A stretch of DNA of 64,000 nt. Origin: Kordia aestuariivivens. Its GTDB lineage: Bacteria; Bacteroidota; Bacteroidia; Flavobacteriales; Flavobacteriaceae. The stretch is taken from positions 310,001-374,000 of the forward strand of contig NZ_JACGWS010000001.1 of the NCBI RefSeq assembly GCF_014397005.1, given 5' to 3'. Positions 1 through 64,000 of the stretch are shown here, piece after piece (position 1 is the stretch's first letter; every line of letters starts with the position of its first letter). Under the pieces are notes generated by a model that had not been told where the DNA came from, ran no database searches, and saw only the letters and a program-made list of their open reading frames with translations. The translations under genes were made by a program, and so were the position numbers.

Positions 1-28
1 AAAACATAGATTACCTAGAAATCACGCT

Positions 29-1252
29 ATGAACATAAAGCTTCAAAAATCAACACTTCACAAACAATCAAACATTGCGATAACAGGTTCCAAAAGTGAA
101 TCGAATCGGTTGTTGCTATTGCAAGCTTTATATCCAAACATTACCATTGCAAACATCTCCAATTCGGATGATGCGGTATTAATGCAAAAAGCACTAAAAT
201 CTTCAGATACTATAAAAGACATTCATCACGCAGGAACAGCAATGCGCTTTTTAACAGCCTATTACGCAACACAAAACAGACAAGAAATCACCTTAACAGG
301 TTCTGCGAGAATGCAAGAACGTCCCATAAAAATATTAGTAGAAGCGTTACGACAATTAGGCGCAGACATTCAGTACACAAACAATGAAGGGTATCCGCCA
401 TTACAGATAAAAGGACAAAAATTACAAGGAAATAAAGTTACGCTTGACGCGAATATCAGCAGTCAATACATTTCTGCGTTACTACTTATTGCACCAACCT
501 TGGAAAATGGTTTAACGCTTTCGTTGAATGGAAAAATAACGTCAGTTCCGTATATCAACATGACACTTTCTTTGTTGAATGACCTTGGTGTGAAAACCCA
601 TTTTGAAGGAAATACAATCACTGTACAACGATTTGAAGCCACTGAAAATGTAAAAGCATTCACGGTAGAATCTGATTGGAGTTCGGCTTCGTATTTTTAT
701 AGTTTAATCGCGCTAAGCGAAATCGGAACCACCATTGAACTTTCATCTTACAAAGAAAACAGTTTGCAAGGCGATTCATGTTTGGCAGAAATCTATAAGG
801 AATTTGGAGTGGAAACTGTTTTTGCTGAAAATACAATTACACTTTCCAAAAAATGGGAAGCAACCCAGGAAGCCATCAAGCTCGACTTGAAAAATGCACC
901 AGATATTGCGCAAACAATTGCTGTTACAGCATTCGGATTGAAATTATCTTGCAACATGATCGGATTGCACACGCTAAAAATAAAAGAAACAGATCGTTTG
1001 GTTGCTTTAAAAACTGAACTGGAAAAATTGGGCGCTTCCGTTGATATCACGGACGCATCATTACACTTGCATGAAGCGACTCAAATTAATGAAAATATCA
1101 TCATCGAAACCTATAAAGATCACCGAATGGCAATGGCTTTTGCACCATTAGCATTGCGTGTTCCATTGGAAATTGAAAAAGCAGATGTCGTTTCTAAATC
1201 CTTCCCAGACTTTTGGAAAGATTTACAAAATATTGGTATAAAAACCGTGTAA
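29..1252 (+). CDS. aroA: 3-phosphoshikimate 1-carboxyvinyltransferase (EPSP synthase)
   Basis: This enzyme transfers the enolpyruvyl group of PEP to shikimate-3-phosphate in the cytoplasmic pathway to chorismate and the aromatic amino acids. The 407-aa protein has the N-terminal substrate motif GSKSESNRLLLLQAL near residues 20-34, the HHAGTAMRFLTAYYA block near residues 66-80 (family pattern GTAMRFL) and the C-terminal KETDRL and YKDHRMAMAFA motifs. All are hallmarks of AroA. It is slightly shorter than the E. coli enzyme (427 aa), which is usual in Bacteroidota. The ATG start follows closely on the window edge, so an upstream operon partner cannot be excluded. The next gene, queA, has its own promoter 160 bases downstream. 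Confidence 0.96.
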   Translation: MNIKLQKSTLHKQSNIAITGSKSESNRLLLLQALYPNITIANISNSDDAVLMQKALKSSDTIKDIHHAGTAMRFLTAYYATQNRQEITLTGSARMQERPIKILVEALRQLGADIQYTNNEGYPPLQIKGQKLQGNKVTLDANISSQYISALLLIAPTLENGLTLSLNGKITSVPYINMTLSLLNDLGVKTHFEGNTITVQRFEATENVKAFTVESDWSSASYFYSLIALSEIGTTIELSSYKENSLQGDSCLAEIYKEFGVETVFAENTITLSKKWEATQEAIKLDLKNAPDIAQTIAVTAFGLKLSCNMIGLHTLKIKETDRLVALKTELEKLGASVDITDASLHLHEATQINENIIIETYKDHRMAMAFAPLALRVPLEIEKADVVSKSFPDFWKDLQNIGIKTV

Positions 1253-1351
1253 AATTGGGCACAATTGAAATGTTATGTAGCTAAAGAATCCAAAATGGAT
1301 AGCAGAAATACAGCTTAATTAAAAGTATATCTAAAAAAACTCCTTAAATAC

Positions 1352-1383
1352 TTGACAACGCCTATCTTGAGATTGTATATTTG
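1352..1383 (+). promoter_or_regulatory. Bacteroidota-type promoter of queA
   Basis: TTG at 1352-1354 and TATATTTG at 1376-1383 match the Bacteroidota -33 (TTG) and -7 (TAnnTTTG) elements with a spacing of 21 bases. The predicted transcription start lies near 1390, about 20 bases before the queA ATG. This is a consensus match only, without experimental support. Confidence 0.6.
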
Positions 1384-1411
1384 CCGTTCTTAAAAATAAC
1401 TCAAAAGACTT

Positions 1412-2467
1412 ATGGCAAAAAAGCTATCGCATTTCAGTTTTGATCTTCCCGAAGAATTATTAGCTGAATATCCTTCAGAAAACAGAGATGAAGCACGCTT
1501 AATGGTGTTGAATCGTGAAAAGAAAACGATTGAACACAAGCAATTCAAAGATATAGTAGACTATTTTGATGAAGGCGATGTAATGGTGTTAAACAATACG
1601 AAAGTATTTCCTGCAAGATTATTTGGAAACAAAGAAAAAACAGGCGCAAGAATCGAAGTCTTTTTATTAAGAGAATTAAATGAGGAGCAACGTCTTTGGG
1701 ATGTTTTAGTAGATCCAGCACGAAAAATTAGAATTGGAAATAAATTATACTTTGGAGAAGACGAAAGCTTAGTTGCTGAGGTTATTGACAATACAACTTC
1801 AAGAGGTCGTACATTACGTTTCTTATATGATGGTTCGTACGAAGAATTCAGAACGAAACTAAGTGAACTTGGGCAAACGCCACTTCCAAAATACATCAAA
1901 AGAGATGTGGAGCCAGAAGATGAAGAGCGTTACCAAACAATTTATGCAAAAGAAGAAGGCGCTGTGGCAGCACCAACAGCTGGTTTGCACTTCTCAAAAC
2001 ACTTATTAAAGCGTTTAGAAATTAAAGGAATCGATTTCTCTGAAATCACGTTGCACGTAGGTTTAGGAACGTTCAATCCTGTGGAAGTAGAAGATTTATC
2101 GAAGCATAAAATGGATTCAGAAGAATTAAAAATTTTACCAAAAGCGGTAGAAGTAGTCAATGCTGCAAAAGTTAAGAAAAAACGAGTATGCGCCGTTGGA
2201 ACAACCGTAATGCGCGGATTGGAAAGTTCAGTTTCTTCTGATCTTACACTAAACGAATATGAAGGTTGGACAAACAAATTTATCTTTCCTCCGTATGAAT
2301 TTAGCATCGCAAACTGCATGATTACGAATTTCCATACGCCAAAATCAACATTATTAATGATGGTTTCAGCGTTTGCAGGTCATGATTTTCTCTTTAAAGC
2401 TTATGAAGAAGCAATCAAAGAAGGATACCAATTCTATACCTACGGAGATGCCATGTTGATTATCTAA
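1412..2467 (+). CDS. queA: S-adenosylmethionine:tRNA ribosyltransferase-isomerase
   Basis: QueA transfers and isomerises the ribosyl part of SAM onto 7-aminomethyl-7-deazaguanine at the tRNA wobble position, the penultimate step to queuosine. The 351-aa protein begins [17 protein letters not shown] and contains the family blocks [11 protein letters not shown] (residues 25-35), [27 protein letters not shown] (mid-protein), [12 protein letters not shown] and [18 protein letters not shown] near the C-terminus, all typical of QueA. Length equals the family norm. It is a single transcription unit with its own promoter and a strong terminator hairpin just after the stop. Confidence 0.97.
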
Positions 2468-2491
2468 GAAAGAAAAAAATATAGTAGTATC

Positions 2492-2521
2492 AAAAATCCT
2501 GTCTTTGGCAGGATTTTTTTT
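2492..2521 (+). terminator. Rho-independent terminator of queA
   Basis: AAAAATCCTG and CAGGATTTTT form a perfect stem around a seven-base loop, followed by a T run. It lies 24 bases after the queA stop. Confidence 0.85.
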
Positions 2522-2740
2522 GGTAGTATATGAATCGATTATCACTTTTTTTCGCGACTTGTCACATCTATAATTGGTTATGTATACAGGATTACTAACC
2601 AAGAACACATGTAAATTTCTATTAGGATTGTTTTTTGCTAAATTGAGACCTTAAGTTTGCAACTCGATATGATACATGATGTTGTGTGCATTCTTAAAAA
2701 TCAATCATAATCATAATATCGAATCATAAATAGGATAAAA

Positions 2741-3787
2741 ATGAAAAAACAGCTGCTATTCTTATGCTTTTGTTTGCCGATGGTAAACTATAGCATTGCA
2801 CAAGATGGAAATAAAAAGATTTCAGTAGTAACAGTCAAAGCGAATAGTACCGTTTCTTATCAAGGAAATTTAGCTGATGGAGAAAAAATTTCTGACTTAT
2901 CATGGGCTGCCAATAGTAGTGTTGCGTGTTTTCCTGCTACTCAAAATCAAAAATTCACTGGGAATCATGTTTTATATGCAACAACGATTCCGAAACGTTC
3001 TGAAATGTTTATCAAAGTGATTCCAAAGAATAAAAAGCACAACCTTAGCTTGTATGCGTATGAAGTTGGTTTAACCAATGAGCAACTGCCGCCAAATCTG
3101 AGTAGTTGTGTCACTTGTGAAGCTGACTATAAATGGGATCGTAAATGGCGCGGAAAAACCCAAGACCACACTCGAAACGTTCGATTGAATGCCATTAATA
3201 ATCCTTATAAAGTAGTGATTGGTGTTGTAGGTGCAGAAGGTTTGACAGAAAGTGATTTTACCCTAGAAATAAAACTAATCGGAGGTGAAGAAATACCTCA
3301 AATGATGACCAAAGTTGAAGTTACTAAAATAGAGACAAAAGGTTCAGTTACGACAACGAATGGAAACCTTGAAACAGGCGGTTTAATTACAGATTTATCA
3401 TGGGCTGCGGATAGTAGTGTAGCTTGTTTTCCATCGATTCGAAATCAGAAATTCTCTGGAAATCACGTTTTATATGCAACAACGATTCCGAAGTATTCTG
3501 AAATGTTTATCAAAGTTATTCCAAAGAATAAAAAGGATAATTTTAGCTTGTATGCGTATCAAGTTGGTTTAACGAATGAGGAACTCCCACCAAATCTGAA
3601 TAGTTGTATTACCTGTGAAGCTGACTTTAAATGGGATCGGAAATGGCGTGGAAAAACACAAGACCATACTCGAAAAGTTAGAGTGAACGCTATAAATCGT
3701 CCATATAAAATAGTCATTGGTGTTGTAGGTGCAGAAGGTTTGACGGAAGGTGATTTTGAATTAGAGATTGAAATCAAAAGTAGGTAA
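2741..3787 (+). CDS. Secreted protein made of two near-identical tandem repeats
   Basis: I do not recognise the family. The 348-aa product has a Sec signal peptide (hydrophobic residues 4-20, ending SIAQ). The mature part is two copies of one module of about 140 residues, roughly 41-180 and 207-346. The copies share long stretches almost word for word (SDLSWAA.SSVACFP, KFTGNHVLYATTIPK, ADYKWDRKWRGKTQDHTR, VVIGVVGAEGLTE). Each module keeps three cysteines (ACFP and SC.TC), which could form disulfides outside the cytoplasm. No T9SS domain is visible at the C-terminus, so a periplasmic location is more likely than the surface. The close similarity points to a recent in-gene duplication. It is isolated between queA and rlmN. 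Confidence 0.85.
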   Translation: MKKQLLFLCFCLPMVNYSIAQDGNKKISVVTVKANSTVSYQGNLADGEKISDLSWAANSSVACFPATQNQKFTGNHVLYATTIPKRSEMFIKVIPKNKKHNLSLYAYEVGLTNEQLPPNLSSCVTCEADYKWDRKWRGKTQDHTRNVRLNAINNPYKVVIGVVGAEGLTESDFTLEIKLIGGEEIPQMMTKVEVTKIETKGSVTTTNGNLETGGLITDLSWAADSSVACFPSIRNQKFSGNHVLYATTIPKYSEMFIKVIPKNKKDNFSLYAYQVGLTNEELPPNLNSCITCEADFKWDRKWRGKTQDHTRKVRVNAINRPYKIVIGVVGAEGLTEGDFELEIEIKSR

Positions 3788-3870
3788 TATGTAGCTGCGA
3801 GATCGTTTTTGGTAGCCAGAATCTTAAATTTTACAGGTCAGCTAACAACTATAAACTCACAAATTCTACC

Positions 3871-3878
3871 TATTTTTG
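3871..3878 (+). promoter_or_regulatory. Probable -7 element of rlmN (near-leaderless transcript)
   Basis: TATTTTTG matches the Bacteroidota -7 consensus TAnnTTTG and ends only four bases before the rlmN ATG at 3883. A transcript from it would have almost no leader. No convincing -33 TTG is visible. Confidence 0.4.
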
Positions 3879-3882
3879 CACC

Positions 3883-4923
3883 ATGCAAGCAGTTAAAAAA
3901 GACATTCGAGCGTTAAGCAAAGAACAACTTCGTGATTTCTTCGAAAGCGAAGGCGACAAAACATTTCGTGGAAATCAAGTGTATGAATGGTTGTGGCAAA
4001 AAGGTGCGCATAACTTTGAAGACATGACAAATCTTTCGAAAGAAACACGTCAAATGCTCGAAGAAAACTTTGTGATCAATCACATTCGTGTGGATAAAAT
4101 GCAGCGTAGTAATGATGGTACGATCAAAAATGCGGTGCGTTTGCATGATGGTTTAACTGTGGAATCGGTTTTAATTCCAACAAGCACACGAACTACGGCT
4201 TGTGTATCGAGTCAGGTTGGTTGTAGTTTAGATTGTAAATTTTGCGCTACATCACGATTAAAACGTATGCGAAATCTAAATCCTGATGAAATCTACGATC
4301 AGGTAATTGCAATTGATCGCCAAAGCAGATTATATCACAACAGACCATTATCAAACATTGTATTCATGGGAATGGGCGAACCATTAATGAATTATAACAA
4401 TGTTATCAAAGCAATTGATAAAATCACGTCTGAAGAAGGTTTGGGAATGTCACCGAAACGAATTATTGTTTCGACATCGGGTGTTCCGAAAATGATCAAG
4501 AAAATGGCGGATGATGAAGTCAAATTCAAATTGGCAGTGTCACTACATTCTGCAATTGACGAAGTACGTACGGAAATTATGCCGTTTAACGAACACTTTC
4601 CACTTAAAGACTTAAAAGAAGCGTTGGCGTATTGGTATGACAAAACTAAAAACCAAATTACCTACGAATATGTAGTTTGGGACGGAATTAACGATCAGCA
4701 AAAAGATATCAATGCATTGGTGAAATTCTGTAAAGATGTGCCGAGTAAAGTCAATCTAATTGAATATAATCCTATTGATGATGGGCAATTTCAACAAGCA
4801 AGTGACAAAGCCATCGACAGATATGTAGATTCGTTAGAACAAAATGGAATCACGGTTACGGTAAGACGTTCACGCGGAAAAGACATTGATGCAGCTTGCG
4901 GACAATTGGCGAATAAAGAATAG
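3883..4923 (+). CDS. rlmN: Dual-specificity 23S rRNA / tRNA (adenine-C2) methyltransferase
   Basis: RlmN is a radical SAM enzyme that methylates C2 of A2503 in 23S rRNA and of A37 in some tRNAs. The 346-aa protein shows the radical SAM cluster motif CSLDCKFCA (CxxxCxxC, about residue 111 onward). The methyl-carrying and resolving cysteines of the mechanism fit the TACVSSQVGC segment just before it and the C-terminal DAACGQL. The FMGMGEPLMNY block is the SAM-binding GEP motif. The N-terminal part (GNQVYEWLWQKG) is the RNA-binding accessory domain. Length is normal. A possible near-leaderless promoter precedes it. Confidence 0.97.
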   Translation: MQAVKKDIRALSKEQLRDFFESEGDKTFRGNQVYEWLWQKGAHNFEDMTNLSKETRQMLEENFVINHIRVDKMQRSNDGTIKNAVRLHDGLTVESVLIPTSTRTTACVSSQVGCSLDCKFCATSRLKRMRNLNPDEIYDQVIAIDRQSRLYHNRPLSNIVFMGMGEPLMNYNNVIKAIDKITSEEGLGMSPKRIIVSTSGVPKMIKKMADDEVKFKLAVSLHSAIDEVRTEIMPFNEHFPLKDLKEALAYWYDKTKNQITYEYVVWDGINDQQKDINALVKFCKDVPSKVNLIEYNPIDDGQFQQASDKAIDRYVDSLEQNGITVTVRRSRGKDIDAACGQLANKE

Positions 4924-4981
4924 TTTTAATTTGAAAATTTGAAGATGTTTCAATTTGAAAATATCTTTCATAAAATAATAT

Positions 4982-5229
4982 TTAACGTGAGTTCGACATA
5001 AGAAATCGTCAATATAAACTGCCAAACGCAATAAAATTAGCATTTTGTCACTTCGAGCGCAGTCGAGAAGCTTAAAAAGTACTATCATTTTATTGAATCT
5101 CGATAGCTACGCTAGGTATCTTCAATCAAAATACATTTTGATTTCAATAATGCTCGATTTGACATTGGAGTTAAATATATGATAAACAGTATATTAAAAA
5201 ATAAGTTATATCGAACTCACGTTATTTAA
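4982..5229. repeat. MITE-like inverted-repeat element, copy 1, filling the rlmN / sulfotransferase gap
   Basis: The 340-base gap between rlmN and the next gene has no ORF I would call. It is largely occupied by an element of about 248 bases whose ends are inverted copies: AACGTGAGTTCGACATAA on the left and TTATATCGAACTCACGTT on the right, with one mismatch over 18 bases. A second element with the same end sequence lies at 19281-19576. No transposase is encoded. The interior holds the dispersed hairpin at 5051-5070. Confidence 0.6.
5051..5070. repeat. Small dispersed hairpin repeat, copy 1
   Basis: CTTCGAGCGCAGTCGAGAAG is an imperfect palindrome. Its 16-base core TCGAGCGCAGTCGAGA recurs exactly at 28066-28081. 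The bases flanking the core differ between copies but stay complementary (CTTC/GAAG here, CATC/GATG there). Confidence 0.6.
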
Positions 5230-5263
5230 GTAAAAAAACTAACAGCTAATCATTCAAAGGCAA

Positions 5264-6607
5264 TTACTCAATGTCGATAGACAAAGGAGTCAATGTTCTT
5301 CCATCAAATGCAGGATGATTTTTTTCGTATTTATCTACTTTAAAAATAGCCGGATTTGTTTCTATAGGATTTTGATATTGCCATATAATTGTTCCCGATT
5401 CATTGATTTCAACGAGTGTTCCATCTCTTCCAACAGTAATTAAAGTATTGCCATTAGACAATCGTTTGGCTCCGGAAAGTCGAGAAGAAAAAATGAGCTC
5501 GCTATCATAAGACCAAATAGAATTTTCTGGAAGATTGATTGTGTTTGGTGCTAATTCGTAATTTCCATTTGGAAGTTGTGGAATCAAAATTTCATCAACA
5601 GAAGATTTATCAGAAAATTTATTATTATTAAAAACTAAGAAGTTTCCACCGTTATTTTGAGTGTTTCCAATCCAGGTTACATCATGTTGACCAAATAAGC
5701 GTTGATTATCAGAAGTGCCCGAGTTGTATGCTTGCGGATTTCCCCAGCGGTATAATAAATCGCCACCTTTATTGCTATTTCCTCCTGAATGCGATGCAGC
5801 TTCCGCGGTAGAAGTACTATGATCTATCACCCAAAATTCATTAAAAACTCTTGAACTCACTGCAATTTGATCAAATTCTTCAATGTAAACAATAGAATTC
5901 AAATGATTAAAATTTGCATCACCACCTGAAAAATTAATATTAATTAATTCTGGATGATTAGAAACGACTCCAAAATTTTCTTTTGTGGCATCGTGCTCTT
6001 GAATTAAATGATCCCAAACAGACCATTCCCAAACAATTTCCGCTTGATTGTTGGCGAGCGGTTTGATTTCTATAATTTTACACGGCCATACTTTATTGTC
6101 AAAAAGTAACGTTGGATTTCTTCCTTTTGCAATGGCATCATCTACAGATTTATATTCCCAGACTAATGCTAATATATTACCGTTTGGCAGTAAAGCTAAA
6201 TCATGATGCAATATATAATCGGGTGTGTTATATTGCCAAAACCAAACTGGATCACCTTCAAAGTTTAAAATTTCTATAGCTCCTGTAGCGCCGCCTCCAG
6301 TAAATTCAGAATCATTCTGTCGCAGAGTTCTAATTAAGTTTCCTTCATTTGTTAAATATGTAACCAATGCACTAGTCTCAGCTTCCCATTTATGAACTAC
6401 AAAACCTTCGTTGTTGATAAGAAACGTATCGGTTGAACCCAAAGGAGAAAGTAGCGTGTACGCATCAGAAATGGCACCTTCCTCATACACAACTATATTA
6501 TCGTTTAGTTCAATTGGTGTAGTAGGTGCAATGGAGTCGTCATCTTTACAGCTGAACACACATACTATGCAAAATGACACGAGTAGTGTTACTAGAATTT
6601 TTTTCAT
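5264..6607 (-). CDS. Aryl-sulfate sulfotransferase (ASST)-like lipoprotein
   Basis: The 447-aa product starts with a lipoprotein signal (hydrophobic 4-19, lipobox VFSC with Cys20), so it is likely anchored in the outer membrane or periplasm. The rest reads as a beta-propeller with repeated W-containing blades (VWFWQYN, IVWEWSV, IIWQYQN). The residues known to matter in E. coli ASST have counterparts: HHDLALLPNGNI (His134/135), FNHLNSI (His235 and Asn237), Arg253 and GQHDVTW (His308). The spacing His-x-Asn followed by Arg 18 residues after the His equals that of E. coli His356/Asn358/Arg374. Known family members move sulfate from one phenolic ester to another. The natural donor and acceptor cannot be inferred. 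It is a monocistronic gene. Confidence 0.75.
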   Translation of the reverse strand: MKKILVTLLVSFCIVCVFSCKDDDSIAPTTPIELNDNIVVYEEGAISDAYTLLSPLGSTDTFLINNEGFVVHKWEAETSALVTYLTNEGNLIRTLRQNDSEFTGGGATGAIEILNFEGDPVWFWQYNTPDYILHHDLALLPNGNILALVWEYKSVDDAIAKGRNPTLLFDNKVWPCKIIEIKPLANNQAEIVWEWSVWDHLIQEHDATKENFGVVSNHPELININFSGGDANFNHLNSIVYIEEFDQIAVSSRVFNEFWVIDHSTSTAEAASHSGGNSNKGGDLLYRWGNPQAYNSGTSDNQRLFGQHDVTWIGNTQNNGGNFLVFNNNKFSDKSSVDEILIPQLPNGNYELAPNTINLPENSIWSYDSELIFSSRLSGAKRLSNGNTLITVGRDGTLVEINESGTIIWQYQNPIETNPAIFKVDKYEKNHPAFDGRTLTPLSIDIE

Positions 6608-6712
6608 AATTATATTTGGTAACTATTTTAAAAAGTATAATTCTGAAACACATTGTAAAATTTAATGTGAAAATCAGAATTATACTCTTATACTTTCAAG
6701 ATTATTCTAAGG

Positions 6713-8257
6713 CTACTTCATAAGTATCTTAAAAGTCTTGGTTTTATTTCCAATACTTACTTTAGCAAAATATATGCCTGCATTAATCGTAGTAAGATCA
6801 ACTTCGTGAGTTTGTGTCGTTAACTTAGAATTCAAAATCTGTTGTCCTAAACTATTAAATAATATAAAATTAGACATATTTTCAGAAGCTTCCATTGTCA
6901 TGACTTTAGTATCATAATTAATGAAGTGTCTAAAATTATCCGCATTAAACTCTTCAACGCCTAACGTTTCAGAAACACTTAGATTTAAAAACATGAAAAG
7001 ATTCGGTGAATTCGTAGCAGTTGCACGAAGTGCTACATAATAAGTGCCATCTGAAGGTGGTGTAAATGTTTCAGAAGCAGTATATGCTTGCGTAATCAAG
7101 TCATTCCCGCCAGTATCACCAAAAACACCAGCTTGTGTAATTCCAGTATAGGTTCCTAATAAGGATTGATATATTGCTGTGGATGATTGACCGTCAGTGA
7201 TATACAGTTCAAAGCTTTCATCAGAAACCGTGTTCAAATCGAATGCATTGTAAAGTACATCTATTCCATACGTATTCGCAGTTGTCATATCCATCTTTTT
7301 TGAAAATATCCAATCATCTTTTGCAACCTCAGTCACAGCTTGTGGAAAAACAACCATAAAACTATCATTTGTTCCATCGCCATCTAAATCATTGGTATCC
7401 GTATTATATGACCATACAGGACTCATCATATCTGCATCTTCAGTTTCCCAACAGTCTAGGATAGTTCCATCCACAAAACTTTGAGAAAATGGAAATGTTG
7501 CAGAAGCAGAACAATCTCTTTCAGATCTGAACCCAATAGGACCAACCCAGCCACTATCTCCATTAGAACCACCACAATTGGTGCGAATGAAAAAGTCATA
7601 ATTTGTATTTGGAGTCAATCCCATAAATACATAATTTGGTGTTGCAATATTAGAAACTAATGTTCCAGTTCCTTGTGTAAAGGCATCTGCTCCCCATTCT
7701 ATTTCCCAAGTTGGAGTACCCGTATTTGTATCTGTCCAACCTAAATCAAAAGTAGTTGAAGTAGCGCCATTACCTACAAATGCAGACGGATCTATACATA
7801 CGGCAGCAGCTTCCGTTAGCGTAAATTCAAAACCGAAAGAACTCCATCTGTTATCCCAAACAATATAATACGTCGTATTTGCAACAGTGTTGAAGGTAAC
7901 TTCCGATAAATAATTTCCACCAGGGTAATCTACATCGTCGTTTCCTGAAACGCAAACCAGTGCTCCACAAGTTCCTTCATAAATTTGAATTCTTGTATCT
8001 CCGTTTGTATTAGCCGGTAAAATATTTGAAGATACAGTTGCTGACCCAGAGGCTAATGGTGTATATGTATACCATTCAGCGGCAGCAGCGGTAGTAGTAC
8101 CTCCAGAGCAAATAAGTGTAGTGCCTTCCGTTCCGTTTACAGCGACTACATTATGTGTCCCAGCAGTAATTGGTGTTGCACCTGCACATGTGTCTTGAGC
8201 GACTCCTGTGTAAGTAAAGATTAAAAAACAAAAAAGTAATAAAGTAATTTTTTTCAT
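6713..8257 (-). CDS. T9SS-exported surface protein with fibronectin type III-like domain
   Basis: The 514-aa product has a signal peptide (residues 1-20, ending GVAQ). A beta-rich N-terminal module follows (residues 25-150, with the paired-cysteine segment CGALVCVSG). A fibronectin type III-like domain spans about 155-240 (W.IEWG, TNYDFFIRTNCG), then a jelly-roll-like region. A T9SS type A C-terminal sorting domain lies at about 440-514 (ILFNSLGQQI, INAGIYFAKVSIGNK, TFKILMK). Proteins of this build are secreted across the outer membrane by PorU/Spr-type machinery and attached or released. The binding target is unknown. It follows the ASST-like gene in orientation, with a gap of 105 bases between them. 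Confidence 0.85.
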   Translation of the reverse strand: MKKITLLLFCFLIFTYTGVAQDTCAGATPITAGTHNVVAVNGTEGTTLICSGGTTTAAAAEWYTYTPLASGSATVSSNILPANTNGDTRIQIYEGTCGALVCVSGNDDVDYPGGNYLSEVTFNTVANTTYYIVWDNRWSSFGFEFTLTEAAAVCIDPSAFVGNGATSTTFDLGWTDTNTGTPTWEIEWGADAFTQGTGTLVSNIATPNYVFMGLTPNTNYDFFIRTNCGGSNGDSGWVGPIGFRSERDCSASATFPFSQSFVDGTILDCWETEDADMMSPVWSYNTDTNDLDGDGTNDSFMVVFPQAVTEVAKDDWIFSKKMDMTTANTYGIDVLYNAFDLNTVSDESFELYITDGQSSTAIYQSLLGTYTGITQAGVFGDTGGNDLITQAYTASETFTPPSDGTYYVALRATATNSPNLFMFLNLSVSETLGVEEFNADNFRHFINYDTKVMTMEASENMSNFILFNSLGQQILNSKLTTQTHEVDLTTINAGIYFAKVSIGNKTKTFKILMK

Positions 8258-8563
8258 ATCGAGTGTTTTAATATTAGTAACTCTAAAGCTACAAAAAAAT
8301 ATAGAACTCTAGTATATTGCCTTTATTTTTATTGTGTACAAGAGTGTTTTTTATAAATCATATAAAATAAGATGATGAATTTTCTCAATTCCTTAAAGAA
8401 AACCTAAAAGTCAAAAACAATCTATTTTTTGCCAAATACATGCTAAACTTCCTAAAACCAGATTCAGAATGGTGAAAATAAAACGATGAATTGTACGTAG
8501 ATCTGTTTGAATCTTGTTAAAAACGATGCAAGTCATTGAATTAGTTAATATCTTTGCAATCGA
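8258..8563. other. Intergenic region with divergent promoters
   Basis: This 306-base AT-rich gap separates the divergent T9SS gene and polyprenyl synthase gene. TATCTTTG at 8549-8556 matches the -7 element for the rightward gene and leaves a leader of only a few bases. I see no ORF, repeat or RNA gene in the remainder. Confidence 0.5.
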
Positions 8564-9541
8564 ATGAAAGTAGTTGCGCAGATAAAACAACCGATTGAAA
8601 AAGAAATGGAACTTTTTGAAAAGAAGTTTTCCAATTCCATGACTTCCAAAGTCGCGCTACTCAACAGAATCACACACTACATCGTCAATCGTAAAGGAAA
8701 GCAAATGCGTCCGATGTTTATCTTTTTGGTTTCCAAAATGACATCAGACGGAATTGTGAACGAACGAACTTATCGCGGTGCTTCGGTCATAGAACTCATT
8801 CATACCGCAACTTTAGTGCATGATGATGTTGTTGACGACTCCAATCGAAGACGTGGCTTTTTCTCCATAAATGCATTATGGAAAAACAAAATTGCGGTCT
8901 TAGTTGGCGATTTTTTACTCTCAAAAGGATTGTTACTCTCTATTGATAATGGCGATTTTGACTTGCTAAAAATTATTTCTGTCGCTGTGCGCGAAATGAG
9001 CGAGGGCGAATTGTTACAGATTGAAAAAGCACGTAGACTAGACATCACAGAAGATATATACTATGAAATCATTCGACAAAAAACGGCAACTTTAATAGCT
9101 GCTTGCTGTGCGATGGGCGCAAAATCTGTAAACGCTTCCGATGAAGAAGTAGAAAACATGCGTTTATTTGGTCAACATATAGGTATGGCATTTCAAATAA
9201 AAGATGACTTGTTTGATTATGGAAACACACAAATAGGAAAACCCACAGGAATCGATATTAAAGAGCAAAAAATGACGCTTCCGTTAATTTATGCATTAAA
9301 CCATTGCACGAAAGAAGAGAAAAAATGGGTGATCAATTCTGTGAAAAATCATAACAAAGACAAAAAAAGAGTCAACGAAGTCATTGCGTTTGTAAAAAAA
9401 ACGGGCGGATTGGAATATGCTGTTGAACAAATGAAATCATACCAAGAAAAAGCGCTCACACTACTAGAAACCTATCCGCAATCGCCATATAAAGACTCCT
9501 TAGAATTAATGGTCAACTACGTAATTGATAGAAAAAAATAA
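8564..9541 (+). CDS. Long-chain polyprenyl diphosphate synthase
   Basis: This enzyme condenses isopentenyl diphosphate onto an allylic diphosphate, giving the polyprenyl tail of menaquinone (the quinone expected in Bacteroidota). The 325-aa protein has the first aspartate-rich motif in HDDVVDDSNRRRG (about residues 86-98), the second in FQIKDDLFDYG (about 211-221), the GKQMRPMF substrate block near residue 45 and the lysine in GKPTGIDIKEQKMTLPLIYAL. These are diagnostic for trans-prenyltransferases of the IspB/HepT type. Chain length cannot be read from sequence with certainty. It is followed 69 bases later by an ECF sigma factor gene. Confidence 0.93.
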   Translation: MKVVAQIKQPIEKEMELFEKKFSNSMTSKVALLNRITHYIVNRKGKQMRPMFIFLVSKMTSDGIVNERTYRGASVIELIHTATLVHDDVVDDSNRRRGFFSINALWKNKIAVLVGDFLLSKGLLLSIDNGDFDLLKIISVAVREMSEGELLQIEKARRLDITEDIYYEIIRQKTATLIAACCAMGAKSVNASDEEVENMRLFGQHIGMAFQIKDDLFDYGNTQIGKPTGIDIKEQKMTLPLIYALNHCTKEEKKWVINSVKNHNKDKKRVNEVIAFVKKTGGLEYAVEQMKSYQEKALTLLETYPQSPYKDSLELMVNYVIDRKK

Positions 9542-9610
9542 TTTTTTTTCAAACGCAGACAACCATTTGCATGAAAATTGCGTCTATGTCAATAGAAAGC
9601 AACCTGTATA

Positions 9611-10174
9611 GTGAAAGTTATTCAATTACATCTACAAGAATCAAAGCTTATAAAAAGAGCGAAGCAAAATGATCGTAAAGCGCAGCAAGCACTTTATGCG
9701 CAATATGCTCCGAAAATGTTAAGCGTTTGTAGGTACTATATATCTAATGTTCACGATGCAGAAGCAACGATGCTTTCCGGATTTTTCAAGGTATTTACAC
9801 ATATCAAGACGTATAAAAATGAAGGAAGTTTTGAAGGTTGGATTCGCAGAATCATGATTCGGGAATCAATCTCTTTTCTAAGAAAAAAGAATCCACTAAT
9901 AGCTGTAGAAGAAATAGAAGTCTATACGGAAGCAGTTGCTTGCGAAATGGATGTGCAAGCGGGCGTAGCAGCCATTCAAAAAGCAATAGACGCTTTGCCA
10001 GACGGATATAGAATTGTATTCAATCTATATGAAATAGAAGGCTACAAGCATCAAGAAATTGCTGAAATGCTCAATATTTCCGTAAGCACCTCAAAAACAC
10101 AATTATTCAAAGCGAAAAAAGTGCTTCAAACACAACTTCGATCAAAAAAAAACAGAACGAATGAAATCGCATAA
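9611..10174 (+). CDS. ECF-type RNA polymerase sigma factor
   Basis: The 187-aa protein has a sigma region 2 (residues 20-85, DRKAQQALYAQYAPKMLSVC, and the promoter-melting part GSFEGWIRRIMIRESI). Region 4 follows (about 125-175, IDALPDGYRIVFNLYEIEGY and the helix-turn-helix HQEIAEMLNISVSTSKTQLF). The start is GTG at 9611. It directs transcription of a small regulon, probably in response to an envelope signal. The next gene overlaps it by 14 bases or starts one base later, and encodes a single-pass membrane protein in the usual place of an anti-sigma factor. This points to a sigma/anti-sigma/effector operon. Confidence 0.93.
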   Translation: MKVIQLHLQESKLIKRAKQNDRKAQQALYAQYAPKMLSVCRYYISNVHDAEATMLSGFFKVFTHIKTYKNEGSFEGWIRRIMIRESISFLRKKNPLIAVEEIEVYTEAVACEMDVQAGVAAIQKAIDALPDGYRIVFNLYEIEGYKHQEIAEMLNISVSTSKTQLFKAKKVLQTQLRSKKNRTNEIA

Positions 10175-10943
10175 GATGAAAAATATATTAGAAGAGCGTA
10201 GGATGGAAGTGTCCGAGAATTCTTGGGAAACACTCGCAAGTCAGCTAGACGCGAACGATCAAAAGAAAAAGCGCACACGTTTTTATCCGTATGCAGCTTG
10301 TATCGCATTATTGGTAAGTTTCATTGTATTTATGATACTGAAAACGGAAACGACAGTTGGAACAGAAACAATCGTGAAAACGGAAATAAAATCAAACAAT
10401 ACGATTCCGAAAGTTGATCAGAAGCAAGAAACAATTCCAACCGTAACAGAAAAAATAATTACAAAAAATAATGAAATTGCAGCGCAAGAATCAACTCCAA
10501 AAGTGATTGAATACAAAGTTGTAAAGGATCAGTTGCATTCTAAACAAAAAGAACAACTAGAAACCGAATTGCACAAAGAAGTTCAAAACGCGGTTGTGAT
10601 TGTTAAAAGAGAAATACATCCAAAAGGAATCGAAACTTTCATTGCGCAAAAAGAAGTTGTGGTTGATTCAAATGCAGCATTAAAAGCTTCTATCGCTGCA
10701 TTATCAGCTTCTGAAAAAGTGACAATTACGGATGAAGAAATAGATCAATTACTCAAAGAAGCACAACAATCACTGAAAAAACTAGATGTACAAAAAGACG
10801 TAGATATTACTGCGTTTGCTACTGCCGATGAACTACTAGAAGAAGTAGAGCTCGAACTAGACAAGTCATTCAAGCGAAAAGTATACGAACTCATCAAGAA
10901 TAATATCCAAAAAAACCGAACAGTTATTGCTGATCGCGATTAA
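10161..10943 (+). CDS. Single-pass membrane protein, probable anti-sigma factor
   Basis: The 260-aa product has a cytoplasmic N-terminus of about 50 residues, one transmembrane helix (about 53-71, FYPYAACIALLVSFIVFMIL) and a periplasmic part rich in Lys, Glu and Thr with predicted helical, coiled-coil-like segments (DEEIDQLLKEAQQSLKKLD). I see no catalytic motif or zinc-binding ZAS motif. Position and topology directly after an ECF sigma gene suggest it holds the sigma factor, but this is inference from context. Two starts are possible: ATG at 10161, which overlaps the sigma gene, or ATG at 10176, one base after its stop. Confidence 0.8.
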   Translation: MKSHKMKNILEERRMEVSENSWETLASQLDANDQKKKRTRFYPYAACIALLVSFIVFMILKTETTVGTETIVKTEIKSNNTIPKVDQKQETIPTVTEKIITKNNEIAAQESTPKVIEYKVVKDQLHSKQKEQLETELHKEVQNAVVIVKREIHPKGIETFIAQKEVVVDSNAALKASIAALSASEKVTITDEEIDQLLKEAQQSLKKLDVQKDVDITAFATADELLEEVELELDKSFKRKVYELIKNNIQKNRTVIADRD

Positions 10944-10997
10944 AAATCACACACCATATCGATAGGTGAAGTCAATCATCATTTAAAAAAAACGAAC

Positions 10998-12032
10998 ATG
11001 AAAACAATTACAATGTATTTATGCCTGGTATTCTTATGCGTAAATTTTACGATGCAAGGGCAAGAAAAAGACTCAATTCAACTTAAGAAAGAGCAAAACA
11101 AACGGTATTTAGAAGGGCGATTACGAATCATTGAAGCCGATGAAAAAAGACTCTTGAAATACGAGATAGAGCAAATTAATAAAAAATTAGAGAAAGGAAA
11201 GATTAGCAAAGAAGAAGCGGAAAGGCAAAAGAAAAAAGCGGCGATGTTAGCTGCTGCGAATATTGAATATCGTATGGCAAAAACCAAACGAGAAATGTTG
11301 ACCGATTACTACATTCAAGAAGGTGGAAGTTTTATACGATTTGGAGAAGTATTTGATACGCGAAGAATCAAAAAAAGACCTTTAAAATATGACAAACGTA
11401 CGTATTCAGATCTTGTATTTGCATTTGGTTTAAATAATGCCATTCAAGATGGAAAATCATTAAGCGATTCCGATTACAGAGTTGGTGGCTCACGATTTTT
11501 CGAATTTGGAATCACATGGCGAACACGTGTCTTTAAAAACCACAACTTTGTGCGTTTCAAATACGGATTGTCATTGCAATACAATAATTTAAAGCCAACT
11601 GGAAACAGAGTTTTTGTAGATAACGGAAACGAAACGACGCTGGAAGAATTTCCAAATGACTTACGTCGTTCAAAAATTAGAATGACCAACTTAGTCGTGC
11701 CAATCTATTTTGAATTTGGTCCTTCTAATAAAATTGACAAAGAAAGTTATGTTCGATATAACACACGAAAACAATTTAAAATTGGAATTGGTGGCTTTGC
11801 AGGATTCAATATCGCTGTAAAACAAAAACTAAAATATTCTCAAGATGGTGATCGGGTAGATCAAGAAATCAGAAGAAACTTTAATACAAATGCTTTTGTG
11901 TATGGTTTGGCAGGATATATCGGTTGGGACGATTTGAGTTTGTATTGTAAATACGACTTATCACCAATATTCAAAAGTCCAAATGCAAAGCAGCGTAACA
12001 TTTCGCTAGGAGTGCGATTGGATGTTTTCTAA
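10998..12032 (+). CDS. Predicted outer-membrane beta-barrel protein with coiled-coil N-terminus
   Basis: The 344-aa product has a signal peptide (residues 1-21, ending MQGQ). A highly charged helical segment follows (about 25-100, RLLKYEIEQINKKLEKGKIS and neighbours). From about residue 110 there are alternating amphipathic strands typical of a small outer-membrane barrel (FEFGITWRTRVF, FVRFKYGLSLQYNN, IGIGGFAGFNIAVK), ending in ISLGVRLDVF with the C-terminal Phe expected of barrel proteins. It is the third gene of the sigma-factor unit. It may be the target or sensor arm of that system. The specific function is unknown. Confidence 0.8.
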   Translation: MKTITMYLCLVFLCVNFTMQGQEKDSIQLKKEQNKRYLEGRLRIIEADEKRLLKYEIEQINKKLEKGKISKEEAERQKKKAAMLAAANIEYRMAKTKREMLTDYYIQEGGSFIRFGEVFDTRRIKKRPLKYDKRTYSDLVFAFGLNNAIQDGKSLSDSDYRVGGSRFFEFGITWRTRVFKNHNFVRFKYGLSLQYNNLKPTGNRVFVDNGNETTLEEFPNDLRRSKIRMTNLVVPIYFEFGPSNKIDKESYVRYNTRKQFKIGIGGFAGFNIAVKQKLKYSQDGDRVDQEIRRNFNTNAFVYGLAGYIGWDDLSLYCKYDLSPIFKSPNAKQRNISLGVRLDVF

Positions 12033-12237
12033 AACAATGAAAAAGTTACTACATATTTTTGTGTATTTATAACACTTAGCGCGAATGGGTAAGAATTACA
12101 AAAAGAAATTAATCACATAAAAATACCCTTAGATGTATCATCAATACAAAAATTAGAAAGATCTTTGGATGCGCTTGTCTCTCAAGTTTGAGCCAAGCGT
12201 GTTATTTTAAAATAAAAAATTAACTCTTTACCGCAGA

Positions 12238-13089
12238 ATGAAACATTTTATCATAACACTATTATTGTTAATATCATTCTCACAAGCAATCTGTCAAGTA
12301 ACAGGTGAAGTGATTGATACTAAAACTAAAAATCCAATAGCATATGCAAACATTTGGATTCAGGATACAAAATCAGGAACAACGACAAACGAAGATGGTA
12401 CATTTATTTTTGAAAAAGCAAAAATAGGTGATACACTGAAAGTCTCTTGTGTAGGCTATGAAGAAGAATACTTTATTGCAAAGGCGGATAACAAAATTTC
12501 GTTAAATGCGATGGTTGTTGAACTAGATACAGTTGTATTGCAACCAGTAACCTATAAACGCATTAAAAAAATAACAACCTTCAAAAAGAAAGATTTAAAA
12601 AAGTATTATGCAAATGGACATTATTCTATTGCTAGATACTTTCCGTACAAACGAAACTACAAGGAAAATCCATATATAAAGGAAATCAAAACCTTGGTGT
12701 GGAATTCGAAACGGGAAAAAGTCAATTTTAAAATGTATTTACTTAAAGCTGATAATGAAGGAAATCCTACCAATATCTTGATCGGAGAACCTCAATTATT
12801 TTATGTAAAAAGAGGAGTTAGAGAAGTAAACTGGCGCTTAAAATCACCCATTTTATTTCCAAAAGAAGGTGTGTTTGTTGTAATTGATCGCATCAATATA
12901 AAAGATAATTTATACAGTAATGAATATCAAAAAAATATCATACAACCGTCAATTTCCCAAGAAACCATAGTGTATCCACAAAATACTTGGTTGCGATTTA
13001 GTGGCGATTGGAAGAGATCAAAAGAATTTAAGAATATAGGAACCACCGGAGAAGATAATATCGCTATTAATATTGAATTGACCGATTAA
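12238..13089 (+). CDS. Secreted protein with carboxypeptidase-like regulatory domain
   Basis: The 283-aa product has a signal peptide (residues 1-20, ending AICQ). A CarboxypepD_reg-like beta-sandwich follows (about 20-100, VTGEVIDTKTKNPIAYANIW, GTTTNEDGTFIF, DTLKVSCVGYEE), the module that also begins SusC-type receptors. There is no plug or barrel after it. Residues 110-283 form an unknown beta-rich domain (WNSKREKVNFKMYLL, VNWRLKSPILFPKEGVFVVI). Such free-standing proteins are common in Flavobacteriia and of unknown role, probably periplasmic or surface-associated. It is followed by a strong hairpin terminator shared with the dnaG upstream region. Confidence 0.85.
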   Translation: MKHFIITLLLLISFSQAICQVTGEVIDTKTKNPIAYANIWIQDTKSGTTTNEDGTFIFEKAKIGDTLKVSCVGYEEEYFIAKADNKISLNAMVVELDTVVLQPVTYKRIKKITTFKKKDLKKYYANGHYSIARYFPYKRNYKENPYIKEIKTLVWNSKREKVNFKMYLLKADNEGNPTNILIGEPQLFYVKRGVREVNWRLKSPILFPKEGVFVVIDRINIKDNLYSNEYQKNIIQPSISQETIVYPQNTWLRFSGDWKRSKEFKNIGTTGEDNIAINIELTD

Positions 13090-13092
13090 ATT

Positions 13093-13133
13093 GACTCGTC
13101 CTAAAAAATTATAACGGTTTTTTAGGACGAGTC
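13093..13133. terminator. Hairpin with a perfect 16-bp stem between the secreted protein gene and dnaG
   Basis: GACTCGTCCTAAAAAA at 13093-13108 pairs perfectly with 13118-13133 around a nine-base loop. The A/U-rich inner half of the stem is unusual. It sits three bases after the stop of the preceding gene, so a terminator is the likely role. Confidence 0.75.
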
Positions 13134-13248
13134 ATATATTTATTTTTAATTTTTTAAAAACGAACTGTACAAAGACACTTTTTATTTTTAACCAAATATT
13201 GATCAAAACTTAGTATTTTTGAAGTTCATTCCTAAACTTTCGTAAACT

Positions 13249-15210
13249 TTGATTTCAAGATCGACTATAGATGCTGTATTTGACGCTGCTCGCGTAGAGG
13301 AAGTCATTGGCGATTTTGTACAACTCAAAAAATCGGGAAGTAACTTCAAAGGATTGAGTCCATTCTCGGAAGAGCGTACGCCATCGTTTATGGTGTCTCC
13401 TGTAAAGCAAATTTGGAAAGATTTCAGTTCAGGAAAAGGAGGAAACGCAGTTGCTTTTCTCATGGAACATGAACATTTCACCTATCCGGAAGCTATAAAA
13501 TACTTGGCCAATAAATACGGAATTGAAGTTGAAGAAACGGAGCAAACCAATGAAGAAAAAGAGCTAGCCGACGAAAAGGAAAGCATGTATTTGGTTTCTG
13601 AATACGCTAAAAAATACCATCAAGACATTCTTTGGGAATCGCCGCAAGGAAAAGCCATTGGATTGACATATTTCAAAGAAAGAGGTTTTACAACGGATAT
13701 CATCAAAAAATTTGGATTGGGGTATGCGTTGGATGAATGGGAAGCATTTACCAAAAGTGCGCTCAAAGAAGGTTACAATCTAAACTATCTTGCCAAAACG
13801 GGTTTAACCATTGTAAAAGAAGAAAAACGCTTCGATCGTTTCAAGGGTAGAGTCATGTTTCCAATTCACAGTATGAGCGGACGCGTACTTGGTTTTGGTG
13901 GACGAATCTTAACAAATGATAAAAAAGCTGCCAAATATCTCAATTCGCCCGAAAGTGATATTTACCATAAAAGTAAAGTTTTATACGGTTTGTACTACGC
14001 AAAACAAGCCATTGCAAAAGAAGATAACTGTTATTTAGTGGAAGGTTATACGGATGTCATTCAGATGCATCAAGCAGGAATTCACAATGTGGTTTCTTCT
14101 TCTGGAACTGCTTTAACAGCGGATCAAATACGTCTCATAAATCGTTTAACAAAAAATATTACGGTTCTTTACGATGGAGATGCTGCGGGAATTCGCGCGT
14201 CACTTCGTGGAGTTGATTTAATTCTTGAACAAGGAATGAATGTGCGCGTATGTACATTTCCTGAAGGAGAAGATCCTGATAGTTTTGCCAAAAACAATGC
14301 ATTGGAAGATGTATTGGAATACTTTGAGAAAAACGTAAAAGATTTCATCAGTTACAAAGCTTCATTACTGATGGAAGTTACCAAAAACGATCCGATTAAA
14401 AAGGCAGAAGTCATCAACGACATGATGTCAAGCATCTCAAAAGTTTCTGACCGTATCAAGCAAGAATTGTATTTGCGTGAAACATCTCGCATCATGGACA
14501 TTTCGGAAGAAGTGTTATTTGCTACGTTGGCACAATTGCAAAACAAAGATATTAAGGAAGCGAACAAACAAATTAGACAGGAGAAAAAAGCTTTTGAAGT
14601 CATAAAACCGCAAGAAAAAGCGGAACGCGTTGATGTACAATATGTCTTAGAACGAAAAATCATAGAAATACTATTGTTATATGGAAACATGGAAGCGACG
14701 TTTGAAGATTTAATTTTAAAAGAAAATGACGAAGGCGAATTAAAAATGGAGCATGAACTCTTTGAAGCAAAAGTCTTTGAAAAACTCTATCTCGATTTGC
14801 AACAAGATGAAATTGATTTGGCAAATGAAAAATTCAAAACCATCTATTACAGCGCTATTGAAAAATTAAACACAACTGGAACATTAGAACTAGATGCATT
14901 TGTAAACGAAATCGATCCAGAAATCGCCAATGAAATTACAGACATTCTCATGCGTGAAGAGCGTTACGAATTGCACAATTGGGAAGCGCAAAACATCTTT
15001 GTAAAGCCAAAAGAAGAAAAGATTGCGCAATTGACAAGCGAAACCATACTTAGTTTGCGTTGCTACTTAATCAATCTTAAAATTGAAGAACTCAAGCAAG
15101 GAATGCAAGAAGATACTGGGCTAGAAGAACTTCAAAATGTATTAGAAGAAATAAAAGACTACATATTTCTCAAAAAATCACTTTCCGAACAACTCAAAAG
15201 AGTGTTATAA
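13249..15210 (+). CDS. dnaG: DNA primase lacking zinc-ribbon ligands
   Basis: DnaG makes RNA primers at replication forks and works with the DnaB helicase. The 653-aa protein has an N-terminal zinc-ribbon-like domain (1-100), a TOPRIM catalytic core (YLVEGYTDVIQMHQAG near 264-279, and VLYDGDAAGIRA with the acidic metal-binding residues) and a C-terminal helicase-interaction region. The canonical zinc ligands of CPxH and CxxC are replaced by Ser37, Ser40, Asp58 and Ser61 (GLSPFSEERTPSF, KDFSSGKGG). The domain is kept but should not bind zinc. The start is TTG at 13249, chosen because MISRSTIDAVFDAARVEEVI matches the usual flavobacterial N-terminus. TATTTTTG at 13214-13221 is a plausible -7 element. 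Confidence 0.95.
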   Translation: MISRSTIDAVFDAARVEEVIGDFVQLKKSGSNFKGLSPFSEERTPSFMVSPVKQIWKDFSSGKGGNAVAFLMEHEHFTYPEAIKYLANKYGIEVEETEQTNEEKELADEKESMYLVSEYAKKYHQDILWESPQGKAIGLTYFKERGFTTDIIKKFGLGYALDEWEAFTKSALKEGYNLNYLAKTGLTIVKEEKRFDRFKGRVMFPIHSMSGRVLGFGGRILTNDKKAAKYLNSPESDIYHKSKVLYGLYYAKQAIAKEDNCYLVEGYTDVIQMHQAGIHNVVSSSGTALTADQIRLINRLTKNITVLYDGDAAGIRASLRGVDLILEQGMNVRVCTFPEGEDPDSFAKNNALEDVLEYFEKNVKDFISYKASLLMEVTKNDPIKKAEVINDMMSSISKVSDRIKQELYLRETSRIMDISEEVLFATLAQLQNKDIKEANKQIRQEKKAFEVIKPQEKAERVDVQYVLERKIIEILLLYGNMEATFEDLILKENDEGELKMEHELFEAKVFEKLYLDLQQDEIDLANEKFKTIYYSAIEKLNTTGTLELDAFVNEIDPEIANEITDILMREERYELHNWEAQNIFVKPKEEKIAQLTSETILSLRCYLINLKIEELKQGMQEDTGLEELQNVLEEIKDYIFLKKSLSEQLKRVL

Positions 15211-15276
15211 TAAAAATGATGATACGTACAAATTCTAAAGAGAACTATACATATCATCATAAAAATCTTAACTGTA

Positions 15277-15296
15277 GTAAAGAGTAAACTCTTTAC
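15277..15296. terminator. Hairpin between convergent dnaG and response regulator genes
   Basis: GTAAAGAGT pairs with ACTCTTTAC around a two-base loop. A second inverted repeat, ATGATGATA at 15216-15224 and TATCATCAT at 15252-15260, lies between it and dnaG. Both sit in the short gap between converging genes, so bidirectional termination is likely. Confidence 0.5.
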
Positions 15297-15303
15297 AATG
15301 CAA

Positions 15304-15933
15304 TTACAGTAATTCTAACGCTTTTGCTTGTTGTAATAGATCAACTAAGTTGTCTACATTCAACTTTCGCATTAGGCGAGCTTTGTACGTGCTCACAGTT
15401 TTTTCGTTCAGATTTAACTCTTCAGCGACATGTTTGTTACGTTTACCAGAAGCTAGAAGTTTTAACACTTCTACTTCTCTCGTAGACAAACGTCTAAAAA
15501 ATCTGCGGGGTTTGTTTGTGCTTTCATCAAATGCTAAGCGCTGTGCTAATTCGTTGCTGATATAGATGCCTCCATTTGCAACTTTAACAATAGCGTCCTT
15601 AATAACATTTGTAGCTACGGATTTCGATAAGTAACCAGAAGCTCCAGCTCTCAGTGTGCTTACTGCGTAAACATCCTCTGAGTGAGAGCTAAACATAATT
15701 ACTTTTACTTCAGCAAAGTCTTTTTTAAGTCTTCGCAATGCAGTAATACCATTGACTTCGGGAATATCCATCTCAAGTAAAACAACGTCTACTTGCTCTT
15801 GACTAATAAAGTCAAAAAGCTCTGATGTTGTAGAAGCTTTACCTACTACATCAATCTCTGTAGAGTTCTTAAACAAGGATTTAATTCCTTTTCGAACAAT
15901 GGGATGATTGTCTGCAATTAATACTTTAACCAT
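15304..15933 (-). CDS. LuxR/NarL-type response regulator with Glu at the phospho-acceptor site
   Basis: The 209-aa protein has a receiver domain (1-120) and a C-terminal LuxR-type DNA-binding domain (about 145-205, LSTREVEVLKLLASGKRNKH, LNLNEKTVSTYKARLMRKL). The receiver looks intact in fold, with the conserved Ser (VIMFSSHSED) and Lys (GYLSKSV). The phospho-acceptor Asp is replaced by Glu54 in VVLLEMDIPEVNG, and the N-terminal acidic pair is Asp8-Asn9 (IADNHP) rather than two acids. Glu can mimic phospho-Asp, so the protein may be constitutively active or act as a pseudo-receiver. No histidine kinase gene is adjacent. It is convergent with dnaG. Confidence 0.93.
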   Translation of the reverse strand: MVKVLIADNHPIVRKGIKSLFKNSTEIDVVGKASTTSELFDFISQEQVDVVLLEMDIPEVNGITALRRLKKDFAEVKVIMFSSHSEDVYAVSTLRAGASGYLSKSVATNVIKDAIVKVANGGIYISNELAQRLAFDESTNKPRRFFRRLSTREVEVLKLLASGKRNKHVAEELNLNEKTVSTYKARLMRKLNVDNLVDLLQQAKALELL

Positions 15934-16095
15934 AATTTAGTTTTTAAAGTTATTATTAAATCAGACCATCACATAAAGAAAGGCTCGTTATGTCATGCAA
16001 ACATAAATACGAATCAATTTTTATTTCAGGTTTAGGGGGTCTGTAACAACAAATTTAAACAAATTTTTATAATATCGATTAAAAAACATAAAATT

Positions 16096-16884
16096 TTATG
16101 TAAGATTTTGCGGTATTTTACAGACTGGAATTGGAATCATTTTATGTCGGTTAGAAGAATTGAACCGTTTGTAAATTTTGAAAGCTTCTTGTTGTCTGCC
16201 TGTAAAGTCTTCTGCGGTTTTTCCTTCATCATACATACGCATAGCCCACTCAAGTTCATCGTAGCTAGCACCAATCTGGTCTTCATCACTTCGAGCATCA
16301 CCAAATAAGCCATCAGAAGGTGCTGCATTCATAATAGATTTAGGAACTTCAAGCGCTTTTCCTAGTAGGTAAACTTCGCTTTTCATTAAGTCAGCAATTG
16401 GACTTAAATCAACACCACCATCGCCATATTTCGTATAAAAACCTACACCAAAATCTTCTACTTTGTTTCCTGTTCCAGCAACCAATCGTCCTAATAAACC
16501 CGCATAATAATATAAAGTGGTCATTCGCAAACGCGCTCTGGTATTTGCTAAAGCCATATCAACGGTAGCTTGTGCGCCTTCCAAAGAAACTTCGGTTTTA
16601 AATTCTTCAAAAACTGGTGTCAAATCAGCGCGAACATCACTCACATTATCAAAACGTTCTTTCAATTGCTTAATGTGTTCCTGAGCACGTGTTACATGAC
16701 TTGCCGCTTGATGTATTGGCATTTCTATGCACAATACAGGGAATCCTGTTTTTGCACACAAGGTGGAAGTCACTGCGGAATCAATTCCCCCAGAAACTCC
16801 AATTACAAAACCATTCACTTTTGCGTTGGTTGCATACTCCTTTAGCCATGCTACAATATGATCGATTACCTTTTCAGTTTTCAT
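16096..16884 (-). CDS. nadE: NAD+ synthase (ammonia-dependent)
   Basis: NadE adenylates and amidates nicotinate adenine dinucleotide to NAD+. The 262-aa protein has the N-type ATP pyrophosphatase P-loop GVSGGIDSAVTS near residues 30-41 and the conserved GTGNKVEDFGVGFYTKYGDG block. The N-terminal glutaminase domain of longer NadE forms is absent, so ammonia is the direct nitrogen donor. I chose the ATG at 16884. A longer reading from a TTG nine bases upstream is possible but less likely. It is divergent from gldB, with facing -7 elements between them. Confidence 0.95.
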   Translation of the reverse strand: MKTEKVIDHIVAWLKEYATNAKVNGFVIGVSGGIDSAVTSTLCAKTGFPVLCIEMPIHQAASHVTRAQEHIKQLKERFDNVSDVRADLTPVFEEFKTEVSLEGAQATVDMALANTRARLRMTTLYYYAGLLGRLVAGTGNKVEDFGVGFYTKYGDGGVDLSPIADLMKSEVYLLGKALEVPKSIMNAAPSDGLFGDARSDEDQIGASYDELEWAMRMYDEGKTAEDFTGRQQEAFKIYKRFNSSNRHKMIPIPVCKIPQNLT

Positions 16885-16915
16885 CTGTTTCAATTTTTTT
16901 ACAAGATAAAAAAAG

Positions 16916-16935
16916 TAAATTTGCAGACAAATATA
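16916..16935. promoter_or_regulatory. Back-to-back -7 elements of gldB and nadE
   Basis: TAAATTTG at 16916-16923 on the plus strand fits the -7 of gldB. CAAATATA at 16928-16935 is the minus-strand TATATTTG fitting the -7 of nadE. Only four bases separate them, so polymerase binding to one would block the other. Confidence 0.5.
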
Positions 16936-16996
16936 GTAGTGTAATAAAATTTATAAAGATATGTTTCGTTTCAAGACTATAAAGATTGAAATTACT

Positions 16997-17947
16997 ATGA
17001 AAAAATTATTCTTTCTGTGCGTGTTAATTGTTGTTGGTTGTGCTGATGAAAATTCACTTGAAAAAGAAATTTCTGCCATTCCAATAGATGTGAATATCAC
17101 TCGATTTGATCAAGTATTCTTAAGTGCTACACCGTCAGATTTACCAAAACTAAAAGAAGTATATCCGCTATTTTTTCCGAGTTCAATTCCCGATTCTACT
17201 TGGGTGTACACCATGCGTGATCCATTACAAAAAGAACTCAAACAAGAAATAGATATTACTTTTGCAGATTTTTCAACTGTTCAGCGCGATATCAAATCGC
17301 TATTACAACACCTTGAATTTTATTTCCCTGAATACAATCCGCCAAAGATAGTTACTGTAACGACCGAAGATTATCGTAAAAAAATAATTCTATATCAAGA
17401 CATGATTTTAATTGCCTTAAATACCTATTTAGGCGCAAATCATCGATATTATGAAGGCATTCAAAACTACATTGTGCAGAATTTTGAAAAAGAAATGATT
17501 CCTGTAGATATTGCTACTGAATTTGCATACGCACAAATTCGTCCTTCACGTGATCGTTCTTTTTTAAGCAAAATGATTTTTCACGGAAAAGCACACTACA
17601 TAAAAACCTTATTAGTGCCAAAAGCTTCTGCAGCAATGCAATTTGGGTATACGGAACGACAAGTAAATTGGGCGGCGGAAAACGAAGCGCAAATCTGGAC
17701 GCATTTTATTGAAAAAGAACTATTGTATAGTACTGATAATAAATTAGATGCTAGATTCTTAAACTTGGCACCTTTCTCTAAATTTTACTTAGAATTAGAC
17801 AGCGAATCTCCAGGAGGAATTGGGCGCTATATTGGGTATCGAATAGTGGATGCATACATGAAAAATAATGATGTATCTTTGCAAGAATTAATAGGAAAAT
17901 CTACAGAAGAAATTTTTAATAACTCAAAGTACAAACCAAAAAAATAA
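16997..17947 (+). CDS. gldB: Gliding motility lipoprotein GldB
   Basis: GldB is a lipoprotein required for gliding motility and T9SS function in Flavobacterium. The product from the ATG at 16997 is 316 aa and begins with a lipoprotein signal (MKKLFFLCVLIVVGC, lipid-modified Cys15). An ATG at 16961 would add 12 residues in front of the signal and is rejected for that reason. The body carries the conserved GldB features ITRFDQVFLSA, PLFFPSSIPDSTWVYTMRDP and RQVNWAAENEAQIW. The last one is reminiscent of DUF2268-like peptidase-related proteins without a clear metal site. It overlaps gldC by one base (TAATG), so the two are translationally coupled. Confidence 0.93.
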   Translation: MKKLFFLCVLIVVGCADENSLEKEISAIPIDVNITRFDQVFLSATPSDLPKLKEVYPLFFPSSIPDSTWVYTMRDPLQKELKQEIDITFADFSTVQRDIKSLLQHLEFYFPEYNPPKIVTVTTEDYRKKIILYQDMILIALNTYLGANHRYYEGIQNYIVQNFEKEMIPVDIATEFAYAQIRPSRDRSFLSKMIFHGKAHYIKTLLVPKASAAMQFGYTERQVNWAAENEAQIWTHFIEKELLYSTDNKLDARFLNLAPFSKFYLELDSESPGGIGRYIGYRIVDAYMKNNDVSLQELIGKSTEEIFNNSKYKPKK

Positions 17948-18285
17948 TGGCGAAGAAACTCAAATCGGAAATAAAAATTGCGGTAAGTGTTGATGAAAAT
18001 AATGTTCCAGAAGAAATTAGTTGGACAGCAAAAGATGGCGGAATCAATGATGAAGCTACAAAAGCAGTGATGTTGTCTGTTTGGGATCACAAAGCGCAAG
18101 AAAGCTTACGTATTGACTTATGGACAAAAGACATGCCTGTTGATGAAATGAAAGTATTTTATCATCAAACATTAGTGTCCATGGCAAAAGCATTTCAACG
18201 CGCGACAAATGATGAAAAAATGAGTGCAACAATGCTAGATTTCTGTGACTATTTTGCAGAAAAACTAGAGATTACTCAGAAGTAA
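17947..18285 (+). CDS. gldC: Gliding motility protein GldC
   Basis: The 112-aa protein matches GldC in size, sequence character (KKLKSEIKIAVSVDENNVPE, WTAKDGG, LWTKDMPVDEMKVFYHQTL) and position directly after gldB. It has no signal peptide or membrane segment, so it is cytoplasmic. In Flavobacterium johnsoniae GldC is an accessory factor that improves gliding. Its start codon shares a base with the gldB stop. Confidence 0.93.
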   Translation: MAKKLKSEIKIAVSVDENNVPEEISWTAKDGGINDEATKAVMLSVWDHKAQESLRIDLWTKDMPVDEMKVFYHQTLVSMAKAFQRATNDEKMSATMLDFCDYFAEKLEITQK

Positions 18286-18313
18286 CTATAGATTGCATTT
18301 TTAATACGATATC

Positions 18314-18348
18314 AATTGAGATTTTAGTCTTTTTCTAAAATCTCAATT
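18314..18348. terminator. Terminator hairpin overlapping the end of the convergent DUF5995-like gene
   Basis: AATTGAGATTTTAG (18314-18327) pairs perfectly over 14 bases with 18335-18348 around a seven-base loop. The right arm lies inside the last codons of the convergent gene, so both genes probably share this bidirectional terminator. Confidence 0.65.
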
Positions 18349-19076
18349 CTTGTTTTAATAGTACCGCGTTCTTCCAGCCGGATAATTTTCAGTAGAATCT
18401 TAATGAAAAATCCGGGATTGATTACAATTTGCACTTTTCTAGTAACTTTTTCGTCTCTCTCCGTAATTAATTGTGGCCAAGTTGTTTCTGGCGAATTTGC
18501 TAACAATGTTGCATATTTCCAAGCGCCATCTCTGGCAAGTTTCATGCTAAAATCGATTAAAATCGTATCAAATTTTTCTGTCACTTTGATAATTTTCGCA
18601 AGTGTTGTCCAAATGATAGACAATTCTTTTTCTACATCGTGAACCAATTCGCCCAAAATCACATTAATCTTATCAAAATCATCTTTCAGGTCTTCAATAT
18701 TTTTTCCTTTCATCACTTCGGCAGCGGCAATTCCTAAATCCAAATTAATATGCGCGTTCATGCCCAACAATAAATGTTGCAACACAATAAACCAATAATT
18801 ATCAGCTTCGTCAAAGGCAGCTACCCACGATTTACTTGGCGTAGCGCCATTTTTAAAATCTGTATATGCTTGTAGATATCTATTGGCAAAAATAACGTCC
18901 AAACGTTCCATACGCGGATTATCATCAAAAAAATGATTCTCAATGCCTTCCTTTACTTTGCAAGTTACCTTTTGATACAACGCCGCGAAATAGCCCATTG
19001 TACTTGGAATTTGCTTATTTTCTTCAATAATAGCGTCTAAAAAAGAAATCACTTCGTCAATGGTTGTAGCTTGCAT
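18324..19076 (-). CDS. DUF5995-like cytoplasmic protein
   Basis: The 250-aa soluble, mostly helical protein resembles what I recall as DUF5995, with the typical GMNAHINLDLG segment near residues 123-133, a preceding WFIVLQHLLL stretch and an N-terminal MGYFAALYQKVTCKVKEGI. The conserved His residues (HLLLGMNAHIN) could bind a metal, but this is a guess. There is no signal peptide or membrane helix. The function is unknown. It converges on gldC, and its last codons form half of the shared terminator. Confidence 0.8.
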   Translation of the reverse strand: MQATTIDEVISFLDAIIEENKQIPSTMGYFAALYQKVTCKVKEGIENHFFDDNPRMERLDVIFANRYLQAYTDFKNGATPSKSWVAAFDEADNYWFIVLQHLLLGMNAHINLDLGIAAAEVMKGKNIEDLKDDFDKINVILGELVHDVEKELSIIWTTLAKIIKVTEKFDTILIDFSMKLARDGAWKYATLLANSPETTWPQLITERDEKVTRKVQIVINPGFFIKILLKIIRLEERGTIKTRIEILEKD

Positions 19077-19220
19077 GCTTTTGAGTTTTGGTCAACTAAA
19101 AGTATGAAAATCTTCCAAGGTTGAAAAGGAAACGAGCACAATTACGACTTATAGTAGTATTGAGTTATGAGAAGTGAGTACTTAGTATTAAGATGATGGA
19201 AAATAGAGAAGAGAGAAGTG

Positions 19221-19254
19221 AGAAGAGAGAAGAGAGAAGAGAGAAGAGAGAAGA
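19221..19254. repeat. Heptamer tandem repeat AGAAGAG
   Basis: AGAAGAG is repeated 4.7 times in perfect register. More degenerate copies lie just to the left (19205-19218). It is a purine-only microsatellite in non-coding DNA. Confidence 0.85.
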
Positions 19255-19280
19255 AAATACGCGAACTAAAACGAACATAA

Positions 19281-19576
19281 TAAACCTGAGTTCGATATAA
19301 AATTATATGCGACAGACTCTTTTTCCGCAGTGTAGCAATCATTTTACGTTAAGAATTTTCGAAGCCTTGGAGAAAATTTAGTAAAATGAGTGCGGTTTTA
19401 GCTTTCCGAAGAGAAAGCTAAAAACACCTCTGGAAAAAGCGCATTTTCTTTTGTTTCTTTTCTTTGTGCGAGCAAAGTAAAAGAAAGTAAAATAATTAAA
19501 AATGAAATACTTAGTTCGAAATTTTCAATAAACACTTAATTTTTATTTTGTTGAAGTTGTATCAAACTCACATTAA
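19281..19576. repeat. MITE-like inverted-repeat element, copy 2
   Basis: The 515-base gap between 19077 and 19591 has no credible gene. Most of it is an element of about 296 bases with inverted ends: TAAACCTGAGTTCGATATAA on the left, and TTGTATCAAACTCACATTAA on the right (15 of 20 positions complementary). The end sequence GTGAGTTCGATATAA is shared with the element at 4982-5229. Inside are two further hairpins, AGCTTTC / GAAAGCT near 19400 and a TTTCTTTTCTTTG / CAAAGTAAAAGAAA structure near 19455-19490. Confidence 0.55.
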
Positions 19577-19591
19577 TAATAAAAAAAACTA

Positions 19592-19963
19592 ATGAAAAAA
19601 ATCATCTTCGTTTACAACGCGAAATCAGGAAAAATAAATGGCTTGCTCGATGTGGCTCACAAACTCATCAGCCCCAAAACTTATCAATGTAAATTGTGTT
19701 CTGTTACGCACAATGCATTTTCAGAAAATGAACAATGGAAAGAATTTAGAAAGAATTTTTCGCTTCCACTAGAATTTTTACACAGTGATGAATTTGAAGC
19801 AAAATATGCAACGATAGACACAAAATATCCTGTAGTTTTTTTGGAAGAACATCAAAAATTAACGGAATGGATCCCGAAAAGGGAAATAGAAAAAATAGAA
19901 ACTACGCAGGAGTTAATTCAGTTGATACAATCGAAAACTAAGAGTTTTTCAAATCTTTATTAA
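19592..19963 (+). CDS. Small conserved hypothetical protein
   Basis: The 123-aa protein begins MKKIIFVYNAKSGKINGLLD and has a paired-cysteine segment QCKLCSVTHNAF at about residues 33-44. It is soluble, with no signal peptide or membrane segment. The alternating strand/helix pattern could be a thioredoxin- or GTPase-like fold, but I see no P-loop. I do not recognise the family. Its last 26 bases overlap the convergent engB gene. The start follows the right end of the inverted-repeat element at 19576 by about 15 bases, so any promoter must lie within that element. Confidence 0.7.
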   Translation: MKKIIFVYNAKSGKINGLLDVAHKLISPKTYQCKLCSVTHNAFSENEQWKEFRKNFSLPLEFLHSDEFEAKYATIDTKYPVVFLEEHQKLTEWIPKREIEKIETTQELIQLIQSKTKSFSNLY

Positions 19964-20546
19964 TCTGTCCGATAAATTTAATCACTTCATCACGACCAAT
20001 TGCTTTTGATGAAGAAGTAATAAAGTGTTGCGGCATTTCTTCCCAAACATCTTCCAGTAATTTTTCACGATACGCTTCCACATGTTTGTCTATTTGTGAA
20101 GGACGCAATTTATCAGCTTTGGTGAAAATAATACAAAAAGGAATCTGATTTTCGCCAAGCCATTGCATAAATTCCAAATCTACTTTTTGCGGTTCGTGTC
20201 TAATATCAACCAACACAAAACCACAAACTAATTGTGTGCGCTTGCTGAAATATTCGGTAATAAACTTTTGAAAAACACGCTTGGTAGTCTTAGACGTTTT
20301 TGCGTAACCGTATCCTGGTAAATCGACTAAAAACCATTCGTCATTAATCTTAAAATGATTAATTAACTGTGTTTTTCCAGGTCTTCCAGAAGTCTTAGCT
20401 AAGCTTTTACGTTGTGTCAACATATTAATCAATGAAGACTTCCCAACATTAGAGCGACCAATAAAAGCGTATTCAGGAATTGGGTTTTTTGGACATTTCG
20501 CAACATCCGAATTGCTCATGACGAATTCGGCAGACTTTATTTTCAT
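19938..20546 (-). CDS. engB: Ribosome biogenesis GTPase EngB/YsxC
   Basis: This is an essential GTPase for assembly of the large ribosomal subunit. The 202-aa protein carries all G motifs: G1 GRSNVGKSSLI (about 31-41), G2 region SGRPGKTQ, G3 DLPGYGYAKTS and G4 TKADKL, with G5 in ITSSSKAIG near the C-terminus. The size is typical. The start MKIKSAEFVMS matches the family. It lies 11 bases after the hydrolase gene in the same direction and probably forms an operon with it. Its 3' end overlaps the small convergent gene. Confidence 0.96.
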   Translation of the reverse strand: MKIKSAEFVMSNSDVAKCPKNPIPEYAFIGRSNVGKSSLINMLTQRKSLAKTSGRPGKTQLINHFKINDEWFLVDLPGYGYAKTSKTTKRVFQKFITEYFSKRTQLVCGFVLVDIRHEPQKVDLEFMQWLGENQIPFCIIFTKADKLRPSQIDKHVEAYREKLLEDVWEEMPQHFITSSSKAIGRDEVIKFIGQINKDLKNS

Positions 20547-20557
20547 AATAGATTTGA

Positions 20558-21322
20558 TTAAAAATTACGTTTTGTCAACCAATCTTGTAGATGATTATTG
20601 AATTCTTTTGGATGTTCCATCATTGGCGCGTGTCCGCACTTATCAATCCAGTACAAATCTGAATCGGGTAATAAATCATGAAACTCTTCAGCAACATTTG
20701 GAGGTGTTACGGTATCGTTCTTTCCCCAAATAATTCCCACAGGAATGTTCATTTTAGGTAAATCTTTTCCCATATTATGACGAATTGCACTTTTTGCAAT
20801 CGACAGTGTTTTTACCAGTTTACTACGATTATTAACAGTAGCGAAAACTTCGTCGACAATCTCCTTAGTAGCCACTGCAGGATCGTAAAAAACATCTTCA
20901 CTTTTCTTCTTAATAAACTCGTAATCACCACGTTTAGGATATCCATCACCCATAGCATTTTCATACAAACCAGAACTTCCCGTAATCACTAAACCTTTCA
21001 CCAATTCAGGATATAACTTAGTATGTAAAAGCCCAATATGTCCACCTAAAGAATTTCCTAATAAAATAACTTTATCAAGTTTTTTGTGGAGTATAAAATC
21101 TCGGACATATTTCGCGAAATTCTTCACGTTTGTCTTTAGAAGTGGCATCGTGTAAATAGGCAACTCAGGGATTAAAATCTTATATCCTTGTGCTGAGAAA
21201 TTTTCGGAAACGGCTTCGAAATTACTCAAACCGCCCATTAAGCCATGCAGAATAACGATAGGTGTCCCTTCTCCCAATTCGAGATAATTGAATTTACCTT
21301 CCTTTTTAAAGCTTTCTTTCAT
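20558..21322 (-). CDS. Alpha/beta hydrolase
   Basis: The 254-aa protein has the oxyanion-hole motif VILHGLMGG near 23-31, the nucleophile elbow LLGNSLGGHIG with Ser91, an acid in GKNDTVTPP and the catalytic His in IDKCGHAPMMEHP. The helical cap between the elbow and the acid is of normal size. There is no signal peptide, so it is cytoplasmic. The substrate is unknown. It is a small esterase or a C-C hydrolase of the type often found beside engB in Bacteroidota. It is upstream of engB in the same orientation and divergent from mraZ. Confidence 0.9.
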   Translation of the reverse strand: MKESFKKEGKFNYLELGEGTPIVILHGLMGGLSNFEAVSENFSAQGYKILIPELPIYTMPLLKTNVKNFAKYVRDFILHKKLDKVILLGNSLGGHIGLLHTKLYPELVKGLVITGSSGLYENAMGDGYPKRGDYEFIKKKSEDVFYDPAVATKEIVDEVFATVNNRSKLVKTLSIAKSAIRHNMGKDLPKMNIPVGIIWGKNDTVTPPNVAEEFHDLLPDSDLYWIDKCGHAPMMEHPKEFNNHLQDWLTKRNF

Positions 21323-21509
21323 TAATGCCTATCAGTTTTTTTACAAGAGACAAATATAGGCATTTCGAAATTATTAAAATGCTTTTTTTTAAATGTCTCA
21401 AAAATTATCAAAACACACCATAAATATCGCAAAAATGCTTCATTCTGATTTGGAATTAGCACGCATCAAACTTCTGTTTTTCAGTGTATTTATAGGTTTT
21501 TAAGGTCGA

Positions 21510-21558
21510 AAAGTGAAAAACTTATCAACAAAGTGGTAGAAAGTGGTAAAATGTGGTA
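21510..21558 (+). promoter_or_regulatory. Phased MraZ-type operator boxes upstream of the dcw cluster
   Basis: Boxes AAAGTGA (21510), AAAGTGG (21530), AAAGTGG (21540) and AATGTGG (21550) start exactly 20, 10 and 10 bases apart, so all lie on the same helix face. The three rightmost form direct repeats of seven bases with three-base spacers. This layout matches MraZ binding sites described in Mollicutes (AAAGTG repeats with three-base spacers) and resembles the TGGG repeats of E. coli. They sit where the -33 region of the mraZ promoter would be, consistent with repression by MraZ. Confidence 0.75.
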
Positions 21559-21568
21559 ATATTTTCAA

Positions 21569-21576
21569 TATATTTG
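21569..21576 (+). promoter_or_regulatory. -7 element of the mraZ/dcw promoter
   Basis: TATATTTG is a perfect TAnnTTTG match, ten bases after the last MraZ box. It predicts a start near 21583, about 24 bases before the mraZ GTG. Confidence 0.6.
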
Positions 21577-21606
21577 AATCTTATTATAGGTAAACCATAT
21601 TCTCAC

Positions 21607-22080
21607 GTGATAAATTTAATTGGAACATACGAATGCAAAGTAGACGCGAAAGGGCGAATGCTTGTGCCGTCTGCTGTAAAAAAGCAGTTGTCTCCAGTGT
21701 TGCAAGATGGTTTCATCATAAAACAAGGTTTATTTGGTTCGTGTTTAGAATTGCATCCAATGAGTGAATGGAACACGGTCACACAAACACTTAACAAACT
21801 TAGTCGTTTTGACAGAGAAAATGTCGATTTCATTCGAAGATTTAACAAAGGTGTTCGAATCGTAGAAATTGATTCTGCAGGACGATTATTGATTCCGAAA
21901 GACTTAGTGGTTTTTGCAGGAATAAAAAAAGAAATAGTACTGTCGTCAGCAATCAATATCATTGAAATCTGGGACAAGGAAAAATATGAAGCTGCAACGG
22001 ATGATGCTACGGTAGATATTGGCGATTTAGCTGAAAAAGTAATGGGAAATGGCAATGGAGACGGAAATGGAATATCATAA
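21607..22080 (+). CDS. mraZ: Transcriptional regulator MraZ
   Basis: MraZ is the conserved first gene of the division and cell wall cluster. It binds DNA as a ring-shaped oligomer and represses its own operon. The 157-aa protein has the two-fold repeated AbrB-like half: INLIGTYECKVDAKGRMLVP at the N-terminus and RIVEIDSAGRLLIPKDL in the second half. I chose GTG at 21607 because it places INLIGTYECK at the N-terminus as in other family members. An ATG at 21553 would lie inside the last operator box and upstream of the predicted transcription start. The last 14 bases overlap rsmH. Confidence 0.93.
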   Translation: MINLIGTYECKVDAKGRMLVPSAVKKQLSPVLQDGFIIKQGLFGSCLELHPMSEWNTVTQTLNKLSRFDRENVDFIRRFNKGVRIVEIDSAGRLLIPKDLVVFAGIKKEIVLSSAINIIEIWDKEKYEAATDDATVDIGDLAEKVMGNGNGDGNGIS

Positions 22081-22963
22081 TCCAGTATTGCTCAAAGAAA
22101 CGGTTGATGGACTCAATATCAAGGAAGATGGAGTGTATGTAGATGTAACTTTTGGCGGTGGCGGACACTCAAAAGAAATTTTGAGTCGCTTAGGCGAAAA
22201 CGGAAAACTATTTGCCTTTGATCAAGATCAAGATGCGCTAGACAATGCAATTGACGATCCGCGATTTAAGTTGATCAGTCAGAATTTTAGACATATAAAA
22301 AAGTTCTTACGTTTTTATGGAATCAAAAAAGTGGACGGAATCTTAGGAGATTTTGGTGTTTCATCTCATCAATTTGATGTGGCAGAACGCGGTTTTTCAT
22401 TACGGTTTGAAGCGGATTTGGATATGCGAATGGATCAAGAAGGAGACATTTCGGCGTATAACGTTGTCAACGAATACTCGGAAAAAGAGTTAGTATCAAT
22501 TCTATCTCAGTATGGAGAAGTTCGAGGGGCAAAAGCCATTGCAGCTCAGATTGTAGAAGTGCGAGAAGAACAGCCAATCAAAACAACAGAAGAGTTGCGA
22601 GTTGCATTGAAGCGCTTTTTGCCAAATTATAAAGAACATAAAATATTGGCACAAATCTATCAAGCGATTCGAATTGAAGTCAATCAAGAAATAGAAGTTT
22701 TAAAAGAATTTCTATTAGAGACTACTGAATTGTTAGACACAGGCGGAAGAATTAGTTTAATCAGTTATCACTCGTTAGAAGACCGATTGGTAAAACGATT
22801 CATCCGAAACGGATTATTTGAAGGCGAACCAGAAAAAGATTTCTATGGAAGGTTTGAAGTGCCATTCAAAAAAGTTGGCGGCTTAATTGTTCCGTCGAAA
22901 GAAGAAATAAAAACAAACAACAGAGCGCGTAGCGCAAAACTAAGAATAGCAGAACGTTTGTAA
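22067..22963 (+). CDS. rsmH: 16S rRNA (cytosine-1402-N4) methyltransferase
   Basis: RsmH (MraW) methylates N4 of C1402 in the 16S rRNA P-site region. The 298-aa protein begins EYHNPVLLKETVDGL and has the SAM-binding motif VDVTFGGGGHSKEIL, the family signature GILGDFGVSSHQFDVAERGF, and RISLISYHSLEDRLVKRFI near the C-terminus. Start choice: ATG at 22067 gives the standard MEYHNP start. ATGs at 22049 and 22055 are possible. It overlaps mraZ by 14 bases and is two bases from ftsL. Confidence 0.96.
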   Translation: MEYHNPVLLKETVDGLNIKEDGVYVDVTFGGGGHSKEILSRLGENGKLFAFDQDQDALDNAIDDPRFKLISQNFRHIKKFLRFYGIKKVDGILGDFGVSSHQFDVAERGFSLRFEADLDMRMDQEGDISAYNVVNEYSEKELVSILSQYGEVRGAKAIAAQIVEVREEQPIKTTEELRVALKRFLPNYKEHKILAQIYQAIRIEVNQEIEVLKEFLLETTELLDTGGRISLISYHSLEDRLVKRFIRNGLFEGEPEKDFYGRFEVPFKKVGGLIVPSKEEIKTNNRARSAKLRIAERL

Positions 22964-22965
22964 CT

Positions 22966-23283
22966 ATGAAGCAAAACATATATGACATACTAAAAGGGAA
23001 GTTCCTTATTAATGACGACGCCATCAAAAACTGGCGTTTCATTGTATTTGCTTCGTTTCTAGCGTTGATTATGATTGCAAGTTCACATTGGGCAGACGAA
23101 AAAGTTCACAAAATAGCAAAACTAAACGATCAAGTAAAAGAACTAAAAAGTGAATTTGTAGACGCGCGAACGAGCTTGCAACAACTAAAATTAGAGTCGT
23201 ATATCACGGAAAAAGTAGCTGAAAGAGGAATCAAACCTTCTGAAAATCCACCAAAAAAAATTAGAGTAAAGTCACAACAATAA
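22966..23283 (+). CDS. ftsL: FtsL-like division protein
   Basis: The 105-aa bitopic membrane protein has a short cytoplasmic N-terminus, one transmembrane helix (about residues 26-42, FIVFASFLALIMIASSHW) and a periplasmic coiled coil (KVHKIAKLNDQVKELKSEF). Sequence similarity among FtsL proteins is low, so the call rests on topology and on position between rsmH and ftsI, where flavobacterial ftsL lies. It would bridge FtsQ and the FtsW-FtsI synthase in the divisome. It is part of the dcw operon, with six bases to ftsI. Confidence 0.85.
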   Translation: MKQNIYDILKGKFLINDDAIKNWRFIVFASFLALIMIASSHWADEKVHKIAKLNDQVKELKSEFVDARTSLQQLKLESYITEKVAERGIKPSENPPKKIRVKSQQ

Positions 23284-23289
23284 ACACTA

Positions 23290-25296
23290 ATGCCAGTAAC
23301 CGACAAGAACATATTAAATCGTTTATATTTTATCGCAGGAGCTATGTTTCTTTTCGCGATAGCGATTGTTGTGCAATTGGCTAACATTCAATTTGTAGAA
23401 GGTGACAAATACAAAGAAATGGCGCTAGAGCAAACATTCAGAAATGCTACCATTGCTCCAAGTCGCGGAAATGTATACGCCGATGATGGAAGTTTATTGG
23501 CAACTTCAGTGCCTAAATACGATATCTACTTCGATACAAAAACGGTAAAATCGAATGTGTTTACAGATAAAAATGTAAAATCATTATCTGACTCACTAGC
23601 CACAATGTTTGGAAAGTCTTCTGGTCATTACGAAAAAATGTTAAAAACGGCTCGTAAGAACAAAAATCAATACTTGCGAATTGCACGTAAGCTTAGTTAC
23701 TCAGAATACATTCGAATCAAAAAATTTCCAATATTCAAATTAGGAGCGAACAAAGGCGGATTTATTGACAAAGTAAAAACGGTTCGCGAACATCCAATTG
23801 GTAGAATTGCAGAACGCACGGTTGGTTACGAACGTAAAGATGATAAAGGATATTACACACGCGTTGGACTCGAAGGTGCTTTTGGCGAATACTTGCGTGG
23901 AAAAGCAGGAAGACGACTTGAGCAAAAAATTGCGAAAGGACAATGGAAACCTGTTTCGGGCGATAACGAATTAGAGCCGCAAGATGGTTTTGATATCATA
24001 TCTACGGTAAACGTAAACATTCAAGACATTGCGCATCATGCGTTGTTGGAACAATTAGAAAAGTACAAAGCCGATCACGGTTGTGTGGTGGTGATGGAAG
24101 TGGCAACAGGAGAAATCAAAGCCATTTCAAACTTAGGAAGAAACAAAAAAGGAAAATATTACGAACGCTTAAACTATGCAGTTGGCGAATCGCACGAGCC
24201 AGGTTCAACCTTCAAGTTGATGGCAATAGTTGCAGCGTTGGAAGACAAAGTAATCGATAGCAGTTATGTTGTGGACACTGGAGATGGAAAACTCACTTAT
24301 TACGGGAAAACGGTACGAGATTCAAACAATAGAGGTTACGGAAAAATTTCAGCTTCGGAAGCTTTTGAAGTATCATCAAACACAGGAATCGTAAAAATAA
24401 TTCAAGATTTCTACGGTAAAAATCCTGAAAAATTTGTGGATCGACTCTATAATATGGGTTTAAATAAAAAACTAGACTTGCCAATTACTGGAGAAGGAGT
24501 TCCAATTATTCCACATCCGAATGACAAAGGTTGGAGTGGAATTTCATTACCATGGATGGCTTTCGGATACGGAGTTTCCTTAACGCCATTACAAACGCTT
24601 ACTTTTTACAACGCCATTGCGAATGATGGTGAAATGGTGCGTCCACGATTTGTAAAAGCAGTGCGTGAAAACTGGTATGCAAGCGAAAAAGTATTTGAAA
24701 AAGAAGTCATCATTCCGTCAATCTGTTCCAAAGAAACAGTGGAGAAAGTAAAAAAGATGATGCAAAATGTAGTGGAGAAAAAACACGGAACTGGAAACAG
24801 TTTGTATTCTCCAGATTTCTCGATGGCAGGAAAAACAGGAACGTGTCAGAAGAATTACATCATAAAAGAAAACAAAGAATACATCTCAACATTTTCAGGC
24901 TTTTTCCCAGTGGAAAATCCAAAATACTCGTGTATTGTTGTCATTCATGAGCCAGACAGAACTATTGGGTATTACGGAGCGGATGTTTCGGGACCAGTAT
25001 TTAAGAAAATTGCACACAAAATATATACTGACACACCAATTTTTGATGAAGTAGAAAGTATTCATAGTGTGTCGGGAACGGTTTCAACGGATTATGAGAA
25101 ATATCGTGAGAAATCGATAAAATATAAAACCATCGTCCCAGATGTAATTGGAATGCCAGCAATGGATGCCATTCCGTTACTCGAAAATTTAGGATTGGAT
25201 GTTGAAATCAGCGGAAGCGGAAAAGTAACCAAGCAATCGCTAGAAGCAGGAAAAAAAATAGGATCACAAAAAAAGATTGTACTAGACTTATCGTGA
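23290..25296 (+). CDS. ftsI: Division-specific transpeptidase (penicillin-binding protein) with PASTA domain
   Basis: FtsI cross-links septal peptidoglycan. The 668-aa protein has an N-terminal membrane anchor (about 12-32), a dimerisation/pedestal domain and a transpeptidase domain with SxxK GSTFK (Ser306, Lys309), SxN SSN (Ser362, Asn364) and KTGT (515-518). A C-terminal PASTA domain covers about 610-668 (IVPDVIGMPAMDAIPLLENL), a feature found in Bacteroidota and Gram-positives but not in E. coli FtsI. Its TGA stop overlaps the GTG start of murE. Confidence 0.96.
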   Translation: MPVTDKNILNRLYFIAGAMFLFAIAIVVQLANIQFVEGDKYKEMALEQTFRNATIAPSRGNVYADDGSLLATSVPKYDIYFDTKTVKSNVFTDKNVKSLSDSLATMFGKSSGHYEKMLKTARKNKNQYLRIARKLSYSEYIRIKKFPIFKLGANKGGFIDKVKTVREHPIGRIAERTVGYERKDDKGYYTRVGLEGAFGEYLRGKAGRRLEQKIAKGQWKPVSGDNELEPQDGFDIISTVNVNIQDIAHHALLEQLEKYKADHGCVVVMEVATGEIKAISNLGRNKKGKYYERLNYAVGESHEPGSTFKLMAIVAALEDKVIDSSYVVDTGDGKLTYYGKTVRDSNNRGYGKISASEAFEVSSNTGIVKIIQDFYGKNPEKFVDRLYNMGLNKKLDLPITGEGVPIIPHPNDKGWSGISLPWMAFGYGVSLTPLQTLTFYNAIANDGEMVRPRFVKAVRENWYASEKVFEKEVIIPSICSKETVEKVKKMMQNVVEKKHGTGNSLYSPDFSMAGKTGTCQKNYIIKENKEYISTFSGFFPVENPKYSCIVVIHEPDRTIGYYGADVSGPVFKKIAHKIYTDTPIFDEVESIHSVSGTVSTDYEKYREKSIKYKTIVPDVIGMPAMDAIPLLENLGLDVEISGSGKVTKQSLEAGKKIGSQKKIVLDLS

Positions 25297-26756
25297 AGAT
25301 ATTAAAAGACATATTATACAAGGTTCCACTCGAAGCAGTTACGGGCGATACGGCAATTTCCGTACGCGAACTCGTATTTGATTCTCGAAAAGTGCAACTA
25401 AATGATGTCTTTATCGCAATCAAAGGATATGAAGTAGATGGACATAGTTACATCAGCAAGGCGATAAAAGCAGGTGCAATAGCTGTGATTTGTGAAGAAA
25501 TTCCAGAAAATATCGTTAACGGAATTACATACATACAAGTTGCGAATGGAAATAGTGCGTTGGCAATCATGGCATCAAACTATTACGAAAATCCTTCAGA
25601 AAACTTGAAACTGATCGGAGTTACAGGAACCAACGGAAAAACAACGGTTGCAACCTTATTATATCAACTCTTTAAAAAAGCAGGGTATAAGGTTGGTTTA
25701 CTATCTACGGTAAAAGTTTTGGTAGATGAAACTGAATATAATGCAACACATACCACACCAGATTCCTTAACGATTAACAGGTATTTGCAAGAAATGAATC
25801 ATGAAGGTGTAGAATATTGTTTCATGGAAGTTTCGTCACACGGAATTCATCAAAAAAGAACTGAAGGACTCACGTTTCAAGGTGGAATCTTTACAAACTT
25901 ATCGCACGATCATTTAGACTATCATGATACGTTTGCTGAATACAGAGATGTAAAAAAGCAGTTTTTTGATGAATTGCCAAAAGAAGCATTTGCATTGGTA
26001 AATATGGACGATAAAAATGGCTTGATCATGTTGCAAAACACCAAAGCCAAAAAATATACGTACGCACTAAAAACGTATGCAGATTATCGAGCGCAAATCT
26101 TGGAAAACAGATTGGCAGGTTTACTATTAAAAATCAACGACAATGAAGTTTGGACGAAGTTAATTGGAAGTTTCAATGCGTACAATCTATTGTCAATTTA
26201 CGCTACAGCGGAATTATTAGGCTTAGAAGAGCTAGAAATATTACGATTGATCAGTGAACTCGAAAGTGTAAGTGGTCGCTTTGAATATTTCATCACAAAA
26301 AATAAAATCACAGCAATTGTTGATTATGCGCATACGCCAGATGCTTTAAAGAATGTACTGGAAACCATCAACAGTATCCGAACAGGAAACGAACAACTTA
26401 TTACGGTTGTTGGTTGTGGCGGCGATAGAGATGTAACAAAACGCCCAAAAATGGGGAACATCGCGTCAACGCTCAGTACAAAAGCAATCTTTACATCAGA
26501 CAATCCACGAAGTGAAGATCCTGATACTATTATTGAAGCGATTGAAAAAGGTGTAGAACCACAGAATTATAAAAAAACACTCTCGATCACGGATCGAAAG
26601 CAAGCTATAAAAACGGCGTGTCAACTTGCTAGTGAAAATGACATCATTCTCATTGCGGGAAAAGGGCATGAAACCTATCAAGAAGTAAAAGGTAAAAGAA
26701 CCGATTTTGATGATTACAAAATTGCCAAAGAAATACTAGACAATCTCAACGAATAA
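25293..26756 (+). CDS. murE: UDP-N-acetylmuramoyl-tripeptide synthetase MurE
   Basis: MurE adds the third amino acid to UDP-MurNAc-L-Ala-D-Glu. The 487-aa Mur ligase has the ATP loop GVTGTNGKTTVATLL (about 109-123), the carbamylated-Lys region and the C-terminal TSDNPRSEDPD. The DNPR motif is the known signature for meso-diaminopimelate, so the peptidoglycan is predicted to be DAP-type. The start is GTG at 25293, overlapping the ftsI stop by four bases (GTGA). That arrangement indicates coupled translation. Confidence 0.96.
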   Translation: MKILKDILYKVPLEAVTGDTAISVRELVFDSRKVQLNDVFIAIKGYEVDGHSYISKAIKAGAIAVICEEIPENIVNGITYIQVANGNSALAIMASNYYENPSENLKLIGVTGTNGKTTVATLLYQLFKKAGYKVGLLSTVKVLVDETEYNATHTTPDSLTINRYLQEMNHEGVEYCFMEVSSHGIHQKRTEGLTFQGGIFTNLSHDHLDYHDTFAEYRDVKKQFFDELPKEAFALVNMDDKNGLIMLQNTKAKKYTYALKTYADYRAQILENRLAGLLLKINDNEVWTKLIGSFNAYNLLSIYATAELLGLEELEILRLISELESVSGRFEYFITKNKITAIVDYAHTPDALKNVLETINSIRTGNEQLITVVGCGGDRDVTKRPKMGNIASTLSTKAIFTSDNPRSEDPDTIIEAIEKGVEPQNYKKTLSITDRKQAIKTACQLASENDIILIAGKGHETYQEVKGKRTDFDDYKIAKEILDNLNE

Positions 26757-26789
26757 CAAGTTTAAACAAGCATAACAACAAAAGAAAAT

Positions 26790-28025
26790 ATGTTATACTA
26801 CTTATTTGAATATCTCGAAAAGCAATACCAGTTTCCAGGTGCATCCTTATTTGGATACCTGAGTTTTAGAGCTGCGATGGCTGTAATTCTTTCGTTGTTA
26901 ATCTCTACGATTTATGGAAAAAGAATCATCAGTTACTTGCGTACAAAACAAATTGGAGAAACGGTTCGCGATTTAGGATTGGATGGACAAAAAGAAAAAG
27001 CAGGAACGCCAACAATGGGTGGAGTTATCATCATTTTGGCAACATTAGTTCCGGTATTATTATTTGCGAAGCTCGAAAATATATACATCATACTACTCTT
27101 AGTCACCACAATTTGGATGGGAATTATTGGGTTTATCGATGATTACATCAAAAAGTTTAAAAATGACAAAGATGGACTCAAAGGAAAATTCAAAGTATTA
27201 GGGCAAGTAGGATTAGGAATTATTGTGGGTGCAACGTTGTTTTTTCATCAAGATGTGACTATTCGTGAGGAATTACCTGTAACTCAACAACAAGAATTGG
27301 TCGCTAGTAATGATGCGCCAACAAAGAAATTTGGCGAAGAAAAACGTTCAACGAAAACCACGATTCCTTTTGTAAAAGACAATGAGTTCGATTATGCAGA
27401 TTTAATTACATGGATTAATCCTAATCTAGAAAAATACGCATGGGTGATTTTTATTCTTATTACGATAGTTATTGTAACAGGCGTTTCAAATGGAGCAAAT
27501 CTCACCGATGGAATTGACGGACTCGCCGCAGGAACTTCGGTCATAATCGTTTTGACCTTAGGAATATTTGCGTGGATTTCTGGGAACTTAATCTTTTCCG
27601 AATATCTCAATGTCATGTACATTCCAAGAGCGGGAGAAATCACGATATACATTGCTGCATTTGTCGGAGCATTAATTGGATTTCTTTGGTATAATACCTA
27701 TCCGGCACAAGTATTTATGGGCGATACAGGAAGTCTCACAATTGGAGGAATCATTGCTGTTATTGCAATTGCGATTCGTAAAGAATGGTTAATCCCAATT
27801 CTTTGTGGAATTTTCGTAGCAGAAAATCTATCGGTGATTATGCAAGTAAGTTACTTTAAATACACACGAAAGAAATTTGGAGAAGGAAAAAGAATATTTC
27901 TAATGTCACCATTGCATCATCACTATCAAAAATTAGGATATCATGAAAGTAAAATTGTAACCCGATTTTGGATTGTTGGAATTCTATTAGCAATTCTAAC
28001 GATTGTAACGTTGAAGTTGAGATAA
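26790..28025 (+). CDS. mraY: Phospho-N-acetylmuramoyl-pentapeptide transferase MraY
   Basis: MraY attaches phospho-MurNAc-pentapeptide to undecaprenyl phosphate, making lipid I in the inner membrane. The 411-aa protein has about ten transmembrane helices and the catalytic motifs GTPTMGG (near 71), [12 protein letters not shown] (near 115) and the C-terminal [14 protein letters not shown]. It is about 50 residues longer than E. coli MraY. The excess is a polar segment at about 150-207 ([19 protein letters not shown] onward) between two helices. This insert is typical of Bacteroidota, and its role is unknown. A non-coding repeat-bearing gap of 137 bases separates it from murD. Confidence 0.96.
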
Positions 28026-28063
28026 GTTGGATTTGTTAGATAATTAGACTTTTAGAAATGCCA

Positions 28064-28083
28064 CATCGAGCGCAGTCGAGATG
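28064..28083. repeat. Small dispersed hairpin repeat, copy 2, between mraY and murD
   Basis: CATCGAGCGCAGTCGAGATG shares the 16-base core TCGAGCGCAGTCGAGA with 5053-5068. The outer bases change from CTT/AAG to CAT/ATG while remaining complementary, which suggests a conserved hairpin. Confidence 0.6.
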
Positions 28084-28162
28084 TAAAACAAAGAACAAAC
28101 AACAGAATAAACAAAAAAGCTAACAGCCAAAAGCCAGTAGCTAAAAGCATAAAAATAAAGTA

Positions 28163-29503
28163 GTGCAAAAACAACGATTAGTCATATTAGGAGGCGGAGA
28201 AAGTGGTGTCGGAACGGCAATCTTAGGGAAGCAAAAAGGCTATGAAGTATTTGTTTCAGACAAAGGAGCAATCAAACAGCATTACAAAAACGTTCTGAAT
28301 CAGCTTGAAATTGAATGGGAAGAAAAACAACACACAGAAGCTAAAATATTCAATGCGGATGTTGTGATGAAAAGCCCAGGGATTCCAGAAACGATTCCGC
28401 TTGTAAAAGCATTAATCGAAAAAAGAATTTCAGTGATTTCTGAAATTGAATTCGCAGTGCAATATACTGATGCAACGATTGTGGGAATTACAGGAAGTAA
28501 CGGAAAAACAACCACCACAATGTTAACGCATCATGTGTTAAAGCAAGGTGAGCTCAATGTGGGTGTTGCAGGAAATATGGGCGACAGTTTTGCGAAGCAA
28601 GTTGCGGAACAAAATTATGATGTCTATGTGTTGGAATTAAGCAGTTTTCAATTAGATGGAATTGTAGATTTCAAACCGCATATTGCCATTATTACAAACA
28701 TTACACCAGATCATTTAGATCGGTATGATTACAAGTTTGAAAACTATATCGCATCCAAATTTCGAGTTGCGATGAATCAAACAAAAGAAGACTATCTCAT
28801 CTATGATGCAGATGATGAAGTCATTGCAGACAGGTTAAAAAAGCATCCTGTTCAATCAAAATTAATACCATTTTCATTAACAAAAAAACTTGAAAATGGC
28901 GCATACATAGAAGATAAAAACATAATACTAACGATACAAAATACGACAATTACTATGCCAACGGATTCGCTAGCACTAGAAGGACAACACAATACAAAAA
29001 ATGCCATGGCTGCATCAGCAGTTGCACAATTACTAAACATCCGAAAACAAACCATACGCGAAAGTATGTCTGGATTTCAAGGTGTAGAACATCGTTTGGA
29101 AAAAGTATTAAAAATCCAAAATGTACAATACATCAACGATTCCAAAGCAACAAACATCAACGCAACGTATTATGCATTAGAAAGCATGACAACACAAACG
29201 GTTTGGATTGTTGGAGGTGTTGACAAAGGAAATGACTACACAGACTTATTGCCGCTAGTACACGAAAAAGTAAAAGCAATTATATGTTTAGGAGTTGACA
29301 ACTCAAAAATCATTGAATCTTTTGGAAGAGTTGTGGATTTAATGGTAGAAACTACTTCTATGGATGAGGCGGTAAAAATGTCACACAAAATTGCCGATAA
29401 AGGAGATAACGTATTATTGTCGCCAGCATGTGCAAGTTTTGATTTATTTGAAAACTATGAAGAGCGTGGAAAGCAATTCAAAGCAGCAGTAAAAAACCTA
29501 TAA
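28163..29503 (+). CDS. murD: UDP-N-acetylmuramoyl-L-alanine--D-glutamate ligase
   Basis: MurD adds D-glutamate to UDP-MurNAc-L-Ala. The 446-aa protein begins with the nucleotide-binding LVILGGGESGVGTAILGK, has the ATP loop GITGSNGKTTTTML (about 112-125) and the Mur-ligase blocks LELSSFQLD, NITPDHLDRYD and YINDSKATNINATYYAL. Length is typical. The start is GTG at 28163, the only one that leaves the N-terminal Rossmann glycine motif at residue 8, as in the family. Confidence 0.95.
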   Translation: MQKQRLVILGGGESGVGTAILGKQKGYEVFVSDKGAIKQHYKNVLNQLEIEWEEKQHTEAKIFNADVVMKSPGIPETIPLVKALIEKRISVISEIEFAVQYTDATIVGITGSNGKTTTTMLTHHVLKQGELNVGVAGNMGDSFAKQVAEQNYDVYVLELSSFQLDGIVDFKPHIAIITNITPDHLDRYDYKFENYIASKFRVAMNQTKEDYLIYDADDEVIADRLKKHPVQSKLIPFSLTKKLENGAYIEDKNIILTIQNTTITMPTDSLALEGQHNTKNAMAASAVAQLLNIRKQTIRESMSGFQGVEHRLEKVLKIQNVQYINDSKATNINATYYALESMTTQTVWIVGGVDKGNDYTDLLPLVHEKVKAIICLGVDNSKIIESFGRVVDLMVETTSMDEAVKMSHKIADKGDNVLLSPACASFDLFENYEERGKQFKAAVKNL

Positions 29504-29518
29504 GAGTAAATAAATAAG

Positions 29519-29539
29519 ATGCTGAATCAAGTTCAGCAT
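29519..29539. repeat. Palindromic repeat ATGCTGAA-TCAAG-TTCAGCAT, copy 1 (murD-ftsW gap)
   Basis: This perfect eight-base stem with a five-base loop recurs identically at 30815-30835. The 15-base core CTGAATCAAGTTCAG is also present inverted at 51185-51199. It lies inside the dcw operon in a gap with no gene. Confidence 0.75.
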
Positions 29540-29583
29540 GGCGAAAAAACAAATAACGAATAACAAAAAGTGAATAGTAAACA

Positions 29584-30783
29584 ATGAACACCATCTTTAA
29601 AAACATAAAAGGAGATAGAGCACTTTGGGCAGTTGTTGCCTTACTAGCGCTGTTCTCGTTTTTGCCAGTATACAGCGCAAGTAGCAACTTGGCGTATATG
29701 TACGGAGATGGAAGTACATTAAAATTTCTTATAAAACACGCTTCACACTTATTCCTCGGATTTGCTATTATTTACGGTGTACACAAAATGCCGTATCACT
29801 ATTTCAAAGGCTTATCGCTCATTATGTTGCCAATTGTATTACTGTTTTTAGTCTACACGCTAGCGCAAGGAACGACTATCGGAGGTGCAAATGCAAGTCG
29901 TTGGATGCGAATTCCTTTTGTTGGAATTCGATTCCAGACATCAACATTGGCAAATGTAGTTTTAATGATTTATGTAGCACGATATCTATCGCGAATCAAA
30001 GACAAAGTAGTCACCTTCAAAGAAACCATTTTACCCTTGTGGGTTCCTGTGTTTTTAGTAGTTGGATTAATATTACCGGCTAACTTTTCTACCACAGCAA
30101 TCATCTTTTCAATGGTATTAATGTTATGTTTCTTAGGAGGTTATCCGTGGAAATATTTACTCATGATCATTGGCTCAGGAATAGTAGGATTAATCTTATT
30201 CATTGCCATAGGAAGAGCCATTCCGGGACCAATTCAAGTCAAAATACAAACATGGGAAAACCGTGTTACGAACTATTGGAATGATGATAAAAGCAACAAA
30301 GAAGCAAACTATCAATCGGAACGTGCAAAAATTGCGATTGCTAGTGGTGGAATAGTAGGTGTTGGCGCAGGAAAAAGCGTGATGAAAAACTTATTACCGC
30401 AAAGTTCATCAGATTTTATCTATGCAATTATAGTAGAAGAATATGGTTTGGTAGGTGCATTGTCATTACTCTTTCTATACCTCTTATTGCTATTTCGACT
30501 AGTTATTGTCGCCCACAAGGCAGATACCATATTTGGTAAACTACTTGCTGTTGGCGTTGGATTGCCGATCATATTTCAGGCATTAATAAATATGGCGGTT
30601 GCGGTAGAATTATTTCCAGTAACAGGACAAACCTTGCCACTTATCAGTAGTGGAGGAACCTCTATATGGATGACGTGTTTGGCAATAGGAATTGTATTGA
30701 GCGTAAGCGCGAAACGAGAAGAAATTGTAGAACAACAAGAAAAAGAAGAAAATCCGTTAGCGGTTTTGAGTGAAGCATTGTGA
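29584..30783 (+). CDS. ftsW: Septal peptidoglycan glycosyltransferase FtsW (SEDS family)
   Basis: FtsW polymerises glycan strands at the septum together with FtsI. The 399-aa protein has about ten transmembrane helices, the SEDS-family segment ANASRWMRIPFVGIRFQ after the fourth helix, and the long periplasmic loop with NYQSERAKIAIASGGIVGVG. The C-terminal region has AVAVELFPVTGQTLPLISSG, whose GQTLPLIS(S)GG block is a FtsW/RodA signature. It lies between murD and murG, flanked on both sides by copies of the same palindromic repeat. Confidence 0.95.
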   Translation: MNTIFKNIKGDRALWAVVALLALFSFLPVYSASSNLAYMYGDGSTLKFLIKHASHLFLGFAIIYGVHKMPYHYFKGLSLIMLPIVLLFLVYTLAQGTTIGGANASRWMRIPFVGIRFQTSTLANVVLMIYVARYLSRIKDKVVTFKETILPLWVPVFLVVGLILPANFSTTAIIFSMVLMLCFLGGYPWKYLLMIIGSGIVGLILFIAIGRAIPGPIQVKIQTWENRVTNYWNDDKSNKEANYQSERAKIAIASGGIVGVGAGKSVMKNLLPQSSSDFIYAIIVEEYGLVGALSLLFLYLLLLFRLVIVAHKADTIFGKLLAVGVGLPIIFQALINMAVAVELFPVTGQTLPLISSGGTSIWMTCLAIGIVLSVSAKREEIVEQQEKEENPLAVLSEAL

Positions 30784-30814
30784 TATACGATTTTAGAAAA
30801 TAGAAAATAGAGAG

Positions 30815-30835
30815 ATGCTGAATCAAGTTCAGCAT
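30815..30835. repeat. Palindromic repeat, copy 2 (ftsW-murG gap)
   Basis: The 21-base palindrome is identical to 29519-29539. Downstream the gap also contains the short direct repeat AAGCTAG twice (near 30866-30879). Confidence 0.75.
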
Positions 30836-30886
30836 GATGAACAAACAAATTAACAGAGGCAAGAAGCTAGAAGCTAGAAGCAAAAA

Positions 30887-31981
30887 ATGAAAGCGTACAA
30901 AATCATACTATCTGGTGGCGGAACAGGAGGACATATCTATCCTGCGATTGCGATTGCGAACGAATTAAAAAAACGTTATCCCGAATCGGAGTTTCTATTT
31001 GTAGGCGCGCAAGATCGAATGGAGATGGAAAAAGTGCCGCAAGCAGGTTATAAAATTGAAGGTTTGTGGATTTCAGGGTTTCAGCGAAGTTTAACATTAA
31101 AAAACATGATGTTTCCGTTCAAACTGATCAGTAGTTTGTGGAAATCGCGAAAAATTGTCAAAAAATTTAAGCCAGATGTGGTGATCGGAACTGGCGGATT
31201 TGCCAGCGGACCCTTACTAAAAGTAGCTTCTGGTAGAAAAGTACCTGCGTTGATTCAAGAGCAAAATTCGTATGCAGGAATTACGAACAAACTCTTAAGT
31301 AAGCAAGTTCAAAAAATATGTGTCGCGTATGACAACATGGAACGGTTCTTCCCGAAAGGGAAAATTGTAAAAACAGGAAACCCTGTGCGACAAGATTTAT
31401 TAGAAATAAAAAGTAAAAGAGCAGAAGCAAAAGCGTTCTTTCAATTGCAAGAAGGTGTAAAAACGATCTTAATCATTGGTGGAAGTTTAGGCGCGAGAAG
31501 AATCAATCAACTCATTGAAAAAGAACTTGATTTCTTCAAAGAACAAAACGTACAACTCGTTTGGCAATGTGGAAAGTTCTATTACGAAGAATATAAAAAA
31601 CACAACGAATTGGCGCATGTGCAAGTGCATCAATTTGTAAACAAAATGGACTTGGCGTATGCTGTGGCAGATGTTATCATCTCACGCGCTGGCGCAAGTT
31701 CGGTTTCGGAATTATGTATTGTAGGGAAACCTGTCATCTTCATTCCGTCACCAAATGTTGCAGAAGATCATCAAACCAAAAATGCGTTGTCAATCACAGA
31801 AAAAGGCGCAGGAATATTGATTCGTGAAAACGAACTCGAGGAACATTTTGAAGCCCGTTTTTCGGAATTGGTAACATCAGAAGAAATGCAAGCTGATTTC
31901 GGAAAGGAAATCAAAAAACTAGCATTACCAGATGCAACAGCGAGAATTGTTGATGAAGTAGAAAAATTATTAAAGAAATAA
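30887..31981 (+). CDS. murG: UDP-N-acetylglucosamine transferase MurG
   Basis: MurG adds GlcNAc to lipid I, giving lipid II, on the inner face of the cytoplasmic membrane. The 364-aa GT-B enzyme has the glycine-rich [18 protein letters not shown] at residues 7-24, the second G loop [27 protein letters not shown] and the UDP-GlcNAc-binding region [18 protein letters not shown]. Length is typical. It is followed 17 bases later by murC. Confidence 0.96.
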
Positions 31982-31998
31982 ATCTCAATTATTGAGTA

Positions 31999-33351
31999 AT
32001 GAATTTGAATAGTATACATAACGTTTATTTTGTAGGCATTGGCGGAATCGGCATGTCTGCGTTGGCGCGCTATTTCAAATTCAACCAAAAAAATGTAGCA
32101 GGTTATGACAAAACGAAAACTGAAATCACTGATGCTTTAGTAGCACTTGGAATTCAGGTTTCAACGAATGACAATGTAGCGGAGATTCCTGAAGCATATC
32201 TCAACAAAGAAAATACCATTATTATCTATACGCCAGCAATTCCAAGCTCACATTCGGAATTGACGTATTTCAAAGAAAATGATTTTAATATTTACAAAAG
32301 AGCTGAAGTTTTAGGTTTAATTACGAAAGACACGTATTGTTTGGCAGTTGCAGGAACGCACGGAAAAACCACCACTTCAAGTATTTTGGGACATTTATTA
32401 GCGGAGTCAGAAGTTGATGTGACGGCTTTTTTAGGCGGAATAGCTGAAAATTACAATTCAAATTTAATCCTAAAAGGAAACGAAATTACCGTTGTAGAAG
32501 CCGATGAATTTGATCGTTCGTTTTTACAGCTTTCGCCAGATATTGCTTGCATTACATCAACCGATGCGGATCATTTAGATATCTATGGTAAAAAAGAAGC
32601 ATTGCACGATTCGTTTCTAGAATTTACAAAGCGCATTAAGCCAAACGGAACACTATTTATACAAGAAGATATTGAGTTAGATGGAATCACTTACGGATTC
32701 AAAGAAACATCTGATTATCACATAAAAAACATCAAGATTCAAGATGGATCTTATGTGTTTGACATAGTCACGCCTACCGCAATTGTAATAGCCATTCAAT
32801 TTCATTTGCCAGGACGACACAACTTGTTAAACGGTCTAGTAGCTTTCGCGATGGCGGACAAAATAGGAACCCCAACCGACCGCCTCGCCAAAGCTTTGGG
32901 AACATTTAAAGGTGTGAAACGAAGATTTTCATATCAAATACGAAACGAAGATTTTGTGTTTATTGATGATTATGCGCATCATCCAACAGAGATAAATGCG
33001 TTGTATCAAGCAGTTCGTGAAATGTATCCGGATAAAAAAGTTACGGCAATATTTCAGCCGCATCTATTTAGTAGAACAAAAGATTTTGCAGATGAATTTG
33101 CAGAAAGTTTGGCAAAATTTGATGAAATTATTCTCTTAGAGATTTATCCCGCAAGGGAAAAACCAATCGAAGGAATTACATCAAGTTGGTTATTAAGCAA
33201 AATAAAAAACGATCAAAAACAGTTACTAACAAAAGAAAATTTAATCAATCATATCAGCACCATCAACACAGATGTTTTACTCACTGTTGGTGCGGGCGAT
33301 ATTGGAGCAGAAGTATTAAAAATTAAAAATTTATTTACCGTTGAAAATTAA
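31999..33351 (+). CDS. murC: UDP-N-acetylmuramate--L-alanine ligase
   Basis: MurC adds the first L-alanine to UDP-MurNAc. The 450-aa Mur ligase begins with the Rossmann motif VYFVGIGGIGMSALARYF, has the ATP loop VAGTHGKTTTSSILG (about 117-131), EADEFDRSFLQLSP and the C-terminal IFQPHLFSRTKDFADEF. These are characteristic of MurC and separate it from the related Mpl. Its 3' end overlaps the start of ftsQ by 11 bases. Confidence 0.96.
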   Translation: MNLNSIHNVYFVGIGGIGMSALARYFKFNQKNVAGYDKTKTEITDALVALGIQVSTNDNVAEIPEAYLNKENTIIIYTPAIPSSHSELTYFKENDFNIYKRAEVLGLITKDTYCLAVAGTHGKTTTSSILGHLLAESEVDVTAFLGGIAENYNSNLILKGNEITVVEADEFDRSFLQLSPDIACITSTDADHLDIYGKKEALHDSFLEFTKRIKPNGTLFIQEDIELDGITYGFKETSDYHIKNIKIQDGSYVFDIVTPTAIVIAIQFHLPGRHNLLNGLVAFAMADKIGTPTDRLAKALGTFKGVKRRFSYQIRNEDFVFIDDYAHHPTEINALYQAVREMYPDKKVTAIFQPHLFSRTKDFADEFAESLAKFDEIILLEIYPAREKPIEGITSSWLLSKIKNDQKQLLTKENLINHISTINTDVLLTVGAGDIGAEVLKIKNLFTVEN

Positions 33352-34060
33352 TTGGAATCTCATAAAAGGAATAATAATCGCGTCAGTTTTGATCTTTCTG
33401 TATGCTTTTTCGGCGAACAGAAACGCCACGCGTGTGATTGGAAATCCGGATGTGAAATACCACGATGGAGCACAATATTTCATCACGCGCACGATGGTTA
33501 ATAAATTGTTAATACAAAATAATGATAGTGTTACGAACATACGAAAAGATCAGTTAGATTTGGATGTTCTAGAGGAGCGTTTACGCGCGAACGAAATGAT
33601 TCAAGATGCAGAAGTGTATCTGTCTGTAAATGGGACTCTTGGTGCAAAAATTAAGCAGCGAACACCAATTGCTCGGATTGCAACTAAAGACTCTTATTAT
33701 GTAGATTCTGAAGGAAAGGCGATGCCTTTATCTAAAGTTTCTGCTGCTCGTGTTCCTTTTGTAGAAGGAAAAGTGGATAAAAAAGCGTTAGAAAGTATAT
33801 ATGTATTGTCAAAATATATCGCTGAAGATGATTTTCTAAAAAAGAACGTTATCACCATCGTACAAAACGAAAATAAAACATTCAATCTAAAATTAAGAAC
33901 GAATGATTTTATAGTACTATTTGGTAACATTGAAAATATTGAAAAGAAGGTGAGTAATTTGAAAGCGTTTTATAAGAAAGCTGTAAAAGACAAAACGTTG
34001 AATGATTATGCGAAAGTTGATTTAAAATTTACCAATCAAGTAGTTTGCACCAAAAAATAA
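33341..34060 (+). CDS. ftsQ: Cell division protein FtsQ
   Basis: FtsQ is the bitopic scaffold of the divisome. The 239-aa protein has a short cytoplasmic N-terminus, one transmembrane helix (about residues 8-24, IKGIIIASVLIFLYAFS) and a periplasmic region that fits a POTRA domain (LLIQNNDSVTNIRKDQLDLD) followed by the FtsQ beta domain (YVDSEGKAMPLSKV, FVEGKVD). The start is TTG at 33341 within the end of murC, so translation is probably coupled. The call is supported by position between murC and ftsA. Confidence 0.9.
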   Translation: MKINWNLIKGIIIASVLIFLYAFSANRNATRVIGNPDVKYHDGAQYFITRTMVNKLLIQNNDSVTNIRKDQLDLDVLEERLRANEMIQDAEVYLSVNGTLGAKIKQRTPIARIATKDSYYVDSEGKAMPLSKVSAARVPFVEGKVDKKALESIYVLSKYIAEDDFLKKNVITIVQNENKTFNLKLRTNDFIVLFGNIENIEKKVSNLKAFYKKAVKDKTLNDYAKVDLKFTNQVVCTKK

Positions 34061-34063
34061 GTC

Positions 34064-35413
34064 ATGGAAAACAATAATATCGCAGTAGGATTAGATATAG
34101 GAACCACGAAAATCGTGGCAATGGTTGGGCGAAAAAATGAATACGGGAAGCTCGAAATTCTTGGAGTTGGAAAATCCAAGAGTTTGGGTGTGCATCGTGG
34201 TGTGGTAAATAATATTACACAAACAATTCAATCCATACAACAAGCAGTACAAGAAGCAGAAAGTGATGCTGACAATAAAATAACAGAAGTAGTAGTTGGA
34301 ATTGCTGGACAGCACATTCGTAGTTTACAGCATAGCGATTATATAACGCGTAGCAATGCAGATGAAGTAATAGATGAAGAAGATATTGACTTACTCATCA
34401 ATCAAGTATACAAATTAGTGATGCTTCCTGGCGAAGAAATTATTCACGTGCTTCCACAAGAATATAAAGTGGACGGACAAGCCGAAATAAAAGAACCCAT
34501 AGGAATGTACGGCGGACGACTGGAAGCAAATTTTCATGTCGTAGTTGGACAAGTATCATCGATTAGAAACATTGGAAGATGTGTAAAAAGTTCAGGGTTA
34601 GACTTAGCCGGAATTACCTTGGAACCTTTAGCATCTGCGAATGCAGTATTAAGTCAAGAAGAAAAAGAAGCAGGAGTTGCTTTAATTGATATTGGAGGTG
34701 GAACGACAGATTTGGCAATTTTTAAAGACGGAATCATTCGCCATACGGCAGTAATTCCATTTGGTGGAAATGTCATCACAGAAGATATTAAAGAAGGTTG
34801 CTCTATTATAGAAAAACAAGCAGAATTACTCAAAATAAAATTTGGATCTGCTTGGCCAGGAGAAAATAAAGACAACGAAATTGTCTCGATTCCTGGATTA
34901 CGTGGAAGAGAACCAAAAGAGATTACATTAAAAAATCTCTCAAAAATCATTCATGCTCGTGTGGTGGAAATCATAGAACAAGCGTACTTAGAAATTAAGA
35001 ACTACGGACATGAAGAACAAAAGAAAAAACTAATTGCAGGAATTGTGTTGACAGGTGGCGGAAGTCAGTTGAATCACTTGAAACAATTAGTAGAATACAT
35101 TACAGGAATGGACACACGAATCGGTTATCCAAACGAACATTTGGCAGGCGATTCAGATGCAGAAATGGCGAGTCCATTATATGCAACAGCTGTCGGACTT
35201 GTAATGAATGCAGTAGAAAACCAATCAAAAGTTGTCGTTGAAGAAGAAGTTGTGGAACAACCTACAGAAACAATTTCAGACGCAGAAACGTCACTCGAAG
35301 ACGACGCAGAACATACCAATGCTCCAATACAATCGGAACCCAAAAAAGAACGAAAATCGATCTTTGAAAAATGGGCCGATAAGTTGAAAGATTTTTTAGA
35401 TAACGCAGAATAA
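34064..35413 (+). CDS. ftsA: Cell division protein FtsA
   Basis: FtsA is an actin-like ATPase that tethers FtsZ filaments to the membrane. The 449-aa protein has the phosphate-1 motif VGLDIGTTKIVAMVG at residues 8-22, the 1C domain, VALIDIGGGTTDLAIFKDG (phosphate-2) and GIVLTGGGSQLNHLKQLVEY (adenosine motif). An acidic, poorly conserved stretch (about 385-430) precedes the C-terminal amphipathic helix KSIFEKWADKLKDFLDNAE, the membrane-targeting sequence. It is 18 bases from ftsZ. Confidence 0.96.
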   Translation: MENNNIAVGLDIGTTKIVAMVGRKNEYGKLEILGVGKSKSLGVHRGVVNNITQTIQSIQQAVQEAESDADNKITEVVVGIAGQHIRSLQHSDYITRSNADEVIDEEDIDLLINQVYKLVMLPGEEIIHVLPQEYKVDGQAEIKEPIGMYGGRLEANFHVVVGQVSSIRNIGRCVKSSGLDLAGITLEPLASANAVLSQEEKEAGVALIDIGGGTTDLAIFKDGIIRHTAVIPFGGNVITEDIKEGCSIIEKQAELLKIKFGSAWPGENKDNEIVSIPGLRGREPKEITLKNLSKIIHARVVEIIEQAYLEIKNYGHEEQKKKLIAGIVLTGGGSQLNHLKQLVEYITGMDTRIGYPNEHLAGDSDAEMASPLYATAVGLVMNAVENQSKVVVEEEVVEQPTETISDAETSLEDDAEHTNAPIQSEPKKERKSIFEKWADKLKDFLDNAE

Positions 35414-35431
35414 AAAAACAGTTAAAGAATT

Positions 35432-37372
35432 ATGAGTAGCAACACAGAATTCGGAAACATTTCATTTGATTTACCAAAAAACCAATCAAATGTAATTAAA
35501 GTGATCGGTGTAGGCGGTGGCGGAAGTAACGCTATCAACCACATGTTCCAGCAAGGAATAAAAGGAGTAGATTTTGTCATCTGTAATACAGATTCACAAG
35601 CTTTACAAAACAGTACAGTGCCTAATAAAATTCAATTAGGAGTTTCACTGACGGAAGGATTGGGCGCAGGCGCGAATCCGGAAGTTGGAGAAAAAGCAGC
35701 ATTGGAAAGTATTGAAGAAATTAGCACGATGCTAGATACCAATACAAAAATGGTATTTATCACGGCTGGAATGGGCGGTGGAACAGGAACAGGAGCAGCT
35801 CCGGTGATTGCAAAACTTGCCAAGGATAAAGACATATTAACGGTTGGTATTGTTACGATTCCTTTCAATTTTGAAGGGAAAATGCGTAATACGCAAGCAC
35901 GCATTGGAGTGGAAAAACTACGTTCGCATGTAGATTCGCTCATTGTAATCAATAACGACAAACTAAGAGAAGTTTACGGAAACTTAGGTTTCAAAGCAGG
36001 ATTCTCCAAAGCAGATGAAGTACTTTCTACGGCTTCCAGAGGAATTGCAGAAGTAATTACGCATCACTATACGCAAAATATTGACTTGCGCGATGCGAAA
36101 ACGGTATTATCAAATAGTGGAACGGCAATTATGGGATCGGCAAATGCTTCTGGTGCAAACCGAGCAAGCGAAGCAATCATGAAAGCGTTAGATTCTCCAT
36201 TATTAAATGATAATAAAATAGCTGGAGCTAAAAACGTATTGTTGCTTATCGTTTCTGGTTCAGAAGAAATCACGATTGATGAAATCGGAGAAATCAACGA
36301 TCATATTCAGACCGAAGCTGGTGGTGTTGCAAACATCATTATGGGTGTTGGAGAAGATGAAACGTTGGAAGATGCAGTTTCGGTAACGATTATTGCTACT
36401 GGTTTTGATACTGATCAGCAGGATGAAATCGTGAATACGGAATCAAAAAAAATCATTCATACTTTGGAAGATGAGCAGCGTGCTGTTCAAGATTTAACGC
36501 CGAAGACAACTGCGGTGGTTACGCCAAACATTTTACAACAACCTGTGGAAGATGTAACGCCAAAAAAAGCGGAAGTAATTCGTCACACATTAGTAGATGA
36601 TACTGCGACATTAAATTTAATTCCAACAACGGAATTGATTAAAAATATGTCTGTAATATATGAAGAAGTAGCAGCGCCAATTGCTGAAGACGATTTCATT
36701 ATTACCTCAATGACAGATGAAATCAGAGCGATTGAAGTAAACGATCCAGAATTTGTGACTGCAGCAACAAAAGAAGCTGAAGAAGAAGAAAATCAGATCG
36801 CTTTTACATTTGATATGCCATTGGCAAATCCGGTTGCTGAAGAAACTCCAGTGAAAGAAGAGAATATCATTAAATTTGAATTGACTTCTGAAGATGTAAA
36901 TGCTATGGAAGTGACAGATCATGTAGAAGTAATTCCTGTGACAGAAGTGCATGACAAAGGTGTCACGCGTTACAGTTTGGATGACTATATGGACGAAGAT
37001 TCGGCAAAAGAAAAAAATATCCCAAAAGCGGCTGAAGATGGTATAGTTTTTGAGAAGAAAACAATCGAAGATTCTGATAAGAAAGAGGATGCTGTTGATG
37101 AAGGAAATCCATTCAATGCTACTATTGAGGAAAGCTTAAAAAGTAGAGTGGACGAACGCAGAAGAAAATTAAAAGAATTTAATTATAAATTCAATAATAA
37201 TGTCAATCGTATTGAAGAAATTGAGAAGCAACCAGCGTACAAAAGAGCTGGTATAGAACTTGATGAAACCAATACGGCAGACAATGCTTCCCGCACCAGT
37301 TTGGGTACGGATAGTAATGATGATATGCAATTAAGAAGCAATAATTCTTTTTTGCATGATAACGTTGACTAA
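35432..37372 (+). CDS. ftsZ: Cell division protein FtsZ with long C-terminal linker
   Basis: FtsZ is the tubulin-like GTPase of the Z ring. The GTPase core covers about 15-320, with IKVIGVGGGGSNAINHM and the tubulin signature GMGGGTGTGAAP near 112-123. The 646-aa length far exceeds E. coli FtsZ (383 aa). Residues 325-646 are a long acidic linker, and a short basic segment (VDERRRKLKEFNYKF) lies near 570-584. Such tails are usual in Flavobacteriia. The extreme C-terminus does not show the canonical IPxFLR-like peptide, so the site contacting FtsA is not evident. It is the last gene of the dcw cluster and is followed by a terminator. Confidence 0.96.
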   Translation: MSSNTEFGNISFDLPKNQSNVIKVIGVGGGGSNAINHMFQQGIKGVDFVICNTDSQALQNSTVPNKIQLGVSLTEGLGAGANPEVGEKAALESIEEISTMLDTNTKMVFITAGMGGGTGTGAAPVIAKLAKDKDILTVGIVTIPFNFEGKMRNTQARIGVEKLRSHVDSLIVINNDKLREVYGNLGFKAGFSKADEVLSTASRGIAEVITHHYTQNIDLRDAKTVLSNSGTAIMGSANASGANRASEAIMKALDSPLLNDNKIAGAKNVLLLIVSGSEEITIDEIGEINDHIQTEAGGVANIIMGVGEDETLEDAVSVTIIATGFDTDQQDEIVNTESKKIIHTLEDEQRAVQDLTPKTTAVVTPNILQQPVEDVTPKKAEVIRHTLVDDTATLNLIPTTELIKNMSVIYEEVAAPIAEDDFIITSMTDEIRAIEVNDPEFVTAATKEAEEEENQIAFTFDMPLANPVAEETPVKEENIIKFELTSEDVNAMEVTDHVEVIPVTEVHDKGVTRYSLDDYMDEDSAKEKNIPKAAEDGIVFEKKTIEDSDKKEDAVDEGNPFNATIEESLKSRVDERRRKLKEFNYKFNNNVNRIEEIEKQPAYKRAGIELDETNTADNASRTSLGTDSNDDMQLRSNNSFLHDNVD

Positions 37373-37402
37373 TTAGATTTAGTACTATTATATATGTTTT
37401 TT

Positions 37403-37445
37403 AGACCCGGGAATTGCTGTTCTATTTCCGGGTTTAATTTTTTAC
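37403..37445 (+). terminator. Terminator of the dcw cluster after ftsZ
   Basis: ACCCGG (37405-37410) pairs with CCGGGT (37428-37433), extended inward by GAA/TTC pairing, followed by TTTAATTTTTT. It lies 30 bases after the ftsZ stop. Confidence 0.75.
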
Positions 37446-37473
37446 CTCTAAAACATTTTAAAACAAAGAAATC

Positions 37474-37926
37474 ATGGGATTACAACAAGATATAATGACA
37501 GCGCTAAAAACGGCAATGAAAGCTAAAGATCAAGTAGCTTTAGCGGCATTACGTGCAGTGAAATCTGAAATACTCTTAGCGCAAACCAAAAGTGGTGCTA
37601 AAGAAGAGTTGACAGAAGAAGAAGAAATCAAATTATTGCAAAAATTAGTAAAGCAGCGTAAAGACAGCGCGGCAATTTATTTGGAACAAGACAGAAAAGA
37701 TTTAGCACTTCCTGAGATTGATCAGGCAGAGGTGATTAGTCAATTTTTACCAGAGGCTTTAAGTGAAGAAGAAATCGAAAAAGTGGTCGTAATGACTATT
37801 GACGCTGTTGGCGCTTCGGGAATGAAAGACATGGGAAAAGTGATGGGAATTGTTTCTAAAGAATTAGCAGGTCAGGCAGATGGAAAAACCATTTCTACCA
37901 TTATAAAAGCTAAATTAGCGAATTAA
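37474..37926 (+). CDS. GatB/YqeY domain protein
   Basis: The 150-aa cytoplasmic protein is a stand-alone YqeY domain, related to the tRNA-binding tail of GatB. Typical features are MTALKTAMKAKDQVALAALR at the N-terminus, EEEIKLLQKLVKQRKDSAAIY in the middle and MKDMGKVMGIVSKELAGQADG near the C-terminus, whose helical tail can bind tRNA. Its cellular role is not established. It sits between the ftsZ terminator and tRNA-Arg, as in many Flavobacteriia. Confidence 0.93.
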   Translation: MGLQQDIMTALKTAMKAKDQVALAALRAVKSEILLAQTKSGAKEELTEEEEIKLLQKLVKQRKDSAAIYLEQDRKDLALPEIDQAEVISQFLPEALSEEEIEKVVVMTIDAVGASGMKDMGKVMGIVSKELAGQADGKTISTIIKAKLAN

Positions 37927-37975
37927 TATAATTTCAATAAAATAACATAAGATTCTCACTTTCGTGGGAATGCAC

Positions 37976-38049
37976 GGCCTCGTAGTTCAACTGGATAGAA
38001 TATCAGATTTCGGCTCTGAGGGTTGGGGGTTCGAATCCCTTCGAGGTCA
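37976..38049 (+). tRNA. tRNA-Arg (anticodon TCG)
   Basis: A full cloverleaf folds over 74 bases: acceptor GGCCTCG / CGAGGTC with discriminator A; D stem GTTC / GAAT; anticodon stem TCAGA / TCTGA with loop TTTCGGC, giving anticodon TCG (codon CGA); and T stem GGGGG / CCCTT with loop TTCGAAT. CCA is not encoded. Its 3' end marks the left border of the accessory island, where the last nine bases belong to a repeat copied at 42729 onward. Confidence 0.95.
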
Positions 38050-38107
38050 CAGAAATTGTAAAAACCTGTAATTTAAAAGATTACAGGTTTTTGTTTTTAT
38101 ACCCGAG
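38041..38107 (+). repeat. Direct repeat, left copy (tRNA 3' end plus terminator), candidate attL
   Basis: These 67 bases cover the end of the tRNA-Arg acceptor stem and its downstream hairpin. They align with 42729-42796 with six substitutions and one single-base indel. A duplicated tRNA 3' end flanking foreign genes is the usual footprint of site-specific integration. Confidence 0.65.
38061..38092 (+). terminator. Terminator downstream of tRNA-Arg
   Basis: AAAACCTGTAAT pairs with ATTACAGGTTTT around a short AT-rich loop, and a T-rich tail follows. Confidence 0.75.
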
Positions 38108-38201
38108 AGAATGGTTTTTATGTAAGTTTTTGATTTTTAAATAGTTTAAAGGTTAGAACTTTATGAATGACCAAAATGATGACTGTCAGCCGCTGACTTT
38201 C

Positions 38202-38678
38202 CTAGTAATAAAATTCCATTCCATATTCGCTAGCTACACTATATATATTATTAATTCTAGATTGATATTTTTCTTCTTCTCCAATTTCTGATATTCCTTT
38301 TATAGCACTATCAAACATTTTTTCAATAGATATGTAATAATTCTCGTCAGAATACCCGAAATCTTGAATTATCTCTAAGCAACATTCTACATAATACAAT
38401 TCCAGTTCAACGTTTAGTTCCGTGATTTTCATTTTGCGCACAGTTCGTATTATTTTCCTAGCCTCTGTTTCTCGTAAGATCATTTCTCTTCCACTTGGAA
38501 AAACATACCGCTCAATTTCCTTTTTATATTTTTCAATAAGAGTTTCTATTTTCATTCCAGAAAAAACATCTAGAAATTCTTTGGCAGACGGAATCTTTGA
38601 GTACATTTCTGATATGAGTTTAATCATTTCAGATTTGTCCATTTTATGAAGTTCTTTTTTTAAATCTCTTAATCTCAT
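38202..38678 (-). CDS. DUF6155-like hypothetical protein
   Basis: The 158-aa soluble, charged, mostly helical protein begins MRLRDLKKELHKMDKSEMIK and continues with LISEMYSKIPSAKEFLDVF. I associate this N-terminus with DUF6155, a small family of unknown function in Bacteroidota and Firmicutes. There are no catalytic motifs, signal peptide or membrane segments. It lies just inside the left end of the island, reading toward the tRNA. Its role may be regulatory or accessory, but nothing in the sequence decides this. Confidence 0.7.
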   Translation of the reverse strand: MRLRDLKKELHKMDKSEMIKLISEMYSKIPSAKEFLDVFSGMKIETLIEKYKKEIERYVFPSGREMILRETEARKIIRTVRKMKITELNVELELYYVECCLEIIQDFGYSDENYYISIEKMFDSAIKGISEIGEEEKYQSRINNIYSVASEYGMEFYY

Positions 38679-38890
38679 GTAAGTAAATAAGTTTTTAATA
38701 TCGCTCGTTTATTGTATTTTTTATTTCAATAATTAAATTATCAAATATCAACAAAATATAAAATTCGTTAAAATTTTCATGAGGAAAGCGATATTAATAA
38801 TGAATTATTCAAATAATTGGTATTTCGTTTTAAACAATTCCACTTAAATGAGTAATTCAATATTTGAATTCTATCTTAAAAAATATATAG

Positions 38891-38919
38891 TACATTCAAT
38901 ATGAGAATTTTTGAATGTA
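38891..38919. promoter_or_regulatory. Perfect inverted repeat upstream of the toxin-antitoxin genes
   Basis: TACATTCAA (38891-38899) and TTGAATGTA (38911-38919) are perfect inverted copies with an 11-base spacer. They lie about 30 bases before a TATATTTG -7 element at 38952-38959. An operator bound by the antitoxin is plausible by analogy with other type II modules. The remainder of the 303-base gap 38679-38981 is AT-rich with nothing else recognisable. Confidence 0.45.
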
Positions 38920-38981
38920 TTTTATCTTTATTAAATATGCCATAATTTGTTTATATTTGACAGTATATCAATTCATGTATC

Positions 38982-39227
38982 ATGGGAGCAATTGAATTAA
39001 GAAATAAAATAATTGAAATTATTAACTCGTCAGATGAACGGTTTTTACGAATGGTAAGTGCATTGCATAAAACGTATTCTGAACAAGAGACTACTGATTT
39101 CTATGACGAACTCCCTAAAGAAATTCAAGAAATTCTTATGGAAAGTAGAGATCAAGCTCGTCAAGGTAAGACACGCTCACATAAAGAAGTAATGGATGAT
39201 TTTCGAAAGAAATATGATATAGCTTAA
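38982..39227 (+). CDS. Putative antitoxin of a type II toxin-antitoxin module
   Basis: The 81-aa acidic protein (MGAIELRNKIIEIINSSDER, then a helical DELPKEIQEILMESRDQARQ) resembles the short addiction-module antitoxins that accompany ParE/RelE-like toxins. These have an N-terminal dimerisation helix pair and a C-terminal toxin-binding arm (HKEVMDDFRKKYDIA). No clear ribbon-helix-helix or HTH is visible. It is seven bases upstream of the toxin gene with its own -7 element at 38952. Identification rests mainly on this pairing. Confidence 0.8.
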   Translation: MGAIELRNKIIEIINSSDERFLRMVSALHKTYSEQETTDFYDELPKEIQEILMESRDQARQGKTRSHKEVMDDFRKKYDIA

Positions 39228-39234
39228 TACGCTT

Positions 39235-39540
39235 ATGAATGTTATATGGACACCAACTGCTGAATTATCATACGCAAAAGAATTAGACAAAATCAATAAA
39301 AAATGGTCAGTTAATGAAATTATGGACTTTATGAATTTAGTTGATGATTTTGTTAAAAAATTGGAGTCAGGAATAATTGAAGGTAAAGTATCACAGAAAA
39401 CAAATTTACGCTCATTTGTAATCTCCAAACAAACAACATTGTATTTTGATGTTTTTGAAGATACTCAAACCATAGAACTACTGCTATTTTGGAATAATAA
39501 AGATAATCCGAAAGAGTTAAAAGAATTTTTAAATATTTAA
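39235..39540 (+). CDS. RelE/ParE-superfamily toxin
   Basis: The 101-aa protein has the RelE/ParE pattern: an N-terminal strand VIWTPTAELSYAKELDKINK, two helices, then a beta-sheet with LRSFVISKQTTLYFDVFED and the C-terminal TIELLLFWNNKDNPKELK. The latter fits the sheet plus final helix in which active residues usually lie. RelE-type members cleave mRNA on the ribosome and ParE-type members poison gyrase. Which applies here is unclear because the catalytic Arg/His/Tyr set of RelE is not obvious. It forms a two-gene operon with the preceding antitoxin. Confidence 0.82.
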   Translation: MNVIWTPTAELSYAKELDKINKKWSVNEIMDFMNLVDDFVKKLESGIIEGKVSQKTNLRSFVISKQTTLYFDVFEDTQTIELLLFWNNKDNPKELKEFLNI

Positions 39541-39610
39541 TTTCAGGATTTTAATTTATCTTTTTCCATACAAACTAATTCCATATATTTAGTCATATAC
39601 AATAAACATA

Positions 39611-42604
39611 TTGGAAAGTAATGATGGAAATACAGATTTGCTAAATCTCTTTCGTTCTTTATTTAAAGGGCGTGAAGATGTATTTGCATTACGATGGGAG
39701 AAAGGCAATAAAAGTGGTTATACTCCAGCGTATTCTTATGATCCTTATATGTATCGTCTTCACAAGCAAAGAGGCGGAACTTTTAAAGACTACAAAGATA
39801 AAACCTATGTGAGATTAGATAATTTGAATCTCTCTAAACATCTAAAGGGAGAAAAATATATTGGAATATATCCACTTTTGAAAAATAATACTTCATGGTT
39901 TATTGTTGCTGATTTTGATAAAGGTGGTTGGCAAGAACAATCTAGAAAAGCTATTGAAGTCTGCAACAAAAATAATATTCCAGCGTATTTAGAACGTTCT
40001 CGTTCGGGAAATGGTGGGCATGTGTGGATATTTTTTGAAGAACCTTATGCTGCTATTAAAAGTAGAAAAATCATATTGAAACTTTTTGAACAAGCAGGAA
40101 TTTTCTCTGTATTTGATAGAAATACAAGTTTTGATCGATTATTTCCAAATCAAGATTATTTATCAGGTAAAGGGTTAGGAAATCTTATAGCACTTCCCTT
40201 TCAAGGACAGGCTTTACAAAATGGAAACTCTTGTTTTATAAGTATTAATACATTTACACCTTATGAAGATCAATGGGGATTTTTGAAAACCATTAAAAAA
40301 ATTTCTACTGTTTCTCTGGATTCAATTTTTAAAAAGACATTTAAAAAAAAAGACAATAAAAGTGATTTTAATGTTAGTGTTACAAATTTTGGAAAATTAG
40401 AATTCGCACTAAAGAATAGTATTGTCATTAATCGAAATGGTTTAGCTCCCGCAGTAATCAATTTCCTCAAAGAAAACCTAAATTCTTTCAATGCTGATTA
40501 TGCAATAAAAAAGAAAACAGGAAGAAGTACTTGGAAGACGGATCGTTATTTTAAGCTTATTGATGAAACTGAAAATGCTATAGAAATTCCAAGAGGATTT
40601 ATAGGAAATTTGATTCGTTTTTGTAAACAACAAGGTGTTGAATATGAATTTATAGATCAAAGAAAACGTCTAAAAAATGTTGAATTCTTATCTTCAATTC
40701 AATTATTGAAACATCAACATGCTCCATTAGAAATAGCATTAAAAAAAGATTTTGGAATTATTGTAGCCCCACCTGGTTCTGGAAAAACAATTATTGGCTT
40801 AAAAATTATAGAACACAAGAAGCAACCAGCATTAATTATTACACATCGGAAACAGATAGCAGAACAATGGATCAGTAGAATTGAAACTTTTTTTGGTATT
40901 CCAAAAAGAGAGATCGGGAAAATTGGTCAAGGAAAAATAAAAATCGGAAAACACATTACTGTTGCATTAATTCAGACTTTAGGAAAAAAACTGACTGATG
41001 AAGATAATCTATTAACATCTGCTTTTGGAACAATCATTATAGACGAATGTCATCATATTCCTGCGAAATCTTTTCGTGAAGTTGTTCACAAACTTTCACC
41101 ATATTACCAATACGGATTGACAGCCACTCCTTTTCGTAAAAACAATGATGAAAAACTACTTTTTGTGTATTTAGGTAATATCATTTCAGAGATAAAACCT
41201 CAAGATATTGATAATTATAAAAAGGCTAGAATTGTAATTCGAGATACGCATTTGAATATTCCTTTTAATTCTAAAACAGATCGATTTGAAACACTTTCAA
41301 AAATACTCATCCATGATTCTGAAAGAAACAAACTCATATTAAATGATGTTCGACATGAGTTAAATAATGGTAGAAAGGTGGTACTTATCACAGAACGAAA
41401 AGAGCATGTCCTAGTACTTTATCAATATCTAAAAAGTCAATATGAAACTATTCCTATCTCAGGAGAAGATAGCTCTGCTTTAAGAACTTTAAAATGGAAC
41501 AGTATTGAAAAAGGTGACTTTCAAGCTATCATAACCACAGGTCAATTTTTCGGTGAAGGAGTTGATATTCAAAGTATATCTTGTCTATTTTTAGTCTATC
41601 CTTTTGCATTTAAAGGCAAGTTAATTCAATATATTGGAAGAGTCCAACGGTCTGAATTAACACCTGTAATTTATGATTATCGAGACAAACATATTCCGTA
41701 TCTAAACAAACTATTTTTAAAACGGAATAGCTATTATCGAAATCTTGATCGACAAGCTACACTATTTGATGACTTTAAAGAAAGTTTAGAGTCAAAAATG
41801 AATCTAAACAATGATATTGATAAGTTCATTAAAGTTGCTATTAATGATCTAGACTTTCACTATGGTATGGTTTGTTTTTCGTATAAATTATCAAATGAAA
41901 CATTACTACAATTAGAAATCGAAAATGAAGAGATGCAGCCTGAATTTGTAGTATTAAAACCATATTTTTCCAAAATTCTAAGCTCTAAATCTATTACAGT
42001 ACACATTCAAATTGGATTAGAAAATGGATTGATTGTTTCTCAAATAGCTACTTCAGAAGATATTAATCGTATAAATAAAGAAATTATAGATAGTATAAAA
42101 TTTCAATTTGTTGAACAACAATTTATTAAGAGCAAAAAGTATAAAAGTGATGATATAGTAGAAAAAACTTCTAAATCAATTGACTCTTTATTTGGTTCAG
42201 AAGAGAATCTCTTAAAAAGCCTTTTAATAAACAGTAAATTTGTTCATCATAAACAGTTATTTTATTTGTCAAGATATCATCAATACAAAAAACTAAAAAT
42301 CAGATTTGTACTACATCCATTTTCATTTGTTTTTTTATTAGAAGGTGAACACAAATATCATATAGTTTTGGAAACCTTAGATACTAAAGAAGCGACTTAT
42401 GTTTGGCATCTTCCCAAAAATAACTTTCATTTTAAGAAGCAATTAGAATCAATAAATAAAAAACTGAATTGGATTCGTAATAATGGCCGTCAATCTTTTT
42501 TGGAAACTAAAAATGATAATTTCAGTAAAGTTATTCATGATTATAGTGAAGACAAAAAAGGATTCTATAAATGGAAAAATGCTTTGGAAGAACGGTTGAT
42601 TTAA
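39611..42604 (+). CDS. Archaeo-eukaryotic-type primase fused to SF2 helicase (TOTE conflict-system-like)
   Basis: The 997-aa protein has two recognisable parts. Residues 20-230 look like the primase (AEP) domain known from TOTE conflict systems: YPLLKNNTSWFIVADFDKGG with the metal-binding Asp101-x-Asp103, RSRSGNGGHVWIFFEE with the GGH motif (135-137), and NLIALPFQGQ. Residues 365-690 are a DEAD-like helicase with Walker A APPGSGKT (386-393), DECH (478-481), GLTATPF (502-508) and the motif VI region QYIGRVQRS (673-681), all intact. The last 300 residues are unassigned. The start appears to be TTG at 39611, as nearby ATGs are out of frame. Family members are thought to act in defence against phages or plasmids. 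It is the largest gene of the tRNA-bounded island. Confidence 0.85.
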   Translation: MESNDGNTDLLNLFRSLFKGREDVFALRWEKGNKSGYTPAYSYDPYMYRLHKQRGGTFKDYKDKTYVRLDNLNLSKHLKGEKYIGIYPLLKNNTSWFIVADFDKGGWQEQSRKAIEVCNKNNIPAYLERSRSGNGGHVWIFFEEPYAAIKSRKIILKLFEQAGIFSVFDRNTSFDRLFPNQDYLSGKGLGNLIALPFQGQALQNGNSCFISINTFTPYEDQWGFLKTIKKISTVSLDSIFKKTFKKKDNKSDFNVSVTNFGKLEFALKNSIVINRNGLAPAVINFLKENLNSFNADYAIKKKTGRSTWKTDRYFKLIDETENAIEIPRGFIGNLIRFCKQQGVEYEFIDQRKRLKNVEFLSSIQLLKHQHAPLEIALKKDFGIIVAPPGSGKTIIGLKIIEHKKQPALIITHRKQIAEQWISRIETFFGIPKREIGKIGQGKIKIGKHITVALIQTLGKKLTDEDNLLTSAFGTIIIDECHHIPAKSFREVVHKLSPYYQYGLTATPFRKNNDEKLLFVYLGNIISEIKPQDIDNYKKARIVIRDTHLNIPFNSKTDRFETLSKILIHDSERNKLILNDVRHELNNGRKVVLITERKEHVLVLYQYLKSQYETIPISGEDSSALRTLKWNSIEKGDFQAIITTGQFFGEGVDIQSISCLFLVYPFAFKGKLIQYIGRVQRSELTPVIYDYRDKHIPYLNKLFLKRNSYYRNLDRQATLFDDFKESLESKMNLNNDIDKFIKVAINDLDFHYGMVCFSYKLSNETLLQLEIENEEMQPEFVVLKPYFSKILSSKSITVHIQIGLENGLIVSQIATSEDINRINKEIIDSIKFQFVEQQFIKSKKYKSDDIVEKTSKSIDSLFGSEENLLKSLLINSKFVHHKQLFYLSRYHQYKKLKIRFVLHPFSFVFLLEGEHKYHIVLETLDTKEATYVWHLPKNNFHFKKQLESINKKLNWIRNNGRQSFLETKNDNFSKVIHDYSEDKKGFYKWKNALEERLI

Positions 42605-42984
42605 AATTTGAATAAAATCAATTCTAGCCTAAATCAAAGTTGAGAAACATTAAACAGTGAGAAATGCTCTTTCACAAACACCCCAATCTCTCTCAAATCC
42701 TCCACCAAAAAGTTCGAACTTTGAAGGTTCGGGCTCACAAAAATTGTAAAAACATGTAATTTAAAAGATTACATGTTTTTTGTTTTTATACACGAGCGGA
42801 TATTATTTTATAGCTTGTTAATATTCAATAATCTAAGAATTTTATTTTTCACTCTTAATTCCATTTAGATTATATATTAGTTTTAAGTCAAATTTATTTA
42901 TTTTTAGTTTATCTGTCGGTATATTTCAAATATGGTAATAAAGATTTTTAAAATGACTTGAAAAATTCTATTATTGATTTGTCC
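42605..42984. other. Non-coding right border of the island
   Basis: This 380-base gap has no credible ORF. It contains a C-rich strand stretch (42678-42708), a 14-base perfect palindrome AAAGTTCGAACTTT at 42709-42722, the right copy of the tRNA-end repeat (42729-42796) and AT-rich DNA beyond it. Confidence 0.6.
42729..42796 (+). repeat. Direct repeat, right copy, candidate attR
   Basis: This repeats 38041-38107, beginning TCGGGCTCAC (left copy TCGAGGTCAC) and ending GTTTTTATACACGAG. The hairpin inside is preserved although two bases changed: ACATGTAAT / ATTACATGT here against ACCTGTAAT / ATTACAGGT on the left, a compensated pair. Confidence 0.65.
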
Positions 42985-43461
42985 TTATGTTGCCTTTGAT
43001 TTCATCATCGAGAGTATTTCTTGAAATCTAGGATTATTAGTTAAATTCATAAATGAATCTTGTTTTTTATACCATTCAAAATCAATAAAGCCCTTTTCTA
43101 CTGCTTTTTTAAAATAATCTAAGGCTTTATCTATATCTTGAATTATTGAATAATAAAGACTCCTATTCCTATACGTTCTCCAATCATCCGGAAATAACTT
43201 TTCGTGCTTACTAAAGGATGAATACGCTAATTTCATTTTTCCTTGCTTGACATATGTAAGGCCTATATTATTGTGATAATTGTTCTTATCCACAGAAGGA
43301 ACCGCAACTGCAGCAGAAATTATATGCTCATGGGGAACAATAGATGTAGAAGCTGGACCGATTAATTCTTCTACAAAAAGAAAATGGGCGCAATTATTTA
43401 ATGAATCAACAATTTCATACTTTGAAAACTCTATAACACTTGGTGTAGCAATACGCTGCAT
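42985..43461 (-). CDS. TPR-repeat protein, possibly truncated
   Basis: The 158-aa protein has two tetratricopeptide-like units at about 60-130 (NYHNNIGLTYVKQGKMKLAY and WRTYRNRSLYYSIIQDIDKA, DYFKKAVEKGF). It ends in a segment resembling the TPR end-of-group pattern (WYKKQDSFMNLTNNPRFQEI). The N-terminal 55 residues are unassigned and there is no signal peptide. TPR arrays are normally longer, so this could be the surviving end of a larger gene beside the island border. The function would be protein-protein contact. It is isolated and on the minus strand. Confidence 0.65.
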   Translation of the reverse strand: MQRIATPSVIEFSKYEIVDSLNNCAHFLFVEELIGPASTSIVPHEHIISAAVAVPSVDKNNYHNNIGLTYVKQGKMKLAYSSFSKHEKLFPDDWRTYRNRSLYYSIIQDIDKALDYFKKAVEKGFIDFEWYKKQDSFMNLTNNPRFQEILSMMKSKAT

Positions 43462-43531
43462 TAAAGAATAAAAACTACTGAAAACAGAGTGAGTCGTTCT
43501 AAATAGATTGACAGTTTATATAAATTAAATC

Positions 43532-43564
43532 AAACCAGCAAAGTTAACTTCGCTGGTTTTTTTT
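43532..43564 (+). terminator. Orphan terminator hairpin pointing rightward
   Basis: AAACCAGC-AAAGTT pairs with AACTTC-GCTGGTTT and is followed by eight T. On the plus strand it has no gene directly upstream. On the minus strand it could end the Rrf2 gene, though without a clear T run there. Confidence 0.6.
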
Positions 43565-43607
43565 ATGTGTAAAACTTAGTGTTTAACTAAAACTATAACG
43601 ACTTCTA

Positions 43608-44042
43608 TCATAACTTTAAAAATGCCGTACCATCTTCGAGTTGAGATGCTAATTCTTTCAAAGTAGTAGCGTCTAATATCGTTTTAAGATCTGCTCTCAC
43701 TGCTTTAAACTTATCGTGAAGCGGGCAAGGTTTCAATGCACTACATTCAGACAAACCCAATCCACATCTGTTATAGACAGCGTCTCCATCGATAGCTTTT
43801 ACAATAGCTGTGAGTTTTGTTTGATGCAAACCTTCTTCGGAAATCTCAAATCCTCCGTATGGACCTTTTACAGATTTTATAATTTTTGCTTTCACTAATT
43901 TTTGTAAAATCTTTGCTGTAAAAGCACTAGGGGAATCTATTGCGATGGCAATAGCTGTGTTGCCAACTCTTTCGTCTTTACTCGATTTCATGGCTATAAA
44001 AATAAGAGCCCTTATGCCATATTCACACGCTTTAGAAAACAT
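43608..44042 (-). CDS. Rrf2-family regulator with Fe-S cysteines (NsrR-like)
   Basis: The 144-aa protein has the Rrf2 winged-helix domain (CEYGIRALIFIAMKSSKDER, SPSAFTAKILQKLVKAKIIK, SVKGPYGGFEISEEG) and the three-cysteine cluster CGLGLSECSALKPC (Cys93, Cys100, Cys106). In NsrR and IscR such cysteines hold a [2Fe-2S] or [4Fe-4S] cluster sensing NO or iron-sulfur status. The gene is divergent from the nitrous oxide reductase cluster, which makes a nitric-oxide or redox sensor controlling that cluster likely, though this is inferred from context. Confidence 0.92.
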   Translation of the reverse strand: MFSKACEYGIRALIFIAMKSSKDERVGNTAIAIAIDSPSAFTAKILQKLVKAKIIKSVKGPYGGFEISEEGLHQTKLTAIVKAIDGDAVYNRCGLGLSECSALKPCPLHDKFKAVRADLKTILDATTLKELASQLEDGTAFLKL

Positions 44043-44081
44043 AGTTTATGTATAAAATTAATACTGCAAATATATAAAAGA

Positions 44082-44141
44082 TAAAAACGTCCTTTATATG
44101 ATAAAAGTCATTTTTTCTCTTTTTTTTCTTACCTAAATTTG
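44082..44141 (+). promoter_or_regulatory. Candidate Rrf2 operator and -7 element of the nos cluster
   Basis: TAAAAACGTCCTTTA at 44082-44096 is a partial dyad of the kind bound by NsrR-like proteins and lies between the divergent regulator and the cytochrome gene. TAAATTTG at 44134-44141 fits the -7 element, with a leader of about 34 bases before 44182. The operator call is speculative. Confidence 0.35.
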
Positions 44142-44181
44142 AAATGTTAAAATGAGTATTAACAAATAATACCTTTATATA

Positions 44182-44670
44182 ATGACTAGAATAATCAAGT
44201 TAACTTTCCTCTTACTATTAGGAATATTAGTAAGCTGTGGAGGAAAAGAAGAGAAGAAAAAAGGGGAAATTCAAATAGGCAAAAACTCTAAAGTTGAGAC
44301 TAAAAATGAAACGCCCGCATCCAAAAGAATAACGCTGGATAATAAAGGTGTTGGGAAAATTAAATCGCTCACGCTAGATGCTACTATCGACAATGCAATG
44401 GTAGAAAGAGGCGCAGCACTCTTTAAAACAAACTGTGCAGCATGTCACAAAATAGACAAACGTTTTATAGGACCTAACCCAACTGGGATACTAAAACGTA
44501 GAAGTCCCGAATGGATTATGAATATGATTCTAGATCCAAAATTAATGACCGAAGAAGATCAATGTGCAAAAGATTTATTGATTGAGTTTAATGGTGCTGC
44601 AATGGCAAACCAAAATATGACAGAAGCGCAAGCACGTGATATTCTAGAATACTTCAGAACACTTAAATAA
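44182..44670 (+). CDS. c-type cytochrome lipoprotein of the nos cluster
   Basis: The 162-aa product has a lipoprotein signal (LLLLGILVSC, Cys19), a disordered Lys/Glu-rich linker and a class I cytochrome c domain with one haem site CAACH (Cys85, Cys88, His89). The axial Met lies in FNGAAMANQNM (Met141 or Met146). It is probably tethered to the outer face of the inner membrane or the inner face of the outer membrane. It would pass electrons to N2O reductase. It is the first gene of the cluster, eight bases ahead of the fasciclin gene. Confidence 0.9.
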   Translation: MTRIIKLTFLLLLGILVSCGGKEEKKKGEIQIGKNSKVETKNETPASKRITLDNKGVGKIKSLTLDATIDNAMVERGAALFKTNCAACHKIDKRFIGPNPTGILKRRSPEWIMNMILDPKLMTEEDQCAKDLLIEFNGAAMANQNMTEAQARDILEYFRTLK

Positions 44671-44677
44671 TAACCTT

Positions 44678-45250
44678 ATGAAAACCATCCATGTATTAAA
44701 AGTAATTACTGTAGCCGTATTTCTTGTTGTTCTTTACAGTTGTAAAAACGAAGGGAAACAAGAAAATACTTCTATTCAAACTTCCCAAAAAGCTGTTTCC
44801 GATAGTCAAAAAGGGCAAGCCTTTATAGCAGATGATAGTTCTACGCCCAATGTATTGCAAATTGCTATAAAATCACCAGATCATACCACACTTGTAGCTG
44901 CAGTGCAAGCGGCAAGTTTAGAAAATGTATTGGTAAATGCAGGTCCTTTAATGGTATTTGCACCTACAAATGAAGCTTTTGCAGCCTTACCTGAAGGAAC
45001 CGTGGAAGAATTACTAAAACCTGAAAACAAGCAAAAATTAGCTACTATTTTAAAGCATCACGTAACTGCGGGAAACTACGATAAAAACTTTTTAAAGAAT
45101 TTTAAAAAACTAGGTCAAGCAGATGATACAAGCGTAAAAGTAGAAGTAAAAGGAGACGATGTATACGTTGGCGGTGCAAAAATACTAGCAAGTGTAAAAG
45201 CGGGTAATGGTATTGTGCATGTAGTAGACAAAGTGATTTTACCTGAATAA
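44678..45250 (+). CDS. Fasciclin-domain lipoprotein
   Basis: The 190-aa product has a lipoprotein signal (VVLYSC, Cys22) and one FAS1 domain (about 55-190) with the two conserved blocks FAPTNEAFAALPEGTVEELL (H1) and GNGIVHVVDKVILPE (H2), plus the intervening HHVTAGNYD. FAS1 domains usually mediate adhesion or protein contacts. Lying between the cytochrome and nosZ in the same direction, it is probably co-transcribed, and may act as an assembly or docking factor for the reductase rather than in adhesion. That role is inference from position. Confidence 0.9.
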   Translation: MKTIHVLKVITVAVFLVVLYSCKNEGKQENTSIQTSQKAVSDSQKGQAFIADDSSTPNVLQIAIKSPDHTTLVAAVQAASLENVLVNAGPLMVFAPTNEAFAALPEGTVEELLKPENKQKLATILKHHVTAGNYDKNFLKNFKKLGQADDTSVKVEVKGDDVYVGGAKILASVKAGNGIVHVVDKVILPE

Positions 45251-45277
45251 ACGAATAATAACTAAACTTTAGAACAA

Positions 45278-47242
45278 ATGATAAAATATAAATTTCAATT
45301 AGGATCACTCTTTATTGCCTTAATGCTTCTTACAAGCTGTGGTAATAACAATGGTCAAAAAGGATCGAGTGGTGCATTAAATTCCAGTGCGGCAGAAAAA
45401 GTATATGTGGCTCCTGGAGAACAAGACGAGTTTTATGCTTTCATGTCTGGTGGATATAGTGGTAACTTAACGGTTTATGGTTTACCTTCCGGTAGAATGT
45501 TCAAAGAAATACCAGTATTCTCTCAATTCCCAACTTCGGGTTATGGGTATTCTGAAGAAACAAAACCGATGTTACAAACCTCTCATGGTTTTGTCCCTTG
45601 GGATGATTCGCATCACCCAGATATTTCTCAAACAAACGGAGAACTAGATGGACGCTGGATTTTTATCAATGGAAACAATACGCCAAGAATTGCGAGAATA
45701 AGTTTGACCACTTTTGAAACGGAAGAAATCATTGAAGTGCCAAACAGTGCAGGTAATCACAGTTCCTCATTTGTAACAGAAAACACAGAGTATGTAGTAG
45801 CTGGAACCCGATTTTCGGTGCCAATTCCACAGCGTGACATGCCCATAAACGAGTACAAAGGAAACTTCAAAGGATCTTTATCATTCATCAGTGTTGATCC
45901 AGAACACGGTCACATGGATATAAAATTCCAGATCATAATGCCTGGTTTTAACTATGATCTTTCACATCCAGGACGTGGAAAATCACACGGTTGGTTCTTC
46001 TTTACAACGTATAATACAGAAGAGGCGAGTACATTACAAGAAGTAAACGCTTCTCAAAATGATAAAGACTTTATAGCTGCGATCAATTGGAAAAAAATTG
46101 AAGCATATGTTAACAATGGTGGCGGAACAAAAATGCCTGCTAACTATGCACACAACGTTTACGATGAAGGAACGCACACAGCAACGACAACAATGAAAAA
46201 AGAAGTGCTTACGGTAAATCCTTTAGATGTGCCTGGCGCAGTATACTTTTTGCCTACGCCTAAATCGCCTCACGGTTGTGATGTTGATCCATCAGGGCAA
46301 TACATCATTGGTAATGGAAAGCTTTCTGCGGATTTAACAGTACATTCATTTGATAGAATGATAGAAGCGATAGAAGGCAAAAAATTTGACGGTGAAGCCT
46401 ATGGGATTCCTATCTTAAAATTTGAAGACGTACTTGCAGGAACTGTAAAAAGTGGTGGTTTAGGACCGCTTCATACAGAATTTGATGGAAAAGGGAATGC
46501 GTATACGACGTTCTTTATCTCTTCGGAAGTTGTAAAATGGAAACTCGGAACTTGGGAAGTAATCGATAGAAAACCAACGTATTACTCTGTAGGACACTTG
46601 ATGATTCCGGGAGGGAATTCCGCAAAACCATTTGGAAAATATGTAGTTGCCTTAAATAAAATTACAAAGGATAGATATTTGCCTACAGGTCCAGAAATGG
46701 AGCATTCAGCACAGATTTATGATATCTCTGGAGAAAAAATGGAACTTCTCTATGATTTCCCTACACACGGAGAACCACATTATGCAGCTGGATGTCCCGC
46801 AAGTTTACTAGCACCAAAATCTAAAAAGCTGTATCGATTAGATGAAAACAAACATCCGTATGCAGTCACAAGTCCAGATCAGGCAAAAGTAGTCAGAAAC
46901 GGGAAAGAAGTACATGTTTACATGTCTACCATACGAAGTCACTTTACACCAGATAACATAGAAGGTGTAAAAGTAGGAGACAAAGTATATTTCCACATCA
47001 CAAACCAAGAGCAAGATTTTGATGTTCCTCACGGTTTCGCAATGATAGGACAGAATACTTCTGAATTACTCATCATGCCAGGACAAACGAAAACTTCGGT
47101 TTGGGAACCTAAGCAAGTAGGGGTTTGGCCTTTCTATTGTACAGATTTTTGCTCGGCACTTCACCAAGAAATGCAGGGTTATGTTAGAGTTTCTCCCGCA
47201 AATTCTGATTTAGAATTAAGTTGGTCTCTAGGTGGAGATTAA
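45278..47242 (+). CDS. nosZ: Nitrous oxide reductase, clade II (Sec-dependent)
   Basis: NosZ reduces N2O to N2 in the periplasm as a respiratory terminal oxidase. The 654-aa protein has a lipoprotein/Sec-type signal (LMLLTSC, Cys21) and no twin-arginine motif, the mark of clade II. The propeller domain holds the His-rich CuZ ligands (PWDDSHHPD, FVTENTEY, SPHGCDVDPSG, GPLHTEFDG, GEPHYAAGCP). The C-terminal cupredoxin domain holds the CuA site YCTDFCSALHQEM (Cys622, Cys626, His630, Met633) and an upstream ligand His in DVPHGFAM. All expected ligands appear present, so the enzyme should be functional. A hairpin follows the stop. Confidence 0.97.
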   Translation: MIKYKFQLGSLFIALMLLTSCGNNNGQKGSSGALNSSAAEKVYVAPGEQDEFYAFMSGGYSGNLTVYGLPSGRMFKEIPVFSQFPTSGYGYSEETKPMLQTSHGFVPWDDSHHPDISQTNGELDGRWIFINGNNTPRIARISLTTFETEEIIEVPNSAGNHSSSFVTENTEYVVAGTRFSVPIPQRDMPINEYKGNFKGSLSFISVDPEHGHMDIKFQIIMPGFNYDLSHPGRGKSHGWFFFTTYNTEEASTLQEVNASQNDKDFIAAINWKKIEAYVNNGGGTKMPANYAHNVYDEGTHTATTTMKKEVLTVNPLDVPGAVYFLPTPKSPHGCDVDPSGQYIIGNGKLSADLTVHSFDRMIEAIEGKKFDGEAYGIPILKFEDVLAGTVKSGGLGPLHTEFDGKGNAYTTFFISSEVVKWKLGTWEVIDRKPTYYSVGHLMIPGGNSAKPFGKYVVALNKITKDRYLPTGPEMEHSAQIYDISGEKMELLYDFPTHGEPHYAAGCPASLLAPKSKKLYRLDENKHPYAVTSPDQAKVVRNGKEVHVYMSTIRSHFTPDNIEGVKVGDKVYFHITNQEQDFDVPHGFAMIGQNTSELLIMPGQTKTSVWEPKQVGVWPFYCTDFCSALHQEMQGYVRVSPANSDLELSWSLGGD

Positions 47243-47258
47243 TGACTAAATATTTCAA

Positions 47259-47284
47259 AGCAGGCAGTTTAAAGACTGCCTGCT
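47259..47284 (+). terminator. Intercistronic hairpin after nosZ
   Basis: AGCAGGCAGT pairs perfectly over ten bases with ACTGCCTGCT around a six-base loop. It lies 17 bases after the nosZ stop and lacks a strong T run. It may partially terminate, or protect the nosZ messenger 3' end. Confidence 0.6.
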
Positions 47285-47348
47285 TATATCTCATATATTT
47301 TATAGGAATGCTTTTTATAAAAGCGTAATCTCAATAACTCTTACTAAG

Positions 47349-47963
47349 ATGAAAAAAGCCAGTATTCTGATGATCCTTGGTGCCTTACTATTAATGGGCT
47401 TATTTCAATTTCCTTTATGGAATATCATGCTAGGCGCACCGCAATATCCAGAACCATTAGGAATGAATATCTATATTGATGGAATCCAAGGAATGAACGA
47501 ATTTGATATTCAAAATATAGACGGACTGAATCATTATATAGGAATGAAAACAATTCCGAAAGCTATTGATATGTGGGAATTTGAAGTCTTCCCAATCGTT
47601 ATTGCAAGTATGTCAATAATAGGTGTTATTATAGGACTCTTCGGCTATTTTGGGAAAGTAAGTCACCATTGGTTTCTAGGTTGGTTGCTAGTAATAACCA
47701 TTCTAGGGGTTTTAGGGATGTATGATTTCAATGCTTGGATGATAGATTATGGAACAAACTTAGATCCGAATGCCATTATGAAACTCCAAAATCCTGATGG
47801 TACAGCTATGAGTTATAAACCGCCGTTGCTTGGACATCAAAAATTACTAAACTTTGATGCGTATTCATATCCGCGTTTGGGAGGTTATCTTATGGGAGCA
47901 GGAATGTTTCTCACGTTTATTGCCTATTTTCTTGGGAAAAAATCAAAAACAATCAACACATGA
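47349..47963 (+). CDS. nos-cluster integral membrane protein
   Basis: The 204-aa protein has four predicted transmembrane helices (about 6-22, 78-98, 106-122 and 178-196) with a periplasmic loop (YPEPLGMNIYIDGIQGMNEF) and a second loop containing PPLLGHQKLLNFDAYSYP. His and Met residues in the loops could handle copper or quinone. I do not know a named family, but similar small membrane proteins occur between nosZ and nosL in clade II clusters. It may route electrons or help copper-site assembly. It overlaps nosL by four bases. Confidence 0.75.
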   Translation: MKKASILMILGALLLMGLFQFPLWNIMLGAPQYPEPLGMNIYIDGIQGMNEFDIQNIDGLNHYIGMKTIPKAIDMWEFEVFPIVIASMSIIGVIIGLFGYFGKVSHHWFLGWLLVITILGVLGMYDFNAWMIDYGTNLDPNAIMKLQNPDGTAMSYKPPLLGHQKLLNFDAYSYPRLGGYLMGAGMFLTFIAYFLGKKSKTINT

Positions 47964-48403
47964 AAAATCTACATAACATCGCCGTTGGTATTTTAGTATT
48001 TCTACTGATGAGTGCTTGCAATACAAATCCTAAACCAATTGATTACGGAAATGACGGTTGCCACTTTTGTAAAATGACCATCGTTGATAAAATTCATGGA
48101 TCTGAATTGATCACAGATAAAGGAAAAGTATTCAAGTTTGACGCTACCGAATGTATGCTAAATTATATGGCAGAAACCAAAGACCTTCAAATAGGAAACA
48201 TACTTACAAATTATTATGAAGCGCCAACCGAATTAATAAAAACTCAGGAAGCAACTTTTTTGATCAGTGAAAATTTGCCAAGCCCTATGGGAGCCTATTT
48301 AACTGCATTTGAAAACACTGCGAATGCTGAAAAAGTTCAAGCTGAAAAAGGAGGGAAGCTATACAATTGGGAAGCATTAAAAGCACATTTACACAAAAAA
48401 TAA
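47960..48403 (+). CDS. nosL: Copper chaperone lipoprotein NosL
   Basis: NosL is a lipoprotein copper chaperone for NosZ maturation. The 147-aa product has a lipobox (FLLMSAC, Cys20) and the metal-binding core YGNDGCHFCKMTIVD, with the CxxCxM arrangement typical of the family. The NosL domain continues with KFDATECMLNYMAE and ends in GGKLYNWEALKAH. It is translationally coupled to the preceding membrane protein gene and followed by nosD. Confidence 0.94.
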   Translation: MKNLHNIAVGILVFLLMSACNTNPKPIDYGNDGCHFCKMTIVDKIHGSELITDKGKVFKFDATECMLNYMAETKDLQIGNILTNYYEAPTELIKTQEATFLISENLPSPMGAYLTAFENTANAEKVQAEKGGKLYNWEALKAHLHKK

Positions 48404-48427
48404 TATTGCTAGCACTATAATTTAATC

Positions 48428-49666
48428 ATGGATTTACTCAAAAAATTGCTGTTTACACTAGTGCTCTTTTGCAGCTTTTCAATAACCGCACAAACTATTG
48501 AAGTCTGTAATGATTGCGATGTCAGTTCACTCAAAGAAGCCATCAAAGTTTCCACTATGTGTGATACGATTTTGGTCAAAAAAGGAACGTACAAAGAGTA
48601 CAATATTGTAGTTGATAAACCATTGACAATTATAGGTGAAAATTTTCCCGTAATAGACGGTGAAGACAAAGGAGAAATTATACGGATCGTTTCAGACTAT
48701 GTAACTATTGATGGATTGTTTATCATAAACGTAGGAACCAGTTATACCAGTGATCACGCAGCAATACGTGTGGTAAGAAGTAAACATTTTGTGATACAGA
48801 ATGTTGTATTAGAAAACTTGTTTTTTGGTATTTACATAGAAAAATCCAGTCATGGAAAAATCTATCACAACAAAGTAATTGGTGATGCGCAAGACGAATA
48901 CAATTCAGGGAATGGCATTCAATTGTGGCATTCAAAACACATCCTTGTAGAACGAAACATTGTCCAGAAAGTACGTGATGGGATTTACTTAGAATTTTCA
49001 GATGATATTACCATCAATGAAAATACAAGCACAAACAACTTGCGATATGGATTGCATTTTATGTTTTCTAATGATGATTTGTACACCAATAATGTTTTTG
49101 AAAATAACGGCGCTGGTGTTGCTGTCATGTTTTCAAAGCGAATTAAAATGCTCCATAATACGTTCAAGAAAAACTGGGGAACGGCAGCTTTTGGACTACT
49201 CTTAAAAGAAATAAATGATGCCGAAATTAAACACAATGTATTTGAAGAAAACACGGTCGCCATTAATATTGAAGGATCAAATAGAGTTGTGTATTCCGAT
49301 AATGATTTTATTAGTAACGGATACGCTATCAAAGTGCTAGGTGCCTGTTATGCCAACACTTTTGAGAAAAACAATTTTCTGTACAATTCCTTTGATGTTT
49401 CATATTATAATAAAATAAATGACAATGTTTTTCAACATAATTATTGGAGTGGTTACACAGGTTATGATTTGGATGAAGATGGTGTTGGTGATGTTCCGTA
49501 CAGACCTGTAAAACTATTTTCGTATATCGTGAACAAAACACCTGAAACCATCATATTAATGCGAAGTTTATTCATCGATATTATTGATTTTTCAGAGAAA
49601 GTTTCTCCTGTATTTACACCAGATAATTTATTGGATATGACTCCACAAATAAAGCGATACCAATGA
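48428..49666 (+). CDS. nosD: Nitrous oxide reductase maturation protein NosD
   Basis: NosD is a periplasmic right-handed beta-helix protein needed to build the CuZ site, working with the NosFY transporter. The 412-aa product has a signal peptide (residues 1-22, ITAQ), then many parallel beta-helix coils with repeated N-rich rungs (HGKIYHNKVIG, DDLYTNNVFENNGAGVAVMF, HNTFKKNWGTAAFGLLLKE). The C-terminal region includes NYWSGYTGYDLDEDGVGDVP, diagnostic for NosD. The stop overlaps the nosF start by four bases. Confidence 0.96.
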   Translation: MDLLKKLLFTLVLFCSFSITAQTIEVCNDCDVSSLKEAIKVSTMCDTILVKKGTYKEYNIVVDKPLTIIGENFPVIDGEDKGEIIRIVSDYVTIDGLFIINVGTSYTSDHAAIRVVRSKHFVIQNVVLENLFFGIYIEKSSHGKIYHNKVIGDAQDEYNSGNGIQLWHSKHILVERNIVQKVRDGIYLEFSDDITINENTSTNNLRYGLHFMFSNDDLYTNNVFENNGAGVAVMFSKRIKMLHNTFKKNWGTAAFGLLLKEINDAEIKHNVFEENTVAINIEGSNRVVYSDNDFISNGYAIKVLGACYANTFEKNNFLYNSFDVSYYNKINDNVFQHNYWSGYTGYDLDEDGVGDVPYRPVKLFSYIVNKTPETIILMRSLFIDIIDFSEKVSPVFTPDNLLDMTPQIKRYQ

Positions 49667-50370
49667 TTCAAATTGAACAATTACACAAACGATTTGGCAA
49701 AAATCAAGTCCTAAAAGGAATCGATTTGAATATCACCCAAAAAGGAATTTTCGCCATTTTAGGACCGAACGGTTCTGGCAAAACGACCTTAATCAAAGCG
49801 ATATTGGGAATGGTGGTGCCAAACAAAGGCAAACTTTTAGTCGATAGTATTTCCATAAAGAAAAACTGGAAATACAGAGATCAGATAGATTATTTACCTC
49901 AAATAGCAAATTTTCCACCAAACCTTACGGTGAAAGAGCTAATTGTCATGATCAAAGATTTACGAAACCGTCCGGGAGAAGATAAAAAATTGATTGAATT
50001 ATTCATGCTAGAACCTTTTCTAACAAAAAAATTAAGTAACCTTTCCGGCGGGACAAAACAAAAAGTAAACATTGTGCTTTCATTGATGTTTGATAGTCCA
50101 ATAATCATTTTAGACGAACCTACAACAGGTTTAGATCCGATCGCATTAATACGTTTAAAAGAACTCATTAAAGAAGAAAAAGCCAAAGGAAAAATCATCT
50201 TAATTACATCTCACATTATGAGTTTTGTTGAAGAAATGGCAGACGAAATTGTTTTCTTACTGGAAGGAAAAGTCTACTTCAAAGGAAACATAGACGCACT
50301 GAAAACACAAACGAAAGAAGCTAATTTTGAACGCGCAATTGCTAACCTTTTAACCTACGACAATGCTTAA
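49663..50370 (+). CDS. nosF: ABC transporter ATP-binding protein NosF
   Basis: NosF is the ATPase of the NosFY transporter that supports CuZ assembly. The 235-aa protein has Walker A GPNGSGKTTLIK (about 37-48), the signature LSGGTKQKV, Walker B IIILDEPTTGLDP and the switch His in ITSHIMSFVEEMADEI. It overlaps nosD at its start and nosY at its end (eight bases), indicating one transcript. Confidence 0.95.
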   Translation: MIQIEQLHKRFGKNQVLKGIDLNITQKGIFAILGPNGSGKTTLIKAILGMVVPNKGKLLVDSISIKKNWKYRDQIDYLPQIANFPPNLTVKELIVMIKDLRNRPGEDKKLIELFMLEPFLTKKLSNLSGGTKQKVNIVLSLMFDSPIIILDEPTTGLDPIALIRLKELIKEEKAKGKIILITSHIMSFVEEMADEIVFLLEGKVYFKGNIDALKTQTKEANFERAIANLLTYDNA

Positions 50371-51145
50371 AATATTAAAATATAGTTTTTATGATTTAAT
50401 TCGAAGTAGGTGGAGTTATGTATACTTGCTATTTTATTTATTACTAGGTTCTGTGTTGCTTTTTTTAAACAATGACCTGTCAAAAGCAGTGATTACCTTA
50501 ATGAATGTAATCATCATTTTAGTACCACTGATAGGAACCATTTTTGGAGTGATGTATTATTATAATTCTAAAGAATTTACAGAATTATTATTGGCGCAAC
50601 CAATTAAGCGATCTTCTATATTCATTGGACAGTATTTAGGTGTTGCATTATCACTCACAATGAGTCTGATATTGGGATTAGGAATTCCTTTTGTGTTGTA
50701 CGGATTGTTTCAATCTAATGAAATTTGGGACTTTATATTATTGCTAGTCACAGGAACATTTTTGACCTTAATATTTACAGCACTTGCGTTTAATATTGCG
50801 TTGTATAATGAAAATAAAATTAAAGGATTTAGCTATGCAATATTAGTCTGGCTTTTTATGGCGGTTATTTATGATGGTTTATTTTTAATGTCGCTAATTG
50901 CTTTTCAATCGTATCCGTTAGATGCTTTTTCCATTGGTGCAACATTAGTGAATCCAATTGATTTATCTCGTATTTTAATTCTATTAAAGTTAGATATTTC
51001 AGCGTTATTAGGCTATACAGGAGCCGTTTTTCAGAAGTTTTTCGGGACTAATTTCGGGCTGTTTATTTCTATAGGAACCTTGTCATTATGGGTATTATTA
51101 CCAGTATTGAATATTTACAGAAAATGTAGAAAAAAAGATTTTTAA
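50363..51145 (+). CDS. nosY: ABC transporter permease NosY
   Basis: NosY is the membrane part of the NosDFY complex. The 260-aa protein has six predicted membrane helices (about 17-35, 40-60, 93-113, 123-146, 150-175 and 230-250) and an N-terminal cytoplasmic helix (KILKYSFYDLIRSRW) of the ABC-2 type. It closes the cluster. A long inverted repeat lies immediately after it and may terminate the transcript. Confidence 0.93.
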   Translation: MLKILKYSFYDLIRSRWSYVYLLFYLLLGSVLLFLNNDLSKAVITLMNVIIILVPLIGTIFGVMYYYNSKEFTELLLAQPIKRSSIFIGQYLGVALSLTMSLILGLGIPFVLYGLFQSNEIWDFILLLVTGTFLTLIFTALAFNIALYNENKIKGFSYAILVWLFMAVIYDGLFLMSLIAFQSYPLDAFSIGATLVNPIDLSRILILLKLDISALLGYTGAVFQKFFGTNFGLFISIGTLSLWVLLPVLNIYRKCRKKDF

Positions 51146-51150
51146 GAAAA

Positions 51151-51285
51151 AAGTGGTTGTCTAAAAAGTATAATTTTCGTCAAACTGAACTTGATTCAGT
51201 TTCACATAATCTTTGAAAATTAATACGTTGAGATTCTGAATTAAATTCAGAATGACGCTTTTCAAGACTTTTTAGACAACCACTT
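51151..51285. repeat. Nested inverted-repeat element after nosY
   Basis: The ends AAGTGGTTGTCTAAAAAGT (51151-51169) and its exact complement (51267-51285) form a perfect 19-base inverted repeat. Between them are two more perfect palindromes: 51182-51202 (stem AAACTGAA) and 51233-51253 (stem ATTCTGAA). The first contains, inverted, the CTGAATCAAGTTCAG core found twice in the dcw cluster. No protein is encoded. It may double as a terminator between the convergent genes. Confidence 0.75.
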
Positions 51286-51309
51286 CTGTATTTTTAGCTT
51301 ATATAACTA

Positions 51310-51567
51310 TTAATTTACGATCAATTTTAGATTGGTAATTTTTCCATCTGAAAGCATTGCTTTGATAAAATAAATTCCTGTATTTAAATGACTAACATCA
51401 TACGTAATTTCTGTTTTTGAATCTGTATTGAAGTATGTGCCAAGTCTTTTTCCGGATAGATCCGATACTTCAAATTGTTCAATTCTAGAATTAGTGATCG
51501 ATTTTATATTCACAAATCCATTTGCCGGATTTGGATATGCACGGACTAATTTTAGTTTGCATTGTTT
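51310..51567 (-). pseudogene. Orphan T9SS C-terminal sorting domain fragment
   Basis: An open frame of 85 codons on the minus strand encodes a complete-looking T9SS type A sorting domain (AYPNPANGFVNIKS, EQFEVSDLSGKRLGTYF, LNTGIYFIKAMLSDGKI). It has no signal peptide or passenger. It starts right behind an in-frame stop and lies eight bases after the stop of the 830-aa FG-GAP protein, which has its own sorting domain. It is most simply the surviving end of a lost secreted-protein gene, or a domain duplicate. An internal ATG at 51513 could give 67 aa but no export signal. Confidence 0.7.
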
Positions 51568-51575
51568 TTAGTGTA

Positions 51576-54068
51576 CTAGTCCTTAATGACTTTTTTAGTG
51601 AATTTTAATGAGTTTGATGTTTCAAATGTAATGATATAAACTCCTTTTTCTAATGAAGATAAATCAATTTGATTATTGCTGAAATTACTACTGTTGTATA
51701 TATTATTTCCAAGCATATCATACACACTAATTGTCTTCATTAAATATTCCTGAGCACCTTTCCATGATAATTTATTCGAAAATGGAACAGGAAATACTTT
51801 AAAGTTTTGAGATGCATCGTTCCCAAATTCTTCTACCGAAAGTATGGATGTATTGATATAGTAAGCAAGCATTCTACTAAAATAAAAACTCGTAACAATA
51901 TCTAATTTATTATCGTTATTTAAATCGACTAAAGTAATATCTCTGTCAAGGCTACCAGCATTTCCAGTTGCGTCTATTAATACTTTGTTTCCAAAACTTG
52001 TTCCATCATTTAGGTAGTAAAAAATGGTCTCATTGTTTCCATAAGCACTTGGCGCATGGTATACACAAACGATGTCTTTGTAACCGTTGTTGTCAAGATC
52101 GACAAAGTCAATTTCGGAAGCTCCGACAGTAGTGTCTATATCTGTTCTTGTAGCGGCAAAGGTTCCTGCGTTGTTTTTAATCCAAAAAATCACTTTATTT
52201 CCTGATTTGAACCCTCCAGAAATAATATCTAAATATCCATCATTGTCTACATCACCTAAAACGATTCCGTTTGTGGTTGAAGAAGATATGATCGGTTCAA
52301 AGGAAAATACACCTGTACCATCATTTCTTAATAACTGTATTCTGGAATAATTGAAAGAACTAATAACAATGTCATAATCACCATCATTATCAATATCACC
52401 TGAGGTGATTTTATTAGGTTGCATTCCATACGTGTTATCAATAATAATTGTAACATTTCCATACGTATCATCTCCATTGTTTTTTATCCAGCCAACTTTG
52501 TAATTATTACCTTCTCTTATGGTGAGGATAATATCCTTAATACCATCTCCATCAACATCTTTGACTTCAAGATCTCGTAATAGATAGGAATATGGAATTA
52601 CAACAGTACTGAAAGTTTCATCTCCTTGATTGTTGAAAATTTCTATTCCAGTTGCTCTTAGTCCAACAATGTCATTGAAACCATCTGAATTCATGTCGGC
52701 AATTTCAACATCCTCAAATCTATTATCGTTATCTATGGTTGAGATTGTTTTGTAAGAACTAAATTTTTCATTTCCATAATTTTCTATCCAAAGTATAGCG
52801 TCACTAGCAATAATCATATCTTGATTTCCATCATTGTTAAGATCGCTCGCTTTTACATCATTTAGTACGTTATAGAAATAATTTATAATTGTTTCGTCGT
52901 ATGAATTTCCAGAAACTTGACTTTCAAATAAAGAAACTTTGTAAATAAAATCTGTTTCACCGTATGGTGCGTAGGAAGTGGAAATAATGTCTTGATTTCC
53001 ATCATTATTGATATCTTCAATTGAAAACGATCTTGGATTGGCAATATTAGCTACCAGAAGTTGTTTGCTGCCAAAATCGTTTGTGTTGGCTGGGACTTCA
53101 CCTAAGTTTTTATACCAACTAATGTTGTCATTTGTCCAAAACGAAACTACAATATCTTTTTTTCCATCATTGTCAATATCTTTAATTTGTATTTCACGAG
53201 CGTCTTCTGCAGCTGCATCAATAGTAACAGGATTAGAAGAATCGAAAGAGGTTCCATTTTGATTTAAGGTAAATCGAAGTTCATCAGTACTATAGTCTCG
53301 AACTGTGATTGCATCTAGAAAACCATCTTCATTAACATCTAAAAAAGCTATTGAATTTCCGCTATTAGAACTTCCTGCAATATATTGTCTGCTTCCAAAG
53401 GTATTGCTCCCCATATTTTTAGACCAATAAACAGTTCCGTTACTGTGGGCTGATATAACATCTAGTACGCCATCATTATCTAAATCGTGTGTTTTAATTG
53501 TTTTTACATCATAACTAGAACTGTATACAACCACGGGAGTATTAAATGTTGCATTGCCTAAATTCTCTATAAATATCAATTCATTGTCATAACCACCTGT
53601 AAAAATATCAATATCTCCATCGCCATCAATATCTACAGGTGCTACATCCAAAGGACCATTGATTCCTCCTGCGAGTAAGATTTCAGATGAAAACAAACCG
53701 TTTCCTAAATTTCTGAACCAAACAATTCTATCCTCAGAAGCACTACTTACAATGATATCTTCAAAGCCATCATTGTTTACATCGGCATGTTTTAAACTGG
53801 TTGGAATATCAATTTGGTTTGAGATTACCTTTCGTTCATGGTATCTGTAATCTCCATTTACGTTTTCATACCAAATGATGGAATCATCGTAATAAGAAGC
53901 GACAACTAAGTCTTTGTCAGTATCATTGTCTAAGTCCACCATAATTAAATCGGTCGCATCATTAGATACATGCGATTCATCTAAAAGAAAGATTTCGTTA
54001 TCAAAGTTAATTTGTGCGTTGATTGTGATACAAAAAAGGAATGCTACAATGGTAATTTTATTTTTCAT
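51576..54068 (-). CDS. T9SS-exported FG-GAP/VCBS repeat protein
   Basis: The 830-aa product has a signal peptide (1-19, ITINAQ) and 14 FG-GAP/VCBS-type repeats across about 35-730. Each carries a calcium-binding loop of the form DxDxDGxxD (for example DIDGDGDIDIF, DINNDGNQDII, DVDNDGYLDII) followed by an aromatic strand (IVWFRNLGNG). They should fold as one or two beta-propellers. A T9SS type A sorting domain closes the protein (about 755-830, FKVFPVPFSNKLSW, LEKGVYIITFETSN). It is expected on the cell surface or secreted. The ligand is unknown. A related but more regular protein is encoded next to it in the same direction. Confidence 0.93.
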   Translation of the reverse strand: MKNKITIVAFLFCITINAQINFDNEIFLLDESHVSNDATDLIMVDLDNDTDKDLVVASYYDDSIIWYENVNGDYRYHERKVISNQIDIPTSLKHADVNNDGFEDIIVSSASEDRIVWFRNLGNGLFSSEILLAGGINGPLDVAPVDIDGDGDIDIFTGGYDNELIFIENLGNATFNTPVVVYSSSYDVKTIKTHDLDNDGVLDVISAHSNGTVYWSKNMGSNTFGSRQYIAGSSNSGNSIAFLDVNEDGFLDAITVRDYSTDELRFTLNQNGTSFDSSNPVTIDAAAEDAREIQIKDIDNDGKKDIVVSFWTNDNISWYKNLGEVPANTNDFGSKQLLVANIANPRSFSIEDINNDGNQDIISTSYAPYGETDFIYKVSLFESQVSGNSYDETIINYFYNVLNDVKASDLNNDGNQDMIIASDAILWIENYGNEKFSSYKTISTIDNDNRFEDVEIADMNSDGFNDIVGLRATGIEIFNNQGDETFSTVVIPYSYLLRDLEVKDVDGDGIKDIILTIREGNNYKVGWIKNNGDDTYGNVTIIIDNTYGMQPNKITSGDIDNDGDYDIVISSFNYSRIQLLRNDGTGVFSFEPIISSSTTNGIVLGDVDNDGYLDIISGGFKSGNKVIFWIKNNAGTFAATRTDIDTTVGASEIDFVDLDNNGYKDIVCVYHAPSAYGNNETIFYYLNDGTSFGNKVLIDATGNAGSLDRDITLVDLNNDNKLDIVTSFYFSRMLAYYINTSILSVEEFGNDASQNFKVFPVPFSNKLSWKGAQEYLMKTISVYDMLGNNIYNSSNFSNNQIDLSSLEKGVYIITFETSNSLKFTKKVIKD

Positions 54069-54212
54069 GTGGTTTTAATGTTTGTTAAGTAATTTTTTCT
54101 TACAATAATCGGCGTGTTGTATAGGTGTAGTGGTAACTTAAAAAGTTACAAAAATAATCGAAAATTTGTTTAGGTATTGTGAATGGTTTTTTTAAAAACT
54201 CAGATTTGCACT

Positions 54213-57200
54213 TTACTTTTTCATAATCTTATGTGTATACGTACCTTTTTCAGTTTCTATAGAAAGAAAGTATAATCCGATTGAAAAGTCATCCATCGCT
54301 ATTTCCCTAGCGGTTTGCGAATTAGGAAGTTTTATTTCTTTCAATAATCTCCCATTAAGATCATGTATGGATAGCTTTTTTATAGTGTCTTTTCCACGTA
54401 TGTGTACGATGTTTTCAGTAGGATTTGGATAGATTGAGAATGCATTCGCCGTAAATTCATTTACTGATAACGTTTCTACAATTTCTGTGGACACTGTATT
54501 TGTTGTAATTGGCGGATTGAAATCAAAGAAAATATCTGCCGTATTATACATAATATCGCCAATAGCGACTGTACTTTTTGGTTTAATTTTATACGTAATA
54601 AAACCATGTGAGTTTGGTTCATCAGAAGTGCTGTCGGGTAAATTTATACCATCAAATATAAACTTCACCATATTACCATTCGTGATTTCTACGCTTCCAG
54701 CATGACTTAGTGTTTCCAACTGCATGCTTGTCCAATCTAAATTAGCGTCTAATACATTTTCAACATTTACATTGATTGCAGAAGCGGTTCCTGTGTTTTG
54801 AAAACGAATGATATAATGTAAATACTTATCAGCGTCTTCTAATAAAATTCGATCGCCTTCTAAAACTTGAATGTCATTTGGATCATACGAACCTATAACT
54901 GTTTGATTTAATGTAAATACATTATCTCCTGGTGTATTGTCTCCAGAAATAGGATTTATAGTTGCTGTGGCACTTAAAATTTCTCCAATATTTGTTGTTG
55001 GTGGTGGAAATACATTAAAATCTAGATCAATCGTTCTAGTTTCAAACTGATTTAAACCTGTAAAGTTAAACGTTAGTGTATTTGCAGTTTGCGAGTTTAC
55101 CGTTTCGGAAGCATTCAAGAATTGTAGTTTCGTATTGTCATATTGAAAAGTGACATTTCCGCTTAATAACGTTGTACCGACATTATTGTAGACAATTTGA
55201 TATACAGTATCAAATCCTGGGCGTGGCTCGTCTTGCGAAGGATACACGCTAATATTTAGCTCATTAACAGAACCAGTTGGTTCAACACAGAAATTAACTG
55301 TATCTACATTTCCAACTCCTGTAAAATTTGATGTTTGTGAAATAGGAGTCGCCGTGTAATAATTTGGTAATCCTGAAATAATCGAAGTCGTATAAGCACC
55401 ATCACCTGTAAATAGTTGATAAATACCATTCTGATTGCTAAAAGTCGATACAGATTGAGAACCATTATTGGTTACAATCATCAAATTTTGTAGCGGCGGA
55501 TTGTTTCCTGAACAACCTGTACTATTCACATCTAAACTAACTAAACCATTTATTGTATTAGATGAAGTTCCTAAATTCTCGTGCCAAACTACTTTACTAT
55601 CTAATCGGGATGCCGCTAAAATATCTATATCGCCGTCATTATCAACATCGGCAGCATATACACTACTCGCACCATTTGCATTTGTGACAATTATTTGTTG
55701 TACGCCAAAACCTCCTTGACCATTTGTGTTTTCATACCAAGCTATTTTATCATCAGTACTCGATGCACTAATTACATCGTTATCTCCATCATTATCCATA
55801 TCGATGGCATAAACGGAGGTTGCAAAATCTGCATCTGTCGTAATAATTTGTTGTGCGCCAAATGTCCCTTGTCCATCGGTGTTTTCATACCAAGCTATTT
55901 TATCATCAGCTCTAGAGGCTGAAAGCACATCGATATCTCCATCACCATCTAAATCTATAGCATATACCGAACTCGCACTATCTGCATTTGTTGAAATTAC
56001 TTGCTGTGTACCAAAATTTCCTTGTCCATCCGTGTTTTCATACCACGCTATCTTATCATCGCCTGAGGAAGCTGAAAGTATGTCCATATCGCCATCGCCA
56101 TCAATATCTTCGGCATATACCGCCTGCGCAAAATCTGCATTGTATGTAATCGTTTGGCGTGCACCAAAATTTCCTTGTCCGTCTGTGTTTTCGAACCACA
56201 CCACACTACTAATCGTAGAATATGTTGACACTATATCCATATCGCCATCGCCATCTAAATCGGCGGCATATACTGATTCTGCATTGCTCGCTCCTGTAGT
56301 AATTATTTGTTGCGGACCAAATGTCCCTTGTCCGTCTGTGTTTTCATACCAAGCTATTTTATTATCGTCGTAGGAAGCAGAAAGCACGTCTATATCTCCA
56401 TCGCCATCCAAATCTATTGCAAATACAGATTCGGCATCATCTATATCAGTGGTTATTATTTTTTGCGGTCCATACGATCCTTGTCCATCTGTATTTTCAA
56501 ACCATGCAATGTTTCCAAAACTACCACCAGAACCGGAGATTGCATCTAAATCACCATCGCCATCAATATCTGCGGCATACACAGATTTGTTCCAACCTGG
56601 ATTACTAATAACAATATGATCTTGTCCAAAATTCCCTTGACTATCCGTGTTTTCATACCACGCTATTTTATCCTCCTGAGAGGCAGCGTAAAGTACATCT
56701 ATATCACCATCATTATCCATATCTGCAGCATGAATTGAGCGTGCACCATCAGCGTTTGTAATAAGTTGTTCTGCTCCAAAAGTACCTTGGCTATCTGTAT
56801 TCTCATACCAAGCTACTTTATCATCATTTGCAGATGCTGAAATAACATCCATATCTCCATCGCCATCCAAATCTTCGGCATATACGGAAACTGCAACGTC
56901 GGCATTTGTTGAAATTATTTGTTGCGCACCAAAAGCACCTTGTCCATCGGTGTTTTCATACCAAGCTATTTTACTGTCATATAGAGAAGCTGTCAATACA
57001 TCCATGTCTCCATCGTTATCTAAATCACTAGCATATACTGATACTGGATTATTAACGGCGGTTGATATTACAACTTCGGTTCCCATGGCACCTAGTCCAT
57101 TCGTGTTTTCGTGCCAAGCTATTTTATTATCATAAGATGATGCTGACAGTACATCCATATCACCATCATTATCGATATCTACTCCATAAATAGATTGTAA

Positions 57201-57770
57201 AACACTGGCGTCAGTTGCTATGGATTGTGGTGCGCCGAAACTTCCTTGTCCATCTGTATTTTCATACCAAAAGATTCCAAAATTTGAACCGTTTGGAGAG
57301 AGAATATCCAAATCGCCATCGCCATCAATATCTATTACAGCTAATGAAGAGACTGCATTTGTATTGCCAGCAACTATTTGTTGTGCACCAAAAGTACCTT
57401 GTCCATCTGTATTTTCATACCAAGCTATTTTTTGATCAAAGTCTGAAGTTGACAATACATCCATATCTCCATCTCCGTCTAAATCTCCGGCATAAACAGA
57501 TGTGGCACCATTGGCACTTGTTGTAATAATTTTTTGTAACCCAAATTCACCTTGCCCATCTACATTTTCATACCAAGCTATTTTGTCATCATTTACAGAT
57601 GAAGAAATAATATCCAGATCGCCATCGCCATCTATATCCACGGCATAAATCGAATTTGCGCCATTGGCAGAAAAAGTTAGATCTACAATAGTGTTTCCTT
57701 GAAATTGAATTTGAGCAAACCCAAAAGTTGTACTCAGTAGTGTAAGTAAAAAAAGTAATGTATTCTTCAT
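54213..57770 (-). CDS. Large T9SS-exported protein with 14 near-identical FG-GAP repeats
   Basis: The product is 1185 aa from the ATG at 57770 (an ATG nine codons upstream would precede the signal peptide MKNTLLFLLTLLSTTFGFAQ). Repeats of about 51 residues occur 14 times (roughly 25-760), each with a DxDGDGDxD calcium loop and IAWYENTDGQG. They are so alike that the DNA also repeats with a period near 153 bases. Next come a small beta domain (about 765-850), a DUF11-like region (PNDIQVLEGDRILLEDADKY, ITYKIKPKS, DFNPPITTNTV) and a T9SS type A sorting domain (FSIYPNPTENIVHI, FSIGLYFLSIETEK). It is probably a surface adhesin or carbohydrate/protein-binding propeller. It is the neighbour and likely paralogue of the 830-aa protein. 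Confidence 0.93.
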   Translation of the reverse strand: MKNTLLFLLTLLSTTFGFAQIQFQGNTIVDLTFSANGANSIYAVDIDGDGDLDIISSSVNDDKIAWYENVDGQGEFGLQKIITTSANGATSVYAGDLDGDGDMDVLSTSDFDQKIAWYENTDGQGTFGAQQIVAGNTNAVSSLAVIDIDGDGDLDILSPNGSNFGIFWYENTDGQGSFGAPQSIATDASVLQSIYGVDIDNDGDMDVLSASSYDNKIAWHENTNGLGAMGTEVVISTAVNNPVSVYASDLDNDGDMDVLTASLYDSKIAWYENTDGQGAFGAQQIISTNADVAVSVYAEDLDGDGDMDVISASANDDKVAWYENTDSQGTFGAEQLITNADGARSIHAADMDNDGDIDVLYAASQEDKIAWYENTDSQGNFGQDHIVISNPGWNKSVYAADIDGDGDLDAISGSGGSFGNIAWFENTDGQGSYGPQKIITTDIDDAESVFAIDLDGDGDIDVLSASYDDNKIAWYENTDGQGTFGPQQIITTGASNAESVYAADLDGDGDMDIVSTYSTISSVVWFENTDGQGNFGARQTITYNADFAQAVYAEDIDGDGDMDILSASSGDDKIAWYENTDGQGNFGTQQVISTNADSASSVYAIDLDGDGDIDVLSASRADDKIAWYENTDGQGTFGAQQIITTDADFATSVYAIDMDNDGDNDVISASSTDDKIAWYENTNGQGGFGVQQIIVTNANGASSVYAADVDNDGDIDILAASRLDSKVVWHENLGTSSNTINGLVSLDVNSTGCSGNNPPLQNLMIVTNNGSQSVSTFSNQNGIYQLFTGDGAYTTSIISGLPNYYTATPISQTSNFTGVGNVDTVNFCVEPTGSVNELNISVYPSQDEPRPGFDTVYQIVYNNVGTTLLSGNVTFQYDNTKLQFLNASETVNSQTANTLTFNFTGLNQFETRTIDLDFNVFPPPTTNIGEILSATATINPISGDNTPGDNVFTLNQTVIGSYDPNDIQVLEGDRILLEDADKYLHYIIRFQNTGTASAINVNVENVLDANLDWTSMQLETLSHAGSVEITNGNMVKFIFDGINLPDSTSDEPNSHGFITYKIKPKSTVAIGDIMYNTADIFFDFNPPITTNTVSTEIVETLSVNEFTANAFSIYPNPTENIVHIRGKDTIKKLSIHDLNGRLLKEIKLPNSQTAREIAMDDFSIGLYFLSIETEKGTYTHKIMKK

Positions 57771-57797
57771 AGTTTTTAAAAAAAAATGTAGCCTCAA

Positions 57798-58232
57798 GAT
57801 TAATTTAAAGAGCGGTTCATTTAAATTTTATGGGCGGATAAAAATAATAAATTGTTACTTTATATAAGTGAATTATGATGCGGAATCCGATGATTATTTT
57901 TAACTCTTCATGGAAACATGCTAATCCCTTACTCAAATAATGATGTGAAAGTAATGCAAAGGGAAGTGATGTAATAAGAATACACACCTTAATTCCGTGA
58001 ATTGTCATAAATTTAGACCGAATTAAGCATGAATTCTTTCTATTTCATTTTAGTTATGTTCGATGTTAAAGAACATTGAAAATTATACTACATTCAAGAA
58101 ACCCACAGGAATGTCACCTGAAACCTTTCAGTAAAAACACCCATTTGAGTCCCAATTCTTTTAGTTTCAAAAATACAGGACATTCAAAGTCATAGTTAGC
58201 AATATGTTTGTATCGTTATTAATTTTTAAATA
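57798..58232. other. Intergenic region between divergent surface-protein genes
   Basis: This 435-base AT-rich region has no supported gene. TATGTTTG at 58203-58210 fits the -7 element of the rightward gene. I see no repeat or RNA. Confidence 0.5.
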
Positions 58233-58241
58233 ATGATACTC

Positions 58242-59813
58242 ATGAAAAAGAATATTCTCTTATCAATGCTCTTACTTGTCTTTGCTATAAATGCACAAGG
58301 AGCAATTAGATATGTAACTCCATCTGGAGCTGGAACTTTAGATGGTACAAGTTGGGCAAATGCTTTTCCGGGCACTTCACTGCAATTAGCCATTGATGCA
58401 TCAAGTGTTAATGATGAGGTTTGGGTTGCCGCAGGAACTTATTACACAACAACAACAACAAACCGAACGATTTCATTTAGTATGCGGAATGGTGTAACGA
58501 TTTACGGAAGTTTTATCGGCACAGAAACACTTCTATCAGAAAGAGTATTAACGAACGGTTTAACGAGCATCTTAAGTGGCGAAATTGGAGTTGCTGGAAT
58601 AGCAGATAATAGTTACAAAGTTGTCTACAATCAAGAGTTAGACAATACTGCCATTATAGATGGTTTTATCATAGAAGGTGGAAATGACAATAGAACTCCG
58701 ACAAATACTGGAAATGGATTAGGTGGAGGAATGTACAATCATGGATATAATTCTGGTGGATACTGTCATCCGATTGTTCGAAATTGTGTATTCAGGCAAA
58801 ATACGGCTTCATGGGGCGCAGGAGCTTTCAATAATGGATACGGTGGCGGCAATACACTGCCTACGTATATTAATTGTGTATTTTCTCAAAATCATGCCTT
58901 AATTGAAGCTGGCGGAATGGACAGTTATGGCGTTGGTGGAACCGCAAGTCCAACAGTAATCAATTCTATTTTTTATGAAAACACGTCTGCTACAAATGTT
59001 GGCGCAATGTATGCTTGGGGCGGCGGTGGCGGAAATTGTCATCCTGTGTTAATCAATTGTGCATTTGTAAACAACAGTGCTTTAAATGGTTATGGTGGCG
59101 CTTTTATAGCAGATAATTTAGATCCAGGCGGTGGCGGAACATCATCTGGTGCATGCACGGTTACGCTGCAAAATTGTATTGTTTGGAATAATACAGCCAC
59201 AGGAGCGAGTCCGCAATTTTATGTCAGAGGTACTGGCGCACAAGTTGTAGCAACATATTCAGACATAGATCTTACAGGGCAAAGTGCTCCACATGTAATT
59301 TCTGGAGCGGGAACAGGAAATATTGATACAGATCCTTTGTTTTTAAACAGTGCATCGGGTGCTGGCGTAGATGGAAATTGGATGACTGCTGATGATGGTT
59401 TGCAATTGCAAAACACTTCACTATGTATTGATGTTGGTGACAATACAGGAGTCGCTCTGACAGATCTGCTTTCTAACAATAGAATATTCAATACTACGGT
59501 AGATATGGGCGCTTATGAATTTGATTCATCAACTTTAGGTATAGAAAACAATCAGCCTACATTAGATGTAATGCTGTATCCCAATCCAACAAGTGACATT
59601 GCCAACCTCACTTTTAATATTTCAGAAACGGACATCATTACGTTGTTGCTTTTTGACATTAATGGACGACTTATAAAAACCATCGCTAAAGGACAAAAAA
59701 CAACAGGAACATTCAGTGCACAAATTGATGTATCGCAACAACCATCGGGAGTTTATTTTATTACACTTCATACAACAAAGGGAAAATATGTTCATAAAAT
59801 CATCCGAAAATAA
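58242..59813 (+). CDS. T9SS-exported right-handed beta-helix protein
   Basis: The 523-aa product (ATG at 58242, preferred over 58233 because it starts the signal peptide KKNILLSMLLLVFAINAQG) opens with the AIRYVTPSGAGTLDGTSWAN segment common to bacterial parallel beta-helix proteins. Repeated glycine- and asparagine-rich coils follow (GGGMYNHGYNSGGYCHP, GGGNTLPTYINCVFSQN, GGGGGNCHPVLINCAFVNN) with a Cys in most rungs (NCVF, NCAF, NCIV). A T9SS type A sorting domain is at about 450-523 (VMLYPNPTSDIANLTF, PSGVYFITLHTTKG). Function is unknown. Such folds often bind or cleave polysaccharides, but no catalytic site is visible. Confidence 0.9.
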   Translation: MKKNILLSMLLLVFAINAQGAIRYVTPSGAGTLDGTSWANAFPGTSLQLAIDASSVNDEVWVAAGTYYTTTTTNRTISFSMRNGVTIYGSFIGTETLLSERVLTNGLTSILSGEIGVAGIADNSYKVVYNQELDNTAIIDGFIIEGGNDNRTPTNTGNGLGGGMYNHGYNSGGYCHPIVRNCVFRQNTASWGAGAFNNGYGGGNTLPTYINCVFSQNHALIEAGGMDSYGVGGTASPTVINSIFYENTSATNVGAMYAWGGGGGNCHPVLINCAFVNNSALNGYGGAFIADNLDPGGGGTSSGACTVTLQNCIVWNNTATGASPQFYVRGTGAQVVATYSDIDLTGQSAPHVISGAGTGNIDTDPLFLNSASGAGVDGNWMTADDGLQLQNTSLCIDVGDNTGVALTDLLSNNRIFNTTVDMGAYEFDSSTLGIENNQPTLDVMLYPNPTSDIANLTFNISETDIITLLLFDINGRLIKTIAKGQKTTGTFSAQIDVSQQPSGVYFITLHTTKGKYVHKIIRK

Positions 59814-59825
59814 TGGTTGATCAGT

Positions 59826-59879
59826 CACTAGCAACACTTTTTTAAAGGATCGTTTAACATCCGAAAAGTGTTGCTAGTG
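59826..59879. terminator. Bidirectional terminator with a perfect 16-bp stem
   Basis: CACTAGCAACACTTTT (59826-59841) pairs perfectly with 59864-59879 around a 22-base loop. It sits between the convergent beta-helix and GNAT-like genes. Confidence 0.75.
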
Positions 59880-59912
59880 TCATTAACTCATCTTTGCAGT
59901 TTCCTTCAAATT

Positions 59913-60524
59913 TTACATGTTATAAGTTTCTAATGTTTTTTTATCTGCGAAAAAATAAATCGTTTCGCTACCACTTTTCAATTTTTTATACACATCAAAA
60001 CCTACGTGTTTATAAAAACGGATTAAGCGAATATCTGAAGTTTCAAAAATAATAGGCAGCTTAGTGGTGTTTGATAATTTAAAAAGCATTTGGTTGATTT
60101 CATTTAATCCATCCAATTTACCATACCCTTCTTCTTGTGCAATGAACCAAACATAGATGTAGTTGTCTAGTTTTAGTTGATGTTTCTTGATTTCTTTTTC
60201 ATTATTTAAGATGCTTTTTATATTAGCAACAGGAACTCCTTTGAGTACTTTAAAATACCTGCAATAATCACTAAAAGTCTTTTTTAGTTTTTTATTTTCA
60301 TAAAATAATACAATCGTTTTCTTGTTCTTAGAAACATACACGCCATTGGCTCTTAAAGCTACATGGAAACAGTACGAAACTAAGTTGAAAACGTTCTTTT
60401 TAAAACTTTTCTTCTCTTTGTTAAATACTAAAGACATCCGCGGGTTTTCAATAAACCGATTACTTATTAACTTCTTGTAATGTAATAGTTCAGCTTTCGA
60501 AAATTGTAGTTTATTGTTTTCCAT
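59913..60524 (-). CDS. GNAT-like acyltransferase family protein
   Basis: The 203-aa protein has a weak N-terminal half and a C-terminal half that looks like the GNAT fold: YIYVWFIAQEEGYGKLDGLN resembles the acyl-CoA-binding strand and loop, and LIRFYKHVGFDVYKKLKSGS matches the family's usual (FY)Y.K.GF ending. The pyrophosphate-binding (Q/R)xxGx(G/A) motif is imperfect (QEEGYGK). The substrate is unknown. It overlaps the desaturase gene by 14 bases and is the last gene of a three-gene operon, which suggests N- or O-acylation of the operon's product. Confidence 0.7.
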   Translation of the reverse strand: MENNKLQFSKAELLHYKKLISNRFIENPRMSLVFNKEKKSFKKNVFNLVSYCFHVALRANGVYVSKNKKTIVLFYENKKLKKTFSDYCRYFKVLKGVPVANIKSILNNEKEIKKHQLKLDNYIYVWFIAQEEGYGKLDGLNEINQMLFKLSNTTKLPIIFETSDIRLIRFYKHVGFDVYKKLKSGSETIYFFADKKTLETYNM

Positions 60525-61572
60525 GATTTTTCAATAAATTATAATGTGATATATAGGCATGTAAAGCACTGCTTTCATGATTGTATTCTAGTCCATATTT
60601 CTTTGCCAATCGCTTTATAATCGGAGTCATTTTAGGATAATGAACGTGAGAAACGTTTGGAAAAAGATGATGCACTACATGATGATTAAAACCTCCTAAG
60701 AGCCAAGTTGTCAAGTAACTATTTGTAGCAAAATCGGTTGTGGTAATCACTTGATGATGTGACCAAGAATAGGGCATTTTGCCATCGCTATCGGGCGTTA
60801 TAAACACTGAATTTTCTGAAACATGAGAAGGTACTAGCACCAATGTTAAAAAGTAACTTGCTGAAATATGCATCAATAGATTACCAAACACTACTTGAGT
60901 GATGGATAACGACGTATAAAAAAACGGGACGAGTATAAAAATAGAAATGTACAGTAACTTAAAAGTGATGAGCTTTAGATATTCTTTTTTAGGAATATTC
61001 TTTAGGAGAGAATTTTTTGAGAAAAAATCTGTAAAATCTCGAATGTAAATCCAGTTTATCGTGTATACTGAATATAAAAATGGCACATATAGGTGTTGAA
61101 ATTTGTGATAAAATTTGTGTGTTGCTTTGGGTAAAATTTTGACGATTTCTGTTTGTGTCAAATCCGGATCTTTTCCTAAGGTATTTGGAAAGGTATGATG
61201 TCCAAATTGATGTCTTTTTTTCCAAACAAACGAATTGGCTCCGATTAAATCCATTTGCATTGTAAAATAGGAGTTGATCCATTTCTTGGAATGCGCCACA
61301 CCATGAATGGCATCATGAGAAATATTCAGCGCCAAAATAATACCTAAAGGACCTAGCATAACAAATGGTAAATACACACGATAACTATTCTGAAAATAAA
61401 AAATCAGTAGATATGAAAAGACACATACGACTTTTAATAGTACATATTTAAGTAGAAGAGCGTTGCTGCCATATTTATCAATCTGATTCGTTTCAAAATA
61501 CGCTTGCACCTCTTTGCAAGCATCTTTATAAAAGAAATCGGGTTCTTTTGGGAATGTTATTTTTGCTTTCAT
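60511..61572 (-). CDS. Membrane fatty acid desaturase
   Basis: This 353-aa integral membrane di-iron enzyme has the three histidine boxes of the acyl-lipid/front-end desaturase group: HDAIHG (HxxxH, near 106), HQFGHHTFP (HxxxHH, near 146) and HHVVHHLFP (HxxHH, near 306). Four to five transmembrane helices surround them (VVCVFSYLLIFYF, FVMLGPLGIILALNI, LYISIFILVPFFYTS, SYFLTLVLVPS). It would introduce a double bond or hydroxyl in a lipid acyl chain. It shares an ATGA overlap with the upstream PLP enzyme gene and overlaps the GNAT-like gene. Confidence 0.92.
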   Translation of the reverse strand: MKAKITFPKEPDFFYKDACKEVQAYFETNQIDKYGSNALLLKYVLLKVVCVFSYLLIFYFQNSYRVYLPFVMLGPLGIILALNISHDAIHGVAHSKKWINSYFTMQMDLIGANSFVWKKRHQFGHHTFPNTLGKDPDLTQTEIVKILPKATHKFYHKFQHLYVPFLYSVYTINWIYIRDFTDFFSKNSLLKNIPKKEYLKLITFKLLYISIFILVPFFYTSLSITQVVFGNLLMHISASYFLTLVLVPSHVSENSVFITPDSDGKMPYSWSHHQVITTTDFATNSYLTTWLLGGFNHHVVHHLFPNVSHVHYPKMTPIIKRLAKKYGLEYNHESSALHAYISHYNLLKNHGKQ

Positions 61573-62774
61573 CGCATATACTTTTTAAATACAGTATCAA
61601 ACGATTTTAGCGTGCGATCCACATCTTCTTTGGTGTGTAAACTCGTTGGCGTTAAACGAAAAATAACAACGCCTTTTGGAACAACTGGATGAATAATTAC
61701 AGAGCAATACACTCCATGATTGTGCACTAATTCTTTCTGAAGACTAAATACGTCGTCTAGTTTTATATTGAAATAAACAGGCGTGATATAACTGTTAACA
61801 CTACTAGAAAGAAGTTTTCGCTTTTTTAAACCATCTTGAAGCAAAGCTGTTATTTCAAATAATTTTTTTCTATTGTCATGTGCTTTTATAACAATTTTCA
61901 AGCGTTCGTTTAAACCATACACGATTGGCATTGGCAATGATTTTGAAAATAGTTGCGAACGTAAATTGTATTTAAAATAATTTATAACTTCTTTTTTACC
62001 AGCGATAATTGCTCCAAAAGAAGCCATAGATTTCGTGAACGTGGTAAAATATAAATCAACTTTATTTTCTAGTCCGTGTGCGCAAACAGTTCCGTTACCT
62101 TGTCCCATATCGCCAAATCCGTGTGCATCATCGACCAAAAGTCTGAAATCATACTTCGCCTTTAAATCACAAATCTCTTTGAGTTTCCCTTGTGCACCAG
62201 ACATACTAAAAACACCTTCGGTAATCACCAGAATGCCTCCTTTTGTTTTTTGTGTAATTTCTTCGGCAGCTTTTAATTGCTGTTCTAGGTTTTGAATATT
62301 ATTATGCTTGAAAATTAATTTTTTACCTCGATGCAATCGGATGCCATCAATGATACATGCGTGACACTGCTCATCAGAAATCACCACATCATTTGGTGAC
62401 AATAATGCGTCTACAACAGACAACATGCCTTGATACCCAAAATTAAGCAGCAATGCTTTTTCCATCTGTATAAAATCAGCAATATTGTTTTCAAATTCAT
62501 CATGCAAAAAAGTATCGCCAGTCATCATTCTTGATCCCATTGGGTAGGTCATTCCCCATTTTTTCTGAGCATGCGCATCTATTTCATCAATCTCTTTTGA
62601 GCTTGCTAATCCTAAATAATTATTATAACTCCAACAAACTAGTTTCTTATCCTTAAAGAAAATATGATTAGAAATTTCTCCTTCGAATTTGGGAAATGCA
62701 AAATTGCCTTCAATGATGTTTTGAAGTTCTCCTATGGGTCCATTATTCTGTTGTATTCTTTCAAAAATATCCAT
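61569..62774 (-). CDS. Alpha-oxoamine synthase, serine palmitoyltransferase-like
   Basis: This 401-aa PLP enzyme of fold type I would condense an amino acid with an acyl-CoA, releasing CO2. Motifs: SYNNYLGLA, YPMGSRMMTGDTFLHDEFE, EQCHACIIDGIRLHRGKK with the cofactor-stacking His, LLVDDAHGFGDMG (PLP Asp and His) and FTTFTKSMASFGAIIAG with the PLP Lys. It resembles bacterial serine palmitoyltransferases of Bacteroidota (KEICDLKAKYDFRLLVDDAH, YFKYNLRSQLFSKSLPM) more than BioF or Kbl, from memory. The product could be a sphingoid, sulfonolipid or related long-chain amine base. It is the first gene of an overlapping operon with the desaturase and acyltransferase. Confidence 0.88.
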   Translation of the reverse strand: MDIFERIQQNNGPIGELQNIIEGNFAFPKFEGEISNHIFFKDKKLVCWSYNNYLGLASSKEIDEIDAHAQKKWGMTYPMGSRMMTGDTFLHDEFENNIADFIQMEKALLLNFGYQGMLSVVDALLSPNDVVISDEQCHACIIDGIRLHRGKKLIFKHNNIQNLEQQLKAAEEITQKTKGGILVITEGVFSMSGAQGKLKEICDLKAKYDFRLLVDDAHGFGDMGQGNGTVCAHGLENKVDLYFTTFTKSMASFGAIIAGKKEVINYFKYNLRSQLFSKSLPMPIVYGLNERLKIVIKAHDNRKKLFEITALLQDGLKKRKLLSSSVNSYITPVYFNIKLDDVFSLQKELVHNHGVYCSVIIHPVVPKGVVIFRLTPTSLHTKEDVDRTLKSFDTVFKKYMR

Positions 62775-62778
62775 TCCA

Positions 62779-62805
62779 CTATTATTTAAAAAAAATTAAT
62801 AATAG
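62779..62805. promoter_or_regulatory. Inverted repeat just upstream of the lipid operon
   Basis: CTATTATT (62779-62786) and AATAATAG (62798-62805) are perfect inverted copies, beginning five bases upstream of the first start codon. They could form a leader hairpin or a repressor site. Nothing decides between these. Confidence 0.35.
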
Positions 62806-62942
62806 TATAAATGTATACGGACATGCTGTAGGCAATGTCTAGAATAATCACTCAATTAAAAAATAGGACAAATTAAAAACCTGCAATTGTTTAATTTTGA
62901 TGCTATCTTTAAACAGGATTAAGAATTATTTTTTATAAGAAA

Positions 62943-62972
62943 AAAGCGCAACAAATTTTGTGACGCTTTATA
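62943..62972 (-). terminator. Terminator of the GH25 lipoprotein gene
   Basis: AAAGCG-CA-ACAAA pairs with TTTGT-GA-CGCTTT. On the minus strand the stem is followed by a T run, about 50 bases after the GH25 stop. Confidence 0.65.
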
Positions 62973-63022
62973 GTTTTTGATGACGTTTGGTCAATGTTTA
63001 TCGTAGTTTTTTCTATGCTTAC

Positions 63023-63799
63023 TTACCGATGACTATTTTTTATAAATCCTTTAAGATCTTGTAAACTACCGTTAAAAACATCAAAGTCATCTGTTGTGCC
63101 ATCAGTTTTATAATGATCTGATTTTTGCCACATTTTCCATCCTTTTTCTTTCCAAGTATCTGGTAAATCGGGCGTTTCTTTTCCATCATAATTCGCTATC
63201 CATAATGGATATTTTGCAAAAGAAGCATCATTCAAGTATTTGTTTCCTACAGGAATGTCTGTATATATAATAGGTGTACGTTTTAACTTTTTTTCAATCT
63301 CATTGATGAAAATCTTTAAATTTGATTGGACGTCAGGTACTGATTGAGAAGCGTCAATACCAGCTTCCTCAAAATCAATTATAGGCGGAAGATCTGTTGG
63401 GTCAATAGTAGCGATAGCATTCAAAAAATTTGCAGCTTGAGATATGGGATCATCTTCACTTCTGTAAAAATGATATGCACCTCTTACGAATGATTTTTCT
63501 TTGATTGTTTTCCAATTATATGAAAATTTTGGATCGGTATACGTCACACCTTCTGTTGCTTTACAAATGATAAAGTCTAAACTATCTTTTTGTTTCGAAA
63601 GCGTATTCATCTCATTGCCCTGAAACATAGAAATATCAATCCCGTATACAAATGATGGCATTTTCTTTTTCTCTACTTTAGTTGGAACCGCTTCATTTTC
63701 AACAGCCTCTGCTTCTTTTTGTACTTCTTCTTTTTTTGTTTTCTCGCAACCAAGAAGACATAAGACTAAAACAATATACAGCACTACGTGGTTTTTCAT
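63023..63799 (-). CDS. GH25-family lysozyme-like lipoprotein
   Basis: The 258-aa product has a lipoprotein signal (VLCLLGC, Cys18), a Glu/Lys-rich linker to about residue 45 and a glycoside hydrolase 25 domain. Motifs of the family active site are visible: YGIDISMFQG (conserved Asp), DFIICKATEGVTYTDPKF, RGAYHFYRSEDDP and LPPIIDFEEAG with the catalytic acid pair (Asp-x-Glu). The fold ends in KMWQKSDHYKTDGTTDDFDV, where W and D shape the cleft. It would cleave the MurNAc-GlcNAc bond of peptidoglycan from the periplasmic side, in wall remodelling or as a cell-surface weapon. It is single and on the minus strand. Confidence 0.92.
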   Translation of the reverse strand: MKNHVVLYIVLVLCLLGCEKTKKEEVQKEAEAVENEAVPTKVEKKKMPSFVYGIDISMFQGNEMNTLSKQKDSLDFIICKATEGVTYTDPKFSYNWKTIKEKSFVRGAYHFYRSEDDPISQAANFLNAIATIDPTDLPPIIDFEEAGIDASQSVPDVQSNLKIFINEIEKKLKRTPIIYTDIPVGNKYLNDASFAKYPLWIANYDGKETPDLPDTWKEKGWKMWQKSDHYKTDGTTDDFDVFNGSLQDLKGFIKNSHR

Positions 63800-63907
63800 A
63801 ATTTAGTTTGTTAGTGATCTAAGCTAGACGTTTCTTACTTAAAAACAAAATATTCACAAATCTATTCCTTGAAATAATATATTGATTCAACGGTATTTTA
63901 TTTCATC

Positions 63908-63931
63908 ACCTTTGATTTATAAACCAAAGGT
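63908..63931. promoter_or_regulatory. 24-base palindrome at the window end
   Basis: ACCTTTG (63908-63914) and CAAAGGT (63925-63931) are perfect inverted copies around ATTTATAAAC, whose centre is also nearly symmetric. It could be an operator or a terminator of a gene beyond the window. Confidence 0.35.
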
Positions 63932-64000
63932 TATGTTCCTTGTATGTATGGCTATTGCAGGTTACTTTCATACTATTATTAACTTTAAAATTTTAGATAT

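Follow-up and report, generated by a model that had tools for sequence, protein, structure and literature searches.

The systems closest to the locus described here are the additive flexible genomic islands. As outlined in the reports on Alteromonas (PMC5217437), 'Ca. Actinomarinales' (PMC7771536) and fGI-2 of the Methylophilaceae (PMC10872708), these islands are cassettes gained and lost at tRNA genes, with a direct repeat of the tRNA at their end and transfer across species and genera. The tycheposons of Prochlorococcus are cargo islands at tRNA genes that carry a tyrosine recombinase, as described at second hand in PMC10872708. The island analysed in this study lies behind tRNA-Arg(TCG) in a 64-kb window (the whole stretch of 64,000 nucleotides under analysis). 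As in the additive islands, the equivalent locus of relatives holds variable genes (12 loci in 11 genomes), and tRNA-inserted cassettes carry a tRNA repeat at their far end: the last nine bases of the 76-nt cassette-end repeat ('rep') equal some tRNA-Arg end of the genus in 26 of 38 cases, although here they are those of tRNA-Arg(TCT) and not of the neighbouring tRNA-Arg(TCG). Unlike the additive islands, the cassettes of this genus have a common, non-tRNA repeat at their right end together with a small set of exchangeable terminators, they use three tRNA-Arg isoacceptors as one target set, and, in a sample of 299 genomes of the family, their repeat turned up in just one further genus, as a single copy. 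The island resembles a tycheposon in being cargo with a tRNA border; however, it has no tyrosine recombinase.

CIME/IME-type elements are bounded by att sites, lack a recombinase of their own and accrete in tandem. The cassette differs from them in having no long att pair and, among the Pfam matches of its genes, no conjugation relic, its ends being rep and a terminator module. Integron gene cassettes are promiscuous, share one conserved end repeat, form arrays and carry toxin-antitoxin and defence-like cargo. Literature searches returned no report on tRNA-Arg cassettes in flavobacteria and none on TOTE. Here we propose that positions 38051-42738 are very probably an integrase-less mobile cassette, which enters tRNA-Arg 3' ends by means of a factor acting in trans and is later exchanged by homologous recombination.

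Results

The island and its terminal repeats

The earlier note on this DNA had described a duplication, at both borders of the island, of the last bases of tRNA-Arg plus its terminator, with six substitutions and one indel. A genome search bore this out: 38040-38107 and 42728-42796 agree in 62 of 69 columns, with 6 substitutions and 1 gap (E 2.8e-19). A third copy is present in the same genome (G000:C4:54742-54818). This is explained by the right-hand copy, which is a member of a repeat family and is made up of rep followed by a second copy of terminator module B (Table 1). The right copy closes in ...TCGGGCTCAC, as does tRNA-Arg(TCT) of the same genome, with which the last 9 bases of rep are identical; the adjacent tRNA-Arg(TCG) closes in ...TCGAGGTCAC and mismatches them. 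Non-tRNA repeat sequence precedes these bases. The classic footprint of tRNA integration is therefore upheld only in part: acquisition at a tRNA-Arg 3' end by a mobile unit with precise ends stands, whereas a duplicated 3' end of the adjacent target tRNA is absent, the last nine bases of the right copy fitting TCT and not TCG. The hairpins of the two module B copies in the window differ by a compensatory change, and the tRNA (RF00005) was the sole Rfam match at gathering threshold in 37900-43000. The G+C comparison suggested earlier gave 28.4% in 38281-42716 against 37.1% (30000-38050) and 34.3% (43600-52000) in the flanks.

Table 1. Features of the tRNA-Arg(TCG) locus, in coordinates of the window.
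Feature	Coordinates	Strand	Evidence or remark
yqeY	37474..37926	+	final conserved gene ahead of the tRNA; 11/11 genus genomes
tRNA-Arg(TCG), target gene, 3' end ...CGAGGTCAC at 38050	37976..38050	+	ARAGORN, Rfam RF00005
Terminator module B copy 1, cassette left end	38051..38107	+	also behind other tRNA-Arg genes and rep copies
Module B copy 1 hairpin arms	38060-38072 / 38080-38092	+	predicted
DUF6155 protein, 158 aa	38202..38678	-	PF19652, E 2.4e-9
Left breakpoint of identity with G005	38281	.	71-75% leftward, 99-100% rightward
Putative antitoxin, 81 aa	38982..39227	+	precedes putative toxin; 91-100% identity in G005, G008, G001
Putative ParE/RelE-type toxin, 101 aa	39235..39540	+	Foldseek on low-confidence model
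TOTE-type primase-helicase, 997 aa (AEP primase + ResIII/Helicase_C)	39611..42604	+	PF22548 E 9.8e-85, PF04851 E 1.4e-28
rep, cassette right-end repeat, closing GTTCGGGCTCAC	42663..42738	+	repeat family, 11/11 genus genomes
Terminator module B copy 2, beginning of next unit	42739..42812	+	repeat match, compensatory change relative to copy 1
Module B copy 2 hairpin arms	42748-42760 / 42768-42780	+	predicted
TPR protein, adjoining accessory gene beyond the cassette	42985..43461	-	genus genome comparison

Profile searches confirmed the DUF6155-like gene and the primase-helicase that had been read from the sequence; PF22548, the AEP-TOTE primase domain, reached 284.2 bits on the 997-aa protein against a curated cut-off of 27. 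The two toxin-antitoxin ORFs gave no Pfam match above cut-off and no NCBIfam match. With a four-sequence model of the 101-aa protein, which is of low confidence (mean pLDDT 57), the PDB matches listed by Foldseek were mostly ParE/HigB/RelE toxins; the best was a ParE at E 0.024, and none among the matches listed reached E ≤ 0.001. When the toxin sequence itself was compared with the PDB, the top match was a K+ channel protein (E 0.0012), which we do not believe. Copies of the toxin at least 90% identical were found by whole-genome search in 4 of the 11 genus genomes, this one counted. Among the best 80 of 94 TOTE loci outside the genus, the nearest relatives were those of Aquimarina (76-78%); at E ≤ 1e-3 the DNA around these 80 loci gave no toxin or antitoxin match and one weak DUF6155 match, and their tRNAs formed no clear pattern.

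Recent transfer between different tRNA-Arg genes

In genome G005 the same island genes, with both ends, lie behind tRNA-Arg(TCT) instead of tRNA-Arg(TCG). From 38285 onwards, all 44 windows of 100 bases are 99-100% identical between the two genomes, whereas the ftsZ-yqeY core DNA is 81.7% identical. An interior at 99-100% against a core at about 82% indicates recent transfer; judged from these DNA comparisons, the island has moved recently between different tRNA-Arg genes. The breakpoints of this event fall inside the shared ends, on the left at the identity jump that leaves the 3' part of the DUF6155 gene (38202-38280) diverged from G005, and on the right at about 42716-42728. The description of the island as a decayed element is not needed, as its interior moved recently and its genes are intact open reading frames.

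Other cassettes likewise recur at different tRNA-Arg genes. A 7-gene cassette is found at tRNA-Arg(TCG) in G005 and in an array of G003; its interior has a mosaic pattern, with identity shifting between 68-100% from window to window. A sugar-uptake cassette is shared by G001 (TCG; rep shortened in this copy), an ACG array of G008 and a TCT array of G009. It is about as diverged as the core (84.6% versus 83.1% and 89.5% versus 84.9%), so its moves are old. The toxin-antitoxin pair occurs alone, as a module B-toxin-antitoxin-rep unit, behind tRNA-Arg(ACG) in G008, and one copy in G001 lies beside a decayed tRNA piece only, without rep. What looks by eye like an arginine operon follows tRNA-Arg(TCG) in G010 and a rep in G001; as the two copies are only 76-80% identical, it was not counted as a cassette. 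The near-identical island at tRNA-Arg(TCT) and the recurrence of other cassettes are the decisive evidence for horizontal acquisition, as the earlier note had supposed, and they establish that the cassette exists, where it ends and that it can move from one tRNA-Arg gene to another.

The genus sample comprised 11 genomes including this one (G000) and 12 yqeY loci, as G006 has two yqeY copies. tRNA-Arg(TCG) follows yqeY at all 12. When ORFs of at least 70 aa were clustered by BLAST (E ≤ 1e-6), the first gene beyond yqeY-tRNA-Arg(TCG) varied among the loci, except that L037 and L044, the second G006 locus, fell in one cluster. Because the sequence after this tRNA differs between genomes, none of the 12 loci offers a clean empty site for the cassette. 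Core genes had been assumed on both sides, which holds for the left; the right side is not core, as the protein at 45278-47242, presumably NosZ, and the TPR gene are each found in 2 of 11 genomes, this one counted, the other TPR copy being weak with an internal stop.

A repeat family with exchangeable terminator modules

Reps are present in all 11 genomes. Among 39 strong copies, 31 (16 of 20 clusters) lie downstream of a tRNA-Arg gene, on the same strand and within 41 kb, and 8 have no listed tRNA-Arg beside them. A terminator family at many unrelated loci had been named as grounds against mobility. The loci are many, but they are mostly other tRNA-Arg cassette arrays rather than unrelated, and mobility is thus not refuted by copy number. 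Cassettes of this family, whose ends are common and interchangeable, appear to be restricted for the most part to a single genus.

Five terminator modules (A, B, C, E and F) were found both behind tRNA-Arg and behind rep, the switch falling directly after ...TCAC; of 71 junctions, 15 lack all seven modules. All 18 copies of module B were folded and a hairpin was predicted in 17. Nineteen of 38 rep 9-mers equal a tRNA-Arg end of their own genome; when the labels were shuffled the mean was 9.6, and 0 of 10000 shuffles reached 19. In short units, the closing sequence is a copy of the tRNA end over 16 nt. No Pfam family was assigned to 10 of 20 scanned array ORFs. Translated on its reverse strand, rep yields a peptide (about VTPNLQSSNFLVEDLREIGLFVKEH) that is matched at 86 places in the 11 genomes at E ≤ 1, and third-position variation is in mild excess (mean entropy 1.08 versus 0.96 and 0.87 in 48 copies); despite this, rep was rejected as a protein gene, no full-length gene being seen in the loci read.

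Homologous recombination alone, for example after transformation, could in principle swap cassettes by using the homology that tRNA genes, terminators and reps provide, with no site-specific enzyme. The position of both breakpoints of the recent event inside the shared ends, the mosaic interior of the 7-gene cassette and the want of an integrase in the island are all consistent with this. However, when 93 pairs of a tRNA and a rep that carry a similar module were compared (pairs and array members not being mutually independent), identity was 87.5% on the right side of the junction but 19.6% between -10 and -49, and the common run to the left of the junction has a median of 4 nt and a maximum of 11, yet five modules occur behind both. 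So short a run does not explain repeated precise joins by homology, and we consider this a possible account but not a probable one.

Search for a recombinase

As the earlier note had stated, the island holds no integrase: the genome has 8 PF00589 matches (E ≤ 0.001), 0 of them inside the window, and none adjoins the ends of the island (Pfam on island genes, PF00589 on the genome). The island would accordingly be mobilised in trans or by recombination, and mobilisation in trans, raised earlier, is retained beside recombination. Searches of the 11 genomes with PF00589 and PF01797 profiles tied no recombinase to the cassettes. PF00589 gave a strong match in every genome (best E 2e-46 to 3e-44), a protein that we take to be XerD, and many others scattered; beyond it, no second PF00589 protein was clearly in all 11, and a further tyrosine recombinase common to the genus was set aside. 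A Y1 (IS200/REP-type) transposase was also rejected, PF01797 being matched in 6 of 11 genomes and near no listed rep.

A rather doubtful extension of our proposal is an integron-like system of the genus, in which tRNA-Arg genes would be the platform and a recombinase acting in trans would join any terminator-cargo-rep unit to the terminal bases of a prior cassette or of any one among three tRNA-Arg genes. As each unit carries its own terminator, the tRNA would stay intact and insulated, and rep would play the part that attC has in integrons, marking where a cassette ends. Unlike in integrons, the platform is a tRNA-Arg gene, rep shows by eye no attC consensus and no IntI was identified with the PF00589 profile.

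The island might also derive from a CIME or from a classical element with an integrase of its own, which was lost, the rest being a fossil or moved in cis by an integrated relative. Integrase elements do use this kind of tRNA: G003:C152 carries, at tRNA-Arg(TCT), an element with a tyrosine integrase, a 43-nt tRNA duplication and type I RM-looking genes, G010:C39 holds the end of another, and in G007 a fragment with a PF00589 match follows a rep. The ends of these elements differ from those of the cassettes, however: in the G003 and G010 elements the repeated tRNA sequence starts at the anticodon arm, while a cassette closes with rep and has about 9 nt in common with the tRNA. The interior moved recently and no integrase relic lies inside; nor was a conjugative-module relic seen among the Pfam matches of island genes. 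We therefore judge this origin unlikely. The view that nothing here is mobile, and that a common tRNA terminator merely happens to occur in unrelated copies on both sides of ordinary accessory genes, would suit the many copies of the terminator but is scarcely credible given that the island, with both ends and a 99-100% identical interior, stands behind another tRNA-Arg in G005.

Discussion

In the mechanism that we favour, a cassette moved by a factor in trans and later exchanged by homology, the left end is an intrinsic terminator that becomes the terminator of the tRNA. The cargo comprises the DUF6155 protein, the ParE/RelE-like toxin-antitoxin pair and the TOTE primase-helicase, and the right end is the conserved repeat closing in a tRNA-Arg-like 9-mer. 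Initial insertion would be the work of an enzyme acting in trans, which recombines precisely at the 3' end of tRNA-Arg. Later exchange would proceed by homologous recombination within the shared ends, the terminator and first gene on the left and rep on the right, as the breakpoints suggest; the transfer shared with G005 would be one instance. The variation may be directed to a site: the junctions are abrupt, but no enzyme was found, and homologous recombination would account for the breakpoints of the recent event. Several observations count against the proposal: the profile searches tied no recombinase to the cassettes, no locus offers a clean empty site, the 9-mer of rep here mismatches the neighbouring tRNA, 8 of 39 reps have no listed tRNA-Arg beside them, a toxin-antitoxin copy in G001 adjoins just a decayed tRNA piece, some junctions lack all modules, and the moves of the sugar-uptake cassette are old.

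The cassette offers a unit by which gene flow can be traced within a genus that, judging by related proteins, looks flavobacterial. Units with common ends carry defence-looking genes (TOTE primase-helicase, STAND NTPase, GmrSD-type protein, toxin-antitoxin, immunity protein) as well as signalling genes and a sugar-uptake operon. Their common ends let cassettes be located in whichever genome of the genus is examined, and through these ends the movement of integrase-less tRNA islands becomes directly testable.

The island repeat belongs to a family

The earlier note had described a repeat of the tRNA-Arg 3' end with its terminator on both sides of the island. This repeat is real: its two copies are identical in 62 of 69 columns, and a third copy is present in the same genome, 1.3 kb away from a gene for an Imm35-type immunity protein on contig C4. 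A query spanning the right-hand copy had matches in all 11 genus genomes (the window's genome, G000, and G001-G010), at least 80 in total, the counts across the genus being lower bounds because no more than 40 candidates were scored in any one genome. The right-hand copy is a member of a repeat family.

The repeat consists of two parts that meet at '...TCAC': to the left rep, a conserved 76-nt sequence that is not tRNA and has only its last bases in common with the tRNA-Arg 3' end, and to the right a terminator, module B, which also directly follows the TCAC of tRNA-Arg(TCG). Both window copies of module B have the same 13-bp hairpin, a C-G pair of the first being an A-T pair in the second. 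When all copies were folded, the hairpin was predicted in 17 of 18, with mismatches or a bulge in four of these (L076, L077, L096 and one in L216); it is lost in one copy (L053, G009). The tRNA-Arg(TCG) at this place (loci L001-L012) takes very different forms across the genus: it is ~98.6% alike among the window, G008 and G009, and six other genomes reach only 70-75% identity to the window's over the aligned part. The right flank had been taken as core, which did not hold, as the protein termed nosZ was matched in only 2 of the 11 genus genomes, the window's included, and has a different location in G002.

Coordinates of the features described in the text
Feature	Sequence	Position
tRNA-Arg(TCG)	window	37976-38050
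Left repeat copy	window	38040-38107
Left module B	window	from 38051
Left limit of high identity to G005, within DUF6155 gene end	window	38281
Interior compared with G005	window	38285-42684
rep	window	42663-42738
Query for genus search	window	42680-42800
Right repeat copy	window	42728-42796
Right module B	window	from 42739
Protein termed nosZ	window	45278-47242
Dense tRNA gene cluster	G000:C44 (L233)	50855-55037
tRNA-Arg(TCT) element	G003:C152 (L219, L321)	13213-26685
TA pair and module B	L322 (G001)	7200-8100
rep, then PF00589 ORF	L323 (G007)	2399-3951
Tandem array of a 116-bp unit	L317 (G220)	7766-8277
Diverged rep-like sequence	L229	4176-4595

rep lies mostly behind tRNA-Arg genes

Matches running from query base 20 or earlier to base 54 or later were called rep, which retained 39 of 80 listed matches. 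rep occurs at least once in every genus genome (11/11), and for 31 of the 39 copies a tRNA-Arg gene (TCG, ACG or TCT) lies upstream on the same strand, 0.9-40.1 kb away; a hand count by cluster gives 16 of 20. By arithmetic, three single-strand stretches of 50 kb amount to 1.5% of places in a 5-Mb genome. Five of the remaining eight form one G002 array, which begins at an orphan tRNA-Arg end, and three are on contigs without a listed tRNA-Arg, the list comprising 35 of 37 pattern matches (G000:C42 and an orphan end in G003 are omitted).

Across 299 sampled genomes of this family, with up to three candidates scored per genome and two matching genomes belonging to the genus itself, rep was found among the matches listed in one genome of another genus, G220. 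This single copy lies 1.9 kb behind tRNA-Arg(TCG), preceded by genes that are by eye ftsA, ftsZ and yqeY. A tandem array, whose consensus unit contains GATCAC, also lies shortly behind tRNA-Arg(TCG) in G220. Diverged rep-like copies were seen at L229, L095, L104, L094 and L103; because these stretches have no listed tRNA-Arg nearby and several copies have a different right end, about GAAACCTTGGGTTTAGA, rep may be a derivative or the source of a wider dispersed repeat.

The junction at TCAC

We gathered 71 junctions, 39 with rep upstream (one in G220) and 32 with tRNA-Arg or its end. Among the seven terminator types (modules A-G), A, B, C, E and F were found after both rep and tRNA-Arg, and D and G after tRNA only, with a partial D match after a rep in L324; 15 of the 71 junctions matched none of the seven. 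Within the genus (38 rep and 33 tRNA junctions), requiring the first 40 downstream bases to be at least 75% alike gave 93 tRNA/rep pairs, overlapping in members. Their identity was 87.5% right of the junction, 78.6% over the nine bases that precede it and 19.6% from -10 to -49; the unbroken match running leftward from the junction had a median of 4 and a maximum of 11.

The closing 9-mer of rep equals one of seven genus tRNA-Arg ends in 26 of 38 cases and an end of its own genome in 19 of 38. Shuffling genome labels gave a mean of 9.6, and 0 of 10000 shuffles reached 19; this shuffle ignores possible relatedness of array members, and the ACG end was added by hand for four genomes. Array cassettes can bear a 9-mer different from the one on their left, which locates the join to the tRNA's extreme end. 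Short units of module A or C close with a repeat of the final 16 bases of a tRNA-Arg: 10 of 20 listed matches were read as such ends, seven identical to tRNA-Arg of their own genome (one matched by hand to the G002 TCG gene) and three differing from one at one to three positions. The remaining 10 are tRNA genes, longer pieces of tRNA or chance matches. In G005, ACG is followed by a stack of three short units, of 166, 105 and 166 bp.

Cassettes are shared between species

G005 carries the DUF6155, toxin-antitoxin (TA) and TOTE genes behind tRNA-Arg(TCT) (L221). Across the interior, 44 of 44 segments of 100 bases show 99-100% identity to the window island; in ftsZ-yqeY (core) DNA the two genomes agree at 81.7%. 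To the left, identity falls to 71-75% within the end of the DUF6155 gene; to the right, high identity stops inside rep, whose final bases match each genome's own tRNA-Arg(TCT), TCGGGCTCAC in the window and TCGCGATCAC in G005. Because both breakpoints lie within the shared cassette ends, they are consistent with homologous exchange of the interior.

Toxin copies at least 90% identical occur in 4 of 11 genomes (G000, G001, G005, G008), with additional diverged copies (31-49%) in G000 and G008. In G008 the TA pair alone forms a unit, module B-TA-rep, behind ACG. In G001 (L322), the TA pair and module B adjoin, by eye, a decayed tRNA-Arg(ACG) piece; a search for rep beside this TA pair found none.

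A seven-gene cassette, including a TPR/HATPase protein, lies behind tRNA-Arg(TCG) in G005 and within an array in G003, with 93% identity overall and 68-100% in interior windows, compared with 81.5% for core DNA of these genomes. A cassette for sugar uptake lies behind TCG in G001, where rep is retained only in shortened form, and within arrays at ACG in G008 and at TCT in G009. Its TonB receptor and sugar kinase are NCBIfam assignments below cut-off; its regulator and transporter were named by eye. The G008 and G009 copies are 84.6% and 89.5% identical to the G001 copy; as these values are near those of the core (83.1% and 84.9%, respectively), its moves are old.

Twenty array ORFs, hand-picked from maps and one of them the integrase of the G003 element, were scanned with Pfam, giving GmrSD_N, NB-ARC/STAND, Imm35, LprI, DDE transposase, and secreted and signalling proteins; 10 of the 20 had no Pfam family at E <= 0.01. 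On contig C4 of G000 (L319 and L033), two reps lie 27-28 kb downstream of tRNA-Arg(ACG) with module F. Because the large genes between this tRNA and the reps look by eye like nonribosomal peptide synthetases, an entire biosynthetic cluster may be held in a cassette array. The same genome has a dense tRNA gene cluster on C44, some genes scoring weakly, which we take to resemble those of large phages.

Integrase elements at tRNA-Arg

A classical Tyr-integrase element lies at tRNA-Arg(TCT) in G003, and likewise in G010, as judged from the element end, after which module D comes; this module directly follows tRNA-Arg(TCT) in G000, G001, G002, G006 and G009. These elements are of a different kind from rep cassettes, because their end is a tRNA duplication starting at the anticodon arm and not rep; they may be helpers for the cassettes. 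The G003 element (Tyr integrase by Pfam; genes resembling, by eye, type I restriction-modification) stands ahead of two rep cassettes. In G007 (L323), an ORF matching PF00589 lies behind a rep, and the ORF preceding it resembles, by eye, the front portion of that integrase.

Relation to known systems and proposed mechanism

Additive flexible genomic islands are described, in the parts of the sources consulted, as tRNA-gene cassettes with a tRNA-sequence repeat at the end, varying largely through site-directed recombination (PMC5217437, PMC7771536, PMC10872708). The cassette described here works like them and shares two of the three features compared; on the third, variation by site-directed recombination, its family has abrupt junctions, but no enzyme was found and the breakpoints of the recent exchange are consistent with homologous recombination. 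The shared non-tRNA end, exchangeable terminators and three-tRNA target set are absent from the parts consulted, and a literature search of limited coverage found no description of these. The recombinase of tycheposons, and that of classical integrative elements, is lacking in the window cassette.

The initial join would be made by a recombinase acting in trans; none was found in this analysis. Subsequent exchange would proceed, as the breakpoints suggest, through homologous recombination within the ends that cassettes share, and the front terminator would stop tRNA transcription from entering the cargo. The data demonstrate cassettes with precise ends, headed by a terminator and closed by rep, that are mobile between tRNA-Arg genes and between species.
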